Part shown: in pieces, positions 1 to 50,521 of the stretch | Layout of the letters: every line of letters starts with the position of its first letter | Position numbering within the stretch: position 1 is the stretch's first letter | DNA from: a virus | Virus record (IMG/VR): IMGVR_UViG_3300020187_002839 | Span: 1 to 50,521 of that record | Length of the DNA stretch: 50,521 bases | Reading direction: 5' to 3' (one strand) | Notes under the pieces: model-generated | What the model saw: only the letters and a program-made list of their open reading frames with translations | The model's database searches: none | Told to the model about the DNA's origin: nothing | Program-made: the position numbers and the translations under genes

Positions 1-173
1 GTTTTACTTGTAACATAGTATTGTTTAAATGGGTTATAAGTGTATTCTAGTAATCTATGAATGTCACTGCTTGCATTTTTAATAATTTCAATTTTTTCAG
101 TGGCACTACTAGTAGCACGCATTTCTTCTATAAATTTAAAATATTCTAACATATTATTTAGTTTTTCTTTCAT
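1..173 (-). CDS. ATP-dependent DNA ligase, N-terminal fragment (cut by window edge)
   Basis: The reading frame opens at an ATG at 173 and stays open to base 1, so only about 57 N-terminal residues are visible. The peptide has the look of the adenylation-domain leader of T4-type ligases (gp30): an N-terminal helix, then RATSS, an EKIEIIKNAS segment and LLEYTYNPFKQYY, where T4 ligase has a similar LTYSRGLQYY stretch. The catalytic KxDG motif would lie outside the window. It would seal nicks during replication and recombination. It sits 9 nt after the preceding small gene, as part of the same transcription unit. The assignment rests on this short stretch only. Confidence 0.55.
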   Translation of the reverse strand, partial: MKEKLNNMLEYFKFIEEMRATSSATEKIEIIKNASSDIHRLLEYTYNPFKQYYVTSK

Positions 174-182
174 ATTTATTTA

Positions 183-380
183 TTATTCAACAATTTCTAC
201 TTCAGCCCATGCTGCTAAATGAACTACTTCATTATTATTATTAGTACAGTAACTATACATTCCATCTACATGGCTAAAATTTAATACTTCTTGCTCCTCA
301 ATAATTGGAGCAGCGGGAGGTATTTTAATATCTCCCACTACTCTAATTTTACTATTTCTAGGTACATCGTATAACTTCAT
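183..380 (-). CDS. Small hypothetical phage protein (65 aa)
   Basis: I do not recognise this family. The protein starts MKLYDVPRNSKIRV, has a proline-rich stretch (PPAAP, residues 21-25), and ends in alternating hydrophobic and charged residues (WAEVEIVE) that suggest a small beta fold. There is no signal peptide or membrane segment. It lies 1 nt after the 247-aa gene and 9 nt before the ligase start, so all three are probably read from the promoter at 1165-1194. Confidence 0.6.
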   Translation of the reverse strand: MKLYDVPRNSKIRVVGDIKIPPAAPIIEEQEVLNFSHVDGMYSYCTNNNNEVVHLAAWAEVEIVE

Positions 381-381
381 A

Positions 382-1125
382 TTATTTAGTTTTTTGGTTA
401 TTAAATCTTTCCATTAATGCTTCAGTAGTTTCAACTACAGCATCATACTTTTTATGTAATCTTTCTTTTTCCATTTCATCACCATAACCTAAAGTAAAAC
501 TAACTTCACTACCCGATTCAAATTTAACTTTAACAATTGGAAATGAAGAATAAGATCTTCTATAATAATCTGTACCTACAACAACCTCAGCTTTAGGATA
601 TAATTCCTCATATTTAGCAACTATAATATCTAAGGCAATTGCTTGTTTTTTAGTATGTGCTAATTCATTTATTTTACGCTCATTGTGTTCTTTAAATTTA
701 GTATATAATGAACTTGGAATATAATATCTATACTGCTCAGTAATACTAGTACACATTAATTTATTACCATCTCTACTTACACTAGCCTTATATTTTTTCA
801 TTTCACCTTCATGAATACAATTAGTAATTAAATGAACATTACCTACAGCATTCATATAAGTAACTTCTTTAGTAAAATTTGTATTATTATATGAATAACC
901 AAATTCTCTTTCTTGAGTTACTTCAAAAACTTCAAAATTACATTTATAATCTCTATTTTGAACAAAACCTGCTCTATCTAACATTAACGCTATTGTGTTA
1001 ACCTCATCTTGAGCTTCAACTGCTCTTTTAGCTTGTTTTTCAATCCAAGTAGCAACTTCTTGCTCTTGCTTAGTTGTTAATAATACTCCTTGAAATAAAT
1101 CTAATTGTGAATTTGAATTTGACAT
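382..1125 (-). CDS. Hypothetical phage protein (247 aa)
   Basis: No family is recognised. The sequence starts MSNSNSQLDLFQ and has a helical first part rich in K, E and Q (residues 16-52). A middle part of aromatic beta-like segments follows, then a helical C-terminus. It is soluble, with no signal peptide or transmembrane segment. It is the first gene downstream of a well-formed promoter of the phage family described in the findings, and its start lies 40 nt from the -7 box. The LDLFQ peptide near the N-terminus resembles clamp-interaction (PIP-like) peptides, but that is only a resemblance. Confidence 0.6.
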   Translation of the reverse strand: MSNSNSQLDLFQGVLLTTKQEQEVATWIEKQAKRAVEAQDEVNTIALMLDRAGFVQNRDYKCNFEVFEVTQEREFGYSYNNTNFTKEVTYMNAVGNVHLITNCIHEGEMKKYKASVSRDGNKLMCTSITEQYRYYIPSSLYTKFKEHNERKINELAHTKKQAIALDIIVAKYEELYPKAEVVVGTDYYRRSYSSFPIVKVKFESGSEVSFTLGYGDEMEKERLHKKYDAVVETTEALMERFNNQKTK

Positions 1126-1164
1126 AACCTTTATTTTTATGTTGACTTAATTATCAACAGTATA

Positions 1165-1194
1165 AATATACGACCTTTTTATGCGGTAGCCAAA
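1165..1194 (-). promoter_or_regulatory. Phage family promoter (best match) upstream of the 247-aa gene
   Basis: On the minus strand the upstream box TTTGGCTACC (1194-1185) is followed by exactly 10 bp and then GTCGTATATT (1174-1165). This has TTTG and TATATT separated by 20 nt, close to the Bacteroidota -33/-7 promoter. The same layout occurs at about 14 other places in the window. A repeated CCGCATAAAAA element flanks the -33 box here. Confidence 0.75.
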
Positions 1195-1211
1195 TTTTTA
1201 TGCGGGAGTCT

Positions 1212-2042
1212 TTAAAGTACTGCGCGGCCTTTCATTTTTTCCCAGTCTCTATTATTCCTAACTGCATCGTTAGTCATTTGAGCTGCTTTTAAAACATGAT
1301 TAAGTGAGCCTTTTTCTTTAGACATTTGAATAATTGCTGCTAAATCTTTAGGAAAACAATGACCTCCATAACCAAAATCACCATCTGGTCCTGGAACTCC
1401 CCAATGTGAATCTCCTAATCTTGGATCTAATGTAGCCATTTCAATTATTTTATCATAATCTAATTCTAATTCTTCACATAATTTATAGATCTCATTAGCA
1501 AATGATACCTTAGTCGCTAAAAATGTATTTGTAACATATTTTACTAACTCAGCACTTTTAGCATCAGTTTTAATTATTCTAGGGGTTTTTCTAAATACTG
1601 CTGAGAATATTTGTTTAATTTTAGTTGTTGATTTTAATGAACCACCTAATAATAATCTACTTTGATTTTCAAAATCATCAACAGCATTTGCTTCAGTTAA
1701 AAACTCTGGATTAAATACTATGTCTATGTTTTTATATTTACTATTGAATTCATCTGTTGCCCCTGGTATTATAGTTGACTTAATTACAACTATTCTTTCA
1801 GTATCTGTATATTCATTAATTTGAGATAATACATCTTCAATAATATCTAAATTGCAACTACCATTTTGATTCATAGGTGTTGGTAAGCATACAAATACTA
1901 TTTTACATCTGCTAACTGTTTCATCAAAAGTTGAATTACATAATTTATCATTTAAATCATAAGTAAATACTTTATAATACTTACTTAATTTTTGGTAAAT
2001 AGCATTACCAACAAAACCTTGTCCTATTATTCCTATATTCAT
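1212..2042 (-). CDS. ugd: UDP-glucose/GDP-mannose dehydrogenase family protein, short form
   Basis: This family oxidises the C6 hydroxyl of a nucleotide sugar to the uronic acid using NAD+. An N-terminal Rossmann fold with GIIGQGFVG (residues 4-12) binds NAD. The catalytic-cysteine motif GYGGHCFPKD is intact, with Cys229. The protein is only 276 aa against roughly 390-440 for typical members and ends soon after the catalytic region. The C-terminal UDP-binding domain is therefore missing, with no leftover coding sequence downstream. It is the last gene of the sugar cluster, 10 nt after the epimerase. Either it works as a minimal enzyme or it is reduced; the conserved active site favours function. 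Confidence 0.85.
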   Translation of the reverse strand: MNIGIIGQGFVGNAIYQKLSKYYKVFTYDLNDKLCNSTFDETVSRCKIVFVCLPTPMNQNGSCNLDIIEDVLSQINEYTDTERIVVIKSTIIPGATDEFNSKYKNIDIVFNPEFLTEANAVDDFENQSRLLLGGSLKSTTKIKQIFSAVFRKTPRIIKTDAKSAELVKYVTNTFLATKVSFANEIYKLCEELELDYDKIIEMATLDPRLGDSHWGVPGPDGDFGYGGHCFPKDLAAIIQMSKEKGSLNHVLKAAQMTNDAVRNNRDWEKMKGRAVL

Positions 2043-2052
2043 AATTTTATTT

Positions 2053-3051
2053 TTATTTTTTCCAAAAGCTATATATTCCTTTATCTATTTCGTAGTTATC
2101 CCATATAAACCTATCTCTCATAGGTTGAGATTTAGCCCATTCCCACATTTTAGTTAATCCTTCTTTTAAATTAGTTTTGTGCTCAAAACCTAATATGTCG
2201 ATTGATTTTTGAAAAGTAGGAACAGCATGTTTAACTTCATGTCTGCCTTCTAAATGTTCTACTTCACCTTTACCTACTATTTCTTGTAATACCTTAGCAC
2301 ATTCATTAATACTATATTCATGTATTCCACCTAAATTAATTATTTCCTTTGATGCTTTAGGTTCAAAATGTGCATTCCATAATGGTTCTATCGAATCATC
2401 AATATAACTAAATGCTCTAGTTTGTTCACCATCTCCAAATACAGTAATTGGTTTATCATTAAGTAAATAATACATCCAAATACCTAATACATTTCTGTAC
2501 TTATCCCAAATATTTTGTTTTGAACCATATACATTATGTGGTCTGATAATAGTATAATCTAATCCATGTTGTTCGTTTGCTATCTCAATATCCATTTCAC
2601 AAGCCATTTTAGCAATACCATAAGGATCTATTGGGTTTCTTCTCATATCTTCATGAAATATACCACCTTCACCATGACCATAAACAGCCATTGTAGACGT
2701 AAATACCAATCTTTTAACGTCATTCTTTATACACTCATTAACTATGCGTGCTGTTGCTTTTAAATTGTTATCATAGTTGTAAGAACGTATAAAAGGCGAT
2801 AATCCTTCAGCAGCATATGCAGCAAAATGATATACGTAATCTATTTTATGTGCTTCAAATATATTTTCAATTGGATGGTTAACTAAATCCATTTGCCAAA
2901 ATTTAACATCTGGGTGTACGTTTTCTTTATACCCACCACTTAAATCATCTACACCTATTACTGTGTATCCAGGTTTATTTTCTATAATCCAATCTGCTAA
3001 TCTACTACCTAGTAGACCTGCTACTCCTGTTATTAATATATTCTTATTCAT
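2053..3051 (-). CDS. NAD-dependent nucleotide-sugar epimerase/dehydratase (extended SDR)
   Basis: A 332-aa extended short-chain dehydrogenase of the GalE/UDP-glucuronate epimerase type. The NAD motif GVAGLLG is at residues 9-15, HFAAYA at about 75-80, the catalytic Ser/Thr in FTSTMAVYG (about 117-125) and YGIAK supplies Tyr144 and Lys148. It is full length for the family. It overlaps the preceding glycosyltransferase by 8 nt. Next to the dehydrogenase it would supply an epimerised or oxidised sugar nucleotide to the glycosyltransferases. The exact substrate cannot be read from the sequence. Confidence 0.88.
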   Translation of the reverse strand: MNKNILITGVAGLLGSRLADWIIENKPGYTVIGVDDLSGGYKENVHPDVKFWQMDLVNHPIENIFEAHKIDYVYHFAAYAAEGLSPFIRSYNYDNNLKATARIVNECIKNDVKRLVFTSTMAVYGHGEGGIFHEDMRRNPIDPYGIAKMACEMDIEIANEQHGLDYTIIRPHNVYGSKQNIWDKYRNVLGIWMYYLLNDKPITVFGDGEQTRAFSYIDDSIEPLWNAHFEPKASKEIINLGGIHEYSINECAKVLQEIVGKGEVEHLEGRHEVKHAVPTFQKSIDILGFEHKTNLKEGLTKMWEWAKSQPMRDRFIWDNYEIDKGIYSFWKK

Positions 3052-3838
3052 ATTTTATTCCTTTAATTGTTTGTCCGTTTTTTGGATTATGTGATAAATT
3101 ATTAAATAATTGTGGTGACATACCCCATTTATACATAAATAATTGAGCTGCTGGTTGTTCAGTTGATTTAAACATTTCACCTTCTTTACCATTTTTAGTA
3201 GCTGTACTCCCAAAATGATATAAACACGCTTCATGTGTTCTTTTAAAAACTATTCCGTTTAAATCTAATTTTAAAAAGAAATCCCAATCACATATAAAAG
3301 GTGATTTATAGAGAGTATCAAATCCACCTACAATCATATAATCTTTTTTATACATTGCAAATGGAAATATACCTCCATCATCTGTTAAGTGATTTTGCTT
3401 TATAGTCATTTCATGTTCAATAAACTCTTTATAATCAAATTCCTCAGGTGTACGGCCAAAATCTTTAACTTGAAAATTAAATATACCTGGTCCTGTTGGT
3501 TCAATTTGATTTAATGTCCATACTTCTCCTTGTGGTACTTTAGAAGCTACTATATCCCATTTAGTACAAAATACATTATCATCATTTACAATAACTATTT
3601 TTTCGTTAGTAGCATTCATTACAGCTAAATTAAGGGCTGATTGCATACCTTGATTTAAACCTAAATCTAATACTTTTATATTATCCTTATACTTATCTAA
3701 TACTTCTTTACTTTCTTCAATAAAACCATCTACTGCAACAATAATTTCGTTATCATTCCATTGTTGTTCAATGGCAGATTTAAGACATAGGTCTAAATAT
3801 TTTGGGTTTCTGTATGTTGGTATAATTAAACTTATCAT
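3044..3838 (-). CDS. Glycosyltransferase family 2 (GT-A fold)
   Basis: The 264-aa protein begins SLIIPTYRNPKYLDLCLKS, the standard GT2 opening. It carries LNLAVMNATNEKIVIVNDDN, where NDDN is the DxD-type metal and sugar-nucleotide site near residue 88. GGFD followed by CDWDFFLKL resembles the acceptor-side motif of GT2 enzymes. There is no membrane anchor, so it is a cytoplasmic transferase. It overlaps both neighbours by a few nucleotides, which indicates translational coupling in the sugar cluster. Confidence 0.85.
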   Translation of the reverse strand: MISLIIPTYRNPKYLDLCLKSAIEQQWNDNEIIVAVDGFIEESKEVLDKYKDNIKVLDLGLNQGMQSALNLAVMNATNEKIVIVNDDNVFCTKWDIVASKVPQGEVWTLNQIEPTGPGIFNFQVKDFGRTPEEFDYKEFIEHEMTIKQNHLTDDGGIFPFAMYKKDYMIVGGFDTLYKSPFICDWDFFLKLDLNGIVFKRTHEACLYHFGSTATKNGKEGEMFKSTEQPAAQLFMYKWGMSPQLFNNLSHNPKNGQTIKGIKYE

Positions 3839-4566
3839 ATTTTATTCCAATCTGTTAATGGTGATAACCAAGCTGATTCACAATGTGTTGAATAACCAGG
3901 AATTGAACTCATAACACCTATTTTCTTTGTTTGAATTAATTCTTGAAAAAATCCATATGAATCTGTTATTCTATTTTGAGCATATTTACTTAATAAATCT
4001 TTATCTAATTTTAATCTTTCACAAGTAGAAGCAAATGACATAACTGTACTATTTGTTAGTTTCCAATGTACGGACTTTGTTTTAATTAACCTAGTAACTT
4101 CACCTTTTTGTTCAATATGCTTATTTCCACCATTTACAGCATTAATATATTTATCTGGGTGATCATATAGTGTTATGTAAGATTGAGGGTATGTTGATAA
4201 TCCTTCTTTAATTAATTTAAGTGAATTAGGTTTATGTAAAAAATCATCTTCTAAAAGATAAATAATATCATCATCTTGGTTTTCATTTAAAGCTAAATTT
4301 AAAGCATCTAAAAATGTTTTTGAACCAGTACCATTTTTTACTTCAACTAATTTTAAACCTTTATCTAAAACAAACTGTTTTGTTTCACTATTTAAAGTAT
4401 CTCCTATAATTGTTATATTATCAACCCCAAATTCCTTAATACAATTTTCTAAACAGTGTTGTTTAGTAGCATTTTGTATTTTTTTCTTAGACATACCTGC
4501 TTCAAAATTAGATAGTCTATAATATACACTAACTTTTTGGTCTATCAATTCATCAAATAAACTCAT
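3835..4566 (-). CDS. Putative glycosyltransferase (GT-A-like)
   Basis: A 243-aa protein with a GT-A-like core: a nucleotide-binding strand region (NITIIGD), a helix after SKTFLDALNLAL, and DDIIYLLEDDFLHKP, in which LEDD takes the place of the DxD metal site. The start is taken at the ATG at 4566. A TTG six codons upstream would overlap the preceding gene and is less likely. It is related in style to the neighbouring GT2 gene but the family is not certain. It overlaps the next gene by 4 nt. Confidence 0.7.
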   Translation of the reverse strand: MSLFDELIDQKVSVYYRLSNFEAGMSKKKIQNATKQHCLENCIKEFGVDNITIIGDTLNSETKQFVLDKGLKLVEVKNGTGSKTFLDALNLALNENQDDDIIYLLEDDFLHKPNSLKLIKEGLSTYPQSYITLYDHPDKYINAVNGGNKHIEQKGEVTRLIKTKSVHWKLTNSTVMSFASTCERLKLDKDLLSKYAQNRITDSYGFFQELIQTKKIGVMSSIPGYSTHCESAWLSPLTDWNKI

Positions 4567-4570
4567 AATT

Positions 4571-5509
4571 TTATATTTTATCAAAAATTAATTCTAAATC
4601 TTTATCTACAAACACATATTTAACATTTCTAACTGTATTTGCTCTAGGTGATTTATAAGGGCAAAGTACTATAGATTCTGTTGTTTTTGCAACGGCATCA
4701 CTTATACCTGCTTGATAACTTATATTAAATTCTGCCCTTGCTTTTATACACAATTGTTCTCTAATGGTTAATCCCATCCTTGCAAAATTATATCTTACAG
4801 GAAATATTTCATCCCATTCTGTACCTTCTAAATCAAAATCACTATAGTAATATACGGGAGTATCTTTAAATTTCCTAGCTTCTTTTAATAAGTTTTTATC
4901 ATCCCACCTTCCTTTTAATTTTTCTATACGTGAAGAAAGTAATAAACATCCATATTTTTCTTTACCAGTTACATATTTTGCAGCATCTGCTTCTTCTTGA
5001 GTAAAATATAAAGATGGTCTGGAGTCTATTTTATTTAAATCATCTATTGTAAAACCAAACCTAAGTAATACTTGTTCTGCAATTGGTAAATTTGAATCTG
5101 GAGCGAACCAACATCTATCATGATCAGTAAATATTTGTTTAATTTCACCTGGGTCAAATAGATAATCTATATGAGGATTATTTTTAAATATTATATCAAA
5201 ATTATCTATAGCGTTGTGGTGTTTAGAATAATTCCATCTATTTAAAATAGGCCCTAATAGTTCTATAAACCATTTTCTAGATGGAAAAGCAACTTTTATT
5301 TTTGGGTATTTTTTCTTTAATGCTTCAGGAAGACCACTTATTACTGCCCAGTCACCAATTGAAAAATCCATTCTAGTAAAACAAAACCATCCATCATAAT
5401 CTTCAGGTAATGTATTAAGCATTCCTTCTTCAATAAATGAATGAGGCCATCCTAAATGATCAGTTTCATTTTGTGATAATTTATCGTTTTCTATTATAAA
5501 TTGTTTCAT
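4571..5509 (-). CDS. Putative GT-B glycosyltransferase, heptosyltransferase (GT9)-like
   Basis: A 312-aa protein with GDWAVISGLPEALKKKYPKIKVAF (about residues 52-75), which resembles the GT9 opening in which GD is followed by a loop and a long helix ending in KKYP. A later FNISYQAGISDAVAKT segment resembles the C-terminal nucleotide-binding region of GT-B enzymes, where a Gly-rich turn binds the sugar nucleotide. No signal peptide or membrane segment. It overlaps the sulfotransferase start by one nucleotide. The GT9 assignment is by eye and moderate. Confidence 0.6.
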   Translation of the reverse strand: MKQFIIENDKLSQNETDHLGWPHSFIEEGMLNTLPEDYDGWFCFTRMDFSIGDWAVISGLPEALKKKYPKIKVAFPSRKWFIELLGPILNRWNYSKHHNAIDNFDIIFKNNPHIDYLFDPGEIKQIFTDHDRCWFAPDSNLPIAEQVLLRFGFTIDDLNKIDSRPSLYFTQEEADAAKYVTGKEKYGCLLLSSRIEKLKGRWDDKNLLKEARKFKDTPVYYYSDFDLEGTEWDEIFPVRYNFARMGLTIREQLCIKARAEFNISYQAGISDAVAKTTESIVLCPYKSPRANTVRNVKYVFVDKDLELIFDKI

Positions 5510-6471
5510 TAATAGTCGTAATTAAACCTTAGTATATCTTCTCTATATATTTCTCCTACCATATTAATCATATCGTCATCGTACATATTTTTATAATGTA
5601 TTTCTGTTGATGATACGTTTTTTGTAGATAAATTATAACTATGGATTATGTTAGTATCTCCTGTTACTTCAGCAAGATGGTAAACTGTTTCTTTAAAATT
5701 TTCAAACCTACCTACATGATCAACTAAAATCTCTTCAGTTTCATAATCAACAATATAAGGAAATTGATACGTTGTAAAAGGCATATTCATATATCTTTTA
5801 AAACCTAAATCTTCATCATATCTGTAGATTAGCCTCCCACTAAATGGGTTTATTTGTTTTGAATTAAAAATTACTTCTACATATTCTTTAAATGAGTTTG
5901 CTATTGATCTATTATCTCTTTGACCTTGTAAAGCATTTACATTCTTTTTGTGTTGTTGTCTAACGTGATCTTCACTTAATAATAGTTGTTGTTCTATAAT
6001 TTGTGGGTTGTATGGTTGTAAAAGATTAGGTGTTGGTGATTTAATTACAAAATCATTGAAACCCCATTTAGTATATTTATAACCTGACCATAAAATATCC
6101 CATGGATTTCTAACTACAGCAAATTTATAGTAACTATTCCATTCTTTTTCTTCCCCTTCATTTTTAAACCATTCTCTTAATCTCCATGCACTATGATGAC
6201 CAAAATTATTATAATGTTGAACATCACCATAAACATAATGTTTTAAAGATATACCCCCAGTTTTTGGAATATGAACATGAAATATATTTGAATTAGACTT
6301 ATTTTTAGAAAATGATCTTTTTAAAGGTTGAGTTTTTAACCATGTAAGCCAATCTTCTTTTTTATTAAATATCATAGCCGTTTTGGCAAAATCTTTATTA
6401 AATTTTTCTGTTTCATCTCTTTTAAATTGAGGAAAATTAGCAGAATGATATTGGGTAGTTTCTTCGTTCAT
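5509..6471 (-). CDS. Sulfotransferase family protein
   Basis: The 320-aa protein carries both PAPS-binding signatures of carbohydrate sulfotransferases. The 5'-phosphosulfate loop is FHVHIPKTGGISL (HIPKTGG near residues 68-74) and the 3'-phosphate motif is FAVVRNPWDILWSGY (RNPWD, about 121-125). It would move sulfate from PAPS to a hydroxyl, presumably on the sugar chain built by the adjacent glycosyltransferases. There is no N-terminal membrane anchor, unlike the Golgi enzymes, so it acts in the cytoplasm of the infected cell. It abuts the aminotransferase gene with no gap. Confidence 0.85.
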   Translation of the reverse strand: MNEETTQYHSANFPQFKRDETEKFNKDFAKTAMIFNKKEDWLTWLKTQPLKRSFSKNKSNSNIFHVHIPKTGGISLKHYVYGDVQHYNNFGHHSAWRLREWFKNEGEEKEWNSYYKFAVVRNPWDILWSGYKYTKWGFNDFVIKSPTPNLLQPYNPQIIEQQLLLSEDHVRQQHKKNVNALQGQRDNRSIANSFKEYVEVIFNSKQINPFSGRLIYRYDEDLGFKRYMNMPFTTYQFPYIVDYETEEILVDHVGRFENFKETVYHLAEVTGDTNIIHSYNLSTKNVSSTEIHYKNMYDDDMINMVGEIYREDILRFNYDY

Positions 6472-7671
6472 TTACCATCCTTTTTTAATTAAATCAACAA
6501 TATATTCTCTTGATTCTTGATCAACCCAATAACCTACGGGGATGCATAACATAGTTTTTACAGCCTCATCTACACCTGGTAAATGTGATTTAAATTGTTG
6601 TGTACAAGTATGTAAATCATTTCTTTCATGTACTCTAGAAGATTTAACACCATTTTCACCTAAATACCTCATTAAATCATCTCTTCGTTCAGCATGTAAT
6701 GAATATAACCAATATGCTGGGTCTGCACAATCAAATTCATTAATTAAAGTAATACCATCAACCCCTTTAAGGTTTTCTTTATAAAATTGACCATTTGACT
6801 TATTAGAATTAACTATATAATCAGCATGTTCTAAATTACTTCTACCTATAGCTGCACTTATATCATTCATATGATACTTATAACCTGCTTCTTCAACATC
6901 AGCTTCACACCTAAAATCAGCTCTATTACCTGCATCTCTATCTATACCATACCATCTTAAAGTATTAAATGATTTAGTTGAACTAGCATAAGGGCTAGAG
7001 ATAAATCCTCCATCACCTGAGGTTATATGTTTTATAGCTTGTAAACTAAAAGTACCAAAATTGCCTGTAAAGCCAATTTTTTTATCTTTCCATGTTGATC
7101 CAAATGAATGAGCACAATCTTCTATTATTATAACTTTTCTACCATATTTTTCTGTAGCTGTATCAGCTATTTCTTTTAATCTATCTAAGTCAATAGGATT
7201 TCCACCCCAATGTACTACAGTAATTATACGAGTATGTTCATTAATTTTATTTTCTAAATCATCTAATGACATATTTAATGTCTTAGGATCAGTATCAACC
7301 CATTTAAGATTTAATCCAGAATTAATAATAGGCCAATTTGTAGCTGTACAAGTTAAAGCCGTGGTTAATACTTCATCTGTTGGTTTTAATGCATCCCATT
7401 TACAAGAGGTAAAAGCAATTCCTTGGTAAAGATTTTCCAGTAGGGTTCTATCTTTTTTGAAGTAATGATATAATAAATGTTCTGCTGATGTTGCTGAATT
7501 TACAGTTGATATATTATAAGCTTCATCCGCTTCAAAAAATCTTCTTAACTCAGATTCAAATTTTTTAACTTGGGGTCCTTCTCCTATAAAACCACTATTA
7601 ATAACTTCACCTGCCCTTTTAGCTGCATCCTTAGACATAAATACTTTAAATAATGGAATTTCTTTTTTCAT
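6472..7671 (-). CDS. DegT/DnrJ/EryC1/StrS family PLP-dependent sugar aminotransferase
   Basis: Full length at 399 aa. The fold-type I motifs are visible: IPLFKVFMSKDAAK at the start, the cofactor Asp in IIEDCAHSFGS (Asp185), and the Schiff-base lysine Lys214 in FSLQAIKHITSGDGG. Members convert a keto-sugar nucleotide to an amino sugar, here as a precursor for the sugar cluster. The C-terminus (SRVHERNDLHT, LCIPVGYW) is also typical. It abuts both neighbours directly. The substrate is unknown. Confidence 0.9.
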   Translation of the reverse strand: MKKEIPLFKVFMSKDAAKRAGEVINSGFIGEGPQVKKFESELRRFFEADEAYNISTVNSATSAEHLLYHYFKKDRTLLENLYQGIAFTSCKWDALKPTDEVLTTALTCTATNWPIINSGLNLKWVDTDPKTLNMSLDDLENKINEHTRIITVVHWGGNPIDLDRLKEIADTATEKYGRKVIIIEDCAHSFGSTWKDKKIGFTGNFGTFSLQAIKHITSGDGGFISSPYASSTKSFNTLRWYGIDRDAGNRADFRCEADVEEAGYKYHMNDISAAIGRSNLEHADYIVNSNKSNGQFYKENLKGVDGITLINEFDCADPAYWLYSLHAERRDDLMRYLGENGVKSSRVHERNDLHTCTQQFKSHLPGVDEAVKTMLCIPVGYWVDQESREYIVDLIKKGW

Positions 7672-8295
7672 TTACAACGTGTTATAATAATTATTTTGTT
7701 CTTCTTGTTTTTTTATTGTCTTAGGATGATATAAAGCTAATTCAGGCATACCAGGTAATAAAGCATATGTTTCAAAACCTTCTAATACTTCATGTACTTT
7801 ATTTTTCCATTTAATTTCAGGTTTATTTTTCCAAATTCTCCACTGATAATCAGGCCAATTAACTCTATCTTGAGAGTCAACATTCCACCTCCATTTTTCA
7901 ATATGTTCAGTAGTTAAACCTGAAACGGTATTAACCCTAGGTACTAAATAAACTTCATTATCTGGGTTTCCTTCAAGTATTTGAGGTAATTTTTCAATTA
8001 ATATTTCATGAGGTAATTCATCAGCATCAATTTGAAATATATAATCACCAGTACATAACTCAGTTAATTGATTTTTCCAATCTGCAAAATGATGTTTGAA
8101 AGTTTTTGCATGATAACTACAACAATCATCACCTTTTAATTCACTAACACGTTGCCATACTTCAGGTGTACCTTTTTTCTTGTCAAATAAAACAACTATT
8201 TCATCTTCTTTACGTTTAGCTTTTATAAGAAAATTTAATAATCTAGTTATTTCTTCTAACTCATTACAAACTGTTATTGCATAACTTATCTTCAT
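7672..8295 (-). CDS. Glycosyltransferase family 2
   Basis: A 207-aa compact GT2 protein: ISYAITVCNELEEITRLLNFL at the start, IVVLFDKKKGTPEV in the nucleotide-binding region, and YIFQIDADELP, in which DAD is the metal-binding motif at about residues 113-115. The length fits single-domain GT2 enzymes of the LPS core type. A promoter of the phage family lies 20 nt upstream of its start, inside the end of the preceding gene, so expression can begin here as well as by read-through. Confidence 0.82.
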   Translation of the reverse strand: MKISYAITVCNELEEITRLLNFLIKAKRKEDEIVVLFDKKKGTPEVWQRVSELKGDDCCSYHAKTFKHHFADWKNQLTELCTGDYIFQIDADELPHEILIEKLPQILEGNPDNEVYLVPRVNTVSGLTTEHIEKWRWNVDSQDRVNWPDYQWRIWKNKPEIKWKNKVHEVLEGFETYALLPGMPELALYHPKTIKKQEEQNNYYNTL

Positions 8296-8297
8296 AT

Positions 8298-8741
8298 CTA
8301 TTCTGGTAGTATTCCAATATACGAAAGAGCATCTATATAATCACGTTCTTTAAAGTATTGAATTGTGGACATATCTGCTCTATGTGATTGACCTTTATAT
8401 TTTTCTCTATCTTCTTCAGGTATTTCAACTGCTTTGACAGCTCCCCAAGCCCAATTATCTTTATCTGGTCCTGAAGCAAATAACATTCCTTGTTCTGGTA
8501 AGTTAATTGTGTTAGGGAGCCAAATAAGATCAGTTTTTGGGTCTTTCCAAGCTAAATCTTTATAAATTTCAGGTAAAAATTCTATTTGTTCATTATAAAA
8601 TTCACTTCCTTCTTTCATAAGAGTATTAGTCCAAAAACCACAAGACAAACTCATATAATTAGTTATTTCTTTATTTATTTCTATTCTGTAACATAGATCA
8701 CCACCTGATTTAGGGCAATCTACTATTTCATCGTATTTCAT
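8298..8741 (-). CDS. Hypothetical protein in sugar cluster (147 aa)
   Basis: No family is recognised. The N-terminus has CPKSGGDLCYR, and the rest is rich in aromatic residues with an acidic, proline-containing middle (residues 48-90). There is no membrane segment or signal. It sits between two transferase genes with 1-2 nt gaps, so it is part of the carbohydrate operon. Its 3' end contains the promoter for the downstream GT2 gene. Confidence 0.6.
   Translation of the reverse strand: MKYDEIVDCPKSGGDLCYRIEINKEITNYMSLSCGFWTNTLMKEGSEFYNEQIEFLPEIYKDLAWKDPKTDLIWLPNTINLPEQGMLFASGPDKDNWAWGAVKAVEIPEEDREKYKGQSHRADMSTIQYFKERDYIDALSYIGILPE
8316..8345 (-). promoter_or_regulatory. Phage family promoter upstream of GT2 gene
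   Basis: The downstream box reads TTCGTATATT on the minus strand, 20 nt before the ATG at 8295. The -33 box is weak (CGTGATTATA), keeping only part of the consensus. It lies inside the 3' end of the 147-aa gene, so part of the match may be coding coincidence. Confidence 0.45.
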
Positions 8742-8742
8742 A

Positions 8743-10047
8743 TTATTTTAATTTTGGTAATTGTACATCAGTATTAAATTTAATGTCAGTAGGCATTGAT
8801 AAATCCATTTTTTTAGCAAACTTTGGTAAATTTGAATCTAAAATATTACCTACTAATTCTTTCATATGGTCAAAACTAAAATTAGTTTTAACGTAATGGC
8901 CTTGTTGTTTAGCTTTACCTACTAATGATTTATATTTTTCATATACATTTTTAAATACTCTACTTATTTGCGTTACATCAGGTGCAAACCATGATGTTTG
9001 AGGTAATAACCATTTATTAGCAGCACTTTGGTGTACTGGCTCTAATTTTCCAGGAATTAAAATAGTATAATCTGGGTTTAGAAAATCTAATTGTCCTGAC
9101 CAACCTGAAGCTATAATAGGTTTTTTAGATAATCCAAATTCTAATAACGGTCTACCAAATCCTTCCCCTTTATTAAAACTAACCATTGCTTTTACTTTAG
9201 GATGATTATATAATTCATTCATTTCAGAATTACTAAAATCTCCATTTAATAAATAAACATTTGGTAATGTTCTAGCTCCTTTAACTTGATTTCGTATACC
9301 TTTTATTTTTTCTAAAATACTATCTCTACTCATATAATTTTCTACACCTTCAGATGTTTTTAAAATTAAAGCAGGTGGACTTTTTTTATTTTTAAATGTT
9401 TCAAAAAATATTTTAATAGTTTGACCTATATTTTTTCTATCATGACCTAAATCACCTTGCATCCACATACCAACAAATAAATAACAAAATTGTTCTTTAA
9501 TTTTACTTAAATCTAATTTTACTTCACTAGAAGGTAAATGTTTATAAACATCTAAATCTGCACCTTCAAATACAACGTGTATAGGTTTAGTTGATTTAAT
9601 TTTCCCTACTACTTTATTAGTTTGTTTATCTCTCTTATCAAATGTAACATCTTGAAATACCTTTTGGCTATGTTTAGATGAAACCCAATTCATGTTCATT
9701 CTATTTAAACCTTCAACCCATGAACCATCACAACCTGTACTTTCAATACCAGCTGTACATCCAATATTATATGTTCCTACTGGTTGGAATTCACTTGGAA
9801 TTGTAATTTGCATCCATATGTCAGCTTTTTCACCTTTAGGTATATTAGGTACCGATAATGCTTGTAAAAACTTAAATTTAGGATGTTCATCACAAAACCC
9901 TAAAGTACAGTCTCCCCACCTTTGGCTTAATAACTTAACATCATATTTGTCTAGTTCTATAATTGCTTTAATGATATCTCTAGCTCTTGCTCCATAACCA
10001 CTGTAAGTGTCAAATGGTGAACTTATATAAAAACTTGGTTTATTCAT
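8743..10047 (-). CDS. Glycosyltransferase, GT-B (GT4/group 1-like)
   Basis: A 434-aa GT-B protein. The N-terminal domain has PFDTYSGYGARARDIIKAI, the glycine-rich donor loop of group 1 enzymes. The C-terminal domain has GMWMQGDLGHDRKN and then KAMVSFNKGEGFGRPLLEFGLSKKPIIASGWSG. That segment contains the E-x7-E-type nucleotide-sugar motif (EGFGRPLLE) of GT4. It overlaps the preceding glycosyltransferase by one nucleotide (stop/start). The donor and acceptor are unknown. Confidence 0.85.
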   Translation of the reverse strand: MNKPSFYISSPFDTYSGYGARARDIIKAIIELDKYDVKLLSQRWGDCTLGFCDEHPKFKFLQALSVPNIPKGEKADIWMQITIPSEFQPVGTYNIGCTAGIESTGCDGSWVEGLNRMNMNWVSSKHSQKVFQDVTFDKRDKQTNKVVGKIKSTKPIHVVFEGADLDVYKHLPSSEVKLDLSKIKEQFCYLFVGMWMQGDLGHDRKNIGQTIKIFFETFKNKKSPPALILKTSEGVENYMSRDSILEKIKGIRNQVKGARTLPNVYLLNGDFSNSEMNELYNHPKVKAMVSFNKGEGFGRPLLEFGLSKKPIIASGWSGQLDFLNPDYTILIPGKLEPVHQSAANKWLLPQTSWFAPDVTQISRVFKNVYEKYKSLVGKAKQQGHYVKTNFSFDHMKELVGNILDSNLPKFAKKMDLSMPTDIKFNTDVQLPKLK

Positions 10048-11495
10048 TAGTATAATAATTTATGGTTTAAAAATTTACCTTTATATTCATTAGTGTTAAT
10101 AATTTGATGTTCAGTTTTTGGTTTCCATGTTGAAAATAATTCTTCCATAGAATCCATAAACCTTTCAGCTTGATGTTTATGTGTAAACCCAGCTTCATCA
10201 CTGATTGCCCATTTTCTTCCTTTATAACCCCTTTCTTTTCTCTCTTTAGGGTCCATGTTATAAATTTCTAATATTCTTTCAGTTGCATCTTCCCATTTAC
10301 ATCTATCATCAAAAATATAAGGTGTTGGAGGAGATCCTTGCATTGATCTACTTGTTGGATATACTGGAAATGCCCATTCACCATGTTCTTTATATGTACC
10401 TCTATGATTAGAAGGCACATCAGCACTTGGTGTAAACCATTCCCCTTTATCATCAACAAATCTCATTTGATCTTGCATACCACCTGTTGTATTAGCTATA
10501 ATTGGAGTACCTGATAGTATAGCTTCAGTAAGTGTTAATCCCCAACCTTCATTTGATGTTAATAATATTTGAGCGTCAGCTATATTATATAAATAATTTA
10601 ATTCATGTGGTGGTAATTTAGCAGTTGAAAATACAATACACTCTTTATATTTTTCATCAAATAATAGTTCTGAAACTTTAACTAAATTAGTACCATGATC
10701 TGATGAAGGTTCAGTATGTAAAATAAATCTACATTTTTTAGCCTTTTCTAATGGTAAAGAATCTAAAAATCCTCTAAAAGCTAGTAAACTATCTGGTATT
10801 TGTTTTCTTCTTATGTTTCTTGAGTTAAAGAATAATGTAAACTCAACACCAGCATTACCTTGTACTTTATTTTTAAATTCTAGGTATTTATCATAATCCT
10901 TATCTAATTCTGTTATAGGTCTAAATATATCTGAATTTAAACCATGAGGGACATAATTACAAATTCTATCTTCAATATCATCACCTAATACTGTTTTATT
11001 AATAAAAACAGTTTGTTTAGATATACCCATTAATAAATCACATGATTGATAAAATGGTTTATTATATAATGGAGCTGGTAAATCATCCCAAATATTTAAA
11101 TAAGTAATTGGTATTTTTCTCCTAATTTCTCTTTCCATTTTAAATATGTGATGGAAATATCTTGGATCTGTAATAAGTAATACTGCATCAGGTTTTTCTC
11201 TTAAGAATATTTGTCTAAAAATATTTCCATCACCATAACCATCTACAGGATATAGCATAACAGAAGCATCATCTATTCCTGCAAGTTTACCTACATCAGC
11301 ACTCATATCTAATGCTTTACCTTTATCTGGATGTTTAATGGAACCCGCAATTTGGCACCAATTATAACGATGAGCTGTATGTATTACAATTTCTTTACCT
11401 ACTGTTGCTACACCAGAATGTACTCTAATATCATCTGTGATTAATAATATTTTCTTCCTTTTGTCTTTAGGAAGATATTCAAAACTTTTATTCAT
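10047..11495 (-). CDS. Glycosyltransferase, GT-B (GT4/group 1-like)
   Basis: A 482-aa protein. It begins KKILLITDDIRVHSGVATVGKEIV, the N-terminal donor loop. The C-terminal domain contains ILLTSNEGWGLTLTEAILSGTPIIANTTGG, an EGWGLTLTE form of the group 1 E-x7-E motif, followed by the conserved GTP(I/V)(I/V)A segment. It is a cytoplasmic enzyme, first of the contiguous run of carbohydrate genes, 13 nt after the RHH gene. Its layout resembles the 434-aa gene that follows, so the two may act in sequence. Confidence 0.87.
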   Translation of the reverse strand: MNKSFEYLPKDKRKKILLITDDIRVHSGVATVGKEIVIHTAHRYNWCQIAGSIKHPDKGKALDMSADVGKLAGIDDASVMLYPVDGYGDGNIFRQIFLREKPDAVLLITDPRYFHHIFKMEREIRRKIPITYLNIWDDLPAPLYNKPFYQSCDLLMGISKQTVFINKTVLGDDIEDRICNYVPHGLNSDIFRPITELDKDYDKYLEFKNKVQGNAGVEFTLFFNSRNIRRKQIPDSLLAFRGFLDSLPLEKAKKCRFILHTEPSSDHGTNLVKVSELLFDEKYKECIVFSTAKLPPHELNYLYNIADAQILLTSNEGWGLTLTEAILSGTPIIANTTGGMQDQMRFVDDKGEWFTPSADVPSNHRGTYKEHGEWAFPVYPTSRSMQGSPPTPYIFDDRCKWEDATERILEIYNMDPKERKERGYKGRKWAISDEAGFTHKHQAERFMDSMEELFSTWKPKTEHQIINTNEYKGKFLNHKLLY

Positions 11496-11508
11496 CTAAT
11501 TTTAATTT

Positions 11509-11697
11509 TTATAATTCGAGATTCGTTTGACTTGTAATTTGTTTTCTAAAATCTTCATCTGTAAGATATAAATAAATAGATCTATCTGCTAATTTTTGGA
11601 ATGAGAATTTTCTTTTTACACACTCAATCTTAAAATTTTCGAATAAATCTGCTTGAACTTTAACACTCGTTAGTGTCATTTTGTTTGGATTTGCCAT
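11509..11697 (-). CDS. Small ribbon-helix-helix-like protein
   Basis: A 62-aa protein with a strand (TLTSVKVQADLFENFK) followed by two helices (FSFQKLADRSIYLYL and DEDFRKQI). This is the layout of Arc/CopG-type ribbon-helix-helix DNA-binding proteins. The strand carries alternating polar residues of the kind that read the major groove. It sits between the nuclease gene and the glycosyltransferases and could be a small transcriptional regulator of the sugar genes or of other phage promoters. That role is inference from fold and size only. Confidence 0.6.
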   Translation of the reverse strand: MANPNKMTLTSVKVQADLFENFKIECVKRKFSFQKLADRSIYLYLTDEDFRKQITSQTNLEL

Positions 11698-11752
11698 AAT
11701 TTAATTTTTAATAACGTTATATTTGTCTATACGTATATGAATATTCCTCAAT

Positions 11753-12727
11753 CTACAAAAAATCTAAACCTGCTCCACACAATTCTTCTTCCTCTTTAAA
11801 AGGACAAAAATTACACGTCCATTTTGAAGGTGTTTTTGGATAAGTTACATCTTTTATATCTCCATTGGAGTTAAAACATTCATGTATAAAGTCTTGAATT
11901 GCACTTCTCGCTCTGCCTAATTTAATTTTTCCGCTTGGAGGAGTAAATTGTTGGACTCTATATGCTTGATAAGGTGACATTATATTTTCATCATCCATAT
12001 CTAACACTTTTCTTTTAACTATCATAAACTCAATTTCAATTTTTTCTAATGGTACTCCATATTGTTCAGAGAAATATTGTTTATATAATAATAGTTGGAA
12101 TTGTTTATCTTCATCTTTTTTAGCATAATCATTCCAACCTTTAGTACTTGTCTTTATGTCGATTATCTTAAAGGTATCTGTTGTTTCACAATATGTTACA
12201 ACATCTAGATACCCCATGTATAATACGTTACTATACATTTTATTTGGCGCTATTACAATAGGTACTTCACAACCTACTAAATATGTGCCTTTCTTACTAA
12301 AATACCTGCTACGTTTTTTCTTAAACCACTCTAATATTGCTATACCATCTTCAAAAAATTCTCTCATTTCTAATGCATCTGAGAAGTGGGAATCATTATT
12401 CTTTTTATATTGTGCTTGATATTCACTAATATATCTACCTTGAAAATCTTCTTTTAGATCAATATCTCTATTAGCAGCAGCAAATGAATTTTCAAAAGCA
12501 TAATCTAGATAATACTGTATTGATTCATGCATAGCTGTACCAAATACAGTATGAATAGAAGATGTAAATCTTTTAATTTTATCCTTATATTGGAGTTTCC
12601 AACGATGAGGACAACCTCTAAAAATAGACATTTGGGAATAACTAACATTCTTCTGATATGCAAAATTAATTGGAGCAGGAGGATTGTTTTTTATTTCCTT
12701 TACAATGTTCGGGATTTTTCTAGCCAA
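11753..12727 (-). CDS. PD-(D/E)XK nuclease, RecB/Cas4-like, with probable Fe-S cysteine cluster
   Basis: A 324-aa protein. The N-terminus has YSQMSIFRGCPHRWKLQYKDK, with the first cluster cysteine in CPHRW. HTVFGTAMHESIQ carries the conserved His, and the core is GYLDVVTY ... FKIIDIKTS (D then DIK), the PD-(D/E)XK active site. The C-terminal CNFCPF ... LCGAG supplies the other three cysteines of a 4Fe-4S staple seen in Cas4 and AddB. It likely acts as a DNA exonuclease in replication or recombination. It overlaps the preceding gene by 28 nt. No cas genes or repeats are nearby, so it is not a CRISPR component. Confidence 0.82.
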   Translation of the reverse strand: MARKIPNIVKEIKNNPPAPINFAYQKNVSYSQMSIFRGCPHRWKLQYKDKIKRFTSSIHTVFGTAMHESIQYYLDYAFENSFAAANRDIDLKEDFQGRYISEYQAQYKKNNDSHFSDALEMREFFEDGIAILEWFKKKRSRYFSKKGTYLVGCEVPIVIAPNKMYSNVLYMGYLDVVTYCETTDTFKIIDIKTSTKGWNDYAKKDEDKQFQLLLYKQYFSEQYGVPLEKIEIEFMIVKRKVLDMDDENIMSPYQAYRVQQFTPPSGKIKLGRARSAIQDFIHECFNSNGDIKDVTYPKTPSKWTCNFCPFKEEEELCGAGLDFL

Positions 12728-13557
12728 AACTTATATTTTTTAGGGAGATATTTATTATCTTTAATAGGTAATTGATAAAAATAATTATTTTCTTCCCTTT
12801 CAGGAAATATATCTTTTCCTTCAGTTATTAAGCTCCTAATCTTTTTAGGATCTTTAATTTCATTTGTATTAAATTCTTGATGTGCGTATGATTCTAGTTT
12901 TTCAATTATTTTGTCTTCAGTCATAAAAAATGTAAGGTGCCAACCTCCTTCTAAAACAGCATACCATTCTGCATGTCTAATTTCAGACATAGATAGTTTA
13001 TCTTTAAACATTGTTTCATAATGGAATACTTTACATTTAGTAGACTTCATTGGGTCCTTTAATGCATTTAATCTGGTAGTTAAATTATAATAGTACCAAT
13101 CCATGCACATTCCAACTGAACCATAAGGTACAGAAGTTTTTTTAAATTGATTTATAGTATCTATATCAGGTATTTCGTCTAAGTCTGATAGTATTACTAT
13201 ATCAAGAGGTTTTAAGGATAAATGACTTAATGGAGTTTTTATAGCGTTTCTTTGATATTCTTCTCTAAACCAATCGTGTTTGCTATCTTTACCTCTAGGT
13301 AAATCATCTACTACATAATAATAAATTTTATGTAACCATTTTTTAAACCTTTTTTTATTTTTTAAAAAATTTAATGGTTTTGGAGATCCTGAGTGTGTTT
13401 GAGTTGCTTCAACTAAGATAAAAGTATCTACTACATCATCTAATTCCATTAATCGGAATTCAAGCATATCTAATTCATTATAAAAAGTAAAACAATCTAC
13501 AACCTTTTTATCTTTAGAATTATTTTTTTCAATTTCATCATATTTCTCCTTACCCAT
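12700..13557 (-). CDS. Glycosyltransferase family 17-like (beta-1,4-GlcNAc transferase type)
   Basis: The 285-aa protein has VVDCFTFYNELDMLEFRLMEL, FILVEATQTHSG and ILSDLDEIPD, the motif set typical of GT17 (relatives of eukaryotic MGAT3). DLDE is the metal-site motif. The start is set at the ATG at 13557, since the upstream alternative at 13578 would overlap the DUF1599 gene. It stands apart from the main sugar cluster, separated by the nuclease and RHH genes, but probably contributes to the same glycan. Confidence 0.78.
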   Translation of the reverse strand: MGKEKYDEIEKNNSKDKKVVDCFTFYNELDMLEFRLMELDDVVDTFILVEATQTHSGSPKPLNFLKNKKRFKKWLHKIYYYVVDDLPRGKDSKHDWFREEYQRNAIKTPLSHLSLKPLDIVILSDLDEIPDIDTINQFKKTSVPYGSVGMCMDWYYYNLTTRLNALKDPMKSTKCKVFHYETMFKDKLSMSEIRHAEWYAVLEGGWHLTFFMTEDKIIEKLESYAHQEFNTNEIKDPKKIRSLITEGKDIFPEREENNYFYQLPIKDNKYLPKKYKFWLEKSRTL

Positions 13558-13558
13558 T

Positions 13559-14044
13559 TTATTTTTTCCATTTATCACGACCTACTAAAAGACCAATTAT
13601 TCCATAATTAGCAATGTCGATAAATGTATCTTCCATGCCTTCACCTTTAACAAATGATCTACCATTAATTAATAAGTTTTTAAGACGTGAAATCTTATCT
13701 GTAAGTCTAATACATAACCCAGTAAGTGAAAATGTTTTATCCTCTTTATTATTAAGGATATCTCCACCTAATGCTATATTATTTAAACCATAATCCATAT
13801 GTTTGCGAGCAAACATTTCATACATTTCTTTTTGAATTTGTTTAAATTCTTTAGATAAATCTGGGTATTCTTCCTCAAAAATAGTAATTGTTTGATTTAC
13901 TTCATCATCAATAAATTCTTCTATTTTCTTTTTTCCACTTTTAGCATTACTAATTTCTCTACTACTCATAACTTTTTCTATTTCTTTTGCATTATTACCA
14001 AAATGACCTACATTTTCAAAATACTTTTTTATTGAATCACCCAT
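13559..14044 (-). CDS. DUF1599 / nucleotide-modification-associated domain 1 protein
   Basis: The 161-aa protein has a charged N-terminal helical part, then the conserved block YEMFARKHMDYGLNNIALG, LTGLCIRLTDKISRLKNL and MEDTFIDIANYGIIGL. I recognise this as the DUF1599 (Nmad1) domain. The family is all-helical and has been linked by comparative genomics to nucleotide or base modification. It lies directly after the clamp-loader genes and overlaps the 74-aa gene by 8 nt. A role alongside the 7-deazaguanine genes of this phage is inference. Confidence 0.72.
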   Translation of the reverse strand: MGDSIKKYFENVGHFGNNAKEIEKVMSSREISNAKSGKKKIEEFIDDEVNQTITIFEEEYPDLSKEFKQIQKEMYEMFARKHMDYGLNNIALGGDILNNKEDKTFSLTGLCIRLTDKISRLKNLLINGRSFVKGEGMEDTFIDIANYGIIGLLVGRDKWKK

Positions 14045-14261
14045 TGATTTGTTGTTCTAAGGAAAAATATTTTTCAATTGTTGCTAATCTATCATCAGCA
14101 TCAACTAACATAGCAAGTGCTTCTTCAGCATTTTTGTAAAAATCTTCTGTTGTGTGGTCTCCAATTCCAACTGCTCTATCACCTAATAATTCAAGTGATA
14201 ACAGTGCTTTTGCTTTATCTGCTAATGCAGATGTACGTAACATTTCTATTAATTTAATCAT
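14037..14261 (-). CDS. Small hypothetical protein (74 aa)
   Basis: No family is recognised. It is a predicted all-helical, leucine- and alanine-rich acidic protein (KALLSLELLGD, AEEALAMLVDADDRLATIEKYF), with no signal or membrane segment. Its start overlaps the gp62 stop by 4 nt (ATGA-type), and a strong phage-family promoter lies 46 nt upstream inside gp62. Confidence 0.6.
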   Translation of the reverse strand: MIKLIEMLRTSALADKAKALLSLELLGDRAVGIGDHTTEDFYKNAEEALAMLVDADDRLATIEKYFSLEQQING

Positions 14262-14671
14262 TTTATTATTGTTTTTATTTCTTTGTTATTTAATCCTATT
14301 GACATCAATATACGACCTATTTCATCAGTATCCAAAAATTCTAAATATTCTTTTGTTTCTTTTGATGAACATTCCCAATATGATGATAAATGTTCTACTA
14401 AATCTTTATTTGATTGTTTTACTTTAGATTTAATATATTTACTCCATTTATTATTTTTAGGAATATACTCTCTATAAACAGAATATATTTCTTTCTTATT
14501 TTGTGGGTTTATTATTTGAACAAAATTAACTATATCTAAAAAATCAGGATTCATAGACAAAAATCTATGTACCATATAACTATTCCATAACTCCCAATCT
14601 TTATCAGAGAAGGAGTTGGGATCAGCTTTAGTTGAGTTGATTTGTTTTAACCAATCCCAAATGTTCTTCAT
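14258..14671 (-). CDS. gp62: Clamp loader small subunit (T4 gp62-like)
   Basis: The 137-aa protein starts MKNIWDWLKQINSTK and contains WNSYMVHRFLSMNPDFLDIVNFVQ. This is the pattern of the short gp62 proteins of cyanophage-type T4-like phages (a D-W-L-x-x-I-N start, then a Y/F-M-V-x-R-x-L-S motif). With gp44 it forms the ATP-driven complex that opens the sliding clamp. It lies one small gene downstream of gp44, as in T4. Its length suits the marine T4-like versions rather than the longer T4 protein. Confidence 0.72.
   Translation of the reverse strand: MKNIWDWLKQINSTKADPNSFSDKDWELWNSYMVHRFLSMNPDFLDIVNFVQIINPQNKKEIYSVYREYIPKNNKWSKYIKSKVKQSNKDLVEHLSSYWECSSKETKEYLEFLDTDEIGRILMSIGLNNKEIKTIIK
14307..14336 (-). 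promoter_or_regulatory. Phage family promoter inside gp62, upstream of the 74-aa gene
   Basis: The minus strand reads TTTGGATACT, 10 bp, GTCGTATATT, with 8 of 10 bases of the -33 box matching the best sites. It lies in the 3' end of the clamp-loader small subunit gene, about 46 nt before the next start at 14261. Confidence 0.65.
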
Positions 14672-14955
14672 TATTTAGAATCTATAGCACCTGTTAGTAG
14701 TATACTTTCTTCTGCTAATTCTTCTCTTAGCTCTAATGGAACACCATCTGCTACTATTTTTTTAGTATAAGGATCAATAAATACTGGAATTGGCATTACT
14801 GCATCACTATCAGTACCTGTGATAAATTTACTAATTTTTCTTAGAATGACTCCTGATTCAAATACATTTTTACCTTTTGAATTTAAAAGACCTTCTGTAG
14901 TTGTTAAATCGACATTCATTTGTGGTTGTTGACCACCTGGATTACCTTGTTTCAT
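14671..14955 (-). CDS. Hypothetical phage protein between gp44 and gp62
   Basis: The start is taken at the ATG at 14955 (94 aa); an upstream GTG at 14982 would add nine mostly basic residues. The N-terminus is a glycine/glutamine-rich tail (GNPGGQQPQ), followed by a structured part with FIDPYTKKIVADGVP and an acidic helix. No family is recognised. Its place between the two clamp-loader genes suggests a replication-linked role, but nothing in the sequence proves it. It overlaps the gp62 start by one base. Confidence 0.6.
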   Translation of the reverse strand: MKQGNPGGQQPQMNVDLTTTEGLLNSKGKNVFESGVILRKISKFITGTDSDAVMPIPVFIDPYTKKIVADGVPLELREELAEESILLTGAIDSK

Positions 14956-14983
14956 TTTTTTCTTATTTTTAATTAATTTCACT

Positions 14984-15901
14984 TTATTTATTATTTATTA
15001 TATTCTGGATTAAACTCATTACATTAATTTCTTTATCAATTCTAAAATTGGCTTGGTATAAATGCTCGTTAACTAAAATAGCAACTGTACCTTCTTTGCC
15101 TGGTATGTACTTGGAAGCATTTTCATATAAAAATCGAAATAATTCATCAAAATCATCTACATTTGCATCAGCAATAATTTGTCTAATTTTAGTAAATGAT
15201 GATTTAGGTTTTTCAAGTTCTTTAATTATAGAGGTCATATAGCTAGTACTTACAAGCAAAGAATCATCCAATGTTAATTTGTTCTTATTAGTGCTTGCTT
15301 GGATAGTATTAAGCATTTTACGTAAGTCCGGATAGAACTTATTTACAATTTTACCAATGGCTTTAGGTTCATAACTTATGCTTTCCTTATCACAAATACT
15401 AGCTAAATGTACAGCGACCTCTTTTTTAGTAGGTGGAACAACTTTAATTGTTTGGCACCTAGATTGTAAGGGATCTATAATCCTTTCTACATAATTACAA
15501 GTTAAAATAAATCTTGTAGTTCTAGAAAAAGTTTCTATTATGTTTCGGAGCGACGCTTGCGCTTGAATCGTGAGAAAATCCGCCTCGTCCAAGATAACAA
15601 CCTTGAGGGGCTTAAATGAAGCAACCGATGCGAAACTAGAGACTTTATCCCTAATAGTTTCGATCCCACGCTCGTCAGAAGCGTTAATATAAATGTGATC
15701 ACAATCTAAGTTTTTAATTATTAATTTTGCTAATGTTGTTTTACCTGTACCTGCAGGACCATAAAATAAATAATTTTGGATATCATTATTATATAATTGG
15801 GATGCAATAGAGGATTTTAAACTATCATTACCAACATAATCCTTTAATTTTACTGGCCTATATTTTTCGTTTAATAAACTATTTTTTCTAATATTCTCCA
15901 T
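14984..15901 (-). CDS. gp44: Clamp loader large subunit, AAA+ ATPase (T4 gp44-like)
   Basis: The 305-aa AAA+ protein has NEKYRPVKLKDYVG at the start, Walker A GPAGTGKT (residues 48-55), Walker B VVILDEAD, sensor 1 LTCNY and the SRC arginine-finger motif in PLQSRC. This is the standard layout of RFC/gp44 ATPases that load the gp45 clamp. The start is set at the ATG at 15901, since the region upstream lacks family similarity. It overlaps the preceding gene by 14 nt. A patch around the Walker B codons (15541-15660) has clearly higher GC than the rest; see findings. Confidence 0.9.
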   Translation of the reverse strand: MENIRKNSLLNEKYRPVKLKDYVGNDSLKSSIASQLYNNDIQNYLFYGPAGTGKTTLAKLIIKNLDCDHIYINASDERGIETIRDKVSSFASVASFKPLKVVILDEADFLTIQAQASLRNIIETFSRTTRFILTCNYVERIIDPLQSRCQTIKVVPPTKKEVAVHLASICDKESISYEPKAIGKIVNKFYPDLRKMLNTIQASTNKNKLTLDDSLLVSTSYMTSIIKELEKPKSSFTKIRQIIADANVDDFDELFRFLYENASKYIPGKEGTVAILVNEHLYQANFRIDKEINVMSLIQNIINNK

Positions 15902-16154
15902 ATATAGAAAACTTTTGTATTGGTTCAGGTTTAATTTCTTCTTTAGTTGTAGATATAGCATATAATTCACTTTTAAGTGGTGCTAATCTATATTCGCCCT
16001 TAAATCCAGTTTTTACCATATATGCTTCTAAGGCATTTGTTAAAGTTGGATGTGTAGGACCATCAGGTTCATTTGCTACTAATCTCCATTTATCTCCTGG
16101 TGGAACTCTACGAGCGATTAAAATATTTTCTTCTGTTATTTTTGTTTTTGACAT
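15888..16154 (-). CDS. Small hypothetical phage protein (88 aa)
   Basis: The start is at the ATG at 16154, since the longer frame to 16199 runs through the promoter and terminator. The protein has VPPGDKWRLVANEPDGPTHP, a loop-rich segment, then a helix and a short beta stretch. No family is recognised. It is the first gene after the terminator that ends the chaperonin unit, and a phage-family promoter lies only 6 nt before its ATG, leaving almost no leader. Confidence 0.65.
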   Translation of the reverse strand: MSKTKITEENILIARRVPPGDKWRLVANEPDGPTHPTLTNALEAYMVKTGFKGEYRLAPLKSELYAISTTKEEIKPEPIQKFSIYGEY

Positions 16155-16160
16155 GGCTAT

Positions 16161-16190
16161 AATATACGAAAAATAAATGGGGGAGACAAG
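16161..16190 (-). promoter_or_regulatory. Phage family promoter overlapping a terminator
   Basis: The boxes on the minus strand are CTTGTCTCCC, 10 bp, TTCGTATATT; 7 of 10 bases of the -33 box match the consensus. The -33 box lies within the terminator hairpin at 16179-16197 and the spacer is the terminator's T-rich tail. It would start the clamp-loader unit. Confidence 0.6.
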
Positions 16191-16197
16191 CTCCCCC
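16179..16197 (-). terminator. Rho-independent terminator after the chaperonin unit
   Basis: A perfect 7-bp stem (GGGGGAG with CTCCCCC) and a 5-nt loop, followed on the minus strand by CATTTATTTTT. It lies 6 nt after the stop of the histone H1-like gene and so closes the groS-groL unit. Confidence 0.85.
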
Positions 16198-16203
16198 AAT
16201 TAA

Positions 16204-16371
16204 TTATTTAGATTCTGCTACAGATGCTTTTTTATAAGCTGTAATTAGATTTTTAATCTTCATTGCTGCTTTTCTTGCTCTCTGTTGTGATGCTTTTGTA
16301 GTACCACTGTTTTCTGCTGCTAAGGTATTGAAATTTTCTTCAATCGCCTCAAATAATTCTTGTTTACTCAT
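16204..16371 (-). CDS. Histone H1-like (Hc1-type) DNA-binding protein, 55 aa
   Basis: A short gene starting ATG AGT AAA CAA and ending TAA. The peptide begins MSKQELFEAIEENFNTLA and ends with basic helices: KASQQRARKAAMKIKNL, then a tail KKASVAESK. The RARKA-x-(8 to 12)-L-(2 to 5)-K/R-K/R-x-S-V-x-x-S-K pattern is that of the small histone H1-like proteins common in Bacteroidota. It likely binds and compacts DNA. It is 26 nt after groL and directly before a terminator, so it is the last gene of the chaperonin unit. Acquisition from the host is likely; the role in infection is not known. Confidence 0.8.
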   Translation of the reverse strand: MSKQELFEAIEENFNTLAAENSGTTKASQQRARKAAMKIKNLITAYKKASVAESK

Positions 16372-16397
16372 TTTATTGTTTTTTATTTATTTATTTA

Positions 16398-18035
16398 TTA
16401 AAATCCTGGATTTACTGGAGGAACTCCATTTCCATGTCCATTTTGTTCAAATTCATCTGAATCTTTATCGTCAGTTATAGTACATTCTGTTAGTAAAATT
16501 GTACCTGCTACTGAAGCTGCATTTTGTAATGCTGATCTAGTTACTTTAGTTGGATCTATAATACCTGCTTCTTTAAGGTTAATAACTTTACCTGAGTTAA
16601 TATCAACACCTGCCCATTCATCATCTCCTGAGTCTACTAACTTATATTTCCCTAGTAGTTGGGCTTCAGTTTTATCATAACCAGCATTAATTAAAATTTG
16701 TTCAAACGGTTTACCACAAGCATTATAAACTATTTCAGCACCAACATTATTAACATTAATACTTTCTCTAGCATATAATAAAGCAGCTCCTCCTCCTGGT
16801 ACAATGCCTTCTTCAATAGCCGCTTTAGTTGCATGTAATGAATCGTCAATTCTATCTTTCTTTTCTTGCATTTCAGTTTCTGTAAATCCACCAACATGAA
16901 TTATAGCTACACCACCTGTAAATTTAGACAATCTATTTTGTAATTGCTCTACTTCATATGGAGTATTTGCTTTATCTATCTGAACTTGTAATTCATCGAT
17001 TCTTTTTTCAATAGCTTCAACTTCTCCTTTACCATCAACAATTGTAGTTTGTTCTTTTTCAACAGTTACTACTCTTGCTTCTCCAAACCATTCCCAACTA
17101 AATTTATCAAGTTTCATACCTTTTTCCTTACTAAATACTTGACCTCCTGTTGTAATAGCTATATCTTCTAATACTAATTTTCTTTTATCTCCAAATTCTG
17201 GGGATTTGACAGCACATACAGCTAAAGTACCTCTCATTTTATTTACAATTAAAGTAGCTAATGCTTCATTATCAACATCATCAGCGATAATTAATAAGGA
17301 TTTTCCTTGACTACCTACTGCTTCTAAAATTGGTAATAATTCTTTTACTGAATTTAATTTCCCATCTATCATTAATATAGCTGGGTTTTCAAGTACTGAT
17401 GTCATTGTATTATTATCAGTAACAAAATAAGGGGATTTATATCCTCTATCAAATTGCATTCCTTCAACAGTTTCAATATAAGTATCTCCTGTTTTTGATG
17501 ATTCAATATGTACAACACCTTTTAACCCAACTTTATCAATTGCAGTTGAGATTAATTTTCCTACTTCAACATCATTGTTAGCTGATACTGTAGCAATTTG
17601 TTCTAATTGATCTTCGTTTGAAATATCTTCTGATATATTATCTTTTAAAGTGTGTAGTACTTCTTTAATAGCTTTATCAATATCCCTTTTTATTTGCACT
17701 GCATTATCTCCTTGGTCAAGACTTTTTAACCCATCTTTTACCATTGCTCTAGCTAGTAAAGTTGATGTTGTTGTACCATCACCTGCTTTATCAGCTGTTT
17801 TAATTGCAGCCCATTTTACTAATTGTACTCCTAATTCTTGATTAGGTTCTTTTAATACAATGTTTTTTGCAACTGTAACTCCATCTTTAGTACTTTGTGG
17901 AGCATCAAGAATACCTCTTCCAATTACAACATTTCTACCATTAGGTCCTAAAGTTGATACTACTGCATCTGCTAGAATATCAATACCTTTTACTAAGTTT
18001 GCCCTTGCGTCTGAGCCAAATTCTACTTTTTTCAT
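16398..18035 (-). CDS. groL: GroEL-type chaperonin (Hsp60)
   Basis: A 545-aa group I chaperonin of full length. ATP-site residues are intact: KDGVTV with Asp51, AGDGTTT (residues 84-90), and Asp398 in RIDDSLHATKAAIEEG followed by PGGGAAL. The equatorial, intermediate and apical domains are all present. The C-terminal tail is acidic and ends NGVPPVNPGF, lacking the GGM repeats of bacterial GroEL. It follows groS by one nucleotide. The phage therefore carries its own complete folding chamber, probably for capsid or tail proteins. Sequence divergence from bacterial GroEL, such as the unusual GRGILDAPQ loop, suggests a long phage history. Confidence 0.97.
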   Translation of the reverse strand: MKKVEFGSDARANLVKGIDILADAVVSTLGPNGRNVVIGRGILDAPQSTKDGVTVAKNIVLKEPNQELGVQLVKWAAIKTADKAGDGTTTSTLLARAMVKDGLKSLDQGDNAVQIKRDIDKAIKEVLHTLKDNISEDISNEDQLEQIATVSANNDVEVGKLISTAIDKVGLKGVVHIESSKTGDTYIETVEGMQFDRGYKSPYFVTDNNTMTSVLENPAILMIDGKLNSVKELLPILEAVGSQGKSLLIIADDVDNEALATLIVNKMRGTLAVCAVKSPEFGDKRKLVLEDIAITTGGQVFSKEKGMKLDKFSWEWFGEARVVTVEKEQTTIVDGKGEVEAIEKRIDELQVQIDKANTPYEVEQLQNRLSKFTGGVAIIHVGGFTETEMQEKKDRIDDSLHATKAAIEEGIVPGGGAALLYARESINVNNVGAEIVYNACGKPFEQILINAGYDKTEAQLLGKYKLVDSGDDEWAGVDINSGKVINLKEAGIIDPTKVTRSALQNAASVAGTILLTECTITDDKDSDEFEQNGHGNGVPPVNPGF

Positions 18036-18036
18036 T

Positions 18037-18411
18037 TTAAATATCGTTTAAATCGTTAATTTCTTCTTTTGTTAAATTATCTTTTGTTTCTTCTAATACT
18101 TCAGATACTACATCTGATGTAGATCTTTGTACTCTTGCTAGTATTTGGTTTTCAGGACCTATTAAATATTCAGTTCCATCATATACTAATTTAGTAAAAC
18201 CTTGAGTTGGTAACACTACAATATCTCCTACTTTTGATACTGTTGGTAAAAAACTACCAAATTGTGTTGGTTGGCCAGGACCAACTGCTATAACTTCCCC
18301 CTTTTCGTTTAAATCTTTTCCCATATCTGGTACAATGATTCCACCGTATTTTACTTCTTCGTTTTCAATCGGTTTAACGATAACCGCATTAAATAATGCC
18401 TCTAATTTCAT
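18037..18411 (-). CDS. groS: GroES-type co-chaperonin
   Basis: The 124-aa protein has the GroES beta-barrel pattern: FNAVIVKPIENEEVKYGGIIVPD with the mobile loop (GGIIVPDMGKDLN, about residues 23-35), then KGEVIAVGPG, VGDIVVLP and a C-terminal strand. The hydrophobic IIVP in the loop corresponds to the GroEL-binding IVL of E. coli GroES. An acidic tail of about 25 residues extends past the usual end. It overlaps the upstream gene by 23 nt and is 1 nt from groL, so the pair is co-translated. Confidence 0.93.
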   Translation of the reverse strand: MKLEALFNAVIVKPIENEEVKYGGIIVPDMGKDLNEKGEVIAVGPGQPTQFGSFLPTVSKVGDIVVLPTQGFTKLVYDGTEYLIGPENQILARVQRSTSDVVSEVLEETKDNLTKEEINDLNDI

Positions 18412-18706
18412 TTGTGTAACTTTTAATGTTTGTTTCTATTAATTTAAAATTCTCAATTATTTGATCTAAGTTATTTGTTTCTCTATTATGTAGAGAGTTA
18501 TGTGCTATATACTCCAATGCCCTACCTAGATCAGGATAATAACTTTGGGGTTTTGCATATTCTTTAATATTCCCTTTAGATCTAAAATGATCTTTATTAG
18601 GAATAACTCGTTCATTAACGGTGTAACAATTATCATCTTTAGTGATAAAATACGGTTCTAAACGTGGATCTTCGATCTTCGTTAGACTTTTAGGTTTTCT
18701 TGCCAT
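18389..18706 (-). CDS. Conserved hypothetical phage protein heading the chaperonin operon
   Basis: The 105-aa protein begins with a basic MARKPKSLTK and then IEDPRLEPYFITKDDNCYTVNERV. After that come a K-rich loop, DLGRALEYIAHN and a C-terminal helix pair. No named domain is recognised, though the DPRLEPYFI...CYTV pattern looks like a widespread small phage family. It is the first gene after the promoter at 18734-18763 and overlaps groS by 23 nt. Confidence 0.65.
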   Translation of the reverse strand: MARKPKSLTKIEDPRLEPYFITKDDNCYTVNERVIPNKDHFRSKGNIKEYAKPQSYYPDLGRALEYIAHNSLHNRETNNLDQIIENFKLIETNIKSYTNEIRGII

Positions 18707-18733
18707 ATAACTTTTATTATTTTATGTTACGTT

Positions 18734-18763
18734 AATATACGAAAGAAACATCGCTAGGACACG
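18734..18763 (-). promoter_or_regulatory. Phage family promoter of the groS-groL unit
   Basis: The downstream box TTCGTATATT matches exactly and ends 28 nt before the ATG at 18706. The -33 region (CGTGTCCTAG) matches poorly, so the site is supported mainly by its -7 box and by its place in the gap after hsp20. Confidence 0.5.
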
Positions 18764-18780
18764 CTTTTCTTTAATTACCT

Positions 18781-19206
18781 TTATTTAATTTTAATTGATT
18801 TTGGTTTAGCATCTTCTGCTAAAGGGATAAAAATTTCCAATAAACCGTTAGTCATTTCTGCTTCAGTTATTGATAAATCAAATTTAGCGGCTATTTTATA
18901 TCTTAAATCAAATGATTTTTTTGATAAACCGTGATAAATATACCCTTCGAAGTCATCTCCCTTGTCTTCTTGTTTTTTGTATGTAATTTTTAAAGTATCC
19001 CCTTCGATATCAAGGATAACATCTTTTTTAGTTAGCCCAGTACAGGCAACTTCAAAATGAAGTCCTCTATCATCATAGAAAATATTTAATGGATGTGGTT
19101 GTTTTGAATTTAATGCTGGAGCAAATTGCTCTTCTGCATTGAAGTGATTCCTGAATAGGATGTCGAAAGGACTTAGGTGTCTTTCTAATAATTGTAATGT
19201 ACTCAT
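18781..19206 (-). CDS. hsp20: Small heat shock protein, Hsp20/alpha-crystallin family
   Basis: The 141-aa protein has a short N-terminal arm and an alpha-crystallin domain: YDDRGLHFEVACTGLTKKDVILDIEGDTLKITYKKQ, then YHGLSKKSFDLRYKI and the strand GLLEIFIPL. A C-terminal SIKIK contains the I-x-I anchor. Hsp20 is a usual gene of marine T4-like phages and acts as a holdase. It has its own promoter 93 nt upstream with an unusually long leader for this genome, and precedes the chaperonin unit. Confidence 0.92.
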   Translation of the reverse strand: MSTLQLLERHLSPFDILFRNHFNAEEQFAPALNSKQPHPLNIFYDDRGLHFEVACTGLTKKDVILDIEGDTLKITYKKQEDKGDDFEGYIYHGLSKKSFDLRYKIAAKFDLSITEAEMTNGLLEIFIPLAEDAKPKSIKIK

Positions 19207-19298
19207 ATCATTTAGTTTTTGTGAGGCCGAAGCTCTCGGTTAATTTATTTTAAAACATAACTACGCGCCCTAGCTGCATGTTACTTTATTATACATAT

Positions 19299-19328
19299 AA
19301 TATACGAACGGAAAGTCGCCCTTCCAAG
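19299..19328 (-). promoter_or_regulatory. Phage family promoter of hsp20
   Basis: Minus strand: CTTGGAAGGG, 10 bp, TTCGTATATT. The TTGG core sits in the expected place. The transcript would have a leader of about 85 nt before the hsp20 ATG, with a small CCGA/TCGG stem near 19222-19234, which could hold a post-transcriptional control site. Confidence 0.6.
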
Positions 19329-20003
19329 TTATTCTGCATCAAAGAAGAACATTTGCCATAATCTTCCTGATTCTATATCGTGGCCAAAATAATCTTGAGC
19401 CGCATGAATTGCATGAGCATCAAATATTACTAATCTGTTATAAACATTACCTGCTACATCAACATTTTCGTAAGGATGTGGATCTACAAATGTGTGTTGA
19501 TTAAAAGCACTATTAATATCAAATACACTTCCATCTGGTTGTTGTAATTTATCATGGCTATGTCTAACTTTAGTTTCTTTATGTTGCATTAATCTTGTTC
19601 CAGCTGCAACAGGTGCATTTGGGGTTAAATAAATCATACCAGCCCATAATTGTTGATCACAATGATAAACTAAAGAAGTACCAGCTATTGCAGATTGAAA
19701 TCTCCCATTCATCCCATAATCTTCCCACATTTTCTGTCCTGTGATTTTTAAACCCATTATTTTTTCAAATTCTTCCTTTACACCATCAAAGAAATGTTGT
19801 TTTCTTGTACGCATACCTAAGTATCCGGGATCATCAAAATAATATTGCTTTAAAGCATATGCTCTAACGGCGTCAGGATCTTCATAAAAATTATCTACAA
19901 TCCATAACCTTGTATCTGGTTTTGAATTTACTTTAAATTCATTTGAATGTATTTGTCCATAAGGACTATCTGGGTTGCTGTCTATTTTTGTAATTTCGCT
20001 CAT
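19329..20003 (-). CDS. 2-oxoglutarate/Fe(II) oxygenase-like protein (DUF6445-like)
   Basis: The 224-aa protein contains the jelly-roll iron motif: YHCDQQLWAGMIYLTPNAP (His-x-Asp), then the distal His in FDAHAIHAAQDYFG, followed by GRLWQMFFF with the Arg that binds 2OG. The N-terminal part, VDNFYEDPDAVRAYALKQYYF, is shared with the 197-aa protein at 31452-32045, so the two are paralogs. Such enzymes are frequent in T4-like marine phages, and most targets are unknown. Confidence 0.78.
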   Translation of the reverse strand: MSEITKIDSNPDSPYGQIHSNEFKVNSKPDTRLWIVDNFYEDPDAVRAYALKQYYFDDPGYLGMRTRKQHFFDGVKEEFEKIMGLKITGQKMWEDYGMNGRFQSAIAGTSLVYHCDQQLWAGMIYLTPNAPVAAGTRLMQHKETKVRHSHDKLQQPDGSVFDINSAFNQHTFVDPHPYENVDVAGNVYNRLVIFDAHAIHAAQDYFGHDIESGRLWQMFFFDAE

Positions 20004-20012
20004 AATTTTATT

Positions 20013-20747
20013 TTATTCGTTTCTAGCTATATAATAAATACTATCTGATTTTTTGTTGTTTAATTCCCCCTTAAATTCTATTTTCATCATGCCTTGTTTT
20101 GATAATTTAATATTGCAACTATCCATATCTTTATTATTACTTAATATATCTTTAAATACATTTGAATCAAAAGGCATTTCTATGTCATTATCTTTAATTT
20201 GACCTTGTATTTGGTATGTAATTTTATTAGAAAAACCTTCTTTATCTCCAAATAAAAACTCAACAATAGGGGTTCCATCTAAATCTTCTGTTGTTCTAAT
20301 TAACATTTGATCTACATCACTTAAAGCATTTTTAGCTTTAATTAAATAATTAATATCATCTGCAGATACGTCTAATTGTACTTCATATTCTTCAGGATCT
20401 TCATACCATGTTACTTTACCCATTATCAATGGATCAGCTAAAGCATAATCTAGTGAATAATTACTGTCTGCTAAGTATAATTTTCTATGTAATTGATTAT
20501 TTTTTTCAGTAGTAATCATTAATTCACCTGAAGTAATAGATAATAATTTGCTTAATTTGTGTGTATCAAATATTCCTAATTCACAATCTTCAAAGTTAAA
20601 ATCTTCTAAATACACCTTACAGGCTCTACCTTTAACACCTGCATATACAGTTAAAGTATTATCCTTAATTCTCCATTTAACTTGGTTATTTAAACCATTT
20701 AAATAGTATTTTTGTATTAAGGATTCTAGTGAGTTTTTGTTTATCAT
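20013..20747 (-). CDS. gp45: DNA polymerase sliding clamp (T4 gp45-like)
   Basis: A 244-aa protein with the two-domain beta-alpha clamp pattern of gp45: a start helix, LTVYAGVKGRACKVYLEDFNF, GIFDTHKLSKLLSI, and a second repeat with FDSNVFKDILSNNKD and strand-rich ends. It forms the trimeric ring that tethers gp43. It lies directly after the C-terminal half of gp43, keeping the T4 order 43-45, and a variant phage promoter is just before its ATG. Assignment is by pattern and position, without a catalytic motif to confirm. Confidence 0.8.
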   Translation of the reverse strand: MINKNSLESLIQKYYLNGLNNQVKWRIKDNTLTVYAGVKGRACKVYLEDFNFEDCELGIFDTHKLSKLLSITSGELMITTEKNNQLHRKLYLADSNYSLDYALADPLIMGKVTWYEDPEEYEVQLDVSADDINYLIKAKNALSDVDQMLIRTTEDLDGTPIVEFLFGDKEGFSNKITYQIQGQIKDNDIEMPFDSNVFKDILSNNKDMDSCNIKLSKQGMMKIEFKGELNNKKSDSIYYIARNE

Positions 20748-20754
20748 AATATAT

Positions 20755-20784
20755 AATGTACGACCTTTACTTTAAATTTCAAAG
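20755..20784 (-). promoter_or_regulatory. Variant phage family promoter before gp45
   Basis: The minus strand carries GTCGTACATT 8 nt before the gp45 ATG. The TTTG of the upstream box is displaced by one base (spacer 9). One base of the -7 box differs from the consensus. Confidence 0.45.
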
Positions 20785-21749
20785 GAATTTAGTGAATTAA
20801 TATATGGGTTTAAATCTAAAGACCATTCTAAATCATTAAAAAACCCTTCTAATTTATTTAATAATATAGATTCAAATACTTTTTTTCTATCTGCATATTG
20901 ATTTAGGAAATCCTGTACTTTAGATGGTATTTCGTAATCAAAAAATGCTAATGCTTCTATTTTATATGGATTATCTTTTAAATGTATCCATTTAATTTTA
21001 TCAGCGTTAGTCATTAATGGATATTTTTTATCTAACCTCCATAATTTTAATAAATCATTATATCTAATAGCTGCTTTTACAGCTGCAGGTGCTCCTAATT
21101 GCCTTTGTGCTTTACCCTCCTTCTTTTTACTTAATGGTTTTAGTATTTCAGTAAATATTTCTCCAGCTCTAGTATTTCTACCTTGATATTTATCTAATTT
21201 TTTTACAGATGTAGGGTTACCTAATTTAGAAAGAGGAATAGTACCATCTAATATTTTTTCTTTAAAAACTTTAACTTGATCTAGAATATTGTCTTTTTGT
21301 TCTCCTTTTAAAACTTGTTCTAAAATATCATTAAAAAATTCTCCTAAAATAGGTGGAAAATTAGCTTTCATAAACTCTAAACCTTTAATATCTAAAGTTT
21401 CTTTTTCAATACCTTCTTGTTTAGTGATCCATTGTGCATAACGTCTAGTTGCTCTGAAGTAAGCTGATCTAATAACACACTCGGTTTTCATTTCTAACCT
21501 ATGAGTTTTAACATTAAAAGCCTCACGTGCTAATCTATTGTAATCCTCATTTATTATATCTTGGTATTTTAATGCTACTTTTTCTAGTATATTATCTTTT
21601 TCTTTATCTTCAAGTTCTTCAAAATTAGGGTATAAATGAAGTAGTAAAGGTTCAGCATTAAAATAATTAGAATCTGTGTCTACATAGGCACAAAGATTAA
21701 TATCTTTATCATCGCAAATGTACCATGGGGTATCTTGTAAATGTTTCAT
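20772..21749 (-). CDS. gp43B: Family B DNA polymerase, C-terminal part (gp43B: motif C and thumb)
   Basis: The 325-aa protein begins just before motif C: CAYVDTDSNYF, with catalytic aspartates Asp24 and Asp26. The rest, with RATRRYAQW, matches the post-motif C palm and thumb. Its N-terminus corresponds to the point where the upstream 588-aa protein ends after motif B. The two are therefore halves of one T4 gp43-type enzyme encoded as separate chains. They are separated by two small genes. A possible promoter lies about 160 nt upstream of the start. Confidence 0.87.
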   Translation of the reverse strand: MKHLQDTPWYICDDKDINLCAYVDTDSNYFNAEPLLLHLYPNFEELEDKEKDNILEKVALKYQDIINEDYNRLAREAFNVKTHRLEMKTECVIRSAYFRATRRYAQWITKQEGIEKETLDIKGLEFMKANFPPILGEFFNDILEQVLKGEQKDNILDQVKVFKEKILDGTIPLSKLGNPTSVKKLDKYQGRNTRAGEIFTEILKPLSKKKEGKAQRQLGAPAAVKAAIRYNDLLKLWRLDKKYPLMTNADKIKWIHLKDNPYKIEALAFFDYEIPSKVQDFLNQYADRKKVFESILLNKLEGFFNDLEWSLDLNPYINSLNSFEI

Positions 21750-22114
21750 CTATATTCTTTTACGTCTTTAAAATCTGATCCTGAAATAATGTTAATATCA
21801 TTTTTTAATTGGTTCCTAACTTCATTATATTTAAATATCATTCTTGATGATTTTCTAAATTCTTTATCACTTAAACCTTTAGCTCTTACTTTATTTTCAA
21901 GATCCCATAATATACGATTAACTTTAGCCAACTCCAAATATAATACTTTAATTTCTTTACCATTTTTTGTAAATAAATCTATAACACCTGGGTTTAATTT
22001 TAGAAATTCAGCTTCAACATTAGCTAGATTATCAGCATTTATCATATTTAGTTTTTTTATTTCTAAAATTGACATTCTATCTAGTAATTCTCCGTTTGAA
22101 ATTTCTACTTTCAT
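21746..22114 (-). CDS. DUF6165-like protein inserted between the polymerase halves
   Basis: The 122-aa protein starts VEISNGELLDRMSILEIKKL and contains NRILWDLENKVR and a long KxDINIISGSDFKD ending. I recognise this as the DUF6165 pattern (ISxGELLDKxSILEIK...LW.IEdxIR). Relatives in bacteria are often near glycosyltransferases, but the function is unknown. It overlaps gp43B by 4 nt. Nothing in it resembles a homing endonuclease, so it is not an obvious agent of the polymerase split. Confidence 0.72.
   Translation of the reverse strand: MKVEISNGELLDRMSILEIKKLNMINADNLANVEAEFLKLNPGVIDLFTKNGKEIKVLYLELAKVNRILWDLENKVRAKGLSDKEFRKSSRMIFKYNEVRNQLKNDINIISGSDFKDVKEYR
21909..21938 (-). promoter_or_regulatory. 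Possible phage family promoter inside the DUF6165 gene
   Basis: TTTGGAGTTG, 10 bp, ATCGTATATT on the minus strand. Spacing and the TTTGG core are exact, but the site is inside coding sequence and 160 nt upstream of gp43B. Confidence 0.4.
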
Positions 22115-22115
22115 A

Positions 22116-22385
22116 TTAAAATGTTCTTTCTCCTGGTAAAGGTGGTACTGTTACTGGTTTATTTCCTGCTGAATCTATATCAGTTCTTTCTGCAACTGTA
22201 ACTCTAAATTTATTACCTTTAACTTTAAATTCTCCACCTTGTTTTAGCATTTTTTTAAAGAATTTTGTTTGGTTTTCATTCCATTCTTCACTTAATTTAA
22301 TTATTTCTTCTTTAGTTGAAGGTTCTTTATTACCATTTAAATATATAGTTTGGTTTGCTCTGATAGATTGTTTTTTTAATGTCAT
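22116..22385 (-). CDS. Small hypothetical protein between the polymerase halves (89 aa)
   Basis: No family is recognised. The peptide is charged and basic early on (KKQSIRANQTIYLNGNKEP), with a central helix (EEWNENQTKFFKKML), then a beta part and a proline-rich end (TVPPLPGERTF). There is no endonuclease motif. It overlaps gp43A by 4 nt, which shows the gene is part of the same translated unit rather than an inserted mobile element with its own signals. Confidence 0.6.
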   Translation of the reverse strand: MTLKKQSIRANQTIYLNGNKEPSTKEEIIKLSEEWNENQTKFFKKMLKQGGEFKVKGNKFRVTVAERTDIDSAGNKPVTVPPLPGERTF

Positions 22386-24148
22386 ATTTCTAGTTTTAGT
22401 TCATTACGTAATACTTTATTCATATGTCTATTAGCGCATAAAGCACTTTCTTGAATAATTCTATGTCCTGATAGTGTAATTGCTCTACTAATCATATATT
22501 TTGGTAAGCCATACCTAAATGTAGGTAAAGCCGTAGCTCCATATAAAGAATTAAGTAAAATTTTCATTGTATACTGCATTAAATAATAATGCTCACCTTT
22601 TACTTTATCACCTTCTTTATATGCTTTTTTCATTTTATTTTTATAAATAACCCTTTCATCAAACCAAATATTTAAAATGGTTGCTAATACTGATTCTTTA
22701 TCTTGGGTAAAGAAACACCCGTTAGCAGAAACTGCTAGATTATTTTGCTCAATCATAGCTATCAATCTTCCAACCTTTACGTGTGTTTGTTTACCCTTTG
22801 AATTTTCAACTAATAATATTTCATCAGAATCTTTTTCTTTTAAGTCATTAAGACCTAAACGATTATCACGATCATCTGCAGGTATGATATGTCCCGCCAA
22901 AGTTTCTCTACCTATGTTAATAGACATAATTATACATGGATACAGCGATGTTAAATCTTCATCAAACATATATTTGTATAATCCTGCTTTAGGGCAAAAT
23001 AAATAACCCCCAGCATATGTTGAGTTTATATCTTTTTTACCAGATGGTCTATATGGTGGAATTATATTTTGAGATAATAAATAAGCTGATATAGCTCCAT
23101 CTTGGGTAACACTATTTGAATAAACTTCACTATAATTATGTTTACCTTTATGAGATATGTTTTTAGTTAAAGCAATATATTGGAGTTTTTCATCTAATAA
23201 TTTTAGGATTTTAACATCCATAAAGTTATATTCAATAAACTTATGAATATCAGTTTCAAATAATCGATCTAAATTCCCTTCATATTCAATTTTATTTACC
23301 CCAGCATATTTTTCTCCAATAGCATCTAATTTATAACTTGGTTCATCCTTCCAACTATATTTTTTATGTAAACGAATATAATCTAAAGACTCAACACCAA
23401 CAATATCTACAAATTGATCTCTTCTAGGCCAAGTTGATATCCATTTCCCATCTTTTGTTTTAAACCAAGATTTTTTTTCAGTAATAACTTTACCTATAGG
23501 GGATAAATAATTAGCAAATTCTTCTCCTAATACATTACAAATTCTATAATATAAATAAGGAATATCAAAATAATCACTATTATAACCAATTAATATATCA
23601 GGGTTAATATCCCTAAACATTTCAATAAATTTACCTAATAACTCTTTTTCAGTTTTAACTGGTATTATTTCTTTGTTTTTATTTTCTCCTGTTTTAGTGT
23701 GTGATAATTCTTGTTTTTTATCTAAAATTAATATAGCCCAATGGTCTTCTATTTTATCCCACCAAGCTATAGATGTAATAGGCATTGGAGCACTTTCAAT
23801 ATATTCTTTAGTTAATGCCCCTCCAATTTCACACTCAATATCAAAAAATAATTCTCTATGACCTGTAGAAGGTTCATCATTTACTCCATATTTTTCAATT
23901 AAGAATTTTTGGTGAGGTTTTATATCATGAAAATGTAAAGATTGATTTACAGAATCACCATAATTATAATTCTTTTCCCAGGAAGTTGTTTTAGTTAGTG
24001 TTTCGCCTTTTAAACCAACTAATTTACCATTAGGGTCTTCTTTATACGCAGCATTCCACCATTCAATTTCATCATATCCTCCTTCATCCCATAAGTGAAT
24101 TTTATACTTATTGCCCTTTATTCTAGTAGCATAACACTTTTTATACAT
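22382..24148 (-). CDS. gp43A: Family B DNA polymerase, N-terminal part (gp43A: exonuclease, palm, fingers)
   Basis: The 588-aa protein contains the proofreading exonuclease motifs FFDIECEIGG (Asp103, Glu105), ILIGYNSDYFD and YNFMDVKIL. Motif A is DEDLTSLYPCI and motif B is KILLNSLYGA. It stops after RHMNKVL, before motif C, which is in the 325-aa protein at 20772-21749. T4 gp43 is one chain of about 900 residues, and the two parts here add up to 913. Both halves keep all catalytic residues, so they probably assemble into an active replicative polymerase. Confidence 0.92.
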   Translation of the reverse strand: MYKKCYATRIKGNKYKIHLWDEGGYDEIEWWNAAYKEDPNGKLVGLKGETLTKTTSWEKNYNYGDSVNQSLHFHDIKPHQKFLIEKYGVNDEPSTGHRELFFDIECEIGGALTKEYIESAPMPITSIAWWDKIEDHWAILILDKKQELSHTKTGENKNKEIIPVKTEKELLGKFIEMFRDINPDILIGYNSDYFDIPYLYYRICNVLGEEFANYLSPIGKVITEKKSWFKTKDGKWISTWPRRDQFVDIVGVESLDYIRLHKKYSWKDEPSYKLDAIGEKYAGVNKIEYEGNLDRLFETDIHKFIEYNFMDVKILKLLDEKLQYIALTKNISHKGKHNYSEVYSNSVTQDGAISAYLLSQNIIPPYRPSGKKDINSTYAGGYLFCPKAGLYKYMFDEDLTSLYPCIIMSINIGRETLAGHIIPADDRDNRLGLNDLKEKDSDEILLVENSKGKQTHVKVGRLIAMIEQNNLAVSANGCFFTQDKESVLATILNIWFDERVIYKNKMKKAYKEGDKVKGEHYYLMQYTMKILLNSLYGATALPTFRYGLPKYMISRAITLSGHRIIQESALCANRHMNKVLRNELKLEI

Positions 24149-24694
24149 TTATATTATTGTTTCAACTTCATAAAATTTTTCTAATTCGTCATCACTAAAA
24201 AACTGATGCAAATCAGGTCTAAAGTAATTAATATTTTTCATTACTTTTTTGTCCCTAGTTCTATAGACAATATACCGTCCTTCCTCAAGTTTTTCAAAAT
24301 GGCAGGCCTCACCTTGTTCCTTACTTCTCTGGCTGACGGTTTGTATGGCCTCTTCTTCAGTTTTACAAGCTTTTGACATATTACTTGCTTGTACTTCTTC
24401 ATACGCGGGCCATATCTTATCCTTAAGGCCATGTAGCATAGTACCGTTCCCAATGGAAACATAAGCAATGTCGCACAAAGCGTCCAAAACTTCCACAATG
24501 TCGCCTCGTTCGCAAGCTTCTCTATATTCTTCAAGTTCTTCAAGGATGAAATCATATACAAATTTCCATTCTTTTTCTTCTGGGATTGTTGGTTCATAGT
24601 TATTAGGTTTGCCGAATGTGGCGTTAAATGTTTCTACCTCATTTACAAAAGGTACATAATCTTTTTCTGGAAATAGTGATAATTGGTTACTCAT
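24149..24694 (-). CDS. MazG-like/HisE-like NTP pyrophosphohydrolase
   Basis: The 181-aa protein has ILEELEEYREACERGDIVEVLDALCDIAYVSIGN, the all-alpha NTP pyrophosphatase core with the ExxE and ExxD metal motifs (about residues 51-73). A C-terminal segment ending NYFRPDL resembles bacterial homologs that continue with a KGPNYFxPDI motif. It would hydrolyse dNTPs to dNMP and pyrophosphate, or alter nucleotide pools and alarmones. Parts of the gene have visibly higher GC than the surroundings, which suggests recent acquisition. It abuts gp43A directly. Confidence 0.8.
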   Translation of the reverse strand: MSNQLSLFPEKDYVPFVNEVETFNATFGKPNNYEPTIPEEKEWKFVYDFILEELEEYREACERGDIVEVLDALCDIAYVSIGNGTMLHGLKDKIWPAYEEVQASNMSKACKTEEEAIQTVSQRSKEQGEACHFEKLEEGRYIVYRTRDKKVMKNINYFRPDLHQFFSDDELEKFYEVETII

Positions 24695-24695
24695 T

Positions 24696-25148
24696 TTATT
24701 TAAATTTTTTAGGCATTGTTAATCCACCAATATAATGGCTATCTGCTAAATGTTGATCTTCTAGTAAATAATCAGGTAAAGTCGTTGAATCTTCTCTTTC
24801 CCAAGGATAAACTAACCATTCTTGACCTACTTCTTTAGCATAAAAGTTAGGTTTAAATTTTGATGTTGGTTTATGATGTAAAACAGCATGATAAGCACCA
24901 GGTGCTTTATCTAAAGTGTGTCCTGTATCGTTAATATCATCTATAACTAAAGTATTCCTACTAGCAAGAAAAACAAGGGGTAAACCCAGTTCATGTGAAA
25001 TCATTACTGCAGGGACTAAACCACCTCTAGGTAATCCCATTACTGAATCGATATTTGGGTATTCCATAAATACCTTTTTTGATAAAATTCTAATACACTC
25101 ATGTATATCAGACCACTCAAGAAATATTTTAGATATTGTGTCCGCCAT
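24696..25148 (-). CDS. Phosphoribosyltransferase (type I PRTase fold)
   Basis: The 150-aa protein has VMGLPRGGLVPAVMISHELGLP and the PRPP-binding loop LVIDDINDTGHTLD, followed by the flexible-loop region ending YAKEVGQEWLVYPWERED, as in xanthine/hypoxanthine PRTases. It would attach a base to PRPP in purine salvage. It is next to folE (20 nt overlap) and the MazG-like gene. A link to 7-deazaguanine nucleotide metabolism is possible but not shown. Confidence 0.82.
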   Translation of the reverse strand: MADTISKIFLEWSDIHECIRILSKKVFMEYPNIDSVMGLPRGGLVPAVMISHELGLPLVFLASRNTLVIDDINDTGHTLDKAPGAYHAVLHHKPTSKFKPNFYAKEVGQEWLVYPWEREDSTTLPDYLLEDQHLADSHYIGGLTMPKKFK

Positions 25149-25821
25149 TGTTTATTTTTAAGCTATCAAAAAATTCTTTTCTAGCTAAGTTATCATTATC
25201 TTTAAATACACCTGATGCCTTTGTAGTTACCATTGCTGCACCTTGATGTTTAACTCCTCTACAACTAACACAATTATGTGTTCCAACTATAGTAACAATT
25301 ACACCTTTATTGCCTTCAGTAATTTTATCTACAGCATTATGAATAGCTGATGTTAATTGTTCTTGTATTGCTCCTCTTCTACCAAATAATTCAACTATTC
25401 TATTTAGTTTTGATAAACCAATTACTCTACCTTCATCTCCAGCTATATATCCAATATGAACAACTCCCCCAATTGTTTGGTGATGATGAGAACACATTGA
25501 TGTTAATGGAATATTTCTTTCAATAACAATACCATCATAACCATCTGATGGGAAAGATGTAATAGGAGACATTTCAGTATATCTACCTGCCCATAAATCA
25601 TTAACATATGCTTTTGCTACTCTTTTAGGTGTATCAGCAGAATTTGGATCTTTTCTCCAATCACATTTTAATTCATCTAAAAACAGACCAAATTTATGGG
25701 CTGCTTTTTCTATCATGTCTAATTTTTGGGCATTATTAAGTGGAAATCCAGGTGCCACACCATTTGCAAATCCTTCTTGTACTACTTCTAATTCTTGGTG
25801 TAATTTTCTACGGTTGCTCAT
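25129..25821 (-). CDS. folE: GTP cyclohydrolase I
   Basis: A 230-aa FolE. Zn ligands are visible: Cys110 and His113 in SMCSHHHQTIGG, and Cys184 in HNCVSCRGVKHQG. GLSKLNRIVELFGRR and QEQLT match the family core. It converts GTP to dihydroneopterin triphosphate, the first step toward preQ0. With QueD, QueE, QueC and DpdA in this window it supplies the base for DNA modification. It has its own promoter about 95 nt upstream. Confidence 0.95.
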   Translation of the reverse strand: MSNRRKLHQELEVVQEGFANGVAPGFPLNNAQKLDMIEKAAHKFGLFLDELKCDWRKDPNSADTPKRVAKAYVNDLWAGRYTEMSPITSFPSDGYDGIVIERNIPLTSMCSHHHQTIGGVVHIGYIAGDEGRVIGLSKLNRIVELFGRRGAIQEQLTSAIHNAVDKITEGNKGVIVTIVGTHNCVSCRGVKHQGAAMVTTKASGVFKDNDNLARKEFFDSLKINNGGHNI

Positions 25822-25916
25822 TTATATAACTTTTTAATTTATCTATTAATACTAATACATCATCTGGGTCCATTGTAATAGCACAGCATGTGTTTACATT
25901 TTCTTCTATATCATCT

Positions 25917-25946
25917 AATATACGAAGGGCTTCTTGCTTATCCAAA
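25917..25946 (-). promoter_or_regulatory. Phage family promoter of folE
   Basis: TTTGGATAAG, 10 bp, TTCGTATATT on the minus strand, directly after the stop of the preceding oxygenase. About 95 nt of leader follow before the folE ATG, with a small open frame inside (see rejected list). Confidence 0.65.
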
Positions 25947-25948
25947 TC

Positions 25949-26569
25949 TTAGACTGTAAATTCTAACCAAGTAGTTAAAATGTATTTATCATTAGATTCA
26001 GGCATATACCCTTTATGTATATAAGGCCAACTAGCAGGATGAATAATTAACTTTCCAGTTTCAGGTTTAACCTTAAAATAATCATCTGCTCCTTCTTCTT
26101 TAAATAAAAATCCAGTTTCTCCTCCTTTTTCAACTGTATTTAAGTAAAGAATAAAAACAAATAATCTTCTTGAAGTATGCATATCTTCTTTTTCTACATG
26201 CCATGCATTATAATGTCCTTCATTTTGATCATATTTTTGGATTTGTAAAAGAGGGTAAGAACATTTACCATTTACTAAAAAATGATGATCAAACATATCT
26301 CCATGAGGGTAGTTTTCTAAATACCCATCAGATAAAGTTTTATTAAAACCTTTCATAACCATACTAGATAAACTAGCATTACCTGTACCTGGAGTATGTA
26401 AAATTTCGTAATCTTTTGTTCTTTTTATTTTATGGTTTATACCTTGCCCACTCGCTCCTACTATAGTATTATCTAAATCATTTTCATAATCAAACTTACT
26501 AATTAGGGAGTTACATTCACTTTCTGTAAATGCGTTTGGAAAAATTCCTATTGTGTCTTTAAATTTCAT
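25949..26569 (-). CDS. 2OG-Fe(II) oxygenase, prolyl 4-hydroxylase-like
   Basis: The 206-aa protein has a P4H-type jelly roll: YNAWHVEKEDMHTSRRLFVFILYLN, GGETGF, then GKLIIHPASWPYIHKG and KYILTTWLEF. The iron motif appears as His-x-Glu rather than the usual His-x-Asp, and the distal His is in YIHKG with a Lys/Arg for 2OG later on. It could hydroxylate a protein or a base. It ends 3 nt before the folE promoter and is 3 nt from queE. Confidence 0.78.
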   Translation of the reverse strand: MKFKDTIGIFPNAFTESECNSLISKFDYENDLDNTIVGASGQGINHKIKRTKDYEILHTPGTGNASLSSMVMKGFNKTLSDGYLENYPHGDMFDHHFLVNGKCSYPLLQIQKYDQNEGHYNAWHVEKEDMHTSRRLFVFILYLNTVEKGGETGFLFKEEGADDYFKVKPETGKLIIHPASWPYIHKGYMPESNDKYILTTWLEFTV

Positions 26570-26572
26570 ATT

Positions 26573-27400
26573 TTATACTTCTCTTTTATCTTCAAATGCA
26601 ATAATATGGGGTCTCCATGTCATTCTATAACCATTATCTCTAACCCAATCAAATAATACAGGATAGGATTTAAATAATGCTTCCCTACTATCTCCAGCAG
26701 GCATAAACCATACTTTTTCAGGTTTAACATCTAATATAGAAATACATTCCATAATTTCAGCTAAAGCTCCTTCATCTTTTCCATCCCATACAGGTTTAAT
26801 ATGGAAATCTGAATGGTAAGCAATTGATTGTTTTATCGATTCATAATTAAGTCTAAGCTTATTATGTCTATCAATCATTCTTTGGTCTGTAACAGCTCCT
26901 TGAGGCGTTGGTACCCCAAGTACAGGTACACTATTGGAGAACTTAGGACTAATAGAAAGCAAATTAATAGGATAGTCAGTTGGTAAGAAATGGCTTCCTT
27001 CAGTTTCAATAGTGATAAAAATGTTTTTTTCATGAGCAAAATGGGTTAATTCATTTACTAAAGCAGGATGCATAGTTGGAGAACCTCCAGTTAACATCAT
27101 TTCTTTTATATGAGGGTTATCCTCATATGCTTTAATAATATCTTTAAAATTAAAATGTCCTTTTTCTGGGTGGATGCTCGTATACCAACTGTCACACCAT
27201 CCTCCTTCTCCAAAATAACATCTATGTGTGCACCCTGTAGTTCTAATAACTACTGTAGGGTATCCTGCTCTTGATCCTTCTGATTGTACTGCTGTGTAAA
27301 TTTCTACGATAGGTAAGTTTTTATCGTAATCTTCAATTCTTTTTAATTGTTTGTGCATATTGTTAATTTTTTTGAGTGGTTTTTCATTCACTATTATCAT
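26573..27400 (-). CDS. queE: 7-carboxy-7-deazaguanine synthase (radical SAM)
   Basis: A 275-aa QueE. The substrate-binding start is PIVEIYTAVQSEGSRAGYPTVVIRTTGC, the cluster cysteines are Cys57, Cys61 and Cys69, and MLTGGSPTMHPALVNEL is the SAM-binding GGEP-like motif. The cluster spacing is Cx3Cx7C rather than the common Cx3Cx2C or Cx14Cx2C. It turns CPH4 into CDG with SAM and Mg. It is 2 nt from queD, and lies between queD and the oxygenase. Confidence 0.9.
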   Translation of the reverse strand: MIIVNEKPLKKINNMHKQLKRIEDYDKNLPIVEIYTAVQSEGSRAGYPTVVIRTTGCTHRCYFGEGGWCDSWYTSIHPEKGHFNFKDIIKAYEDNPHIKEMMLTGGSPTMHPALVNELTHFAHEKNIFITIETEGSHFLPTDYPINLLSISPKFSNSVPVLGVPTPQGAVTDQRMIDRHNKLRLNYESIKQSIAYHSDFHIKPVWDGKDEGALAEIMECISILDVKPEKVWFMPAGDSREALFKSYPVLFDWVRDNGYRMTWRPHIIAFEDKREV

Positions 27401-27402
27401 AA

Positions 27403-27867
27403 CTACTCGCAGTAATAAGCTGCGTTTTTACCATGTTCCATGAATTTAACTTTTGTAACTTTAACTCTACCTTTAGTTTCAGTTTTAACAAATTCATTTA
27501 ACTTATTATAAATATATTCAGCAAATTTTTCAGCACCAGTTGCTGGGATTATTCTTACTTGAGCTACATTAGCATCTCCCATTTGTTTAAATGCTGCTAA
27601 AAATGGATCATCTTCTGCTACTATTAGAGTATGATCAAACATATAATCCATCCAAGCTTTTGGAGACATATCATCTATTTTAGTTTTAGCTCTTTTCATT
27701 CCACCAAAATCCCAAACCCAATTTCTATGATCTAATTCTCCTTCAAAATATACTTTAAAAGAAATTCCATAACCGTGTACAAATCTACAGTGTGTATCTT
27801 CTGCTTTCCATTGACGAAATACAGTACTAAATCCGTCAAATACTTTACTTGATTGATGTTTACCCAT
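27403..27867 (-). CDS. queD: 6-carboxytetrahydropterin synthase
   Basis: The 154-aa protein has the T-fold motifs: CRFVHGYGISFKVYFEGELDHRNWVWDFGG (Cys and zinc His) and MFDHTLIV (His of the second zinc/catalytic set). It converts dihydroneopterin triphosphate to CPH4. It overlaps the thioredoxin gene by 8 nt and is followed by queE, so the preQ0 steps are clustered. Confidence 0.9.
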   Translation of the reverse strand: MGKHQSSKVFDGFSTVFRQWKAEDTHCRFVHGYGISFKVYFEGELDHRNWVWDFGGMKRAKTKIDDMSPKAWMDYMFDHTLIVAEDDPFLAAFKQMGDANVAQVRIIPATGAEKFAEYIYNKLNEFVKTETKGRVKVTKVKFMEHGKNAAYYCE

Positions 27868-28102
27868 TATACCAGTTTTTAATTTGTTCTAATGGTTGAG
27901 CACCTACTAATCTATCAAGCTCATCTCCATTACTATTTACTTTAACTAATGTTGGAACGTTTCTAATACCATATTTAGTTGATAATTCTTGATCATTATC
28001 AACATTTACTTTTTGATATGGCAAACCACTTCTTTCCATTACAGGTCCTAACATTTTACAAGGTCCGCACCAATCTGCTGAAAAATAATAAATTTTATTC
28101 AT
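27860..28102 (-). CDS. Thioredoxin-like protein (glutaredoxin-sized), CGPC
   Basis: An 80-aa thioredoxin-fold protein with the active site WCGPC (Cys12 and Cys15), then KVNVDNDQELSTKYGIRNVPTLV, with the cis-Pro in VPT. It lacks the N-terminal strand and helix of full-length thioredoxin, like other short phage thioredoxins. It probably reduces the phage ribonucleotide reductase or other enzymes in the cytoplasm. It overlaps queD. Confidence 0.92.
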   Translation of the reverse strand: MNKIYYFSADWCGPCKMLGPVMERSGLPYQKVNVDNDQELSTKYGIRNVPTLVKVNSNGDELDRLVGAQPLEQIKNWYNG

Positions 28103-28118
28103 ATTTAATTTTTAATTG

Positions 28119-28319
28119 TTATACTAATTCTTCTACTATACCTATTACTTCCGATAATATAAGAACCCCTACTGCAAACTCCAAGCTATATAACAAAAGT
28201 CCATAACCAATTAATCTTACTCCTGATTTGGCAAAACTAACAAGTTGGTGGGTTTTTTGATCTGGCATGTTTGCTAGATTATTTCTATCTTTTTCTATTC
28301 CATCTAAATTATCTATCAT
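28119..28319 (-). CDS. Small membrane protein (66 aa)
   Basis: The start is at the ATG at 28319; the longer open frame runs back into the tRNA gene. The N-terminal half is charged (IEKDRNNLANMPDQKTH). The C-terminal half is a hydrophobic stretch with one or two helices (GYGLLLYSLEFAVGVLILSEVIGIV). No family is recognised. It lies between the tRNA and the thioredoxin gene. Confidence 0.55.
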   Translation of the reverse strand: MIDNLDGIEKDRNNLANMPDQKTHQLVSFAKSGVRLIGYGLLLYSLEFAVGVLILSEVIGIVEELV

Positions 28320-28343
28320 ATTATTTAAAACTTTAATTTTTGT

Positions 28344-28414
28344 TGACTCGTCAGGTCTCGAACCTGAACTCTTCTGGACCAAAACCAGACGTGTTACCAA
28401 TTACACCACGAGTC
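28344..28414 (-). tRNA. tRNA-Gln (anticodon TTG)
   Basis: Minus-strand cloverleaf: 7-bp acceptor stem GACTCGT/ACGAGTC, D-arm with GTAATTGGTAAC, anticodon stem TCTGG/CCAGA with loop TTTTGGT (anticodon TTG), and T-arm CAGGTTCGAGACCTG. Discriminator base A; CCA is not encoded. It reads CAA, the AT-rich glutamine codon that dominates in this genome. Confidence 0.93.
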
Positions 28415-28422
28415 ATTACTAT

Positions 28423-28827
28423 TTAATAGCTTAACCCGTAATCACTTACTTTTGTAAATAACCATGCTTGACCTGGTCCTTTTACTGAATCAGGTTTCAT
28501 AACAATCATTTGCATACCTTTTAAATAAAATAATAACCTATATTCATCATTTTCTTTTTGAACATAAATGTATTTTTTTTCTAGTGTAAAATTTCCTGTT
28601 GCTGTTTCTTTACCATTTTCATTAATTGACTGTCTTAAGAATGAATCACCATCTTCATTGTAATTCATATATAAAACAGTGCCATCCCAAGCTTGCCAGG
28701 TTCCGTAAATGTTTTCATTATCTGTTCCAAGTCCAATTCTTTGTTCTTGTGCCGTTGCAAAAAACATAAAGGTAAAGAATAATAATGCTGCTATAGCTAA
28801 TTTGTCTAATAAATCTAATTTTTTCAT
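28423..28827 (-). CDS. Secreted protein of unknown function (134 aa)
   Basis: A signal peptide is clear: MKKLDLLDKLAIAALLFFTFMFFATAQEQ, with a probable cleavage after AQ or TA. The mature part starts near RIGLGTDNENIYGTWQAWDGT and is rich in beta-type segments and aromatics, resembling small lipocalin-like or META-like domains. No cysteine follows the signal, so it is not a lipoprotein. It is just upstream of the tRNA gene and 3 nt after queC, unusual company for an exported protein. Confidence 0.65.
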   Translation of the reverse strand: MKKLDLLDKLAIAALLFFTFMFFATAQEQRIGLGTDNENIYGTWQAWDGTVLYMNYNEDGDSFLRQSINENGKETATGNFTLEKKYIYVQKENDEYRLLFYLKGMQMIVMKPDSVKGPGQAWLFTKVSDYGLSY

Positions 28828-28830
28828 AAC

Positions 28831-29628
28831 TTATACTTCTGAGTGTTCTTTAAGTACTTTTAAAACAGACTGTTTAGCTACTTCGTAGTCAACAGGTCCC
28901 GTTTCATCTTCGTATTGAACAGGATCTTTCCTACCCAAATCAATAAATGCTTCAATACGCTCAACAGACGAAGCAGATTTATAATCACTATTCCCACTAG
29001 GAAAAGGCTTATAAGAAGTGTTAGTTCTAGAATAAACTTCATCGAATCCAATAGATAATCTTTCACATAATATTTGTCCATCTTTTAATATTCCTAATTT
29101 GTCCGTATCTAAATATGGTGTAAAATACCCTACCCTATCAGCTTCCCAATTACCTATTCTAAAAGCTGCATCATCTGCATCTCTAAATTCTTGTCTGCAA
29201 TCAGGATAAACAGCATGATCACCTGCATGAATACCTAAAGCGATATCACAAGTTTCTTCTGTTTTATTAGCAATAGATAATGCTACTGCCTGTGTAATAG
29301 AGGCAAACATTTTATTCCTATTAGGTACAACTGTTTCTTTCATATTATCTTGCTCATAATGACCTTCTGGTACATCATCTCCACCTTGAACTAGTGCTGA
29401 ATCTAGTAAATCTACTAATCCATCTAATTTAATTTGTCTATAATTTACTTTGTAACCATTTATAGCTAAATAATCAATTAATGATTGAGCTCTTTCTAGC
29501 TCTACTCTGTGTTTTTGACCGTAGTCAAAAGAGATACCTGTTACAGTATCATATTCATTGATAGCTCTTAACAATAGGGTGCTGCTATCCATTCCACCAC
29601 TTAACGAAACTACTACGTGCTTTGCCAT
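28831..29628 (-). CDS. queC: 7-cyano-7-deazaguanine synthase-like, zinc-site cysteines replaced by serine
   Basis: The 265-aa protein has the PP-loop SLSGGMDSSTLL, GISFDYGQKHRVELE, VPNRNKMFASI and ALGIHAGD, so QueC family membership is secure. The C-terminal zinc site (four Cys, normally Cx8Cx2Cx2C before ExxxAF) reads SYKPFPSGNSDYKSASSVERIEAF. No cysteine is present there; Ser205, Ser218 and Ser221 stand at expected positions. Canonical QueC makes preQ0 from CDG through the amide (ADG). Loss of zinc may mean a changed product or stability. It has a promoter 79 nt upstream. Confidence 0.9.
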   Translation of the reverse strand: MAKHVVVSLSGGMDSSTLLLRAINEYDTVTGISFDYGQKHRVELERAQSLIDYLAINGYKVNYRQIKLDGLVDLLDSALVQGGDDVPEGHYEQDNMKETVVPNRNKMFASITQAVALSIANKTEETCDIALGIHAGDHAVYPDCRQEFRDADDAAFRIGNWEADRVGYFTPYLDTDKLGILKDGQILCERLSIGFDEVYSRTNTSYKPFPSGNSDYKSASSVERIEAFIDLGRKDPVQYEDETGPVDYEVAKQSVLKVLKEHSEV

Positions 29629-29631
29629 AAT

Positions 29632-29817
29632 TTATTTTATTAATTTTTGCCAGGTATTTTGCGTATAGGCTAACGCTTTATTGATTCTACATTTTACGTA
29701 TAGGACAACATACGAAAAAATTGTTGTTATTCCAAATCCTCCTACAAGAAGAGTCCAAAGATTTGGATGCCAATGTTCTCCGCAAAATCCAAGTGCATGC
29801 TTAATTATTTCTGCCAT
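29632..29817 (-). CDS. Small single-pass membrane protein (61 aa)
   Basis: The peptide has a histidine-rich start (HALGFCGEHWHPN) and one transmembrane helix (LWTLLVGGFGITTIFSYVVLYV), then a basic tail. The orientation and function are unknown. It overlaps the dpdA end by 17 nt and abuts queC, and it contains the promoter for queC in its second half. Confidence 0.6.
   Translation of the reverse strand: MAEIIKHALGFCGEHWHPNLWTLLVGGFGITTIFSYVVLYVKCRINKALAYTQNTWQKLIK
29707..29736 (-). promoter_or_regulatory. Phage family promoter of queC (variant)
   Basis: TTTGGAATAA, 10 bp, TTCGTATGTT on the minus strand, 79 nt before the queC start. One base of the -7 box differs from consensus. The site lies in the small membrane protein gene. 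Confidence 0.5.
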
Positions 29818-30616
29818 AGTTATCTATTTTATCATAATTATTAATTTCTCTAAAAACTGTCGTGTTATGTATAACACTTAGGTAATCTACTTTTTTAAAC
29901 TCAATATCATAAAAATCATTCATATTAGCTTTTGGTTTTAATGTTAAACCATTTTCATTATATAACTTATCTTCTAATGCAGCCATTACTGGATTTGAGG
30001 TATCAATTGATTCTATCCTAGGATTATTATCATACCATCCAAATTCTTGAGGTATTGAACACCCTAATAAATGGAAATTAATATATTTTAGCTGGTCTAA
30101 TTTTAATAAACCTTGTACAAATCTTACCCTACCTAATGCTTTTCCCATATCTTCATTACTATGTGGAAAAAAATCATTATACCAAGTAGCACCATAGGAT
30201 ACACATAATTTTTCGTAACCTAAACCTTGTAATAGACTAGCACATAAATATGCTTGATTTTTATTTTCACCTTGAATTACAGCGGTTAATTTTGTTTTTT
30301 TAGGGTATTTAAATTGTTTCCAATACTTAGCTTGAGCAGCTGTTTGAGCACAATTCATCCAAACATCTGGAACTATAAATTCATTTGGTTCTAATTCTGT
30401 AATCCAATGTAATAGTCTTTTACTATTATATGCTTTTCCTAATTCATGAAGTGAATTATCCATAATTACATATCTACCTTTATCTCTAGCACTAATAAAA
30501 TATTGTTTATATTCCTCATCTTGGTCTAATAAATGAGGTAAACAATAGTCATAATCATTAAATTCAGATGATGCTGTTAAAAGACATCTAGGTACTTCGT
30601 GTGATATTTTAGGCAT
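29801..30616 (-). CDS. dpdA: DNA-guanine transglycosylase DpdA (TGT-like), phage type
   Basis: The start is set at the ATG at 30616 (271 aa); the upstream ATG at 30673 would overlap the preceding gene by 65 nt. TGT-like motifs are seen: YVIMDNSLHELG (Asp53), FIVPDVW (residues 81-87), AVIQGE (like VQGG of TGT), HLLGCS, and ESIDTSNP with Asp205 as probable nucleophile. DpdA exchanges guanine in DNA for a 7-deazaguanine base. The neighbouring folE, queD, queE and queC supply that base, which fits this role. The zinc site of tRNA TGTs is absent, as expected for this family. Confidence 0.8.
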   Translation of the reverse strand: MPKISHEVPRCLLTASSEFNDYDYCLPHLLDQDEEYKQYFISARDKGRYVIMDNSLHELGKAYNSKRLLHWITELEPNEFIVPDVWMNCAQTAAQAKYWKQFKYPKKTKLTAVIQGENKNQAYLCASLLQGLGYEKLCVSYGATWYNDFFPHSNEDMGKALGRVRFVQGLLKLDQLKYINFHLLGCSIPQEFGWYDNNPRIESIDTSNPVMAALEDKLYNENGLTLKPKANMNDFYDIEFKKVDYLSVIHNTTVFREINNYDKIDNYGRNN

Positions 30617-31109
30617 ATTTTTTTGGGCGTCCTCTACGAGAGACTTTAATTTGTTCTTGGTATTTATCTTCAATAATATAATAAAGATCTATTATTTCTC
30701 CACTACATTTTAAACATTCTTCTACAACTTGTTCTTTTGTAATATTAAAATGTTTAACAAAATGTGTATATAAATTTTCTAATCTATCTGTTTCATCCTT
30801 TTCATAATCTTCCCACAATCTTTTTCTACGTGCTTTGAGAACTGCCCCCTTTTCATTATATTTTTGTATATCACCCTCAACTTCAATGGTTAATTCATTC
30901 AACATATGTTCACATAAATATGCTTGCCAACCATAACATGAAGAATCAAAATCACCATTGAATATTTTTTCACGAAAATCAGCTTTATAACCTAATGGTT
31001 TATTTTTAGCTTCATACCAACGCCACCATCTAAACCTATTATAATTTAATTGTTGATAGTTTTTTAGTTGTTTTTCTATAAACTTTTTTTTATGTGGAAT
31101 GTCAAACAT
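30609..31109 (-). CDS. Hypothetical protein with C-terminal AT-hook-like motif (166 aa)
   Basis: The protein is helical and rich in aromatic and charged residues (RFRWWRWYEAK early on, then a K/E-rich middle). It ends SRRGRPKKYA, a classic RGRPKK AT-hook that binds the minor groove of AT-rich DNA. A CxxC pair (ECLKCS) lies near residue 135. It directly precedes dpdA with an 8-nt overlap. It could direct or accompany the transglycosylase on DNA, but this is inference. Confidence 0.65.
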   Translation of the reverse strand: MFDIPHKKKFIEKQLKNYQQLNYNRFRWWRWYEAKNKPLGYKADFREKIFNGDFDSSCYGWQAYLCEHMLNELTIEVEGDIQKYNEKGAVLKARRKRLWEDYEKDETDRLENLYTHFVKHFNITKEQVVEECLKCSGEIIDLYYIIEDKYQEQIKVSRRGRPKKYA

Positions 31110-31222
31110 TAATAAAAAATCCAGATTGAAACATAAAACAATAATGACATCACTCCCATGAATACTACATTTCCTATAAATTCTAATGGGTTTTCTCTAA
31201 AGTATTTAATAAATTCTTTCAT
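31109..31222 (-). CDS. Small membrane peptide (37 aa)
   Basis: An ATG at 31222 opens a 37-codon frame with a TAATG overlap to the next gene. The peptide is MKEFIKYFRENPLEF, then a helix FIGNVVFMGVMSLLFYVSIWIFY. The clear single transmembrane helix, the start/stop overlap and a strong promoter 25 nt upstream support it as a gene. No function is known; it is of the size of small phage membrane effectors. Confidence 0.65.
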   Translation of the reverse strand: MKEFIKYFRENPLEFIGNVVFMGVMSLLFYVSIWIFY

Positions 31223-31246
31223 GACCTTTATTTTTAATTACCCGTG

Positions 31247-31276
31247 AATATACGACTTCTTATTCAGGTAGCCAAA
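31247..31276 (-). promoter_or_regulatory. Phage family promoter (best match) upstream of small membrane gene
   Basis: TTTGGCTACC, 10 bp, GTCGTATATT on the minus strand: both boxes are identical to those at 1165-1194. It lies directly after the stop of the 63-aa gene and 25 nt before the ATG at 31222. Confidence 0.75.
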
Positions 31277-31468
31277 CTATCCACGAGAGTTTTCACGATA
31301 ATCTAAAAAGAATCCAATAGCTACTATTAAATTCATTCCAATAGACGCTCCAATTTCTATTAAATCATGAAAGTTATGTATTGATAAATGAATATGTCCT
31401 ACAACCCAAAAAGGTATTGCTAGGTTTTGGCTAATCCAAATTATAAGAAATTTAGTAAACTTTACCAT
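31277..31468 (-). CDS. Small membrane protein (63 aa)
   Basis: The start is at the ATG at 31468, with another at 31474; the longer frame overlaps the oxygenase. Two hydrophobic stretches are seen: FLIIWISQNLAIPFWVVGHI and ASIGMNLIVAIGFFL. Several His and charged residues lie between them. Its topology is like a two-pass helical hairpin. No family is recognised. Its stop is followed directly by the promoter at 31247-31276. Confidence 0.55.
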   Translation of the reverse strand: MVKFTKFLIIWISQNLAIPFWVVGHIHLSIHNFHDLIEIGASIGMNLIVAIGFFLDYRENSRG

Positions 31469-32045
31469 CTTCATTGAAAAAAAACGTTTGGTGTAATCTA
31501 CAATATTCAGGACCACTTCCAAAATATTGTACAGCAGCATGGAAATAATCAGCATCATAAATTATTGCTCTGTTATAAATGTTTGCTACGTAATCTAATT
31601 GTTCCCAACAGGTAAAATCTTGACCATCATTTTCAATTTCTTTAAACCTTGGCATATCAAGACTTCCATCACTAAGTAATGGTGGTTTTGTTAATCCTGT
31701 TCTCTTATGTTTATAAGTTGCTGTTCCTGATTCAGGTGGAGCATTAGGTGTTAAATATATTACACAAGCGTATGTTGTATAATTATCTGAATGTACCCAA
31801 CATTTATCTAAAGCTGTACATAAGTTAAAACACCCATTATAATTTTCCATATCCATAAAATGTTTTTTATCGATTTTGGTATTTAATGAATGTTCAAAAG
31901 CCTTTAATACTGATATGTCTTTTACAGAATCTGTTCTTTTTCCAGGATGATTTCCTTTTTTATCGTACCACTCCATATTTAAAGCTTGATTTCTAACAAA
32001 GTCTGGGTCTGTATAAAAATCGTCTAATACTAATAAACTTGTCAT
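31452..32045 (-). CDS. 2OG-Fe(II) oxygenase-like protein, paralog of 19329-20003 (DUF6445-like)
   Basis: The 197-aa protein has LDDFYTDPDFVRNQAL at the start, WVHSDNYTTYACVIYLTPNAPPESGT (His-x-Asp iron motif followed by IYLTPNAP), YNRAIIYDADYFHAAVQYFG with the distal His, and CRLHQTFFF with the Arg for 2OG. All four blocks are shared with the 224-aa protein, but overall identity is moderate. The duplication is old. The substrate is unknown. Confidence 0.75.
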   Translation of the reverse strand: MTSLLVLDDFYTDPDFVRNQALNMEWYDKKGNHPGKRTDSVKDISVLKAFEHSLNTKIDKKHFMDMENYNGCFNLCTALDKCWVHSDNYTTYACVIYLTPNAPPESGTATYKHKRTGLTKPPLLSDGSLDMPRFKEIENDGQDFTCWEQLDYVANIYNRAIIYDADYFHAAVQYFGSGPEYCRLHQTFFFNEDGKVY

Positions 32046-32047
32046 AA

Positions 32048-33214
32048 CTATTTTATAATTTGTCTTAATTTTTGAATTTCTGCTTCTATTTTAAGTCTTC
32101 TTTCTTCTTGACCAATATAATTACCTTGTTTTGTTTTAGGTAAACTATTAAGTTCTTCTTGTAAAGACTCTAATTTTTTATTTAATCTATATTCTTCATA
32201 ATGCTCTCCATCATTACCATTTTGACCTATAATATTCATTCTTTTTTCAGCTTCATCTTCCCAATCGGTGTATTTTGCTTGGACTTCAAGACTAGCACTT
32301 TCAGCTTCTTCCCAATTATCATTTCTACCGAATAATTCTGTATTAATGTCTTCTTCCGTAATTTCTATTTTTTCTTCATATAAATTTTTTCTATATTTTT
32401 TTCTAGGATAAGCTTTGTCAAAAGCAAAATTAGCAGCTACAACTAAAGATATAGCTAAAGGATCAAATACAAAAATTATAATAAGTAATAATATATTAAT
32501 GATTTTATCCATAGGATAACCGGTCAAACCCGATAGATACTGCAGGGGTCCTAATTCTCCAGCGACCTCGTTGTTATTATCAAGCTTCAGTACTTCTAAC
32601 TGAAACTTTTGAAGACTATCTGATGCTATTTCTCTTTTTACTTGTACATCTTTACGATTCTCTTCTTCAACTTCGATACGTTTTGCAGCCATCCTAAGTT
32701 CGGTAGTAGAGATTGTTGTTCTAATGCCCCCAACCACCGAGGTGTCTCGTACTTGGATCGACGAAGCTCTGGCATTTGATAAAGTACTAATATTATTAGA
32801 TATTCTTTTAATTTCGTCATTATACCTGTTAACATCATTTTCATAAAATTCTATTTTTTGTTGTATAAACCCTTTTTGATTTTCTACCATAGATAGTTTA
32901 GCATAGGTATCTTGGTAAGCAGCACTTAAAAATCCATAAATACCCATACTAGTAATTAATACTAGTACAGTAGTTGCTATAACTAAATAAGTTCTTAATG
33001 CTTTATTAATAGAATCCCAATACTGGTATAATAATGAAGCCGTAACTAATTTTGCAAATTCTAATGAACCTGCCATTATAATAACTTGAAATTGTGCTCC
33101 TGCAAATAATTTGCTTAACCCATAAACTGAATAGAATGCTGCCGATGCACTTACTGATAATGCAGAAAATGCAATAAGAAAAGGGAACATTCCTTTTTTA
33201 ATATTTTGTAACAT
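32048..33214 (-). CDS. Multi-pass membrane protein with coiled coil (388 aa)
   Basis: The start is taken at the ATG at 33214, 29 nt after a promoter; a TTG at 33244 lies inside the promoter box. Helices are visible at residues about 10-30, 42-60, 72-95 (LVIATTVLVLITSMGIYGFLSAAY) and 235-260 (IINILLLIIIFVFDPLAISLVVA). A long coiled coil (about 105-215) lies between the third and fourth, and the C-terminus is charged. No family is recognised. It may be an envelope-associated phage protein. Part of the gene (32510-32770) has higher GC than the rest. Confidence 0.65.
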   Translation of the reverse strand: MLQNIKKGMFPFLIAFSALSVSASAAFYSVYGLSKLFAGAQFQVIIMAGSLEFAKLVTASLLYQYWDSINKALRTYLVIATTVLVLITSMGIYGFLSAAYQDTYAKLSMVENQKGFIQQKIEFYENDVNRYNDEIKRISNNISTLSNARASSIQVRDTSVVGGIRTTISTTELRMAAKRIEVEEENRKDVQVKREIASDSLQKFQLEVLKLDNNNEVAGELGPLQYLSGLTGYPMDKIINILLLIIIFVFDPLAISLVVAANFAFDKAYPRKKYRKNLYEEKIEITEEDINTELFGRNDNWEEAESASLEVQAKYTDWEDEAEKRMNIIGQNGNDGEHYEEYRLNKKLESLQEELNSLPKTKQGNYIGQEERRLKIEAEIQKLRQIIK

Positions 33215-33224
33215 AGTTTGATTT

Positions 33225-33755
33225 TTATACTGTGTCGTAGTCAATATACGAAATTTCTACCTCGTCTCCACGCTCAAGTGCTTCAGCTATGGGAGAATAG
33301 ATTCTTTTATAAGCATCTACTGAGGCCCCTATAAAACCACTTTTTGATTTAGTAACATTTTGTTGTTGTGTGTCTCCTACTAACAAACACCCAGAAGTAT
33401 GTTCATCTGTATTACCAGTATGAATTAAAATGTACTCAAATCCAGGTACATCTTGTACATGGAGCATACCTTTATGCATAGAGCCATATTTAGCTGCGTA
33501 TTTACTATGAAAACCACCTACTTTTCTTAATTTAATTTTATAGTTACCCTCAGGTATCCTAGTTTCATGTTTTACTTTTTCATTTCTATGTTCATCTTCT
33601 AAAGTATAACATAAAAATTTTCTTTCTGCTGTTGTATCAAATAATAATCCATTTGTACTATCTTTTTGTGAGCTTACTCTTAATACTTCTAGTTTCATTT
33701 TTTCATGTGTTTTGTTAAATTTGGATACATATCGTAAAATGCATTTGAAATCCAT
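33225..33755 (-). CDS. DUF5675-like protein
   Basis: The core begins MKLEVLRVSSQKDSTNG and contains LCYTLEDEHR, ETRIPEGNYKIKLRKVGGFHSKYAAKYG, HKGMLHVQDVPGFEYILIHTGNTDEHTSGCLLVGD. This is the DUF5675 pattern. The IHTGNT...SGCLLVG part resembles the His/Gly/Cys arrangement of L,D-transpeptidase-like folds, so a role in cell-wall processing is possible. Two starts fit: 33755 (A-rich leader, 9 nt after the preceding gene) and 33698 (where similarity begins). The longer one is given. Confidence 0.75.
   Translation of the reverse strand: MDFKCILRYVSKFNKTHEKMKLEVLRVSSQKDSTNGLLFDTTAERKFLCYTLEDEHRNEKVKHETRIPEGNYKIKLRKVGGFHSKYAAKYGSMHKGMLHVQDVPGFEYILIHTGNTDEHTSGCLLVGDTQQQNVTKSKSGFIGASVDAYKRIYSPIAEALERGDEVEISYIDYDTV
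33243..33272 (-). promoter_or_regulatory. Phage family promoter of the 388-aa membrane protein
   Basis: CGTGGAGACG, 10 bp, TTCGTATATT on the minus strand, in the end of the DUF5675 gene, 28 nt before the ATG at 33214. The TGG core of the -33 box is kept. Confidence 0.5.
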
Positions 33756-33764
33756 TTTTCTATT

Positions 33765-34097
33765 TTATTTATTACTTTTCGCATTTTCTATTTCTAATAT
33801 TTTAACTGTTTTTTTCAATTCTTTAACTTCTTCTTGCAAGTATTCTATTCTTAAATCTTGTTTAGCATCATCAGGCAAGGCACCCATTTCACCTCTAGGC
33901 CATTTTACCCTAAATTCATGATTTAATTCAACATCATCTTGCATTCTAACTACGTCTAATTGTAGTTGAGCTATTTCACCTTGTAAGGTAAACCATACAC
34001 CCGCAATTGAGACTACACCAACAACCATACCTATTAAGGCTTTAACATCTAAACTTACTTTAGATTCTTCATTTAGTTCTATTTTTTTTTCTTCCAT
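33765..34097 (-). CDS. Single-pass membrane protein with coiled coil, paralog A (110 aa)
   Basis: The start is at the ATG at 34097. It has a short N-terminus, EESKVSLDVKALIGM, one membrane helix (VVGVVSIAGVWFTLQGEIA), then a coiled coil (QLQLDVVRMQDDVEL and LQEEVKELKKTVKILEIE). It is clearly related to the 93-aa protein at 35158-35439 (shared LD-x-K then IAG-x-WFTLQ-x-(D/E)IA). It follows the terminator at 34115-34140 directly. A spanin- or Rz-like role is possible but unproven. Confidence 0.6.
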   Translation of the reverse strand: MEEKKIELNEESKVSLDVKALIGMVVGVVSIAGVWFTLQGEIAQLQLDVVRMQDDVELNHEFRVKWPRGEMGALPDDAKQDLRIEYLQEEVKELKKTVKILEIENAKSNK

Positions 34098-34114
34098 TAT
34101 TGATATAATTATAA

Positions 34115-34140
34115 ATTCCCGCACCTTTCGGTACGGGAAT
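34115..34140 (-). terminator. Strong rho-independent terminator
   Basis: An 11-bp stem with one G-U pair (ATTCCCGTACC/GGTGCGGGAAT) closed by a GAAA tetraloop, followed on the minus strand by TTTATAATTAT. It lies between the holin-like genes and the paralog A gene and should end the exported-protein unit. Confidence 0.85.
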
Positions 34141-34157
34141 AAATATTGAACACCCCC

Positions 34158-34388
34158 TTATTTTTTAACTATGTGATATAAAATGAAAGCGCCTACTAAT
34201 CCTAGTAGTCCTTCCGCGTTAAGTGACCCTAAAATTTCCATGATATTACCTACCACAGATACTTCTGGCCAAAAAGGGATTCCTGCTCCATTGAATAGTA
34301 CTTCTAGTACTACCCCTAAAGCGATTACAGACACACCTATGTGAGTCAGTTTGTCAGCCCAAGAGCCGACCTTGTTTAGAATTTCCAT
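34158..34388 (-). CDS. Small membrane protein, holin-like (76 aa)
   Basis: The start is at the ATG at 34388; an upstream TTG at 34412 would add 8 residues. Two hydrophobic segments are seen: LTHIGVSVIALGVVLEVLF and GLLGLVGAFILYHIV, with a WPEVSVVGNIMEIL amphipathic stretch between. Basic residues end the protein. The size and topology suit a holin or an antiholin, but phage small membrane proteins are often misassigned. The next gene upstream is also two-pass. Confidence 0.5.
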   Translation of the reverse strand: MEILNKVGSWADKLTHIGVSVIALGVVLEVLFNGAGIPFWPEVSVVGNIMEILGSLNAEGLLGLVGAFILYHIVKK

Positions 34389-34425
34389 AAAATTGGGTTT
34401 TAAGTTAAACAAATGTAACTAGCAA

Positions 34426-34665
34426 CTAATTGTCTTCGTTTTTTTTCTTACCGAAGATTTTGCCTACCTCAGCGATTCCGAATGAACCGAGGGTTATGAT
34501 TACAAAGGAATTATAAATGTAATCTTGTATTTGAAGTTCTTTGCCATATACACCAGTAACAATATCTACTACTGCAAAAATGACCATTACCATAAAGGAT
34601 AAAAATCCTACTACGTTTTTTTCGTTAATGTCGTTATTGTCTTTAAACAAATCTTTAAATGCCAT
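34426..34665 (-). CDS. Small two-pass membrane protein (79 aa), holin-like
   Basis: The peptide has a charged N-terminus (LFKDNNDINEKN), two helices (VVGFLSFMVMVIFAVVDIVTGV and YNSFVIITLGSFGIAEVGKIF) and a basic tail (GKKKNEDN). This is typical of class II holins. It is 13 nt upstream of the next small membrane gene. The pair lies in the exported-protein unit ending at the terminator. Confidence 0.55.
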   Translation of the reverse strand: MAFKDLFKDNNDINEKNVVGFLSFMVMVIFAVVDIVTGVYGKELQIQDYIYNSFVIITLGSFGIAEVGKIFGKKKNEDN

Positions 34666-34729
34666 ACTTTTAGTTTTTAAAAATTAGTAAAACTATTAAT
34701 GGAACCTTATTATGTTGTGATGATAAATA

Positions 34730-35152
34730 TTAAAATCTATTAGAATTTTGAATTTCTTCAATTGCTTCATTTACTTCTTCCACACTTACAGGAAATTCTA
34801 GATCTAATCCTGCTTTAAATTTTACTAAATTATCTCGAGTTATTATAAACATGGTGGGAGCCATTCTAACTCTATATTTTTTCTTAGCTATTGGAGCTTT
34901 TGCAATGTCTACTCTATAATATTCTATATCATCTCTATCAGCTAATTCTTTCCAATTAGAGTAACAATTTATTTCATTAAATTTAGCCCAATATTCAACT
35001 ACTATTACTTTATCATCGTCATCACCAAAGGCTGAATTGCCATTTATAATTTCTTCGTAATTTGAATCATCTAACCAATACTTTTCCGGAACTTCCTGTT
35101 GTCCTAAAAGGAGAGAGGGTATTGCTATTAATAATAATAGTAGTTTTTTCAT
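34730..35152 (-). CDS. Secreted thioredoxin-like protein without CXXC
   Basis: The signal peptide is MKKLLLLLIAIPSLLLGQQ, with probable cleavage after LLLGQ. The mature part is a thioredoxin fold: VIVVEYWAKFNEINCYSNWKEL, then YYRVDIAKAPIAKKKYRVRMAPTMFII with the cis-Pro. In place of WCxxC it has WAKFNEINC, with a single Cys, so it cannot be a standard dithiol oxidoreductase. It is probably periplasmic. It sits among other exported and membrane genes, 5 nt after the 93-aa gene. Confidence 0.72.
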   Translation of the reverse strand: MKKLLLLLIAIPSLLLGQQEVPEKYWLDDSNYEEIINGNSAFGDDDDKVIVVEYWAKFNEINCYSNWKELADRDDIEYYRVDIAKAPIAKKKYRVRMAPTMFIITRDNLVKFKAGLDLEFPVSVEEVNEAIEEIQNSNRF

Positions 35153-35157
35153 AGTTA

Positions 35158-35439
35158 TTACTTTTTAGACATCTCGTACATACGTTCTTCTAGCTTATCT
35201 AATTTATCTAGAATCATTTCAACGTCTTCTTGAGTGTCCATTATTGTCTGTCGAACCAACTCATCTTTTAAGTCATATTCTACCCTTTCAATAACTGGTT
35301 CAGGTTGGGTTGCAGCATAAGCTATGTCTGCTTGTAATGTGAACCACATACCTGCTATAGTAACAACAAATGCCACTATCATTCCTATTGTTTTTAAGTC
35401 TAAAGTTACTTTAGTATCCTCCCCTATTTGTTGTGCCAT
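35158..35439 (-). CDS. Single-pass membrane protein with coiled coil, paralog B (93 aa)
   Basis: It has the same layout as paralog A at 33765-34097: TKVTLDLKTIGM, a membrane helix (IVAFVVTIAGMWFTLQADIAY), then a charged coiled coil (MDTQEDVEMILDKLDKLEERMYEM). Shared residues are concentrated around the helix. It lies 6 nt after the lipoprotein gene. Two copies flanking the holin-like pair and terminator suggest a duplicated envelope component. Confidence 0.6.
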   Translation of the reverse strand: MAQQIGEDTKVTLDLKTIGMIVAFVVTIAGMWFTLQADIAYAATQPEPVIERVEYDLKDELVRQTIMDTQEDVEMILDKLDKLEERMYEMSKK

Positions 35440-35445
35440 GTTTTT

Positions 35446-36018
35446 TTAATCTAATAAATATCCGTAAGGTGTTGATGTTACATCTTGCCCTATTGGAAAG
35501 TTTTCTAATCTCATTGATAATGTCATAGTTCTATTAATATAAGGGTTATAAAATTCACCCTCAGCAGTTAAACAAATTAATAAAGGGTCATAAAAATCCT
35601 CTTCAGAGGGTTCAATGATTTCTCCTACTATTACTTCGTTCCAAACTATATATTCATCGTTGCCAGGTATTTCTACTCCAGCATACTTGTTATTGGGATT
35701 TTCCCAAGTGTAAGTACCTACATCTAATAATAAACCATTATCTACTGCGTCTGAATCTAATAAGTACATTGCAAAGTGTTGTCTATCTGCTCTTGGTTCT
35801 CCATCATCTATTTGAAGATATAGGATAAATATTTTTCTTAGTTTACCATCAACCCATTGTGTTCCACCATATGAATTTACCAAAGAGTATCTTTCGTATG
35901 GGTCAAATGAATCACCATCTAATGCAATTTCAAATAATAGTTGTCTTTCTTCTACTACATCATCTTTAGAACAACTAAAGAAAAGTATAAGCGTTAAAAA
36001 TAATATTAATTTTTTCAT
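35446..36018 (-). CDS. Probable surface lipoprotein with Bacteroidota export signal (190 aa)
   Basis: A type II signal peptide ends at Cys16 (MKKLILFLTLILFFSC), followed by SKDD. A Cys-x-Lys-(Asp/Glu)2 after the lipid-anchored Cys is the lipoprotein export signal described for Capnocytophaga and related Bacteroidota, which sends lipoproteins to the cell surface. The mature part is beta-rich, acidic and of unknown family. It lies directly after the outer-membrane barrel gene (2 nt) and may work with it. Confidence 0.78.
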   Translation of the reverse strand: MKKLILFLTLILFFSCSKDDVVEERQLLFEIALDGDSFDPYERYSLVNSYGGTQWVDGKLRKIFILYLQIDDGEPRADRQHFAMYLLDSDAVDNGLLLDVGTYTWENPNNKYAGVEIPGNDEYIVWNEVIVGEIIEPSEEDFYDPLLICLTAEGEFYNPYINRTMTLSMRLENFPIGQDVTSTPYGYLLD

Positions 36019-36020
36019 TT

Positions 36021-37265
36021 TTATTTAAATGTATAATTTAATCCAAATGTGGATTGGAATAATTTACTATCCCACATTTTGCTATATTCTCCTTCTATAA
36101 ATACTCCTAAATTTTTATTAAGTTTCCAACCCATATTAATACCAGCTGAATAGTCATCCCATTGTTTATCTGCTAATAAATTATTATGTCCTCCTTTACC
36201 CCAACTTTCTCTTTGTAGGTAAGAAAAATCTACATTTCCTGAAATATATGAATGATATGGAAGAATATAATTTCCGTATGCGTGTAACCAAAAATTATTT
36301 TTATAATGGTAATAATCAAAACCTACAATAGGAGCAATTTCAGCAAAATCATCTAATTCATTCCATCTTTCTTGATTATATCTATTCATTAAATCAGTAA
36401 ATACATTTTCTCTAAAATCAATGTCAGAATATGCTACTATTTCTCCAGCTTCATTCTTCCAAATCCAATCTTGACTTTCAGCTCCAGTATTAACATCTGT
36501 ATAAGTTGTAAAGTGATCTGTATAACCATATTCAAATCCTAAAGTGTACCAAGGATTTGCTGGGTATTCAAATTCTTCTCCAGTGTCAGGGTTTGTGTAT
36601 GATGTAGTTTCGTTTAACCATATTTCTATTGGGTTGTATCCATATGCTCTTTCATGTGTTCTATAAATAGCACCTGCTGATATTGAGAATTTTTTACCAA
36701 TAGGTAACCTAGCTCTAACTTCACCTGAGACATATTCTAAATTAATTTTATCAACTTCTCTAGATTCTGCTTTTACTATATGGTATTTACCTGTGTGTTT
36801 AATAAATAACCTGTGATTTTGAAAATCTTCACCTCTCCATCTTTCATTTTCAAAGTGGATTTGATATTCTAGCCCTTTAAAGGCTGATGTTGGGGCTGAA
36901 AATGCTAATTGTTCTTCAGTACCATCATAAAAGTTTTTAGGTTTTCTTTCGTAGTTAAATCTTGCTAGTTTTCTAATACCAATCCCTATTCTATAATCAA
37001 AGGGATATTCAGGTGTATTATCTACAACTACAGGGATATCATATAGACCATCTCCATCTCCTGTTCTAACAAAGTATGTATTTTCTTTTGCTTCAATAGA
37101 ATTTGAGATATCACCTGCTCCATATACGGTTCCATACTTTAAAAAGTCATCATAAAGGCCTTTAAAAAAGTTCCCTTCTTTTTTAAGGGGAGATTTTAAG
37201 ATTTCTTGACTTTGTAAATCCGGGGTGAATAAAATAAACGCAACAATTAATATTATTATTCTCAT
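36021..37265 (-). CDS. Probable outer-membrane beta-barrel protein (414 aa)
   Basis: A cleavable signal peptide (MRIIILIVAFILFTPDLQSQ) is followed by a mature protein of alternating amphipathic, aromatic-rich strands (for example KFSISAGAIYRTHERAYGY, WYTLGFEYGY, FWLHAYGNYILPYHSY, LGVFIEGEYSKMW). It ends FQSTFGLNYTFK, near the C-terminal aromatic signature of barrel proteins. No plug or TonB box is seen. A phage-encoded outer-membrane protein could block or replace a host receptor, or change permeability. It heads the exported-protein unit. Confidence 0.75.
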   Translation of the reverse strand: MRIIILIVAFILFTPDLQSQEILKSPLKKEGNFFKGLYDDFLKYGTVYGAGDISNSIEAKENTYFVRTGDGDGLYDIPVVVDNTPEYPFDYRIGIGIRKLARFNYERKPKNFYDGTEEQLAFSAPTSAFKGLEYQIHFENERWRGEDFQNHRLFIKHTGKYHIVKAESREVDKINLEYVSGEVRARLPIGKKFSISAGAIYRTHERAYGYNPIEIWLNETTSYTNPDTGEEFEYPANPWYTLGFEYGYTDHFTTYTDVNTGAESQDWIWKNEAGEIVAYSDIDFRENVFTDLMNRYNQERWNELDDFAEIAPIVGFDYYHYKNNFWLHAYGNYILPYHSYISGNVDFSYLQRESWGKGGHNNLLADKQWDDYSAGINMGWKLNKNLGVFIEGEYSKMWDSKLFQSTFGLNYTFK

Positions 37266-37320
37266 ATTATTAATGTTTTACTATTTGACAATAAATATGA
37301 GAAAAAAAAGTTAAAATGCA

Positions 37321-39036
37321 CTAACCATCACAAGAAAGACAATCTGCCATACGACTCCCTAAATCTCCTTTAATTACTGAATCTGTTCTTAAATAGTATA
37401 GCGTTTTAACGCCTAATTTCCACGCTTCCATATGGACTTGGTTAATCCATTTGGGAGAATCGTTAGGATCAAAAGAAAGATTAAGTGATTGTGTTTGATC
37501 TATATATTTTTGACGTTCTGCTGCTTGTTTTATTAATTCTAATTGATTTGTTTCAGAAAATGTTAAAAATACATCTTTTTCTTCTGTAGATAGCACATTA
37601 TCTGGTAAATTTAATACAGATCCACCTTCTTGTAACATCTGATCCCACCATTTATTTTTATTTTCACCTTTAGATTTAAGTAATGCTTCTAATACTTTAT
37701 TTTTTCTAATAAAAGTACCTTTAGCTCCATTAAATGTATAAACATTTGCAGGTAAAGGTTCAATTCCCGCACTAATACCACCACAAATAACAGAATTTGA
37801 TACTGTTGGTGCAACTGCTAATAAATGTGTATTTCTCATACCAGTTCCTCTACACCATAATGGTTCTCCATATTCTGCCGCTAAATCCATAGATGCAGCT
37901 TCAGATTCACTTCTAATTTTATTAAAAATATTTCTAGTATGTACAGTAGATGCTACTGAATTAAATGGTAGATTTTTCTGTTGTAAAAAAGTATGCCACC
38001 CCATTACACCTAAACCTAATGCTCTACCCTTAGATGCATGTTTATGTGTTCTTTTTAAACTTTCTTTACCATTTGATTTATCAATAAATTCTTGCATTAC
38101 TCCATCTAAAAACCAAATTGCTGTTTTAATACAATCTGTATCTTTATATTCTTCCCATTTAGCTAAGTTAAGAGAGGATAAACAACAAATAAAACTGTGT
38201 TCTTCATCTGTAAATAATGTAATTTCAGAACAAATATTAGTCATAGTAACGTCTAAATTATTCATTCTGTAGGCAATAGGATTGTTTTTATTAACATTAT
38301 CCTTATACATTATATAAGGTTCACCTGTTTCCATTCTTGATTTTAAAACTGTAGCCCATTTATTCATTGATTCAGCATCCCTAGCTTCTAATTTTCTCAT
38401 AAATGAATCACCTACAACAACACATTGGTGTAAATTTAAACACTGTCTATTTGGATCGCCCTTCGGTCTACGAATTTGTAAAAATTCCTCAATATCCCCA
38501 TGTTCAATATCTAAATTAACTGATGCTGCACCTCTTCTAACATTACCTTGATTAGTAGCAATAATTGATGAATCATATATTTTTGCCCATGGAACTACAC
38601 CTTCACTTTTACCATTTCCTGCAATTCCTTCACCCCGTTGTCTAATACGAGATAACGAAATACCTACACCTCCACCGGATGCTGTTAATTTCATTAGTTC
38701 CGCGTTAGTTAAACCAATTCCACGTATTGAATCAGGTGTATCTATACCAAAACATGAAATTGGTAATCCTCTATCAGTACCCATATTTGATATAACTGGA
38801 GATGCTAATCCTATCCAACCATTCCAAATATATTTGAAAAATTTGTTAGCTAATTCTGGTTTTTTAAGTCTATTAGCTGATGCACTTGCTACTCTTTTAT
38901 AAGCTGTTCTTACAGTTTCACCAGGTAATAAATAACCTTTAGAAATTGTTGCTAAAGAGATTTCATCCATCCACTCAGGATACTGTTTTCCAGCTTCCCA
39001 TTGACTATAATCTACTTGTAATGCGTTGTTTTCCAT
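37321..39036 (-). CDS. nrdA: Class I ribonucleotide reductase alpha subunit
   Basis: The 571-aa protein has the catalytic core: PISCFGID (active-site Cys), the NICSEI motif with Asn, Cys and Glu, ALGLGVMGWHTFLQQ, and the redox tail ending MADCLSCDG. It lacks the N-terminal ATP-cone of the roughly 760-aa E. coli enzyme, so overall activity control by dATP is probably absent. It makes dNTP precursors for phage replication. It is separated from nrdB by the secreted glycosidase-like gene. Confidence 0.95.
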   Translation of the reverse strand: MENNALQVDYSQWEAGKQYPEWMDEISLATISKGYLLPGETVRTAYKRVASASANRLKKPELANKFFKYIWNGWIGLASPVISNMGTDRGLPISCFGIDTPDSIRGIGLTNAELMKLTASGGGVGISLSRIRQRGEGIAGNGKSEGVVPWAKIYDSSIIATNQGNVRRGAASVNLDIEHGDIEEFLQIRRPKGDPNRQCLNLHQCVVVGDSFMRKLEARDAESMNKWATVLKSRMETGEPYIMYKDNVNKNNPIAYRMNNLDVTMTNICSEITLFTDEEHSFICCLSSLNLAKWEEYKDTDCIKTAIWFLDGVMQEFIDKSNGKESLKRTHKHASKGRALGLGVMGWHTFLQQKNLPFNSVASTVHTRNIFNKIRSESEAASMDLAAEYGEPLWCRGTGMRNTHLLAVAPTVSNSVICGGISAGIEPLPANVYTFNGAKGTFIRKNKVLEALLKSKGENKNKWWDQMLQEGGSVLNLPDNVLSTEEKDVFLTFSETNQLELIKQAAERQKYIDQTQSLNLSFDPNDSPKWINQVHMEAWKLGVKTLYYLRTDSVIKGDLGSRMADCLSCDG

Positions 39037-39037
39037 A

Positions 39038-39856
39038 TTATTCTACTTCACTTTCTGCTGTTACTCTTACATTTGAAATAGTATATTCTGCTCCATCTTT
39101 ACATAAATCAGACCAACCACTACAATTAGGGTCACTATAATCATATAAATTATCAGGATTAGGTGAAAATCCTTGCCATAATGAAGCAACAACTTTATAT
39201 CCTTTTTCCATGTCTTCTTTTAAACCATCTAAGCTTGTTAATTTACTTCCTGGACCTGCTTCATTGTTTACAAAATCATATACTACTATACTATTATTAC
39301 CTTGAACATAAGTAGTTGTCATATTAGTATAATCAGAATTAAATTTAGTTACAACATCAAATGGTAATGAAGGATCTATTTTACTTGCATCTACAATACC
39401 AGTACCAGTTGTTCCAGTAAAGCAAGAAGTATCTCCTCCTAAAAATGCCCATTGATAGTTTTGAGTTTTATTTATGTGTATTGTTGCCTGAGTAGCTACA
39501 TTTCCATTAGTTTCTAAAAAATCTATTTCATCACAACAGTTTGTACAACCATCACCAGAATCACAATATTCCGTTTCATTCATAACTAAGTAAAAAGTTC
39601 CATTAATAAACTTTTGACCTGCTAATTTTGAAATATCTACTGTTGCTGAAATTGAAGAAATATTTTTATACCCTTGAGCAGAACGAACTCTACCAGGATT
39701 AAAAAATACCTTATCTTCTCCAATTATAGGGGCACCTTGATCACATCCTTGATTTGCGTCAAGATTAAAAGTTGGGGTAAATACCTCATTGGTTGATTTT
39801 TCATTGTTACATCCTAATAATAATAGGGCTAAAATTAATAATTTAATTGTTTTCAT
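39038..39856 (-). CDS. Secreted lipoprotein with GH7/clan GH-B-like glycoside hydrolase features
   Basis: The 272-aa protein has a lipobox ending at Cys16 (ILALLLLGC). The mature part has a concanavalin-like pattern. CCDEIDFLETNGN has Glu110, Asp112 and Glu115 in the E-x-D-x-x-E catalytic spacing of GH7 (and some GH16), preceded by YCDSGDGC and followed by TIH (His127). Further on, PFDVVTKF, TTYVQGN, VVASLWQGF (GH7 has a similar MSLWDD) and ISNVRV (like FSDIRVG) follow in GH7 order. It would hydrolyse a beta-glucan or related chain at the envelope. It sits between nrdB and nrdA. Fold is inferred by eye; substrate is unknown. Confidence 0.65.
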   Translation of the reverse strand: MKTIKLLILALLLLGCNNEKSTNEVFTPTFNLDANQGCDQGAPIIGEDKVFFNPGRVRSAQGYKNISSISATVDISKLAGQKFINGTFYLVMNETEYCDSGDGCTNCCDEIDFLETNGNVATQATIHINKTQNYQWAFLGGDTSCFTGTTGTGIVDASKIDPSLPFDVVTKFNSDYTNMTTTYVQGNNSIVVYDFVNNEAGPGSKLTSLDGLKEDMEKGYKVVASLWQGFSPNPDNLYDYSDPNCSGWSDLCKDGAEYTISNVRVTAESEVE

Positions 39857-39874
39857 TTTTATTGTTTTTAATTG

Positions 39875-40861
39875 TTAAAATAATGATCCAGCATCCCAAT
39901 TTTGGACACCTTTACTATAATTTGTTACTCTATTTGCAAAGAAATCTGTATGTTGTTTTCCTCCTGAAAGGTTATCAAACCAACTCATTCTTTGTACTGC
40001 TTCTTTATCTATACCATTTACTATTGCTTCATATCCTAAATCACTCATTTTAGTGTTTACTCTATGTTTAATAAAAGATATTAAATCATATTTAGGACAA
40101 CCTGGTAAGTCTCCCATTTCATATACTTTATCTATAAAATCTAATTCTAGCTTTAAAGATAAATGTGCTGCTTCTTCTATATCTGCCCTTAATTCAGGTG
40201 TATCAAACTCTGGGTGTTCTTGCATTAATGTTCTAAATAACCAACATCCAGCATTTGAATGTAATGATTCATCTCTAATACTCCATTCTACTATTTGGCC
40301 TACACCTTTAAGTTTATTATCTAATTTAAATGATAATAAAACAGCAAATGAAGAAAATAAATTAACTCCTTCGGTAAACGCAGAAAAAATTGCTAGTGAT
40401 TTTGCTCTTTCATGCCAATTTGCTTCACCATTATGTGAATCTCTAACTTGTGTTAAAGTTTCAATTTTAGCCATTGTTGTTTCATCTTCTAAAAATTCAG
40501 CAAAATCATCTAAACCTAATTCTTCATTTAATAAAGAATAAGCTTCAGCATGAATTGTTTCAAAGGCTGCAAATGTAACAGCCATTTTAATTACTTCAGG
40601 TTTTCTAAACCATTTTGTAACTAATGTTGACCAATAATCATTTACTACAGTTTCAGTTTGGGCAAACCCTTTTAAAATAGAACCAATAATATTTTTTTCG
40701 GTTTTAGTTAAAATTTGTTTCCAATCATTAACATCACTCATCATTGGTACTTCTGTATGTAGCCAATGTGCTTGTTGTTGTTTCATCCAATAATCATGTG
40801 CTTCTGGATATTCAAAGGGTTTATAAACGATACGTTCTTGCAATAATGATGTTTTTGCCAT
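39875..40861 (-). CDS. nrdB: Class I ribonucleotide reductase beta subunit
   Basis: The 328-aa ferritin-like protein has the metal-binding motifs FAAFETIHAEAYSLL (Glu, His, and the radical Tyr in AYS), FTEGVNLFSSF (Glu) and IRDESLHSNAG (Glu, His). The first carboxylate position appears as Glu in FAQTETVV, where many class Ia enzymes have Asp. It generates the radical used by NrdA. The C-terminus (NWDAGSLF) fits the family tail that docks to alpha. Confidence 0.94.
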   Translation of the reverse strand: MAKTSLLQERIVYKPFEYPEAHDYWMKQQQAHWLHTEVPMMSDVNDWKQILTKTEKNIIGSILKGFAQTETVVNDYWSTLVTKWFRKPEVIKMAVTFAAFETIHAEAYSLLNEELGLDDFAEFLEDETTMAKIETLTQVRDSHNGEANWHERAKSLAIFSAFTEGVNLFSSFAVLLSFKLDNKLKGVGQIVEWSIRDESLHSNAGCWLFRTLMQEHPEFDTPELRADIEEAAHLSLKLELDFIDKVYEMGDLPGCPKYDLISFIKHRVNTKMSDLGYEAIVNGIDKEAVQRMSWFDNLSGGKQHTDFFANRVTNYSKGVQNWDAGSLF

Positions 40862-40878
40862 TGTTTTTAATTATTATG

Positions 40879-42264
40879 TTATTTTGAAATTGTGAAAAAA
40901 TTAGGGTCGTAAGCTTTTTTTAATGCTGCTTTATCATACTTGTCTACATCTGTATCAAACTTATTTGTTTTAACAGTTGGTGTAAAGTTTTCTTCTTCCT
41001 CTAAATCTGTATTGTAATTATGTACTTCAAAATGACCTGTAGCTGTGTCAGCTTTAACTGCAAATGTAAGACCATCTATACCATACCTATTTTTCATAAT
41101 ATGAAATCTACCTGTGTTTTTTACTTTATCTTCTTTTTTTCTTGATAAAGACATTGCAAAATCAGATATCATTAACTTGTCATAAGAACCTGCTGCTTTA
41201 TCTCCTTCTATAATGTCATCGTTAGCACCAGCCCTATTTACTTGAGAAACTGACCAAATAGGTATGTCTAATTCCCGTGCTAATCCTTTCGTACTTGTAT
41301 AAATATCATCAATTTCGTCCTTACGCTCCCTACTTTTACGTCTTGATGAAAGAAGATCAACATAATCAATAATTACTAAATCTGCTTTGATCCCCATACC
41401 TTCTACTTTTTTAATATGTGACTCAATTGTGGACATAGTTGCGCGCCCTGTTGGGTATTCTTTAATTATTAATTGACCTGGTAATTGAGGTATTACATCT
41501 TCAGCTAATGCTCTTAATTTAATGGTTTCATTAACAGGAGTTTTAGTAAAGAAAGCATCATATCTTTTTCCAACATAAGCTTCTCCTAATTCTAAAGTAT
41601 AATGAAGGACATTATAACCTGCTCTTACAGCATAACCACCTAAAGCAACTAATGACCACGATTTACCACCTCCTGGACTACCAAATATAAGACCAAAATC
41701 TCCGTTTCCCAGTCCACCTTGTAAAATGTCATTAATCTTAGGCCAAGGTGTTTCAATAGTTGTTCTTGTATCTTCTCTGTACCTTTCTTCAATATCCTTA
41801 ATATATTCATGTCCTACGTTTTTATCTTGACCTGCTTTTAAAGCACCCTCAACTAAATACCTAATACCTTCAAAATCCCCAGCTTTTAACATATCAACTG
41901 AGGACATTAAGGCCTTCTTCAATTGTTGGTTTCTACAAAAATTAGTAAATTCTTCTTGGACATACTTTAAATCATCGTCAGAACTAACATATGCTGTTTT
42001 TAATTGTTCTTTAATTGCAATTTGTAATACTTCATTATCTACTTTTTGTAATTCAACCTTTAATACTTCTAATGTAGGTACATGGTGATACTTATCGTAA
42101 TAATTTAATATCTCTTTTATAGCCCATCTATGTGCACTATTTTCAAAATATTCTTCACTAATAATATCGTGTATATTAGTTAAAAAATCTTTATGGGTAA
42201 GAAGTGATGATATGACTTTTATTTGGAAATCATGCCCATATTGATTTAATGTATGTAATGTCAT
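40879..42264 (-). CDS. gp41: Replicative DNA helicase, DnaB-like (T4 gp41-like)
   Basis: The 461-aa protein has an N-terminal helical domain and a RecA-type core: Walker A GSPGGGKS (residues 195-202), Walker B LVIIDYVDLL, and IWSVSQVNRAG with the conserved Gln and Asn. It is a 5'-3' hexameric helicase that unwinds the fork. It lies between the 5'-nuclease and nrdB genes. A linked primase (gp61) was not seen in the window. Confidence 0.93.
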   Translation of the reverse strand: MTLHTLNQYGHDFQIKVISSLLTHKDFLTNIHDIISEEYFENSAHRWAIKEILNYYDKYHHVPTLEVLKVELQKVDNEVLQIAIKEQLKTAYVSSDDDLKYVQEEFTNFCRNQQLKKALMSSVDMLKAGDFEGIRYLVEGALKAGQDKNVGHEYIKDIEERYREDTRTTIETPWPKINDILQGGLGNGDFGLIFGSPGGGKSWSLVALGGYAVRAGYNVLHYTLELGEAYVGKRYDAFFTKTPVNETIKLRALAEDVIPQLPGQLIIKEYPTGRATMSTIESHIKKVEGMGIKADLVIIDYVDLLSSRRKSRERKDEIDDIYTSTKGLARELDIPIWSVSQVNRAGANDDIIEGDKAAGSYDKLMISDFAMSLSRKKEDKVKNTGRFHIMKNRYGIDGLTFAVKADTATGHFEVHNYNTDLEEEENFTPTVKTNKFDTDVDKYDKAALKKAYDPNFFTISK

Positions 42265-42278
42265 AACCTTTTACTATT

Positions 42279-43319
42279 TTATTGTTTATAAATTGGAAAT
42301 TGAGTGAAAATATCATTTAACCAAACATCAACATTTCTAATCATTCCTCCTAATTTATCTTCATTATACAACTGTATAAATAATTCAGCATTAAATTCAG
42401 GTAAATCTTCAGTAATTAAATTATCAATGTGTTCTTTACCTCTATCATCTATCATTGGAACACTTAAATCCATAACTTTATAATTAGTTTCAATTCTACT
42501 TTGATCCTGAACTATGCGTGAATATACAACATGCTCTTTAAATTTCCTAGTAGAAATTTCAAAAATATCATCTAATGTTAATTCTTTAGTTTTTAATTCA
42601 GGGAATTTTTTAAATATTCCCTTAGCTCCTAATCCCTTAAAACCTTGAATATTATCTGAATTATCACCTAATAATGTTTTATGTAGAATAAAATTTGATG
42701 GTAATAAACCAAATTTTTCTTCAACTACCTTTGGAGTATAATATTCTTTTTCCATTGGTCTATATACAATAATTTTATCAGTTACTAATTGTAAAAAATC
42801 TTTATCACTAGATACTATAAAACAAGTTGAATCATGTTTTTCTACTAATTTTTTAGATAACACGGCTATAATGTCATCAGCTTCAACCTTATCGAGTATA
42901 GTGGTTTTAACAGGTAATAGCTTTAAATATTGAATTATACGTACTATTTGGTCGATTTTTGAATCATGTTCTTCTTCAATATTATCAAATGCTTCCCAAT
43001 TTGTAATTCGTTGTAAATTTCTTTGAGATTTGTATTCGGAGAGCAAGTTCTTACGGTTTACCGTTGAACCTGCTCCGTCGAATACTACATAAACAGATGT
43101 AGGTTGTGTTTGTCTAATCATTGCACCTAAAGAGCGAAAGAATCCACCCAACCCACCAATGTGGACTCCATCAGGATTTACCATATTCATCATCGCAAAG
43201 TTTCTAAAAAATAGATTTAAACCATCTAAAATTAATACTTTATCATGTCTATTCGGAGTAGTTTCCTCCCCTTGCTCTTGGACTTCATCCAAAAGTTTAA
43301 ATAACTCTTTATGTTTCAT
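42279..43319 (-). CDS. rnh: 5'-3' exonuclease / RNase H (FEN family, T4 Rnh-like)
   Basis: The 346-aa protein has VLILDGLNLFFRNF (Asp32 first metal ligand), VYVVFDGAGSTVNR, KVEADDIIAVLSKK, FIVSSDKDFLQLV and GDNSDNIQGFKGLGAKGI (helix-hairpin-helix). This is the full acidic constellation of the FEN family. It would remove RNA primers from Okazaki fragments. The coding region around 43020-43160 has higher GC than most of the genome. It is 8 nt after uvsX. Confidence 0.9.
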   Translation of the reverse strand: MKHKELFKLLDEVQEQGEETTPNRHDKVLILDGLNLFFRNFAMMNMVNPDGVHIGGLGGFFRSLGAMIRQTQPTSVYVVFDGAGSTVNRKNLLSEYKSQRNLQRITNWEAFDNIEEEHDSKIDQIVRIIQYLKLLPVKTTILDKVEADDIIAVLSKKLVEKHDSTCFIVSSDKDFLQLVTDKIIVYRPMEKEYYTPKVVEEKFGLLPSNFILHKTLLGDNSDNIQGFKGLGAKGIFKKFPELKTKELTLDDIFEISTRKFKEHVVYSRIVQDQSRIETNYKVMDLSVPMIDDRGKEHIDNLITEDLPEFNAELFIQLYNEDKLGGMIRNVDVWLNDIFTQFPIYKQ

Positions 43320-43327
43320 GTTTTAGT

Positions 43328-44401
43328 TTATAAGTCCTGTGAGTCAAAAAGCACAGGTGTTACATCTTGTTCGTCCTCTACAATCTTAAATGTTCCTCCT
43401 CCTAAGATTTTAGACCATTCATCAGCATGCTCTTTTTTATAAGCATTTTTATCTTTGTCTGTATCTTGTATAAAACCATGGTTTGTCATAACAATTTTAC
43501 CTCTTGATTGCATACCATTAACGTGGTTTTTATCAATTTGTAAATTTGTTCTTTTACCCCATTCTACTTGCATACCACCTTTAATTGCTTTAATTTTAGA
43601 TGTTCCAGCATTTGATATGTTTCCAAATGTAACTACAAATGTAGCATCATACCACATTGCCATTCCACCTTTGTTCATCATTTTTGGCTGACCCATAGGG
43701 GATTCAGCTTTTGCTGTCCAAACTTTATTAACTGCAATTAATGTATTAGTATATGGTGATGATTCTTTACGAGACATTACAATACTCTGATTAACTGTAT
43801 TACCAAACTGTGTTGACATTGCTCCTGCATTCCATTCATTGTTGTTTTTCAGTTTTTCAACTGACATTGCACAAGGAATAGAACCAATAGAATCCCAGAA
43901 AAATGTTAGATCATAAGGTAAATTACCTTTTTTCTGTTCATTCTGTAAATCCATTATAAATGCTGCTACGTCTTCAATAGTATGTAAAGTTTCTCTATCG
44001 ACATAAATAAAGTTTCCTTCATAATCAATAACATTACCTTCATCATCCTTAATAAGTTTAACTTTTAAACCCATTTGAGCTGCATGTTCCCAATTCCACT
44101 TCATCTCAGTAATAATAAATACAGGAAGTTGTCCCATATTTTGTGCTGAAACTGCTGCTTCTAATAGTGCTGTAGTTTTACCTGTGTCAGAATGTCCTCT
44201 AAGTAATGAAATATGTCCCATTGGTATACCAGGTACTCCTGCTATTGCTTGAAAAGCAGGTGATAATGGTATCCACTGTTGTTCCTTAAATTTAACGTTT
44301 TTATCTAAACCTTTAGATGATTTAAACTTATTAAGGTCAAATTTACTCTTAATCTCGGCAGACACTGCTGCCGAGAGAGACTTTGATGCTTTTTTTGCCA
44401 T
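43328..44401 (-). CDS. uvsX: RecA-like recombinase (T4 UvsX-like)
   Basis: The 357-aa protein carries Walker A GHSDTGKTT (residues 69-77), DLTFFWDSIGSIPC as Walker B, and an L2-like region (MNKGGMAMWYDATFVVTF). This is the pattern of UvsX proteins from marine T4-like phages. It forms filaments on gp32-coated ssDNA and drives recombination-dependent replication. It lies 2 nt after gp32, and 8 nt before the nuclease. Confidence 0.9.
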   Translation of the reverse strand: MAKKASKSLSAAVSAEIKSKFDLNKFKSSKGLDKNVKFKEQQWIPLSPAFQAIAGVPGIPMGHISLLRGHSDTGKTTALLEAAVSAQNMGQLPVFIITEMKWNWEHAAQMGLKVKLIKDDEGNVIDYEGNFIYVDRETLHTIEDVAAFIMDLQNEQKKGNLPYDLTFFWDSIGSIPCAMSVEKLKNNNEWNAGAMSTQFGNTVNQSIVMSRKESSPYTNTLIAVNKVWTAKAESPMGQPKMMNKGGMAMWYDATFVVTFGNISNAGTSKIKAIKGGMQVEWGKRTNLQIDKNHVNGMQSRGKIVMTNHGFIQDTDKDKNAYKKEHADEWSKILGGGTFKIVEDEQDVTPVLFDSQDL

Positions 44402-44403
44402 AC

Positions 44404-45234
44404 TTAGAAAGGTAAATCATCAGTTTTACCATCTTTATCATCAAATAATGAGTCAAATTGGTCGGTTTTTGATTTCTTTACGTTCGAAGTATCTATACTA
44501 AAATTAGATTTAGGTGATTCAGCAGGTGCAGGACCTGTTGGTTCTGAAACATCACCTTCTCCTTCTTCTGGAGCTAACCATTTTTCTAACGCTGATTTCA
44601 TTTCATCAAATGTGAATTTTTTAAATTCAGCTTTAGGTTCAGGTTGAGTATTTGACCAAGTTTCTACTTGAGCAGCATCATCACTAAGTTGTGTTTGTTT
44701 TAATCTAACTCTAACTGATGATTTATTATACTGTGTACCTGTAGCTTCTGGTCCTACTGTTTCAATTGTAAGATCTCTACCTGAAACAATATCAGTATAA
44801 TCTCCAATTTCTTCATCTACCGCTAATGAAAGTAATTCTTCATAAATTAACTTTCCAAATTGCCATAATCTAACACCTTTATCTTCTTCACCTCTAACTA
44901 TTACAGGTGCAAAGATTCTAGTTTTAGCATCTAACTTTTTAGCTAATAAATAATTTTCCTTACTATATTCTTCTCTAAGTTTTTTAGCGAATAAAGCAAT
45001 TGGGTCTTTTTCACCCCAAGTTTCAGGTGATAGCATCACCTTATTTGTAATACCATAATAGAATTTTAATTCTGTAAATGGGTTATCAGCATTATACGCA
45101 GATGGTACAATTCTGATTTGTTGTTTTCCTACAGTTGGTCTCCAAAATGTTAAAGAATAATCCCTCTTTTGTCCTCCTGTGGGTGATTTTTGTTGGAGTG
45201 TATCCAACTTCTGTTTAAGTTTACTTAAATCCAT
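44404..45234 (-). CDS. gp32: Single-stranded DNA-binding protein (T4 gp32-like)
   Basis: The 276-aa protein has a basic N-terminus (LSKLKQKLDTLQQ), an OB-fold core (FWRPTVGKQQIRIVPS, GVRLWQFGKLIYEEL) and an acidic C-terminal tail ending DGKTDDLPF, used for protein contacts. It has no cysteine at all, so the zinc site of T4 gp32 is absent. It coats ssDNA at the fork and loads other proteins. It has its own strong promoter 36 nt upstream, and its gene is followed by uvsX. Confidence 0.87.
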   Translation of the reverse strand: MDLSKLKQKLDTLQQKSPTGGQKRDYSLTFWRPTVGKQQIRIVPSAYNADNPFTELKFYYGITNKVMLSPETWGEKDPIALFAKKLREEYSKENYLLAKKLDAKTRIFAPVIVRGEEDKGVRLWQFGKLIYEELLSLAVDEEIGDYTDIVSGRDLTIETVGPEATGTQYNKSSVRVRLKQTQLSDDAAQVETWSNTQPEPKAEFKKFTFDEMKSALEKWLAPEEGEGDVSEPTGPAPAESPKSNFSIDTSNVKKSKTDQFDSLFDDKDGKTDDLPF

Positions 45235-45269
45235 AATATAACTATTTTTATAACTGTTAATGTAACCAC

Positions 45270-45299
45270 AATATACGACCTATAATTTGGGAATCCAAA
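45270..45299 (-). promoter_or_regulatory. Phage family promoter of gp32
   Basis: TTTGGATTCC, 10 bp, GTCGTATATT on the minus strand, directly after the stop of the 155-aa gene and 35 nt before the gp32 ATG. Spacing is identical to the sites at 1165 and 31247. Confidence 0.75.
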
Positions 45300-45767
45300 C
45301 TATAGTTCAATTATTTTGTGTATTTTTGTATTCAATTGATTGAGTTCATTGTGCTGGGTAAGTAAGACACAATTTCTGTAGTGTTGCCAATCTACTTGGT
45401 ATTTAGTATCTACTACACCTCCATTTAGCTTTTTAATAAGCTCATTAAGGGCATTAATAGTATACAAAGTATTGGACTCTTTTTTCCTATGTACTAAGAT
45501 TGTATTATCTGGTATGTCGTGTACATTTCCTTGATCTACATTGTAAGTAACAACGTATTCATCTTTTCCTACAATTTCTAAAACAAACATTTTGTTGTAG
45601 ATAATAGTATATTTAGAAGTTAACTTGTCTATAAGACCATCTAAATTTTCTAAGTTAGTAAATGTACAGAATAATTTATTATTCAAATCTCCTATATTAT
45701 AGATATCTTTAACGACATCGTAATTCGCATTATACGTATTTGGCTCTTTATCTAAAATCGTAATCAT
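45300..45767 (-). CDS. Hypothetical protein next to the family A polymerase gene (155 aa)
   Basis: No family is recognised. The N-terminus is rich in N, D and Y (DKEPNTYNANYDVVKD), with beta-type stretches in the middle (KYTIIYNKMFVLEIVGKDEYVVTYNV) and a helix pair near the end. There is no membrane segment. It overlaps the family A polymerase-like gene by 20 nt, so the two are translationally coupled and may act together. A promoter inside that gene could serve it alone. Confidence 0.6.
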   Translation of the reverse strand: MITILDKEPNTYNANYDVVKDIYNIGDLNNKLFCTFTNLENLDGLIDKLTSKYTIIYNKMFVLEIVGKDEYVVTYNVDQGNVHDIPDNTILVHRKKESNTLYTINALNELIKKLNGGVVDTKYQVDWQHYRNCVLLTQHNELNQLNTKIHKIIEL

Positions 45768-47016
45768 AACCTTGTTTTGTTTTAATATTTAATTTATACG
45801 TAGAAAATACCATTTTGATATCGTCCATAACCTGCTCCTCTTCTTTATCCCAATCAAATAAGAATGAATCGTATGTATATAATACTAATTTAGTTTTCTT
45901 ATTCTTTAATATTTTTATTATGTCCCACAATATACGAACGTTCATTGACGTCTCCAAATTTTGTAACAAATAATTGAATAGTTTTTGCGGATTCATGTCC
46001 TCAAGTACATCCCTTTTGTATACAAAGTTTGATATCGGGCACGTTATCTTACCTTTTTGTTTAAATTCATACCAGAGATCTTTTACGTATATATCAATTT
46101 TCTTAAAAAATTCGATATGCCTATATTGATCAAATACTCCTCCATATAGTTGTTTAAATGTTAATTCTTTTGATTTAGCATAGCTTACTCCATAGAGTTG
46201 TTGTAAATGACTATGAATATCAACAGTGGGGAAAGTATAATCAACGAGGCGACAAGACAAGCTAGGGTGAAAACTGCTAATGTCAATTTCGTAAAGATAA
46301 TCATTACTCGGAATAAAAGACTTTCTACATCCGTTGTCTTTGTTAAGTGCGGCATAATTTACATTTTTAAATTTATTAGATGGTCTAGTAGTTGTTGTTT
46401 TTAAGTTGAACTGAGTGTAGACGCGTTTATCATTAGTGGGATAGAAATGTTCTTTGAAGGTTTCATTGTGTATTTGTATTCCACTTCTCTCGATGTAGTT
46501 GAACACCAAGGATACTCTATTGTTAAAGAATTCATTATATTTTGTTTTTTCTTGATTAATATTTGTTTTTAAGTCATTAAAAATTTGTTCGCACAATTCA
46601 TAATGTTTGACAACTGGTATAATTAGGTTAACATCTGGTTCATCGCCATATTTCCTATACATTATTTCGTGTACCTTAGTTGTTGGTCGTATATACGTAG
46701 TAGGTGGTATATTTATGTCATAAAGAGCTTTGTTTGGAAAATAATGTAACATTTCCTTTTTATCGCGACAATACAATACATCAAACTTGGATATTAATGC
46801 GTCAATACGCGTATTTAATACATTTAAACATTCACTATGCATAATGCATATAATAAACCCTTTACTCGCGTTAATTGGGCGAATGTATATTAATGAAATT
46901 TTATTAAGAGTTGGATGAGTGTTATTATTATACGGAATAACCTCTATAAAAGCCTCTTTATAACCACTATTTATTAAAACATTTAACTGCTCCTCGTCTT
47001 CTACAAGCCAGTACAT
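45748..47016 (-). CDS. Divergent family A DNA polymerase-like protein
   Basis: The 422-aa protein has a PolA-type core. TTTTRPSNKFKNVNYAAL resembles TGRLSSxxPNLQNIP. RKSFIP precedes motif A YEIDISSFHPSL (Asp245). DIHSHLQQLYG and KELTFKQLYGG (Lys283, Phe287) make motif B, and LVLYTYDSFLF (Asp383) makes motif C, with YDS in place of HDE. Both metal-binding Asp are kept. The first 200 residues do not show clear exonuclease motifs. The phage also has a family B polymerase, so this is a second polymerase, possibly for repair or priming. It could also be inactive. Confidence 0.72.
   Translation of the reverse strand: MYWLVEDEEQLNVLINSGYKEAFIEVIPYNNNTHPTLNKISLIYIRPINASKGFIICIMHSECLNVLNTRIDALISKFDVLYCRDKKEMLHYFPNKALYDINIPPTTYIRPTTKVHEIMYRKYGDEPDVNLIIPVVKHYELCEQIFNDLKTNINQEKTKYNEFFNNRVSLVFNYIERSGIQIHNETFKEHFYPTNDKRVYTQFNLKTTTTRPSNKFKNVNYAALNKDNGCRKSFIPSNDYLYEIDISSFHPSLSCRLVDYTFPTVDIHSHLQQLYGVSYAKSKELTFKQLYGGVFDQYRHIEFFKKIDIYVKDLWYEFKQKGKITCPISNFVYKRDVLEDMNPQKLFNYLLQNLETSMNVRILWDIIKILKNKKTKLVLYTYDSFLFDWDKEEEQVMDDIKMVFSTYKLNIKTKQGYDYDFR
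45929..45958 (-). promoter_or_regulatory. Possible phage family promoter inside the family A polymerase gene
   Basis: TTTGGAGACG, 10 bp, TTCGTATATT on the minus strand. Both boxes and the spacing fit, but it lies in coding sequence 162 nt before the 155-aa gene. Confidence 0.45.
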
Positions 47017-47035
47017 ATAACCTTATTTTAAACCC

Positions 47036-47065
47036 AATATACGAAATTACTTAGTAACCTCCACT
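47036..47065 (-). promoter_or_regulatory. Phage family promoter of the family A polymerase-like gene
   Basis: AGTGGAGGTT, 10 bp, TTCGTATATT on the minus strand, 19 nt before the ATG at 47016. The -7 box is exact; the -33 box keeps only the TGG core. It marks the switch from tail genes to replication genes. Confidence 0.55.
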
Positions 47066-47893
47066 ATATCCTCCACTTCCTTCTACACTTCCTGTTGGAG
47101 CAGTAGATGTAGCTCGGAATTCTTCTATAGGAATTAAATAATCATGTGGAGATTTTACATGCTTAGCCCCAACCATTGGTCCTTTGCTTGGGTGAATATG
47201 ATATAATCCAACATAATTTTCTCCTGTTCTTTTATTTTTAAATTCAGTACCATCTGTTATTAGATTCTCTACTATATTGCTTCTATAATATTGATTAAAT
47301 TTTCCTTTAAAATAGGAAACAAAACCAAAAGCACTATTTTGAAACTCTTGTAAAGTAGCTAAATTAAAATTAATATCACCCACATCTTTTGAAGATTTAC
47401 CTGTTAGCATCCAAGATATTAATAAAGGTTGATAAGATTTCCATTGTACTGATTCATCTCTATTACTAAAAAGATTATATTGTTTTTGGTCTACTTCTAT
47501 AATATAATTTTCATTTGGTTTTCTTAAAAAATACCTCATAAATTCCCCTATTTTATAATCATTTATTGTAGGTTGAGGAATACTTGGAACAGGACCTACA
47601 GGACTTTCTCTATTTATATCATATCCTTTAGAATAATAATATGCATCATCTATAATATAATAAGATTCTGGTTTAGTTTCTGCTGCTATTTCAGATTGTG
47701 TTTGTGTTGATGTTCCAGGAGATAATACTTCTAATAAATAATTTTGTCCTGCTTGATAATTTTTTCCAGTATAAAACCTATTATCTGATGTTTTAAAATA
47801 GAAACCATTATATGGTTCTTTTGTATCTGCTAATACGAATTCACCTATTTCAGTTTTTAAATTTTCTATTATTTGAGTTTTTGGAAAATACAT
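47051..47893 (-). CDS. Probable virion structural protein (280 aa)
   Basis: The protein has NGFYFKTSDNRFYTGKNYQ near the start and a later KRTGENYVGLYHIHPSKGPMVGAKHVKSPHDYL segment, two versions of a Y/F-x-G-x-Y module that occur in tail or neck proteins of marine T4-like phages. A serine/glycine-rich tail (GSVEGSGGYSGGY) ends it. There is no signal or membrane segment. It is 4 nt after the hub-like gene. The role is inferred from context; I cannot name the T4 counterpart. Confidence 0.6.
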   Translation of the reverse strand: MYFPKTQIIENLKTEIGEFVLADTKEPYNGFYFKTSDNRFYTGKNYQAGQNYLLEVLSPGTSTQTQSEIAAETKPESYYIIDDAYYYSKGYDINRESPVGPVPSIPQPTINDYKIGEFMRYFLRKPNENYIIEVDQKQYNLFSNRDESVQWKSYQPLLISWMLTGKSSKDVGDINFNLATLQEFQNSAFGFVSYFKGKFNQYYRSNIVENLITDGTEFKNKRTGENYVGLYHIHPSKGPMVGAKHVKSPHDYLIPIEEFRATSTAPTGSVEGSGGYSGGY

Positions 47894-47897
47894 ATTT

Positions 47898-50521
47898 TTA
47901 ACTTAATTGGGATATTACATCTCCTTTTGCTTCTTGCTCAGCAGCATTAATTGCATCTCTTGTTCTTTGGCTTTGTCTACTATTAACTACAGGGATAGTT
48001 ATAGTTCCTGTTCCCGCTGCTATTTTACCTTGTCCATCATTATAATTAATAAAAACTGTTACTGTTTGTCCAGGTCGAGGGTTTTGAGGGTCTTTAGTTA
48101 CTGTAGCAAACTGTTGTTGATAATTAAATGAAGAAGTTGTTGAAGATTCTGTTAATTTTGTTCCTTTAGTTTCCCATGATGCTACATTCTTACCTGCATT
48201 ATCTGCTTGTGCATTTTTATATGCTGTGTCTATATTAAATCGTGTATAAAAGTGAATTGAATCTACATAATTGGCAAAATCTCCACCCCATTCAAATCCT
48301 ACAGATTTTGCTAAATCAACAATACCAGATGTTCGCCATATGTCTCTTTCTGCTTTTTTAAACATTCTACCATTAGGATCTTGAATATTCATATCTATAG
48401 CACCATAATAATTATGTTTAGACCTACCTGGGGCTGCATTTGCTCCTTGACTTTGTAATTGTGCTGATTTAGCAAATGTTCTTCCAATTGCATTTACATA
48501 AGCAGTATAACCAGGATATTTTTCATTTAAAGCATTAAATAATTTTCTATATTCAGATTGAAGGTTATCATTTACTTGTGATACTATATAATCAATAGAA
48601 ACATTTCCACCACTTCCTCCTCTTCTATTATCTACAATTTTAAATGCTTGATCTGAAGGGATAGCCCCTGTAACTTCATATTTTTGAAATGTCCCTTCAT
48701 TAATGTAATCCTTTTTTATAGCTTCACCTAAAGGAAATGTTTCAACAGGAGATGTAGCTAAAGTATTAAGTTGTGTTTCCCAGGTATTATCAGATATTTT
48801 ATGGTTTACTTTTGTTATTACAAATTTAAGGGCTTTATCATATTGTTTTGGTAAAAAATCTTGTCTAATCGGTAAGCTATTATAAATAAGCATACCAGCC
48901 ATTCCATCTAAAGTTAAAGATAAATCTACAGGAATAAAACCAATTTTACCTGAAGGTTTTGAGTATAATCTCATTAATCTATTTGTTTCAGTTTTCATAT
49001 AAGCTTTAAATGCTGCTTTACCTTGGCTTATAAATTCATCTTCTATTTTTGTATACAAAGCTTGAAGCTTTGAATATCTTTTAATAGAACTATTAGTAGC
49101 TTTTAATTTTCTTTCTAATGCAACTACTCCCCCAAATGCTCTAACTAAATATAATTCATAATTAGAACTATATAAAGCCTCAAAATCATCTTGTGAAAAT
49201 TTTGCATTTGCTTCTGCTTCAGCAGCTGCTTTTTGTAGGTTTTTTCCTTTTTCAAACCATTCTTCTTTTTCTAAATTCCTATATGTTTCACCTAAATAGT
49301 TTACATCTTTAGCTTTTCCATCTTCTACTAATTCTGCTGCTGCTGCTGCGGTTGCATATGCAAGTCTTTTTGTAACATTTGCTTCATAAGCTTCACTTAC
49401 TTCTCTTGATACATAACTAGCAGCTTTTTTTACTGTTTTCCATGGGGATGATATAGCTCCCCAAGCTGCTGATCCCCAACTTTGACCCTTATTTCTAAAT
49501 TTTGGAGGGGTAAATGTGTTTTCAGCATCAAATTCTAATGCTGCTGCAGCAGCTACTGCTGCTACATTTAATGCTTCTCGTGCATCACTAATATCTTCAG
49601 AATTTTCCCAAGCTTCCTGTAATTTTTCAAAATCTGTTTTATCATTTGATCCCCTTGCATCTGTTATTTGGGCTGCAAATCTATCTATTAATCCTTGATT
49701 CCATTTAGAAAATGCAGTTCCATCTTCATTATTAGTTTTACTAGTTCCTCCTGTAGCTCCAATTGATATTTGAGTAGCATACTTAGGTGTAATTTTAGAA
49801 TTAAATTTAATGTCAGTTACAAAATTAGATGTGTTGTTATTTACATCATACCCAAATACTTCTAATGGTATAGAATTATCATATGGAATTAATCCTGGAA
49901 TTGGATTTTGGTCTATAATAGTAACTATGTAATCATCCTTTAAAACTGGTTCTAAATTACAAACATTTCCTAAAGCACTATTAATATCACTACATAATGT
50001 TTCTAAAAACTTAAATAATTGTACTTTACCTTCACCATCTTTTTTACTTAATAATTTAGCTATATGTTCATAATTTACATAAATATTCATTATTCTCCCA
50101 AATAATATATCTCCATTTTGTGTTATACATTCTTTTAAAGGTTCTAAATATTGAGGTGTATTTATAGTAGTTTCTGAATCTGATGTTGCAAAAAACATAG
50201 GTTTTATTAAACAAACTTTAGGATCTAAAGATATCACATTTGGAAAAACACTAAAACAGTTATAATCTGCAGAATCAAATTCTAAACATTTTCTACTTTT
50301 TCCTGATTGTGAATTAATAGTCTGTATTGAATTTTGTTGTATGTAGGTCATTAATTGACCTAAAGTCATAAAATAATTATATTTTGATTTATCAACTTTT
50401 TTATAGTTATTATATCCACTTCCTCCTAATGCAGCTCTTGCTCCTTCTAATGAATAAAAATTTCTTTGTTCATCTGTTTCATTTAAATTAAAATTTTTAT
50501 CTCTAACATCAGCATATAATT
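47898..50521 (-). CDS. Baseplate hub-like protein with M15 (VanY-type) peptidase domain, 5' end beyond window
   Basis: The first ATG in the window is at 50369 (823 aa), but the frame stays open to base 50521, so the true start lies outside. From that ATG, residues 480-545 (VDLSLTLDGMAGMLIYNSLP, then KFVITKVNHKISDNTW) match tail hub proteins. Residues 620-715 form an M15 D,D- or L,D-peptidase: SKHNYYGAIDM (His652, Asp659) and DSIHFY (His706), the SxHxxGxAxD...H zinc site. Residues 240-440 are an alanine-rich helical insert. It probably digests peptidoglycan peptides at entry. Confidence 0.78.
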   Translation of the reverse strand, partial: LYADVRDKNFNLNETDEQRNFYSLEGARAALGGSGYNNYKKVDKSKYNYFMTLGQLMTYIQQNSIQTINSQSGKSRKCLEFDSADYNCFSVFPNVISLDPKVCLIKPMFFATSDSETTINTPQYLEPLKECITQNGDILFGRIMNIYVNYEHIAKLLSKKDGEGKVQLFKFLETLCSDINSALGNVCNLEPVLKDDYIVTIIDQNPIPGLIPYDNSIPLEVFGYDVNNNTSNFVTDIKFNSKITPKYATQISIGATGGTSKTNNEDGTAFSKWNQGLIDRFAAQITDARGSNDKTDFEKLQEAWENSEDISDAREALNVAAVAAAAALEFDAENTFTPPKFRNKGQSWGSAAWGAISSPWKTVKKAASYVSREVSEAYEANVTKRLAYATAAAAAELVEDGKAKDVNYLGETYRNLEKEEWFEKGKNLQKAAAEAEANAKFSQDDFEALYSSNYELYLVRAFGGVVALERKLKATNSSIKRYSKLQALYTKIEDEFISQGKAAFKAYMKTETNRLMRLYSKPSGKIGFIPVDLSLTLDGMAGMLIYNSLPIRQDFLPKQYDKALKFVITKVNHKISDNTWETQLNTLATSPVETFPLGEAIKKDYINEGTFQKYEVTGAIPSDQAFKIVDNRRGGSGGNVSIDYIVSQVNDNLQSEYRKLFNALNEKYPGYTAYVNAIGRTFAKSAQLQSQGANAAPGRSKHNYYGAIDMNIQDPNGRMFKKAERDIWRTSGIVDLAKSVGFEWGGDFANYVDSIHFYTRFNIDTAYKNAQADNAGKNVASWETKGTKLTESSTTSSFNYQQQFATVTKDPQNPRPGQTVTVFINYNDGQGKIAAGTGTITIPVVNSRQSQRTRDAINAAEQEAKGDVISQLS

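Follow-up and report, generated by a model that had tools for sequence, protein, structure and literature searches.

What would an exported protein do in the midst of the ribonucleotide reductase genes of a phage? The window, by which we mean the whole 50,521-nucleotide stretch of viral DNA analyzed here, raises this question with one reading frame between nrdB and nrdA, which a first-pass annotation had read as a lipoprotein related to glycoside hydrolase family 7 (GH7). GH7 cellulases are central industrial enzymes and have been described mainly from eukaryotes (fungi and others).

A lipoprotein gene between nrdB and nrdA

The features on which the analysis rests are all on the minus strand:

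39038..39856, minus: GH7-related phage lipoprotein gene, 272 aa (ORF; profile match to the GH7 structure 8pof; AlphaFold2 model)
39809..39856, minus: Sec/lipoprotein signal peptide MKTIKLLILALLLLG, lipobox LLGC, predicted lipidated Cys16, Asn at +2 (sequence, hydrophobicity and lipobox scan)
39512..39529, minus: predicted catalytic motif E110-I-D112-F-L-E115, aligned to CNELDIWE / CNEMDIWE of GH7 and invariant in the family alignment
39476..39478, minus: His127, invariant; its 8pof counterpart is the His that follows the catalytic strand
39176..39178, minus: Trp227 (in VVASLWQ), at least 90% conserved, aligned with the SLW Trp of GH7
39875..40861, minus: nrdB, ribonucleotide reductase small subunit, upstream neighbor (PF00268, 2.8e-61)
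37321..39036, minus: nrdA, ribonucleotide reductase large subunit, downstream neighbor (PF02867, 1.5e-98)
40879..44401, minus: DnaB helicase, 5'-3' exonuclease and RecA-like replication genes, same strand block (Pfam; order as in Flavobacterium phage immuto)

The lipoprotein gene lies downstream of the DnaB, exonuclease and RecA-like genes, 18 nt from nrdB and 1 nt from nrdA, which bears out the placement first proposed for it. Among known nrdB genes, the closest belongs to Flavobacterium phage vB_FspM_immuto (72% identity of the encoded proteins), hence the host of the window phage is probably a flavobacterium. Both phages share the order SSB-recA-exo-dnaB-nrdB-nrdA, but in immuto nrdB and nrdA are adjacent; neither immuto nor Xanthomonas phage X1, the cultured relatives, has such a gene between the two.

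Judged by the bacterial-lipoprotein criterion (an n-h region plus the lipobox [LVI][ASTVI][GAS]C), the window protein qualifies as a lipoprotein in its predicted features: LLGC16 fits the looser lipobox pattern that we used, and hydropathy over 12 residues peaks at 2.76. Other genes of the window also caught our attention. Just past nrdA are a signal-bearing 414-aa protein without a family match (36021-37265) and a lipoprotein starting CSKDD (35446-36018), both conserved in locus L001. Farther away are a phage-encoded GroEL-like chaperonin (16398-18035; PHROG 5725, 2.6e-146), a protein of 823 aa that includes an M15 peptidase domain (47898-50369) and, clustered at 2053-11495, a nucleotide-sugar epimerase, an aminotransferase and two glycosyltransferases, which suggest glycan modification by the phage.

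Kinship with GH7 in sequence and predicted structure

With the single protein as query, a phmmer search of all PDB sequences returned 8pof as the sole significant match (E=1.8e-5). In PDB profile searches this match grew stronger as the phage alignment widened, from 1.7e-9 to 3.8e-11 to 2.2e-13, the last with a profile built from 30 sequences; the next match, 4xeb, is also GH7 and is insignificant. The 8pof record is titled 'putative glycosyl hydrolase family 7', and its name resembles those of termite-gut protist sequences, a likeness to which we give no weight. We count 8pof as a true GH7 member because 39 further PDB sequences match its segment, every one named a GH7-type glucanase or cellulase, the best being Humicola endoglucanase I (8.4e-30), whose E197 falls on the catalytic motif. 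An hhalign comparison of the phage family with 8pof and the Humicola enzyme (96.7% probability, E 3.5e-10) paired three features with their GH7 counterparts: the E/D/E motif, the His that comes after it and the Trp of SLW. The SLW Trp, the counterpart of Trp227, is the -2 subsite Trp of GH7. Every residue and motif on which the first-pass annotation had relied is where it was said to be: E110, D112 and E115, the C107-C108 pair, YCDSGDGC (97; its YCDxxDGC), FDVVTKF (166), YVQGN (183), VVASLWQ (222), ISNVRV (260) and the His, which sits 12 residues past the second Glu (11 in 8pof by the profile alignment). The E-x-D-x-x-E spacing is also that of the triad Glu209, Asp211 and Glu214 in the GH7 cellobiohydrolase PfCel7A, and the subsite tryptophans of GH7 enzymes are treated in the same work (PMC5864845).

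The AlphaFold2 model (input alignment of 13 sequences) is all beta, with a pLDDT of 89.4 and a pTM of 0.89, and a strand at mature residues 94-101 bears E94, D96 and E99, equivalent to full-length 110, 112 and 115. In a Foldseek search with this model, GH7 took the first 12 places among 350,542 PDB chains (E 1e-10 to 4e-8), in keeping with the jelly-roll fold on which the GH7 proposal depended. GH16 enzymes such as VvEG16 ranked directly after, and TM-scores were moderate (0.50-0.61 by query length) for GH7 and GH16 alike. Thus sequence profiles favor GH7, whereas TM-scores do not separate the two families.

Could the protein be a GH16-type enzyme, laminarinase- or lichenase-like with an EIDxxE motif, that merely resembles GH7? 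GH16 enzymes (VvEG16, lichenases, laminarinases) do share the clan GH-B fold and the ExDxxE catalytic strand, and their Foldseek scores are close behind. However, the profile searches covered the whole PDB, which contains many GH16 structures, and matched GH7 only, with no GH16 chain at E<=10; there was no Pfam GH16 match either, and the YCDAG...C-C-E-D-E and YVQ landmarks belong to GH7. We regard a GH16 identity as quite unlikely. The predicted fold supports clan GH-B, and it is the sequence that decides for GH7.

Compared with the Cel7 enzymes (Humicola endoglucanase I 2a39, T. reesei Cel7A and 8pof), the phage protein is homologous over ~180 residues and has in common with them the E-x-D-x-x-E motif, the following His, the YCD and YVQ motifs, the SLW Trp and the predicted fold. 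It differs in its low identity (~30% or less), its length (256 versus 400-430 aa), its predicted lipid anchor and its phage origin, and the second substrate Trp and the tunnel loops appear to be absent. It also lies below PF00840 detection: this GH7 family of Pfam matched neither the window protein nor 21 relatives nor 19 virus records, even at E<=10, and a Pfam scan of the window protein assigned no family. Against PHROGs there was just one short, weak match (E 0.0057), to a family whose function is unknown, and we did not accept it as an assignment. To judge by its sequence, the phage lipoprotein is truly homologous to GH7. Of the first-pass GH7 identity, the homology to a solved enzyme, the position of E-x-D-x-x-E and the predicted GH-B fold stand, while the PF00840 cut-off is not reached anywhere in the family and the fold is not GH7-specific. 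Because PF00840 detects no member and fold alone cannot split GH7 from GH16, we call the protein GH7-related (clan GH-B) and do not claim formal GH7 membership.

A family in uncultured viruses, recurrently linked to ribonucleotide reductase

Four scans of IMG/VR returned at least 88 relatives. We assembled 80 distinct relatives and the window into a set of 81 loci, which form 32 clusters at 90% identity and 13 at 70%. ExDxxE is present in 81/81 sequences, and E110, D112, E115, H127 and six cysteines are invariant in the 30-sequence alignment of diverse rows. This strict retention points to purifying selection on a putative active site. It also bears on whether the GH-B domain is catalytically idle or lectin-like and binds glycan, for example to mask a receptor. 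Many phage GH-B/jelly-roll folds are binding or structural, the model gave weak BFVD matches to phage tail proteins, and some members are fused to or lie beside other small exported domains; yet E110, D112, E115 and H127 are invariant despite members that share just 35-40% identity, and binding alone would not need them. We think such a role unlikely.

A Sec or lipoprotein-like N-terminus is kept in most clusters, and the +2 residue is never Asp where a lipobox was scored; L008/L009, L012/L014 and L137/L138 have no recognizable export signal and an intact catalytic motif. A ~170-aa N-terminal extension without a Pfam match is found on the GH7-like protein in L032 (5467-6000), L033-L035 and L059-L063, and a different, C-terminal extension in L001 (6775-7239). 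No relative was found among 50,697 cultured phage records or in plasmids, or in bacterial genomes in two scans by short exact patterns, whose limited sensitivity means that absence is not proven. In the open-access literature that we searched we found no report of a phage GH7; two papers among the viral 'GH7' matches contain GH73/GH74-type strings instead. The family is new, GH7-related and apparently phage-borne.

Several other genes accompany the family. CGAS, an exported family of ~200 aa ('AFCGASxAxPTG') without a significant Pfam match, adjoins the GH7-like gene in L006 (6934-7542), L019 (5220-5915) and L034 (4724-5443) and is fused to its product in L004 (4024-4671) and L021 (6736-7410). 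IMG/VR holds at least 288 CGAS copies, mostly without a GH7-like protein; the CGAS structure model is poor (pLDDT 57), and a PDB profile search gave chance-level matches only. In L003, the phage gene directly before the GH7-like one (2575-5979) encodes 1134 aa that include a type IX secretion sorting domain (Por_Secre_tail, 1.7e-11), and phage-encoded outer-membrane proteins occur in L038 (11001-11909, Gram-negative porin) and L034 (9189-11633, TonB-plug/carboxypeptidase-regulatory protein).

The position in the window proved to be one instance of a wider pattern: nrdA and/or nrdB lies within ~2 kb of the GH7-like gene in 53/81 loci. The order is nrdB-GH-nrdA in the window, L001 and L002, nrdB-nrdA-GH in L004, L005 and L020-L023, nrdA-GH-nrdB in 27 loci (in many of which the GH stop overlaps the nrdB start by 4 nt) and nrdA-nrdB-GH in 17. 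There are two reductase types: NrdA has 571 aa in the Flavobacterium-phage-like group versus 771 aa, with an ATP cone, in the T4-like phages, and the NrdB of the latter has its nearest relatives in Xanthomonas/Stenotrophomonas phages. On the family tree, unlinked clades stand between RNR-linked clades, with 3-4 state changes. Among 18 unlinked records, which may be fragments, a class I small subunit was found in 0/18 and a weak large-subunit match in 1/18 (that of L003). This recurrent linkage, in two phage lineages, is new in this analysis.

Does the linkage reflect a functional tie? The nrd intergenic region might instead be a mobile insertion hot spot that draws passenger genes without any tie to RNR, and the varying gene order would fit this account. 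In L038 (2448-4495) and L044 (448-1822), a 1.4-2 kb insert, possibly an intein or homing element, interrupts nrdA, which also counts in its favor. Furthermore, the freestanding homing endonuclease mobE is known to occupy the gap between nrdA and nrdB in T4 relatives (PMC2988022), so a passenger-gene account of the position is plausible, although mobE is an unrelated protein, a cytoplasmic HNH nuclease. On the other hand, we recognized no endonuclease beside the GH7-like gene, the linkage holds steady inside clades and occurs with both RNR types, and as a control the CGAS family without a GH7-like gene had an nrd neighbor in 0/69 loci (3-kb flanks). We consider the hot-spot account a serious contender, though we lean slightly against it; it concerns the position of the gene and not the function of the enzyme.

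A proposed envelope-anchored glycanase

We judge it probable that the window protein is a compact glycoside hydrolase, GH7-related and of clan GH-B, that is anchored in the envelope and cuts host beta-linked polysaccharide; the enzyme class is well supported, and the substrate and benefit are what we infer. The gene is probably expressed together with the replication and RNR genes. Its product, which bears an export signal, would pass through Sec in the replication phase, receive a lipid at Cys16 and be held in the host envelope, and its six conserved cysteines would form disulfides there. We propose that E110 is the nucleophile, D112 the helper Asp and E115 the acid/base of a retaining double-displacement cleavage of beta-linked glucan-type chains. 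An open, endo-acting cleft would be expected because ~256 mature residues, versus ~400-430, leave no room for cellobiohydrolase tunnel loops. The most likely target would be beta-linked polysaccharide that belongs to the infected host itself, at its surface or in the periplasm, and trimming it might keep further phages from attaching (superinfection exclusion) and/or keep progeny from being trapped at lysis. Capsule or exopolysaccharide processing, put forward in the first-pass annotation, would be a candidate role.

It is common to read the glycoside hydrolases of phages as auxiliary metabolic genes. By that reading, glucan breakdown would feed the host's metabolism with sugar during infection, and the linkage to nucleotide synthesis could be counted for it. 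However, no transporter or sugar-catabolic gene was recognized beside the GH7-like gene, and an anchored enzyme would seem better suited to surface remodeling; we hold this role to be very unlikely.

Returning to the envelope-anchored glycanase, we entertain a broader and rather doubtful idea: an RNR-linked module, unseen in cultured phages, plasmids and the scanned bacterial genomes, that would represent a branch of the GH7 lineage carried by viruses. Unrelated large phages that infect Bacteroidota and Proteobacteria would use it to strip host beta-glucans, and it would perhaps be nearer than any known enzyme to the compact form from which the GH7 cellulases of eukaryotes descend.

GH7 kinship is combined here with a gene position inside the operon for DNA precursors, in two or more phage groups that differ greatly, and our results suggest a phage family of enzymes that cut sugar polymers and had not been described before. 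A compact, divergent relative across large phages would extend the range of GH7 into bacterial viruses and would offer a minimal GH7-type scaffold, and it raises a question: for what reason do unrelated phages retain an exported glycanase next to their ribonucleotide reductase genes?
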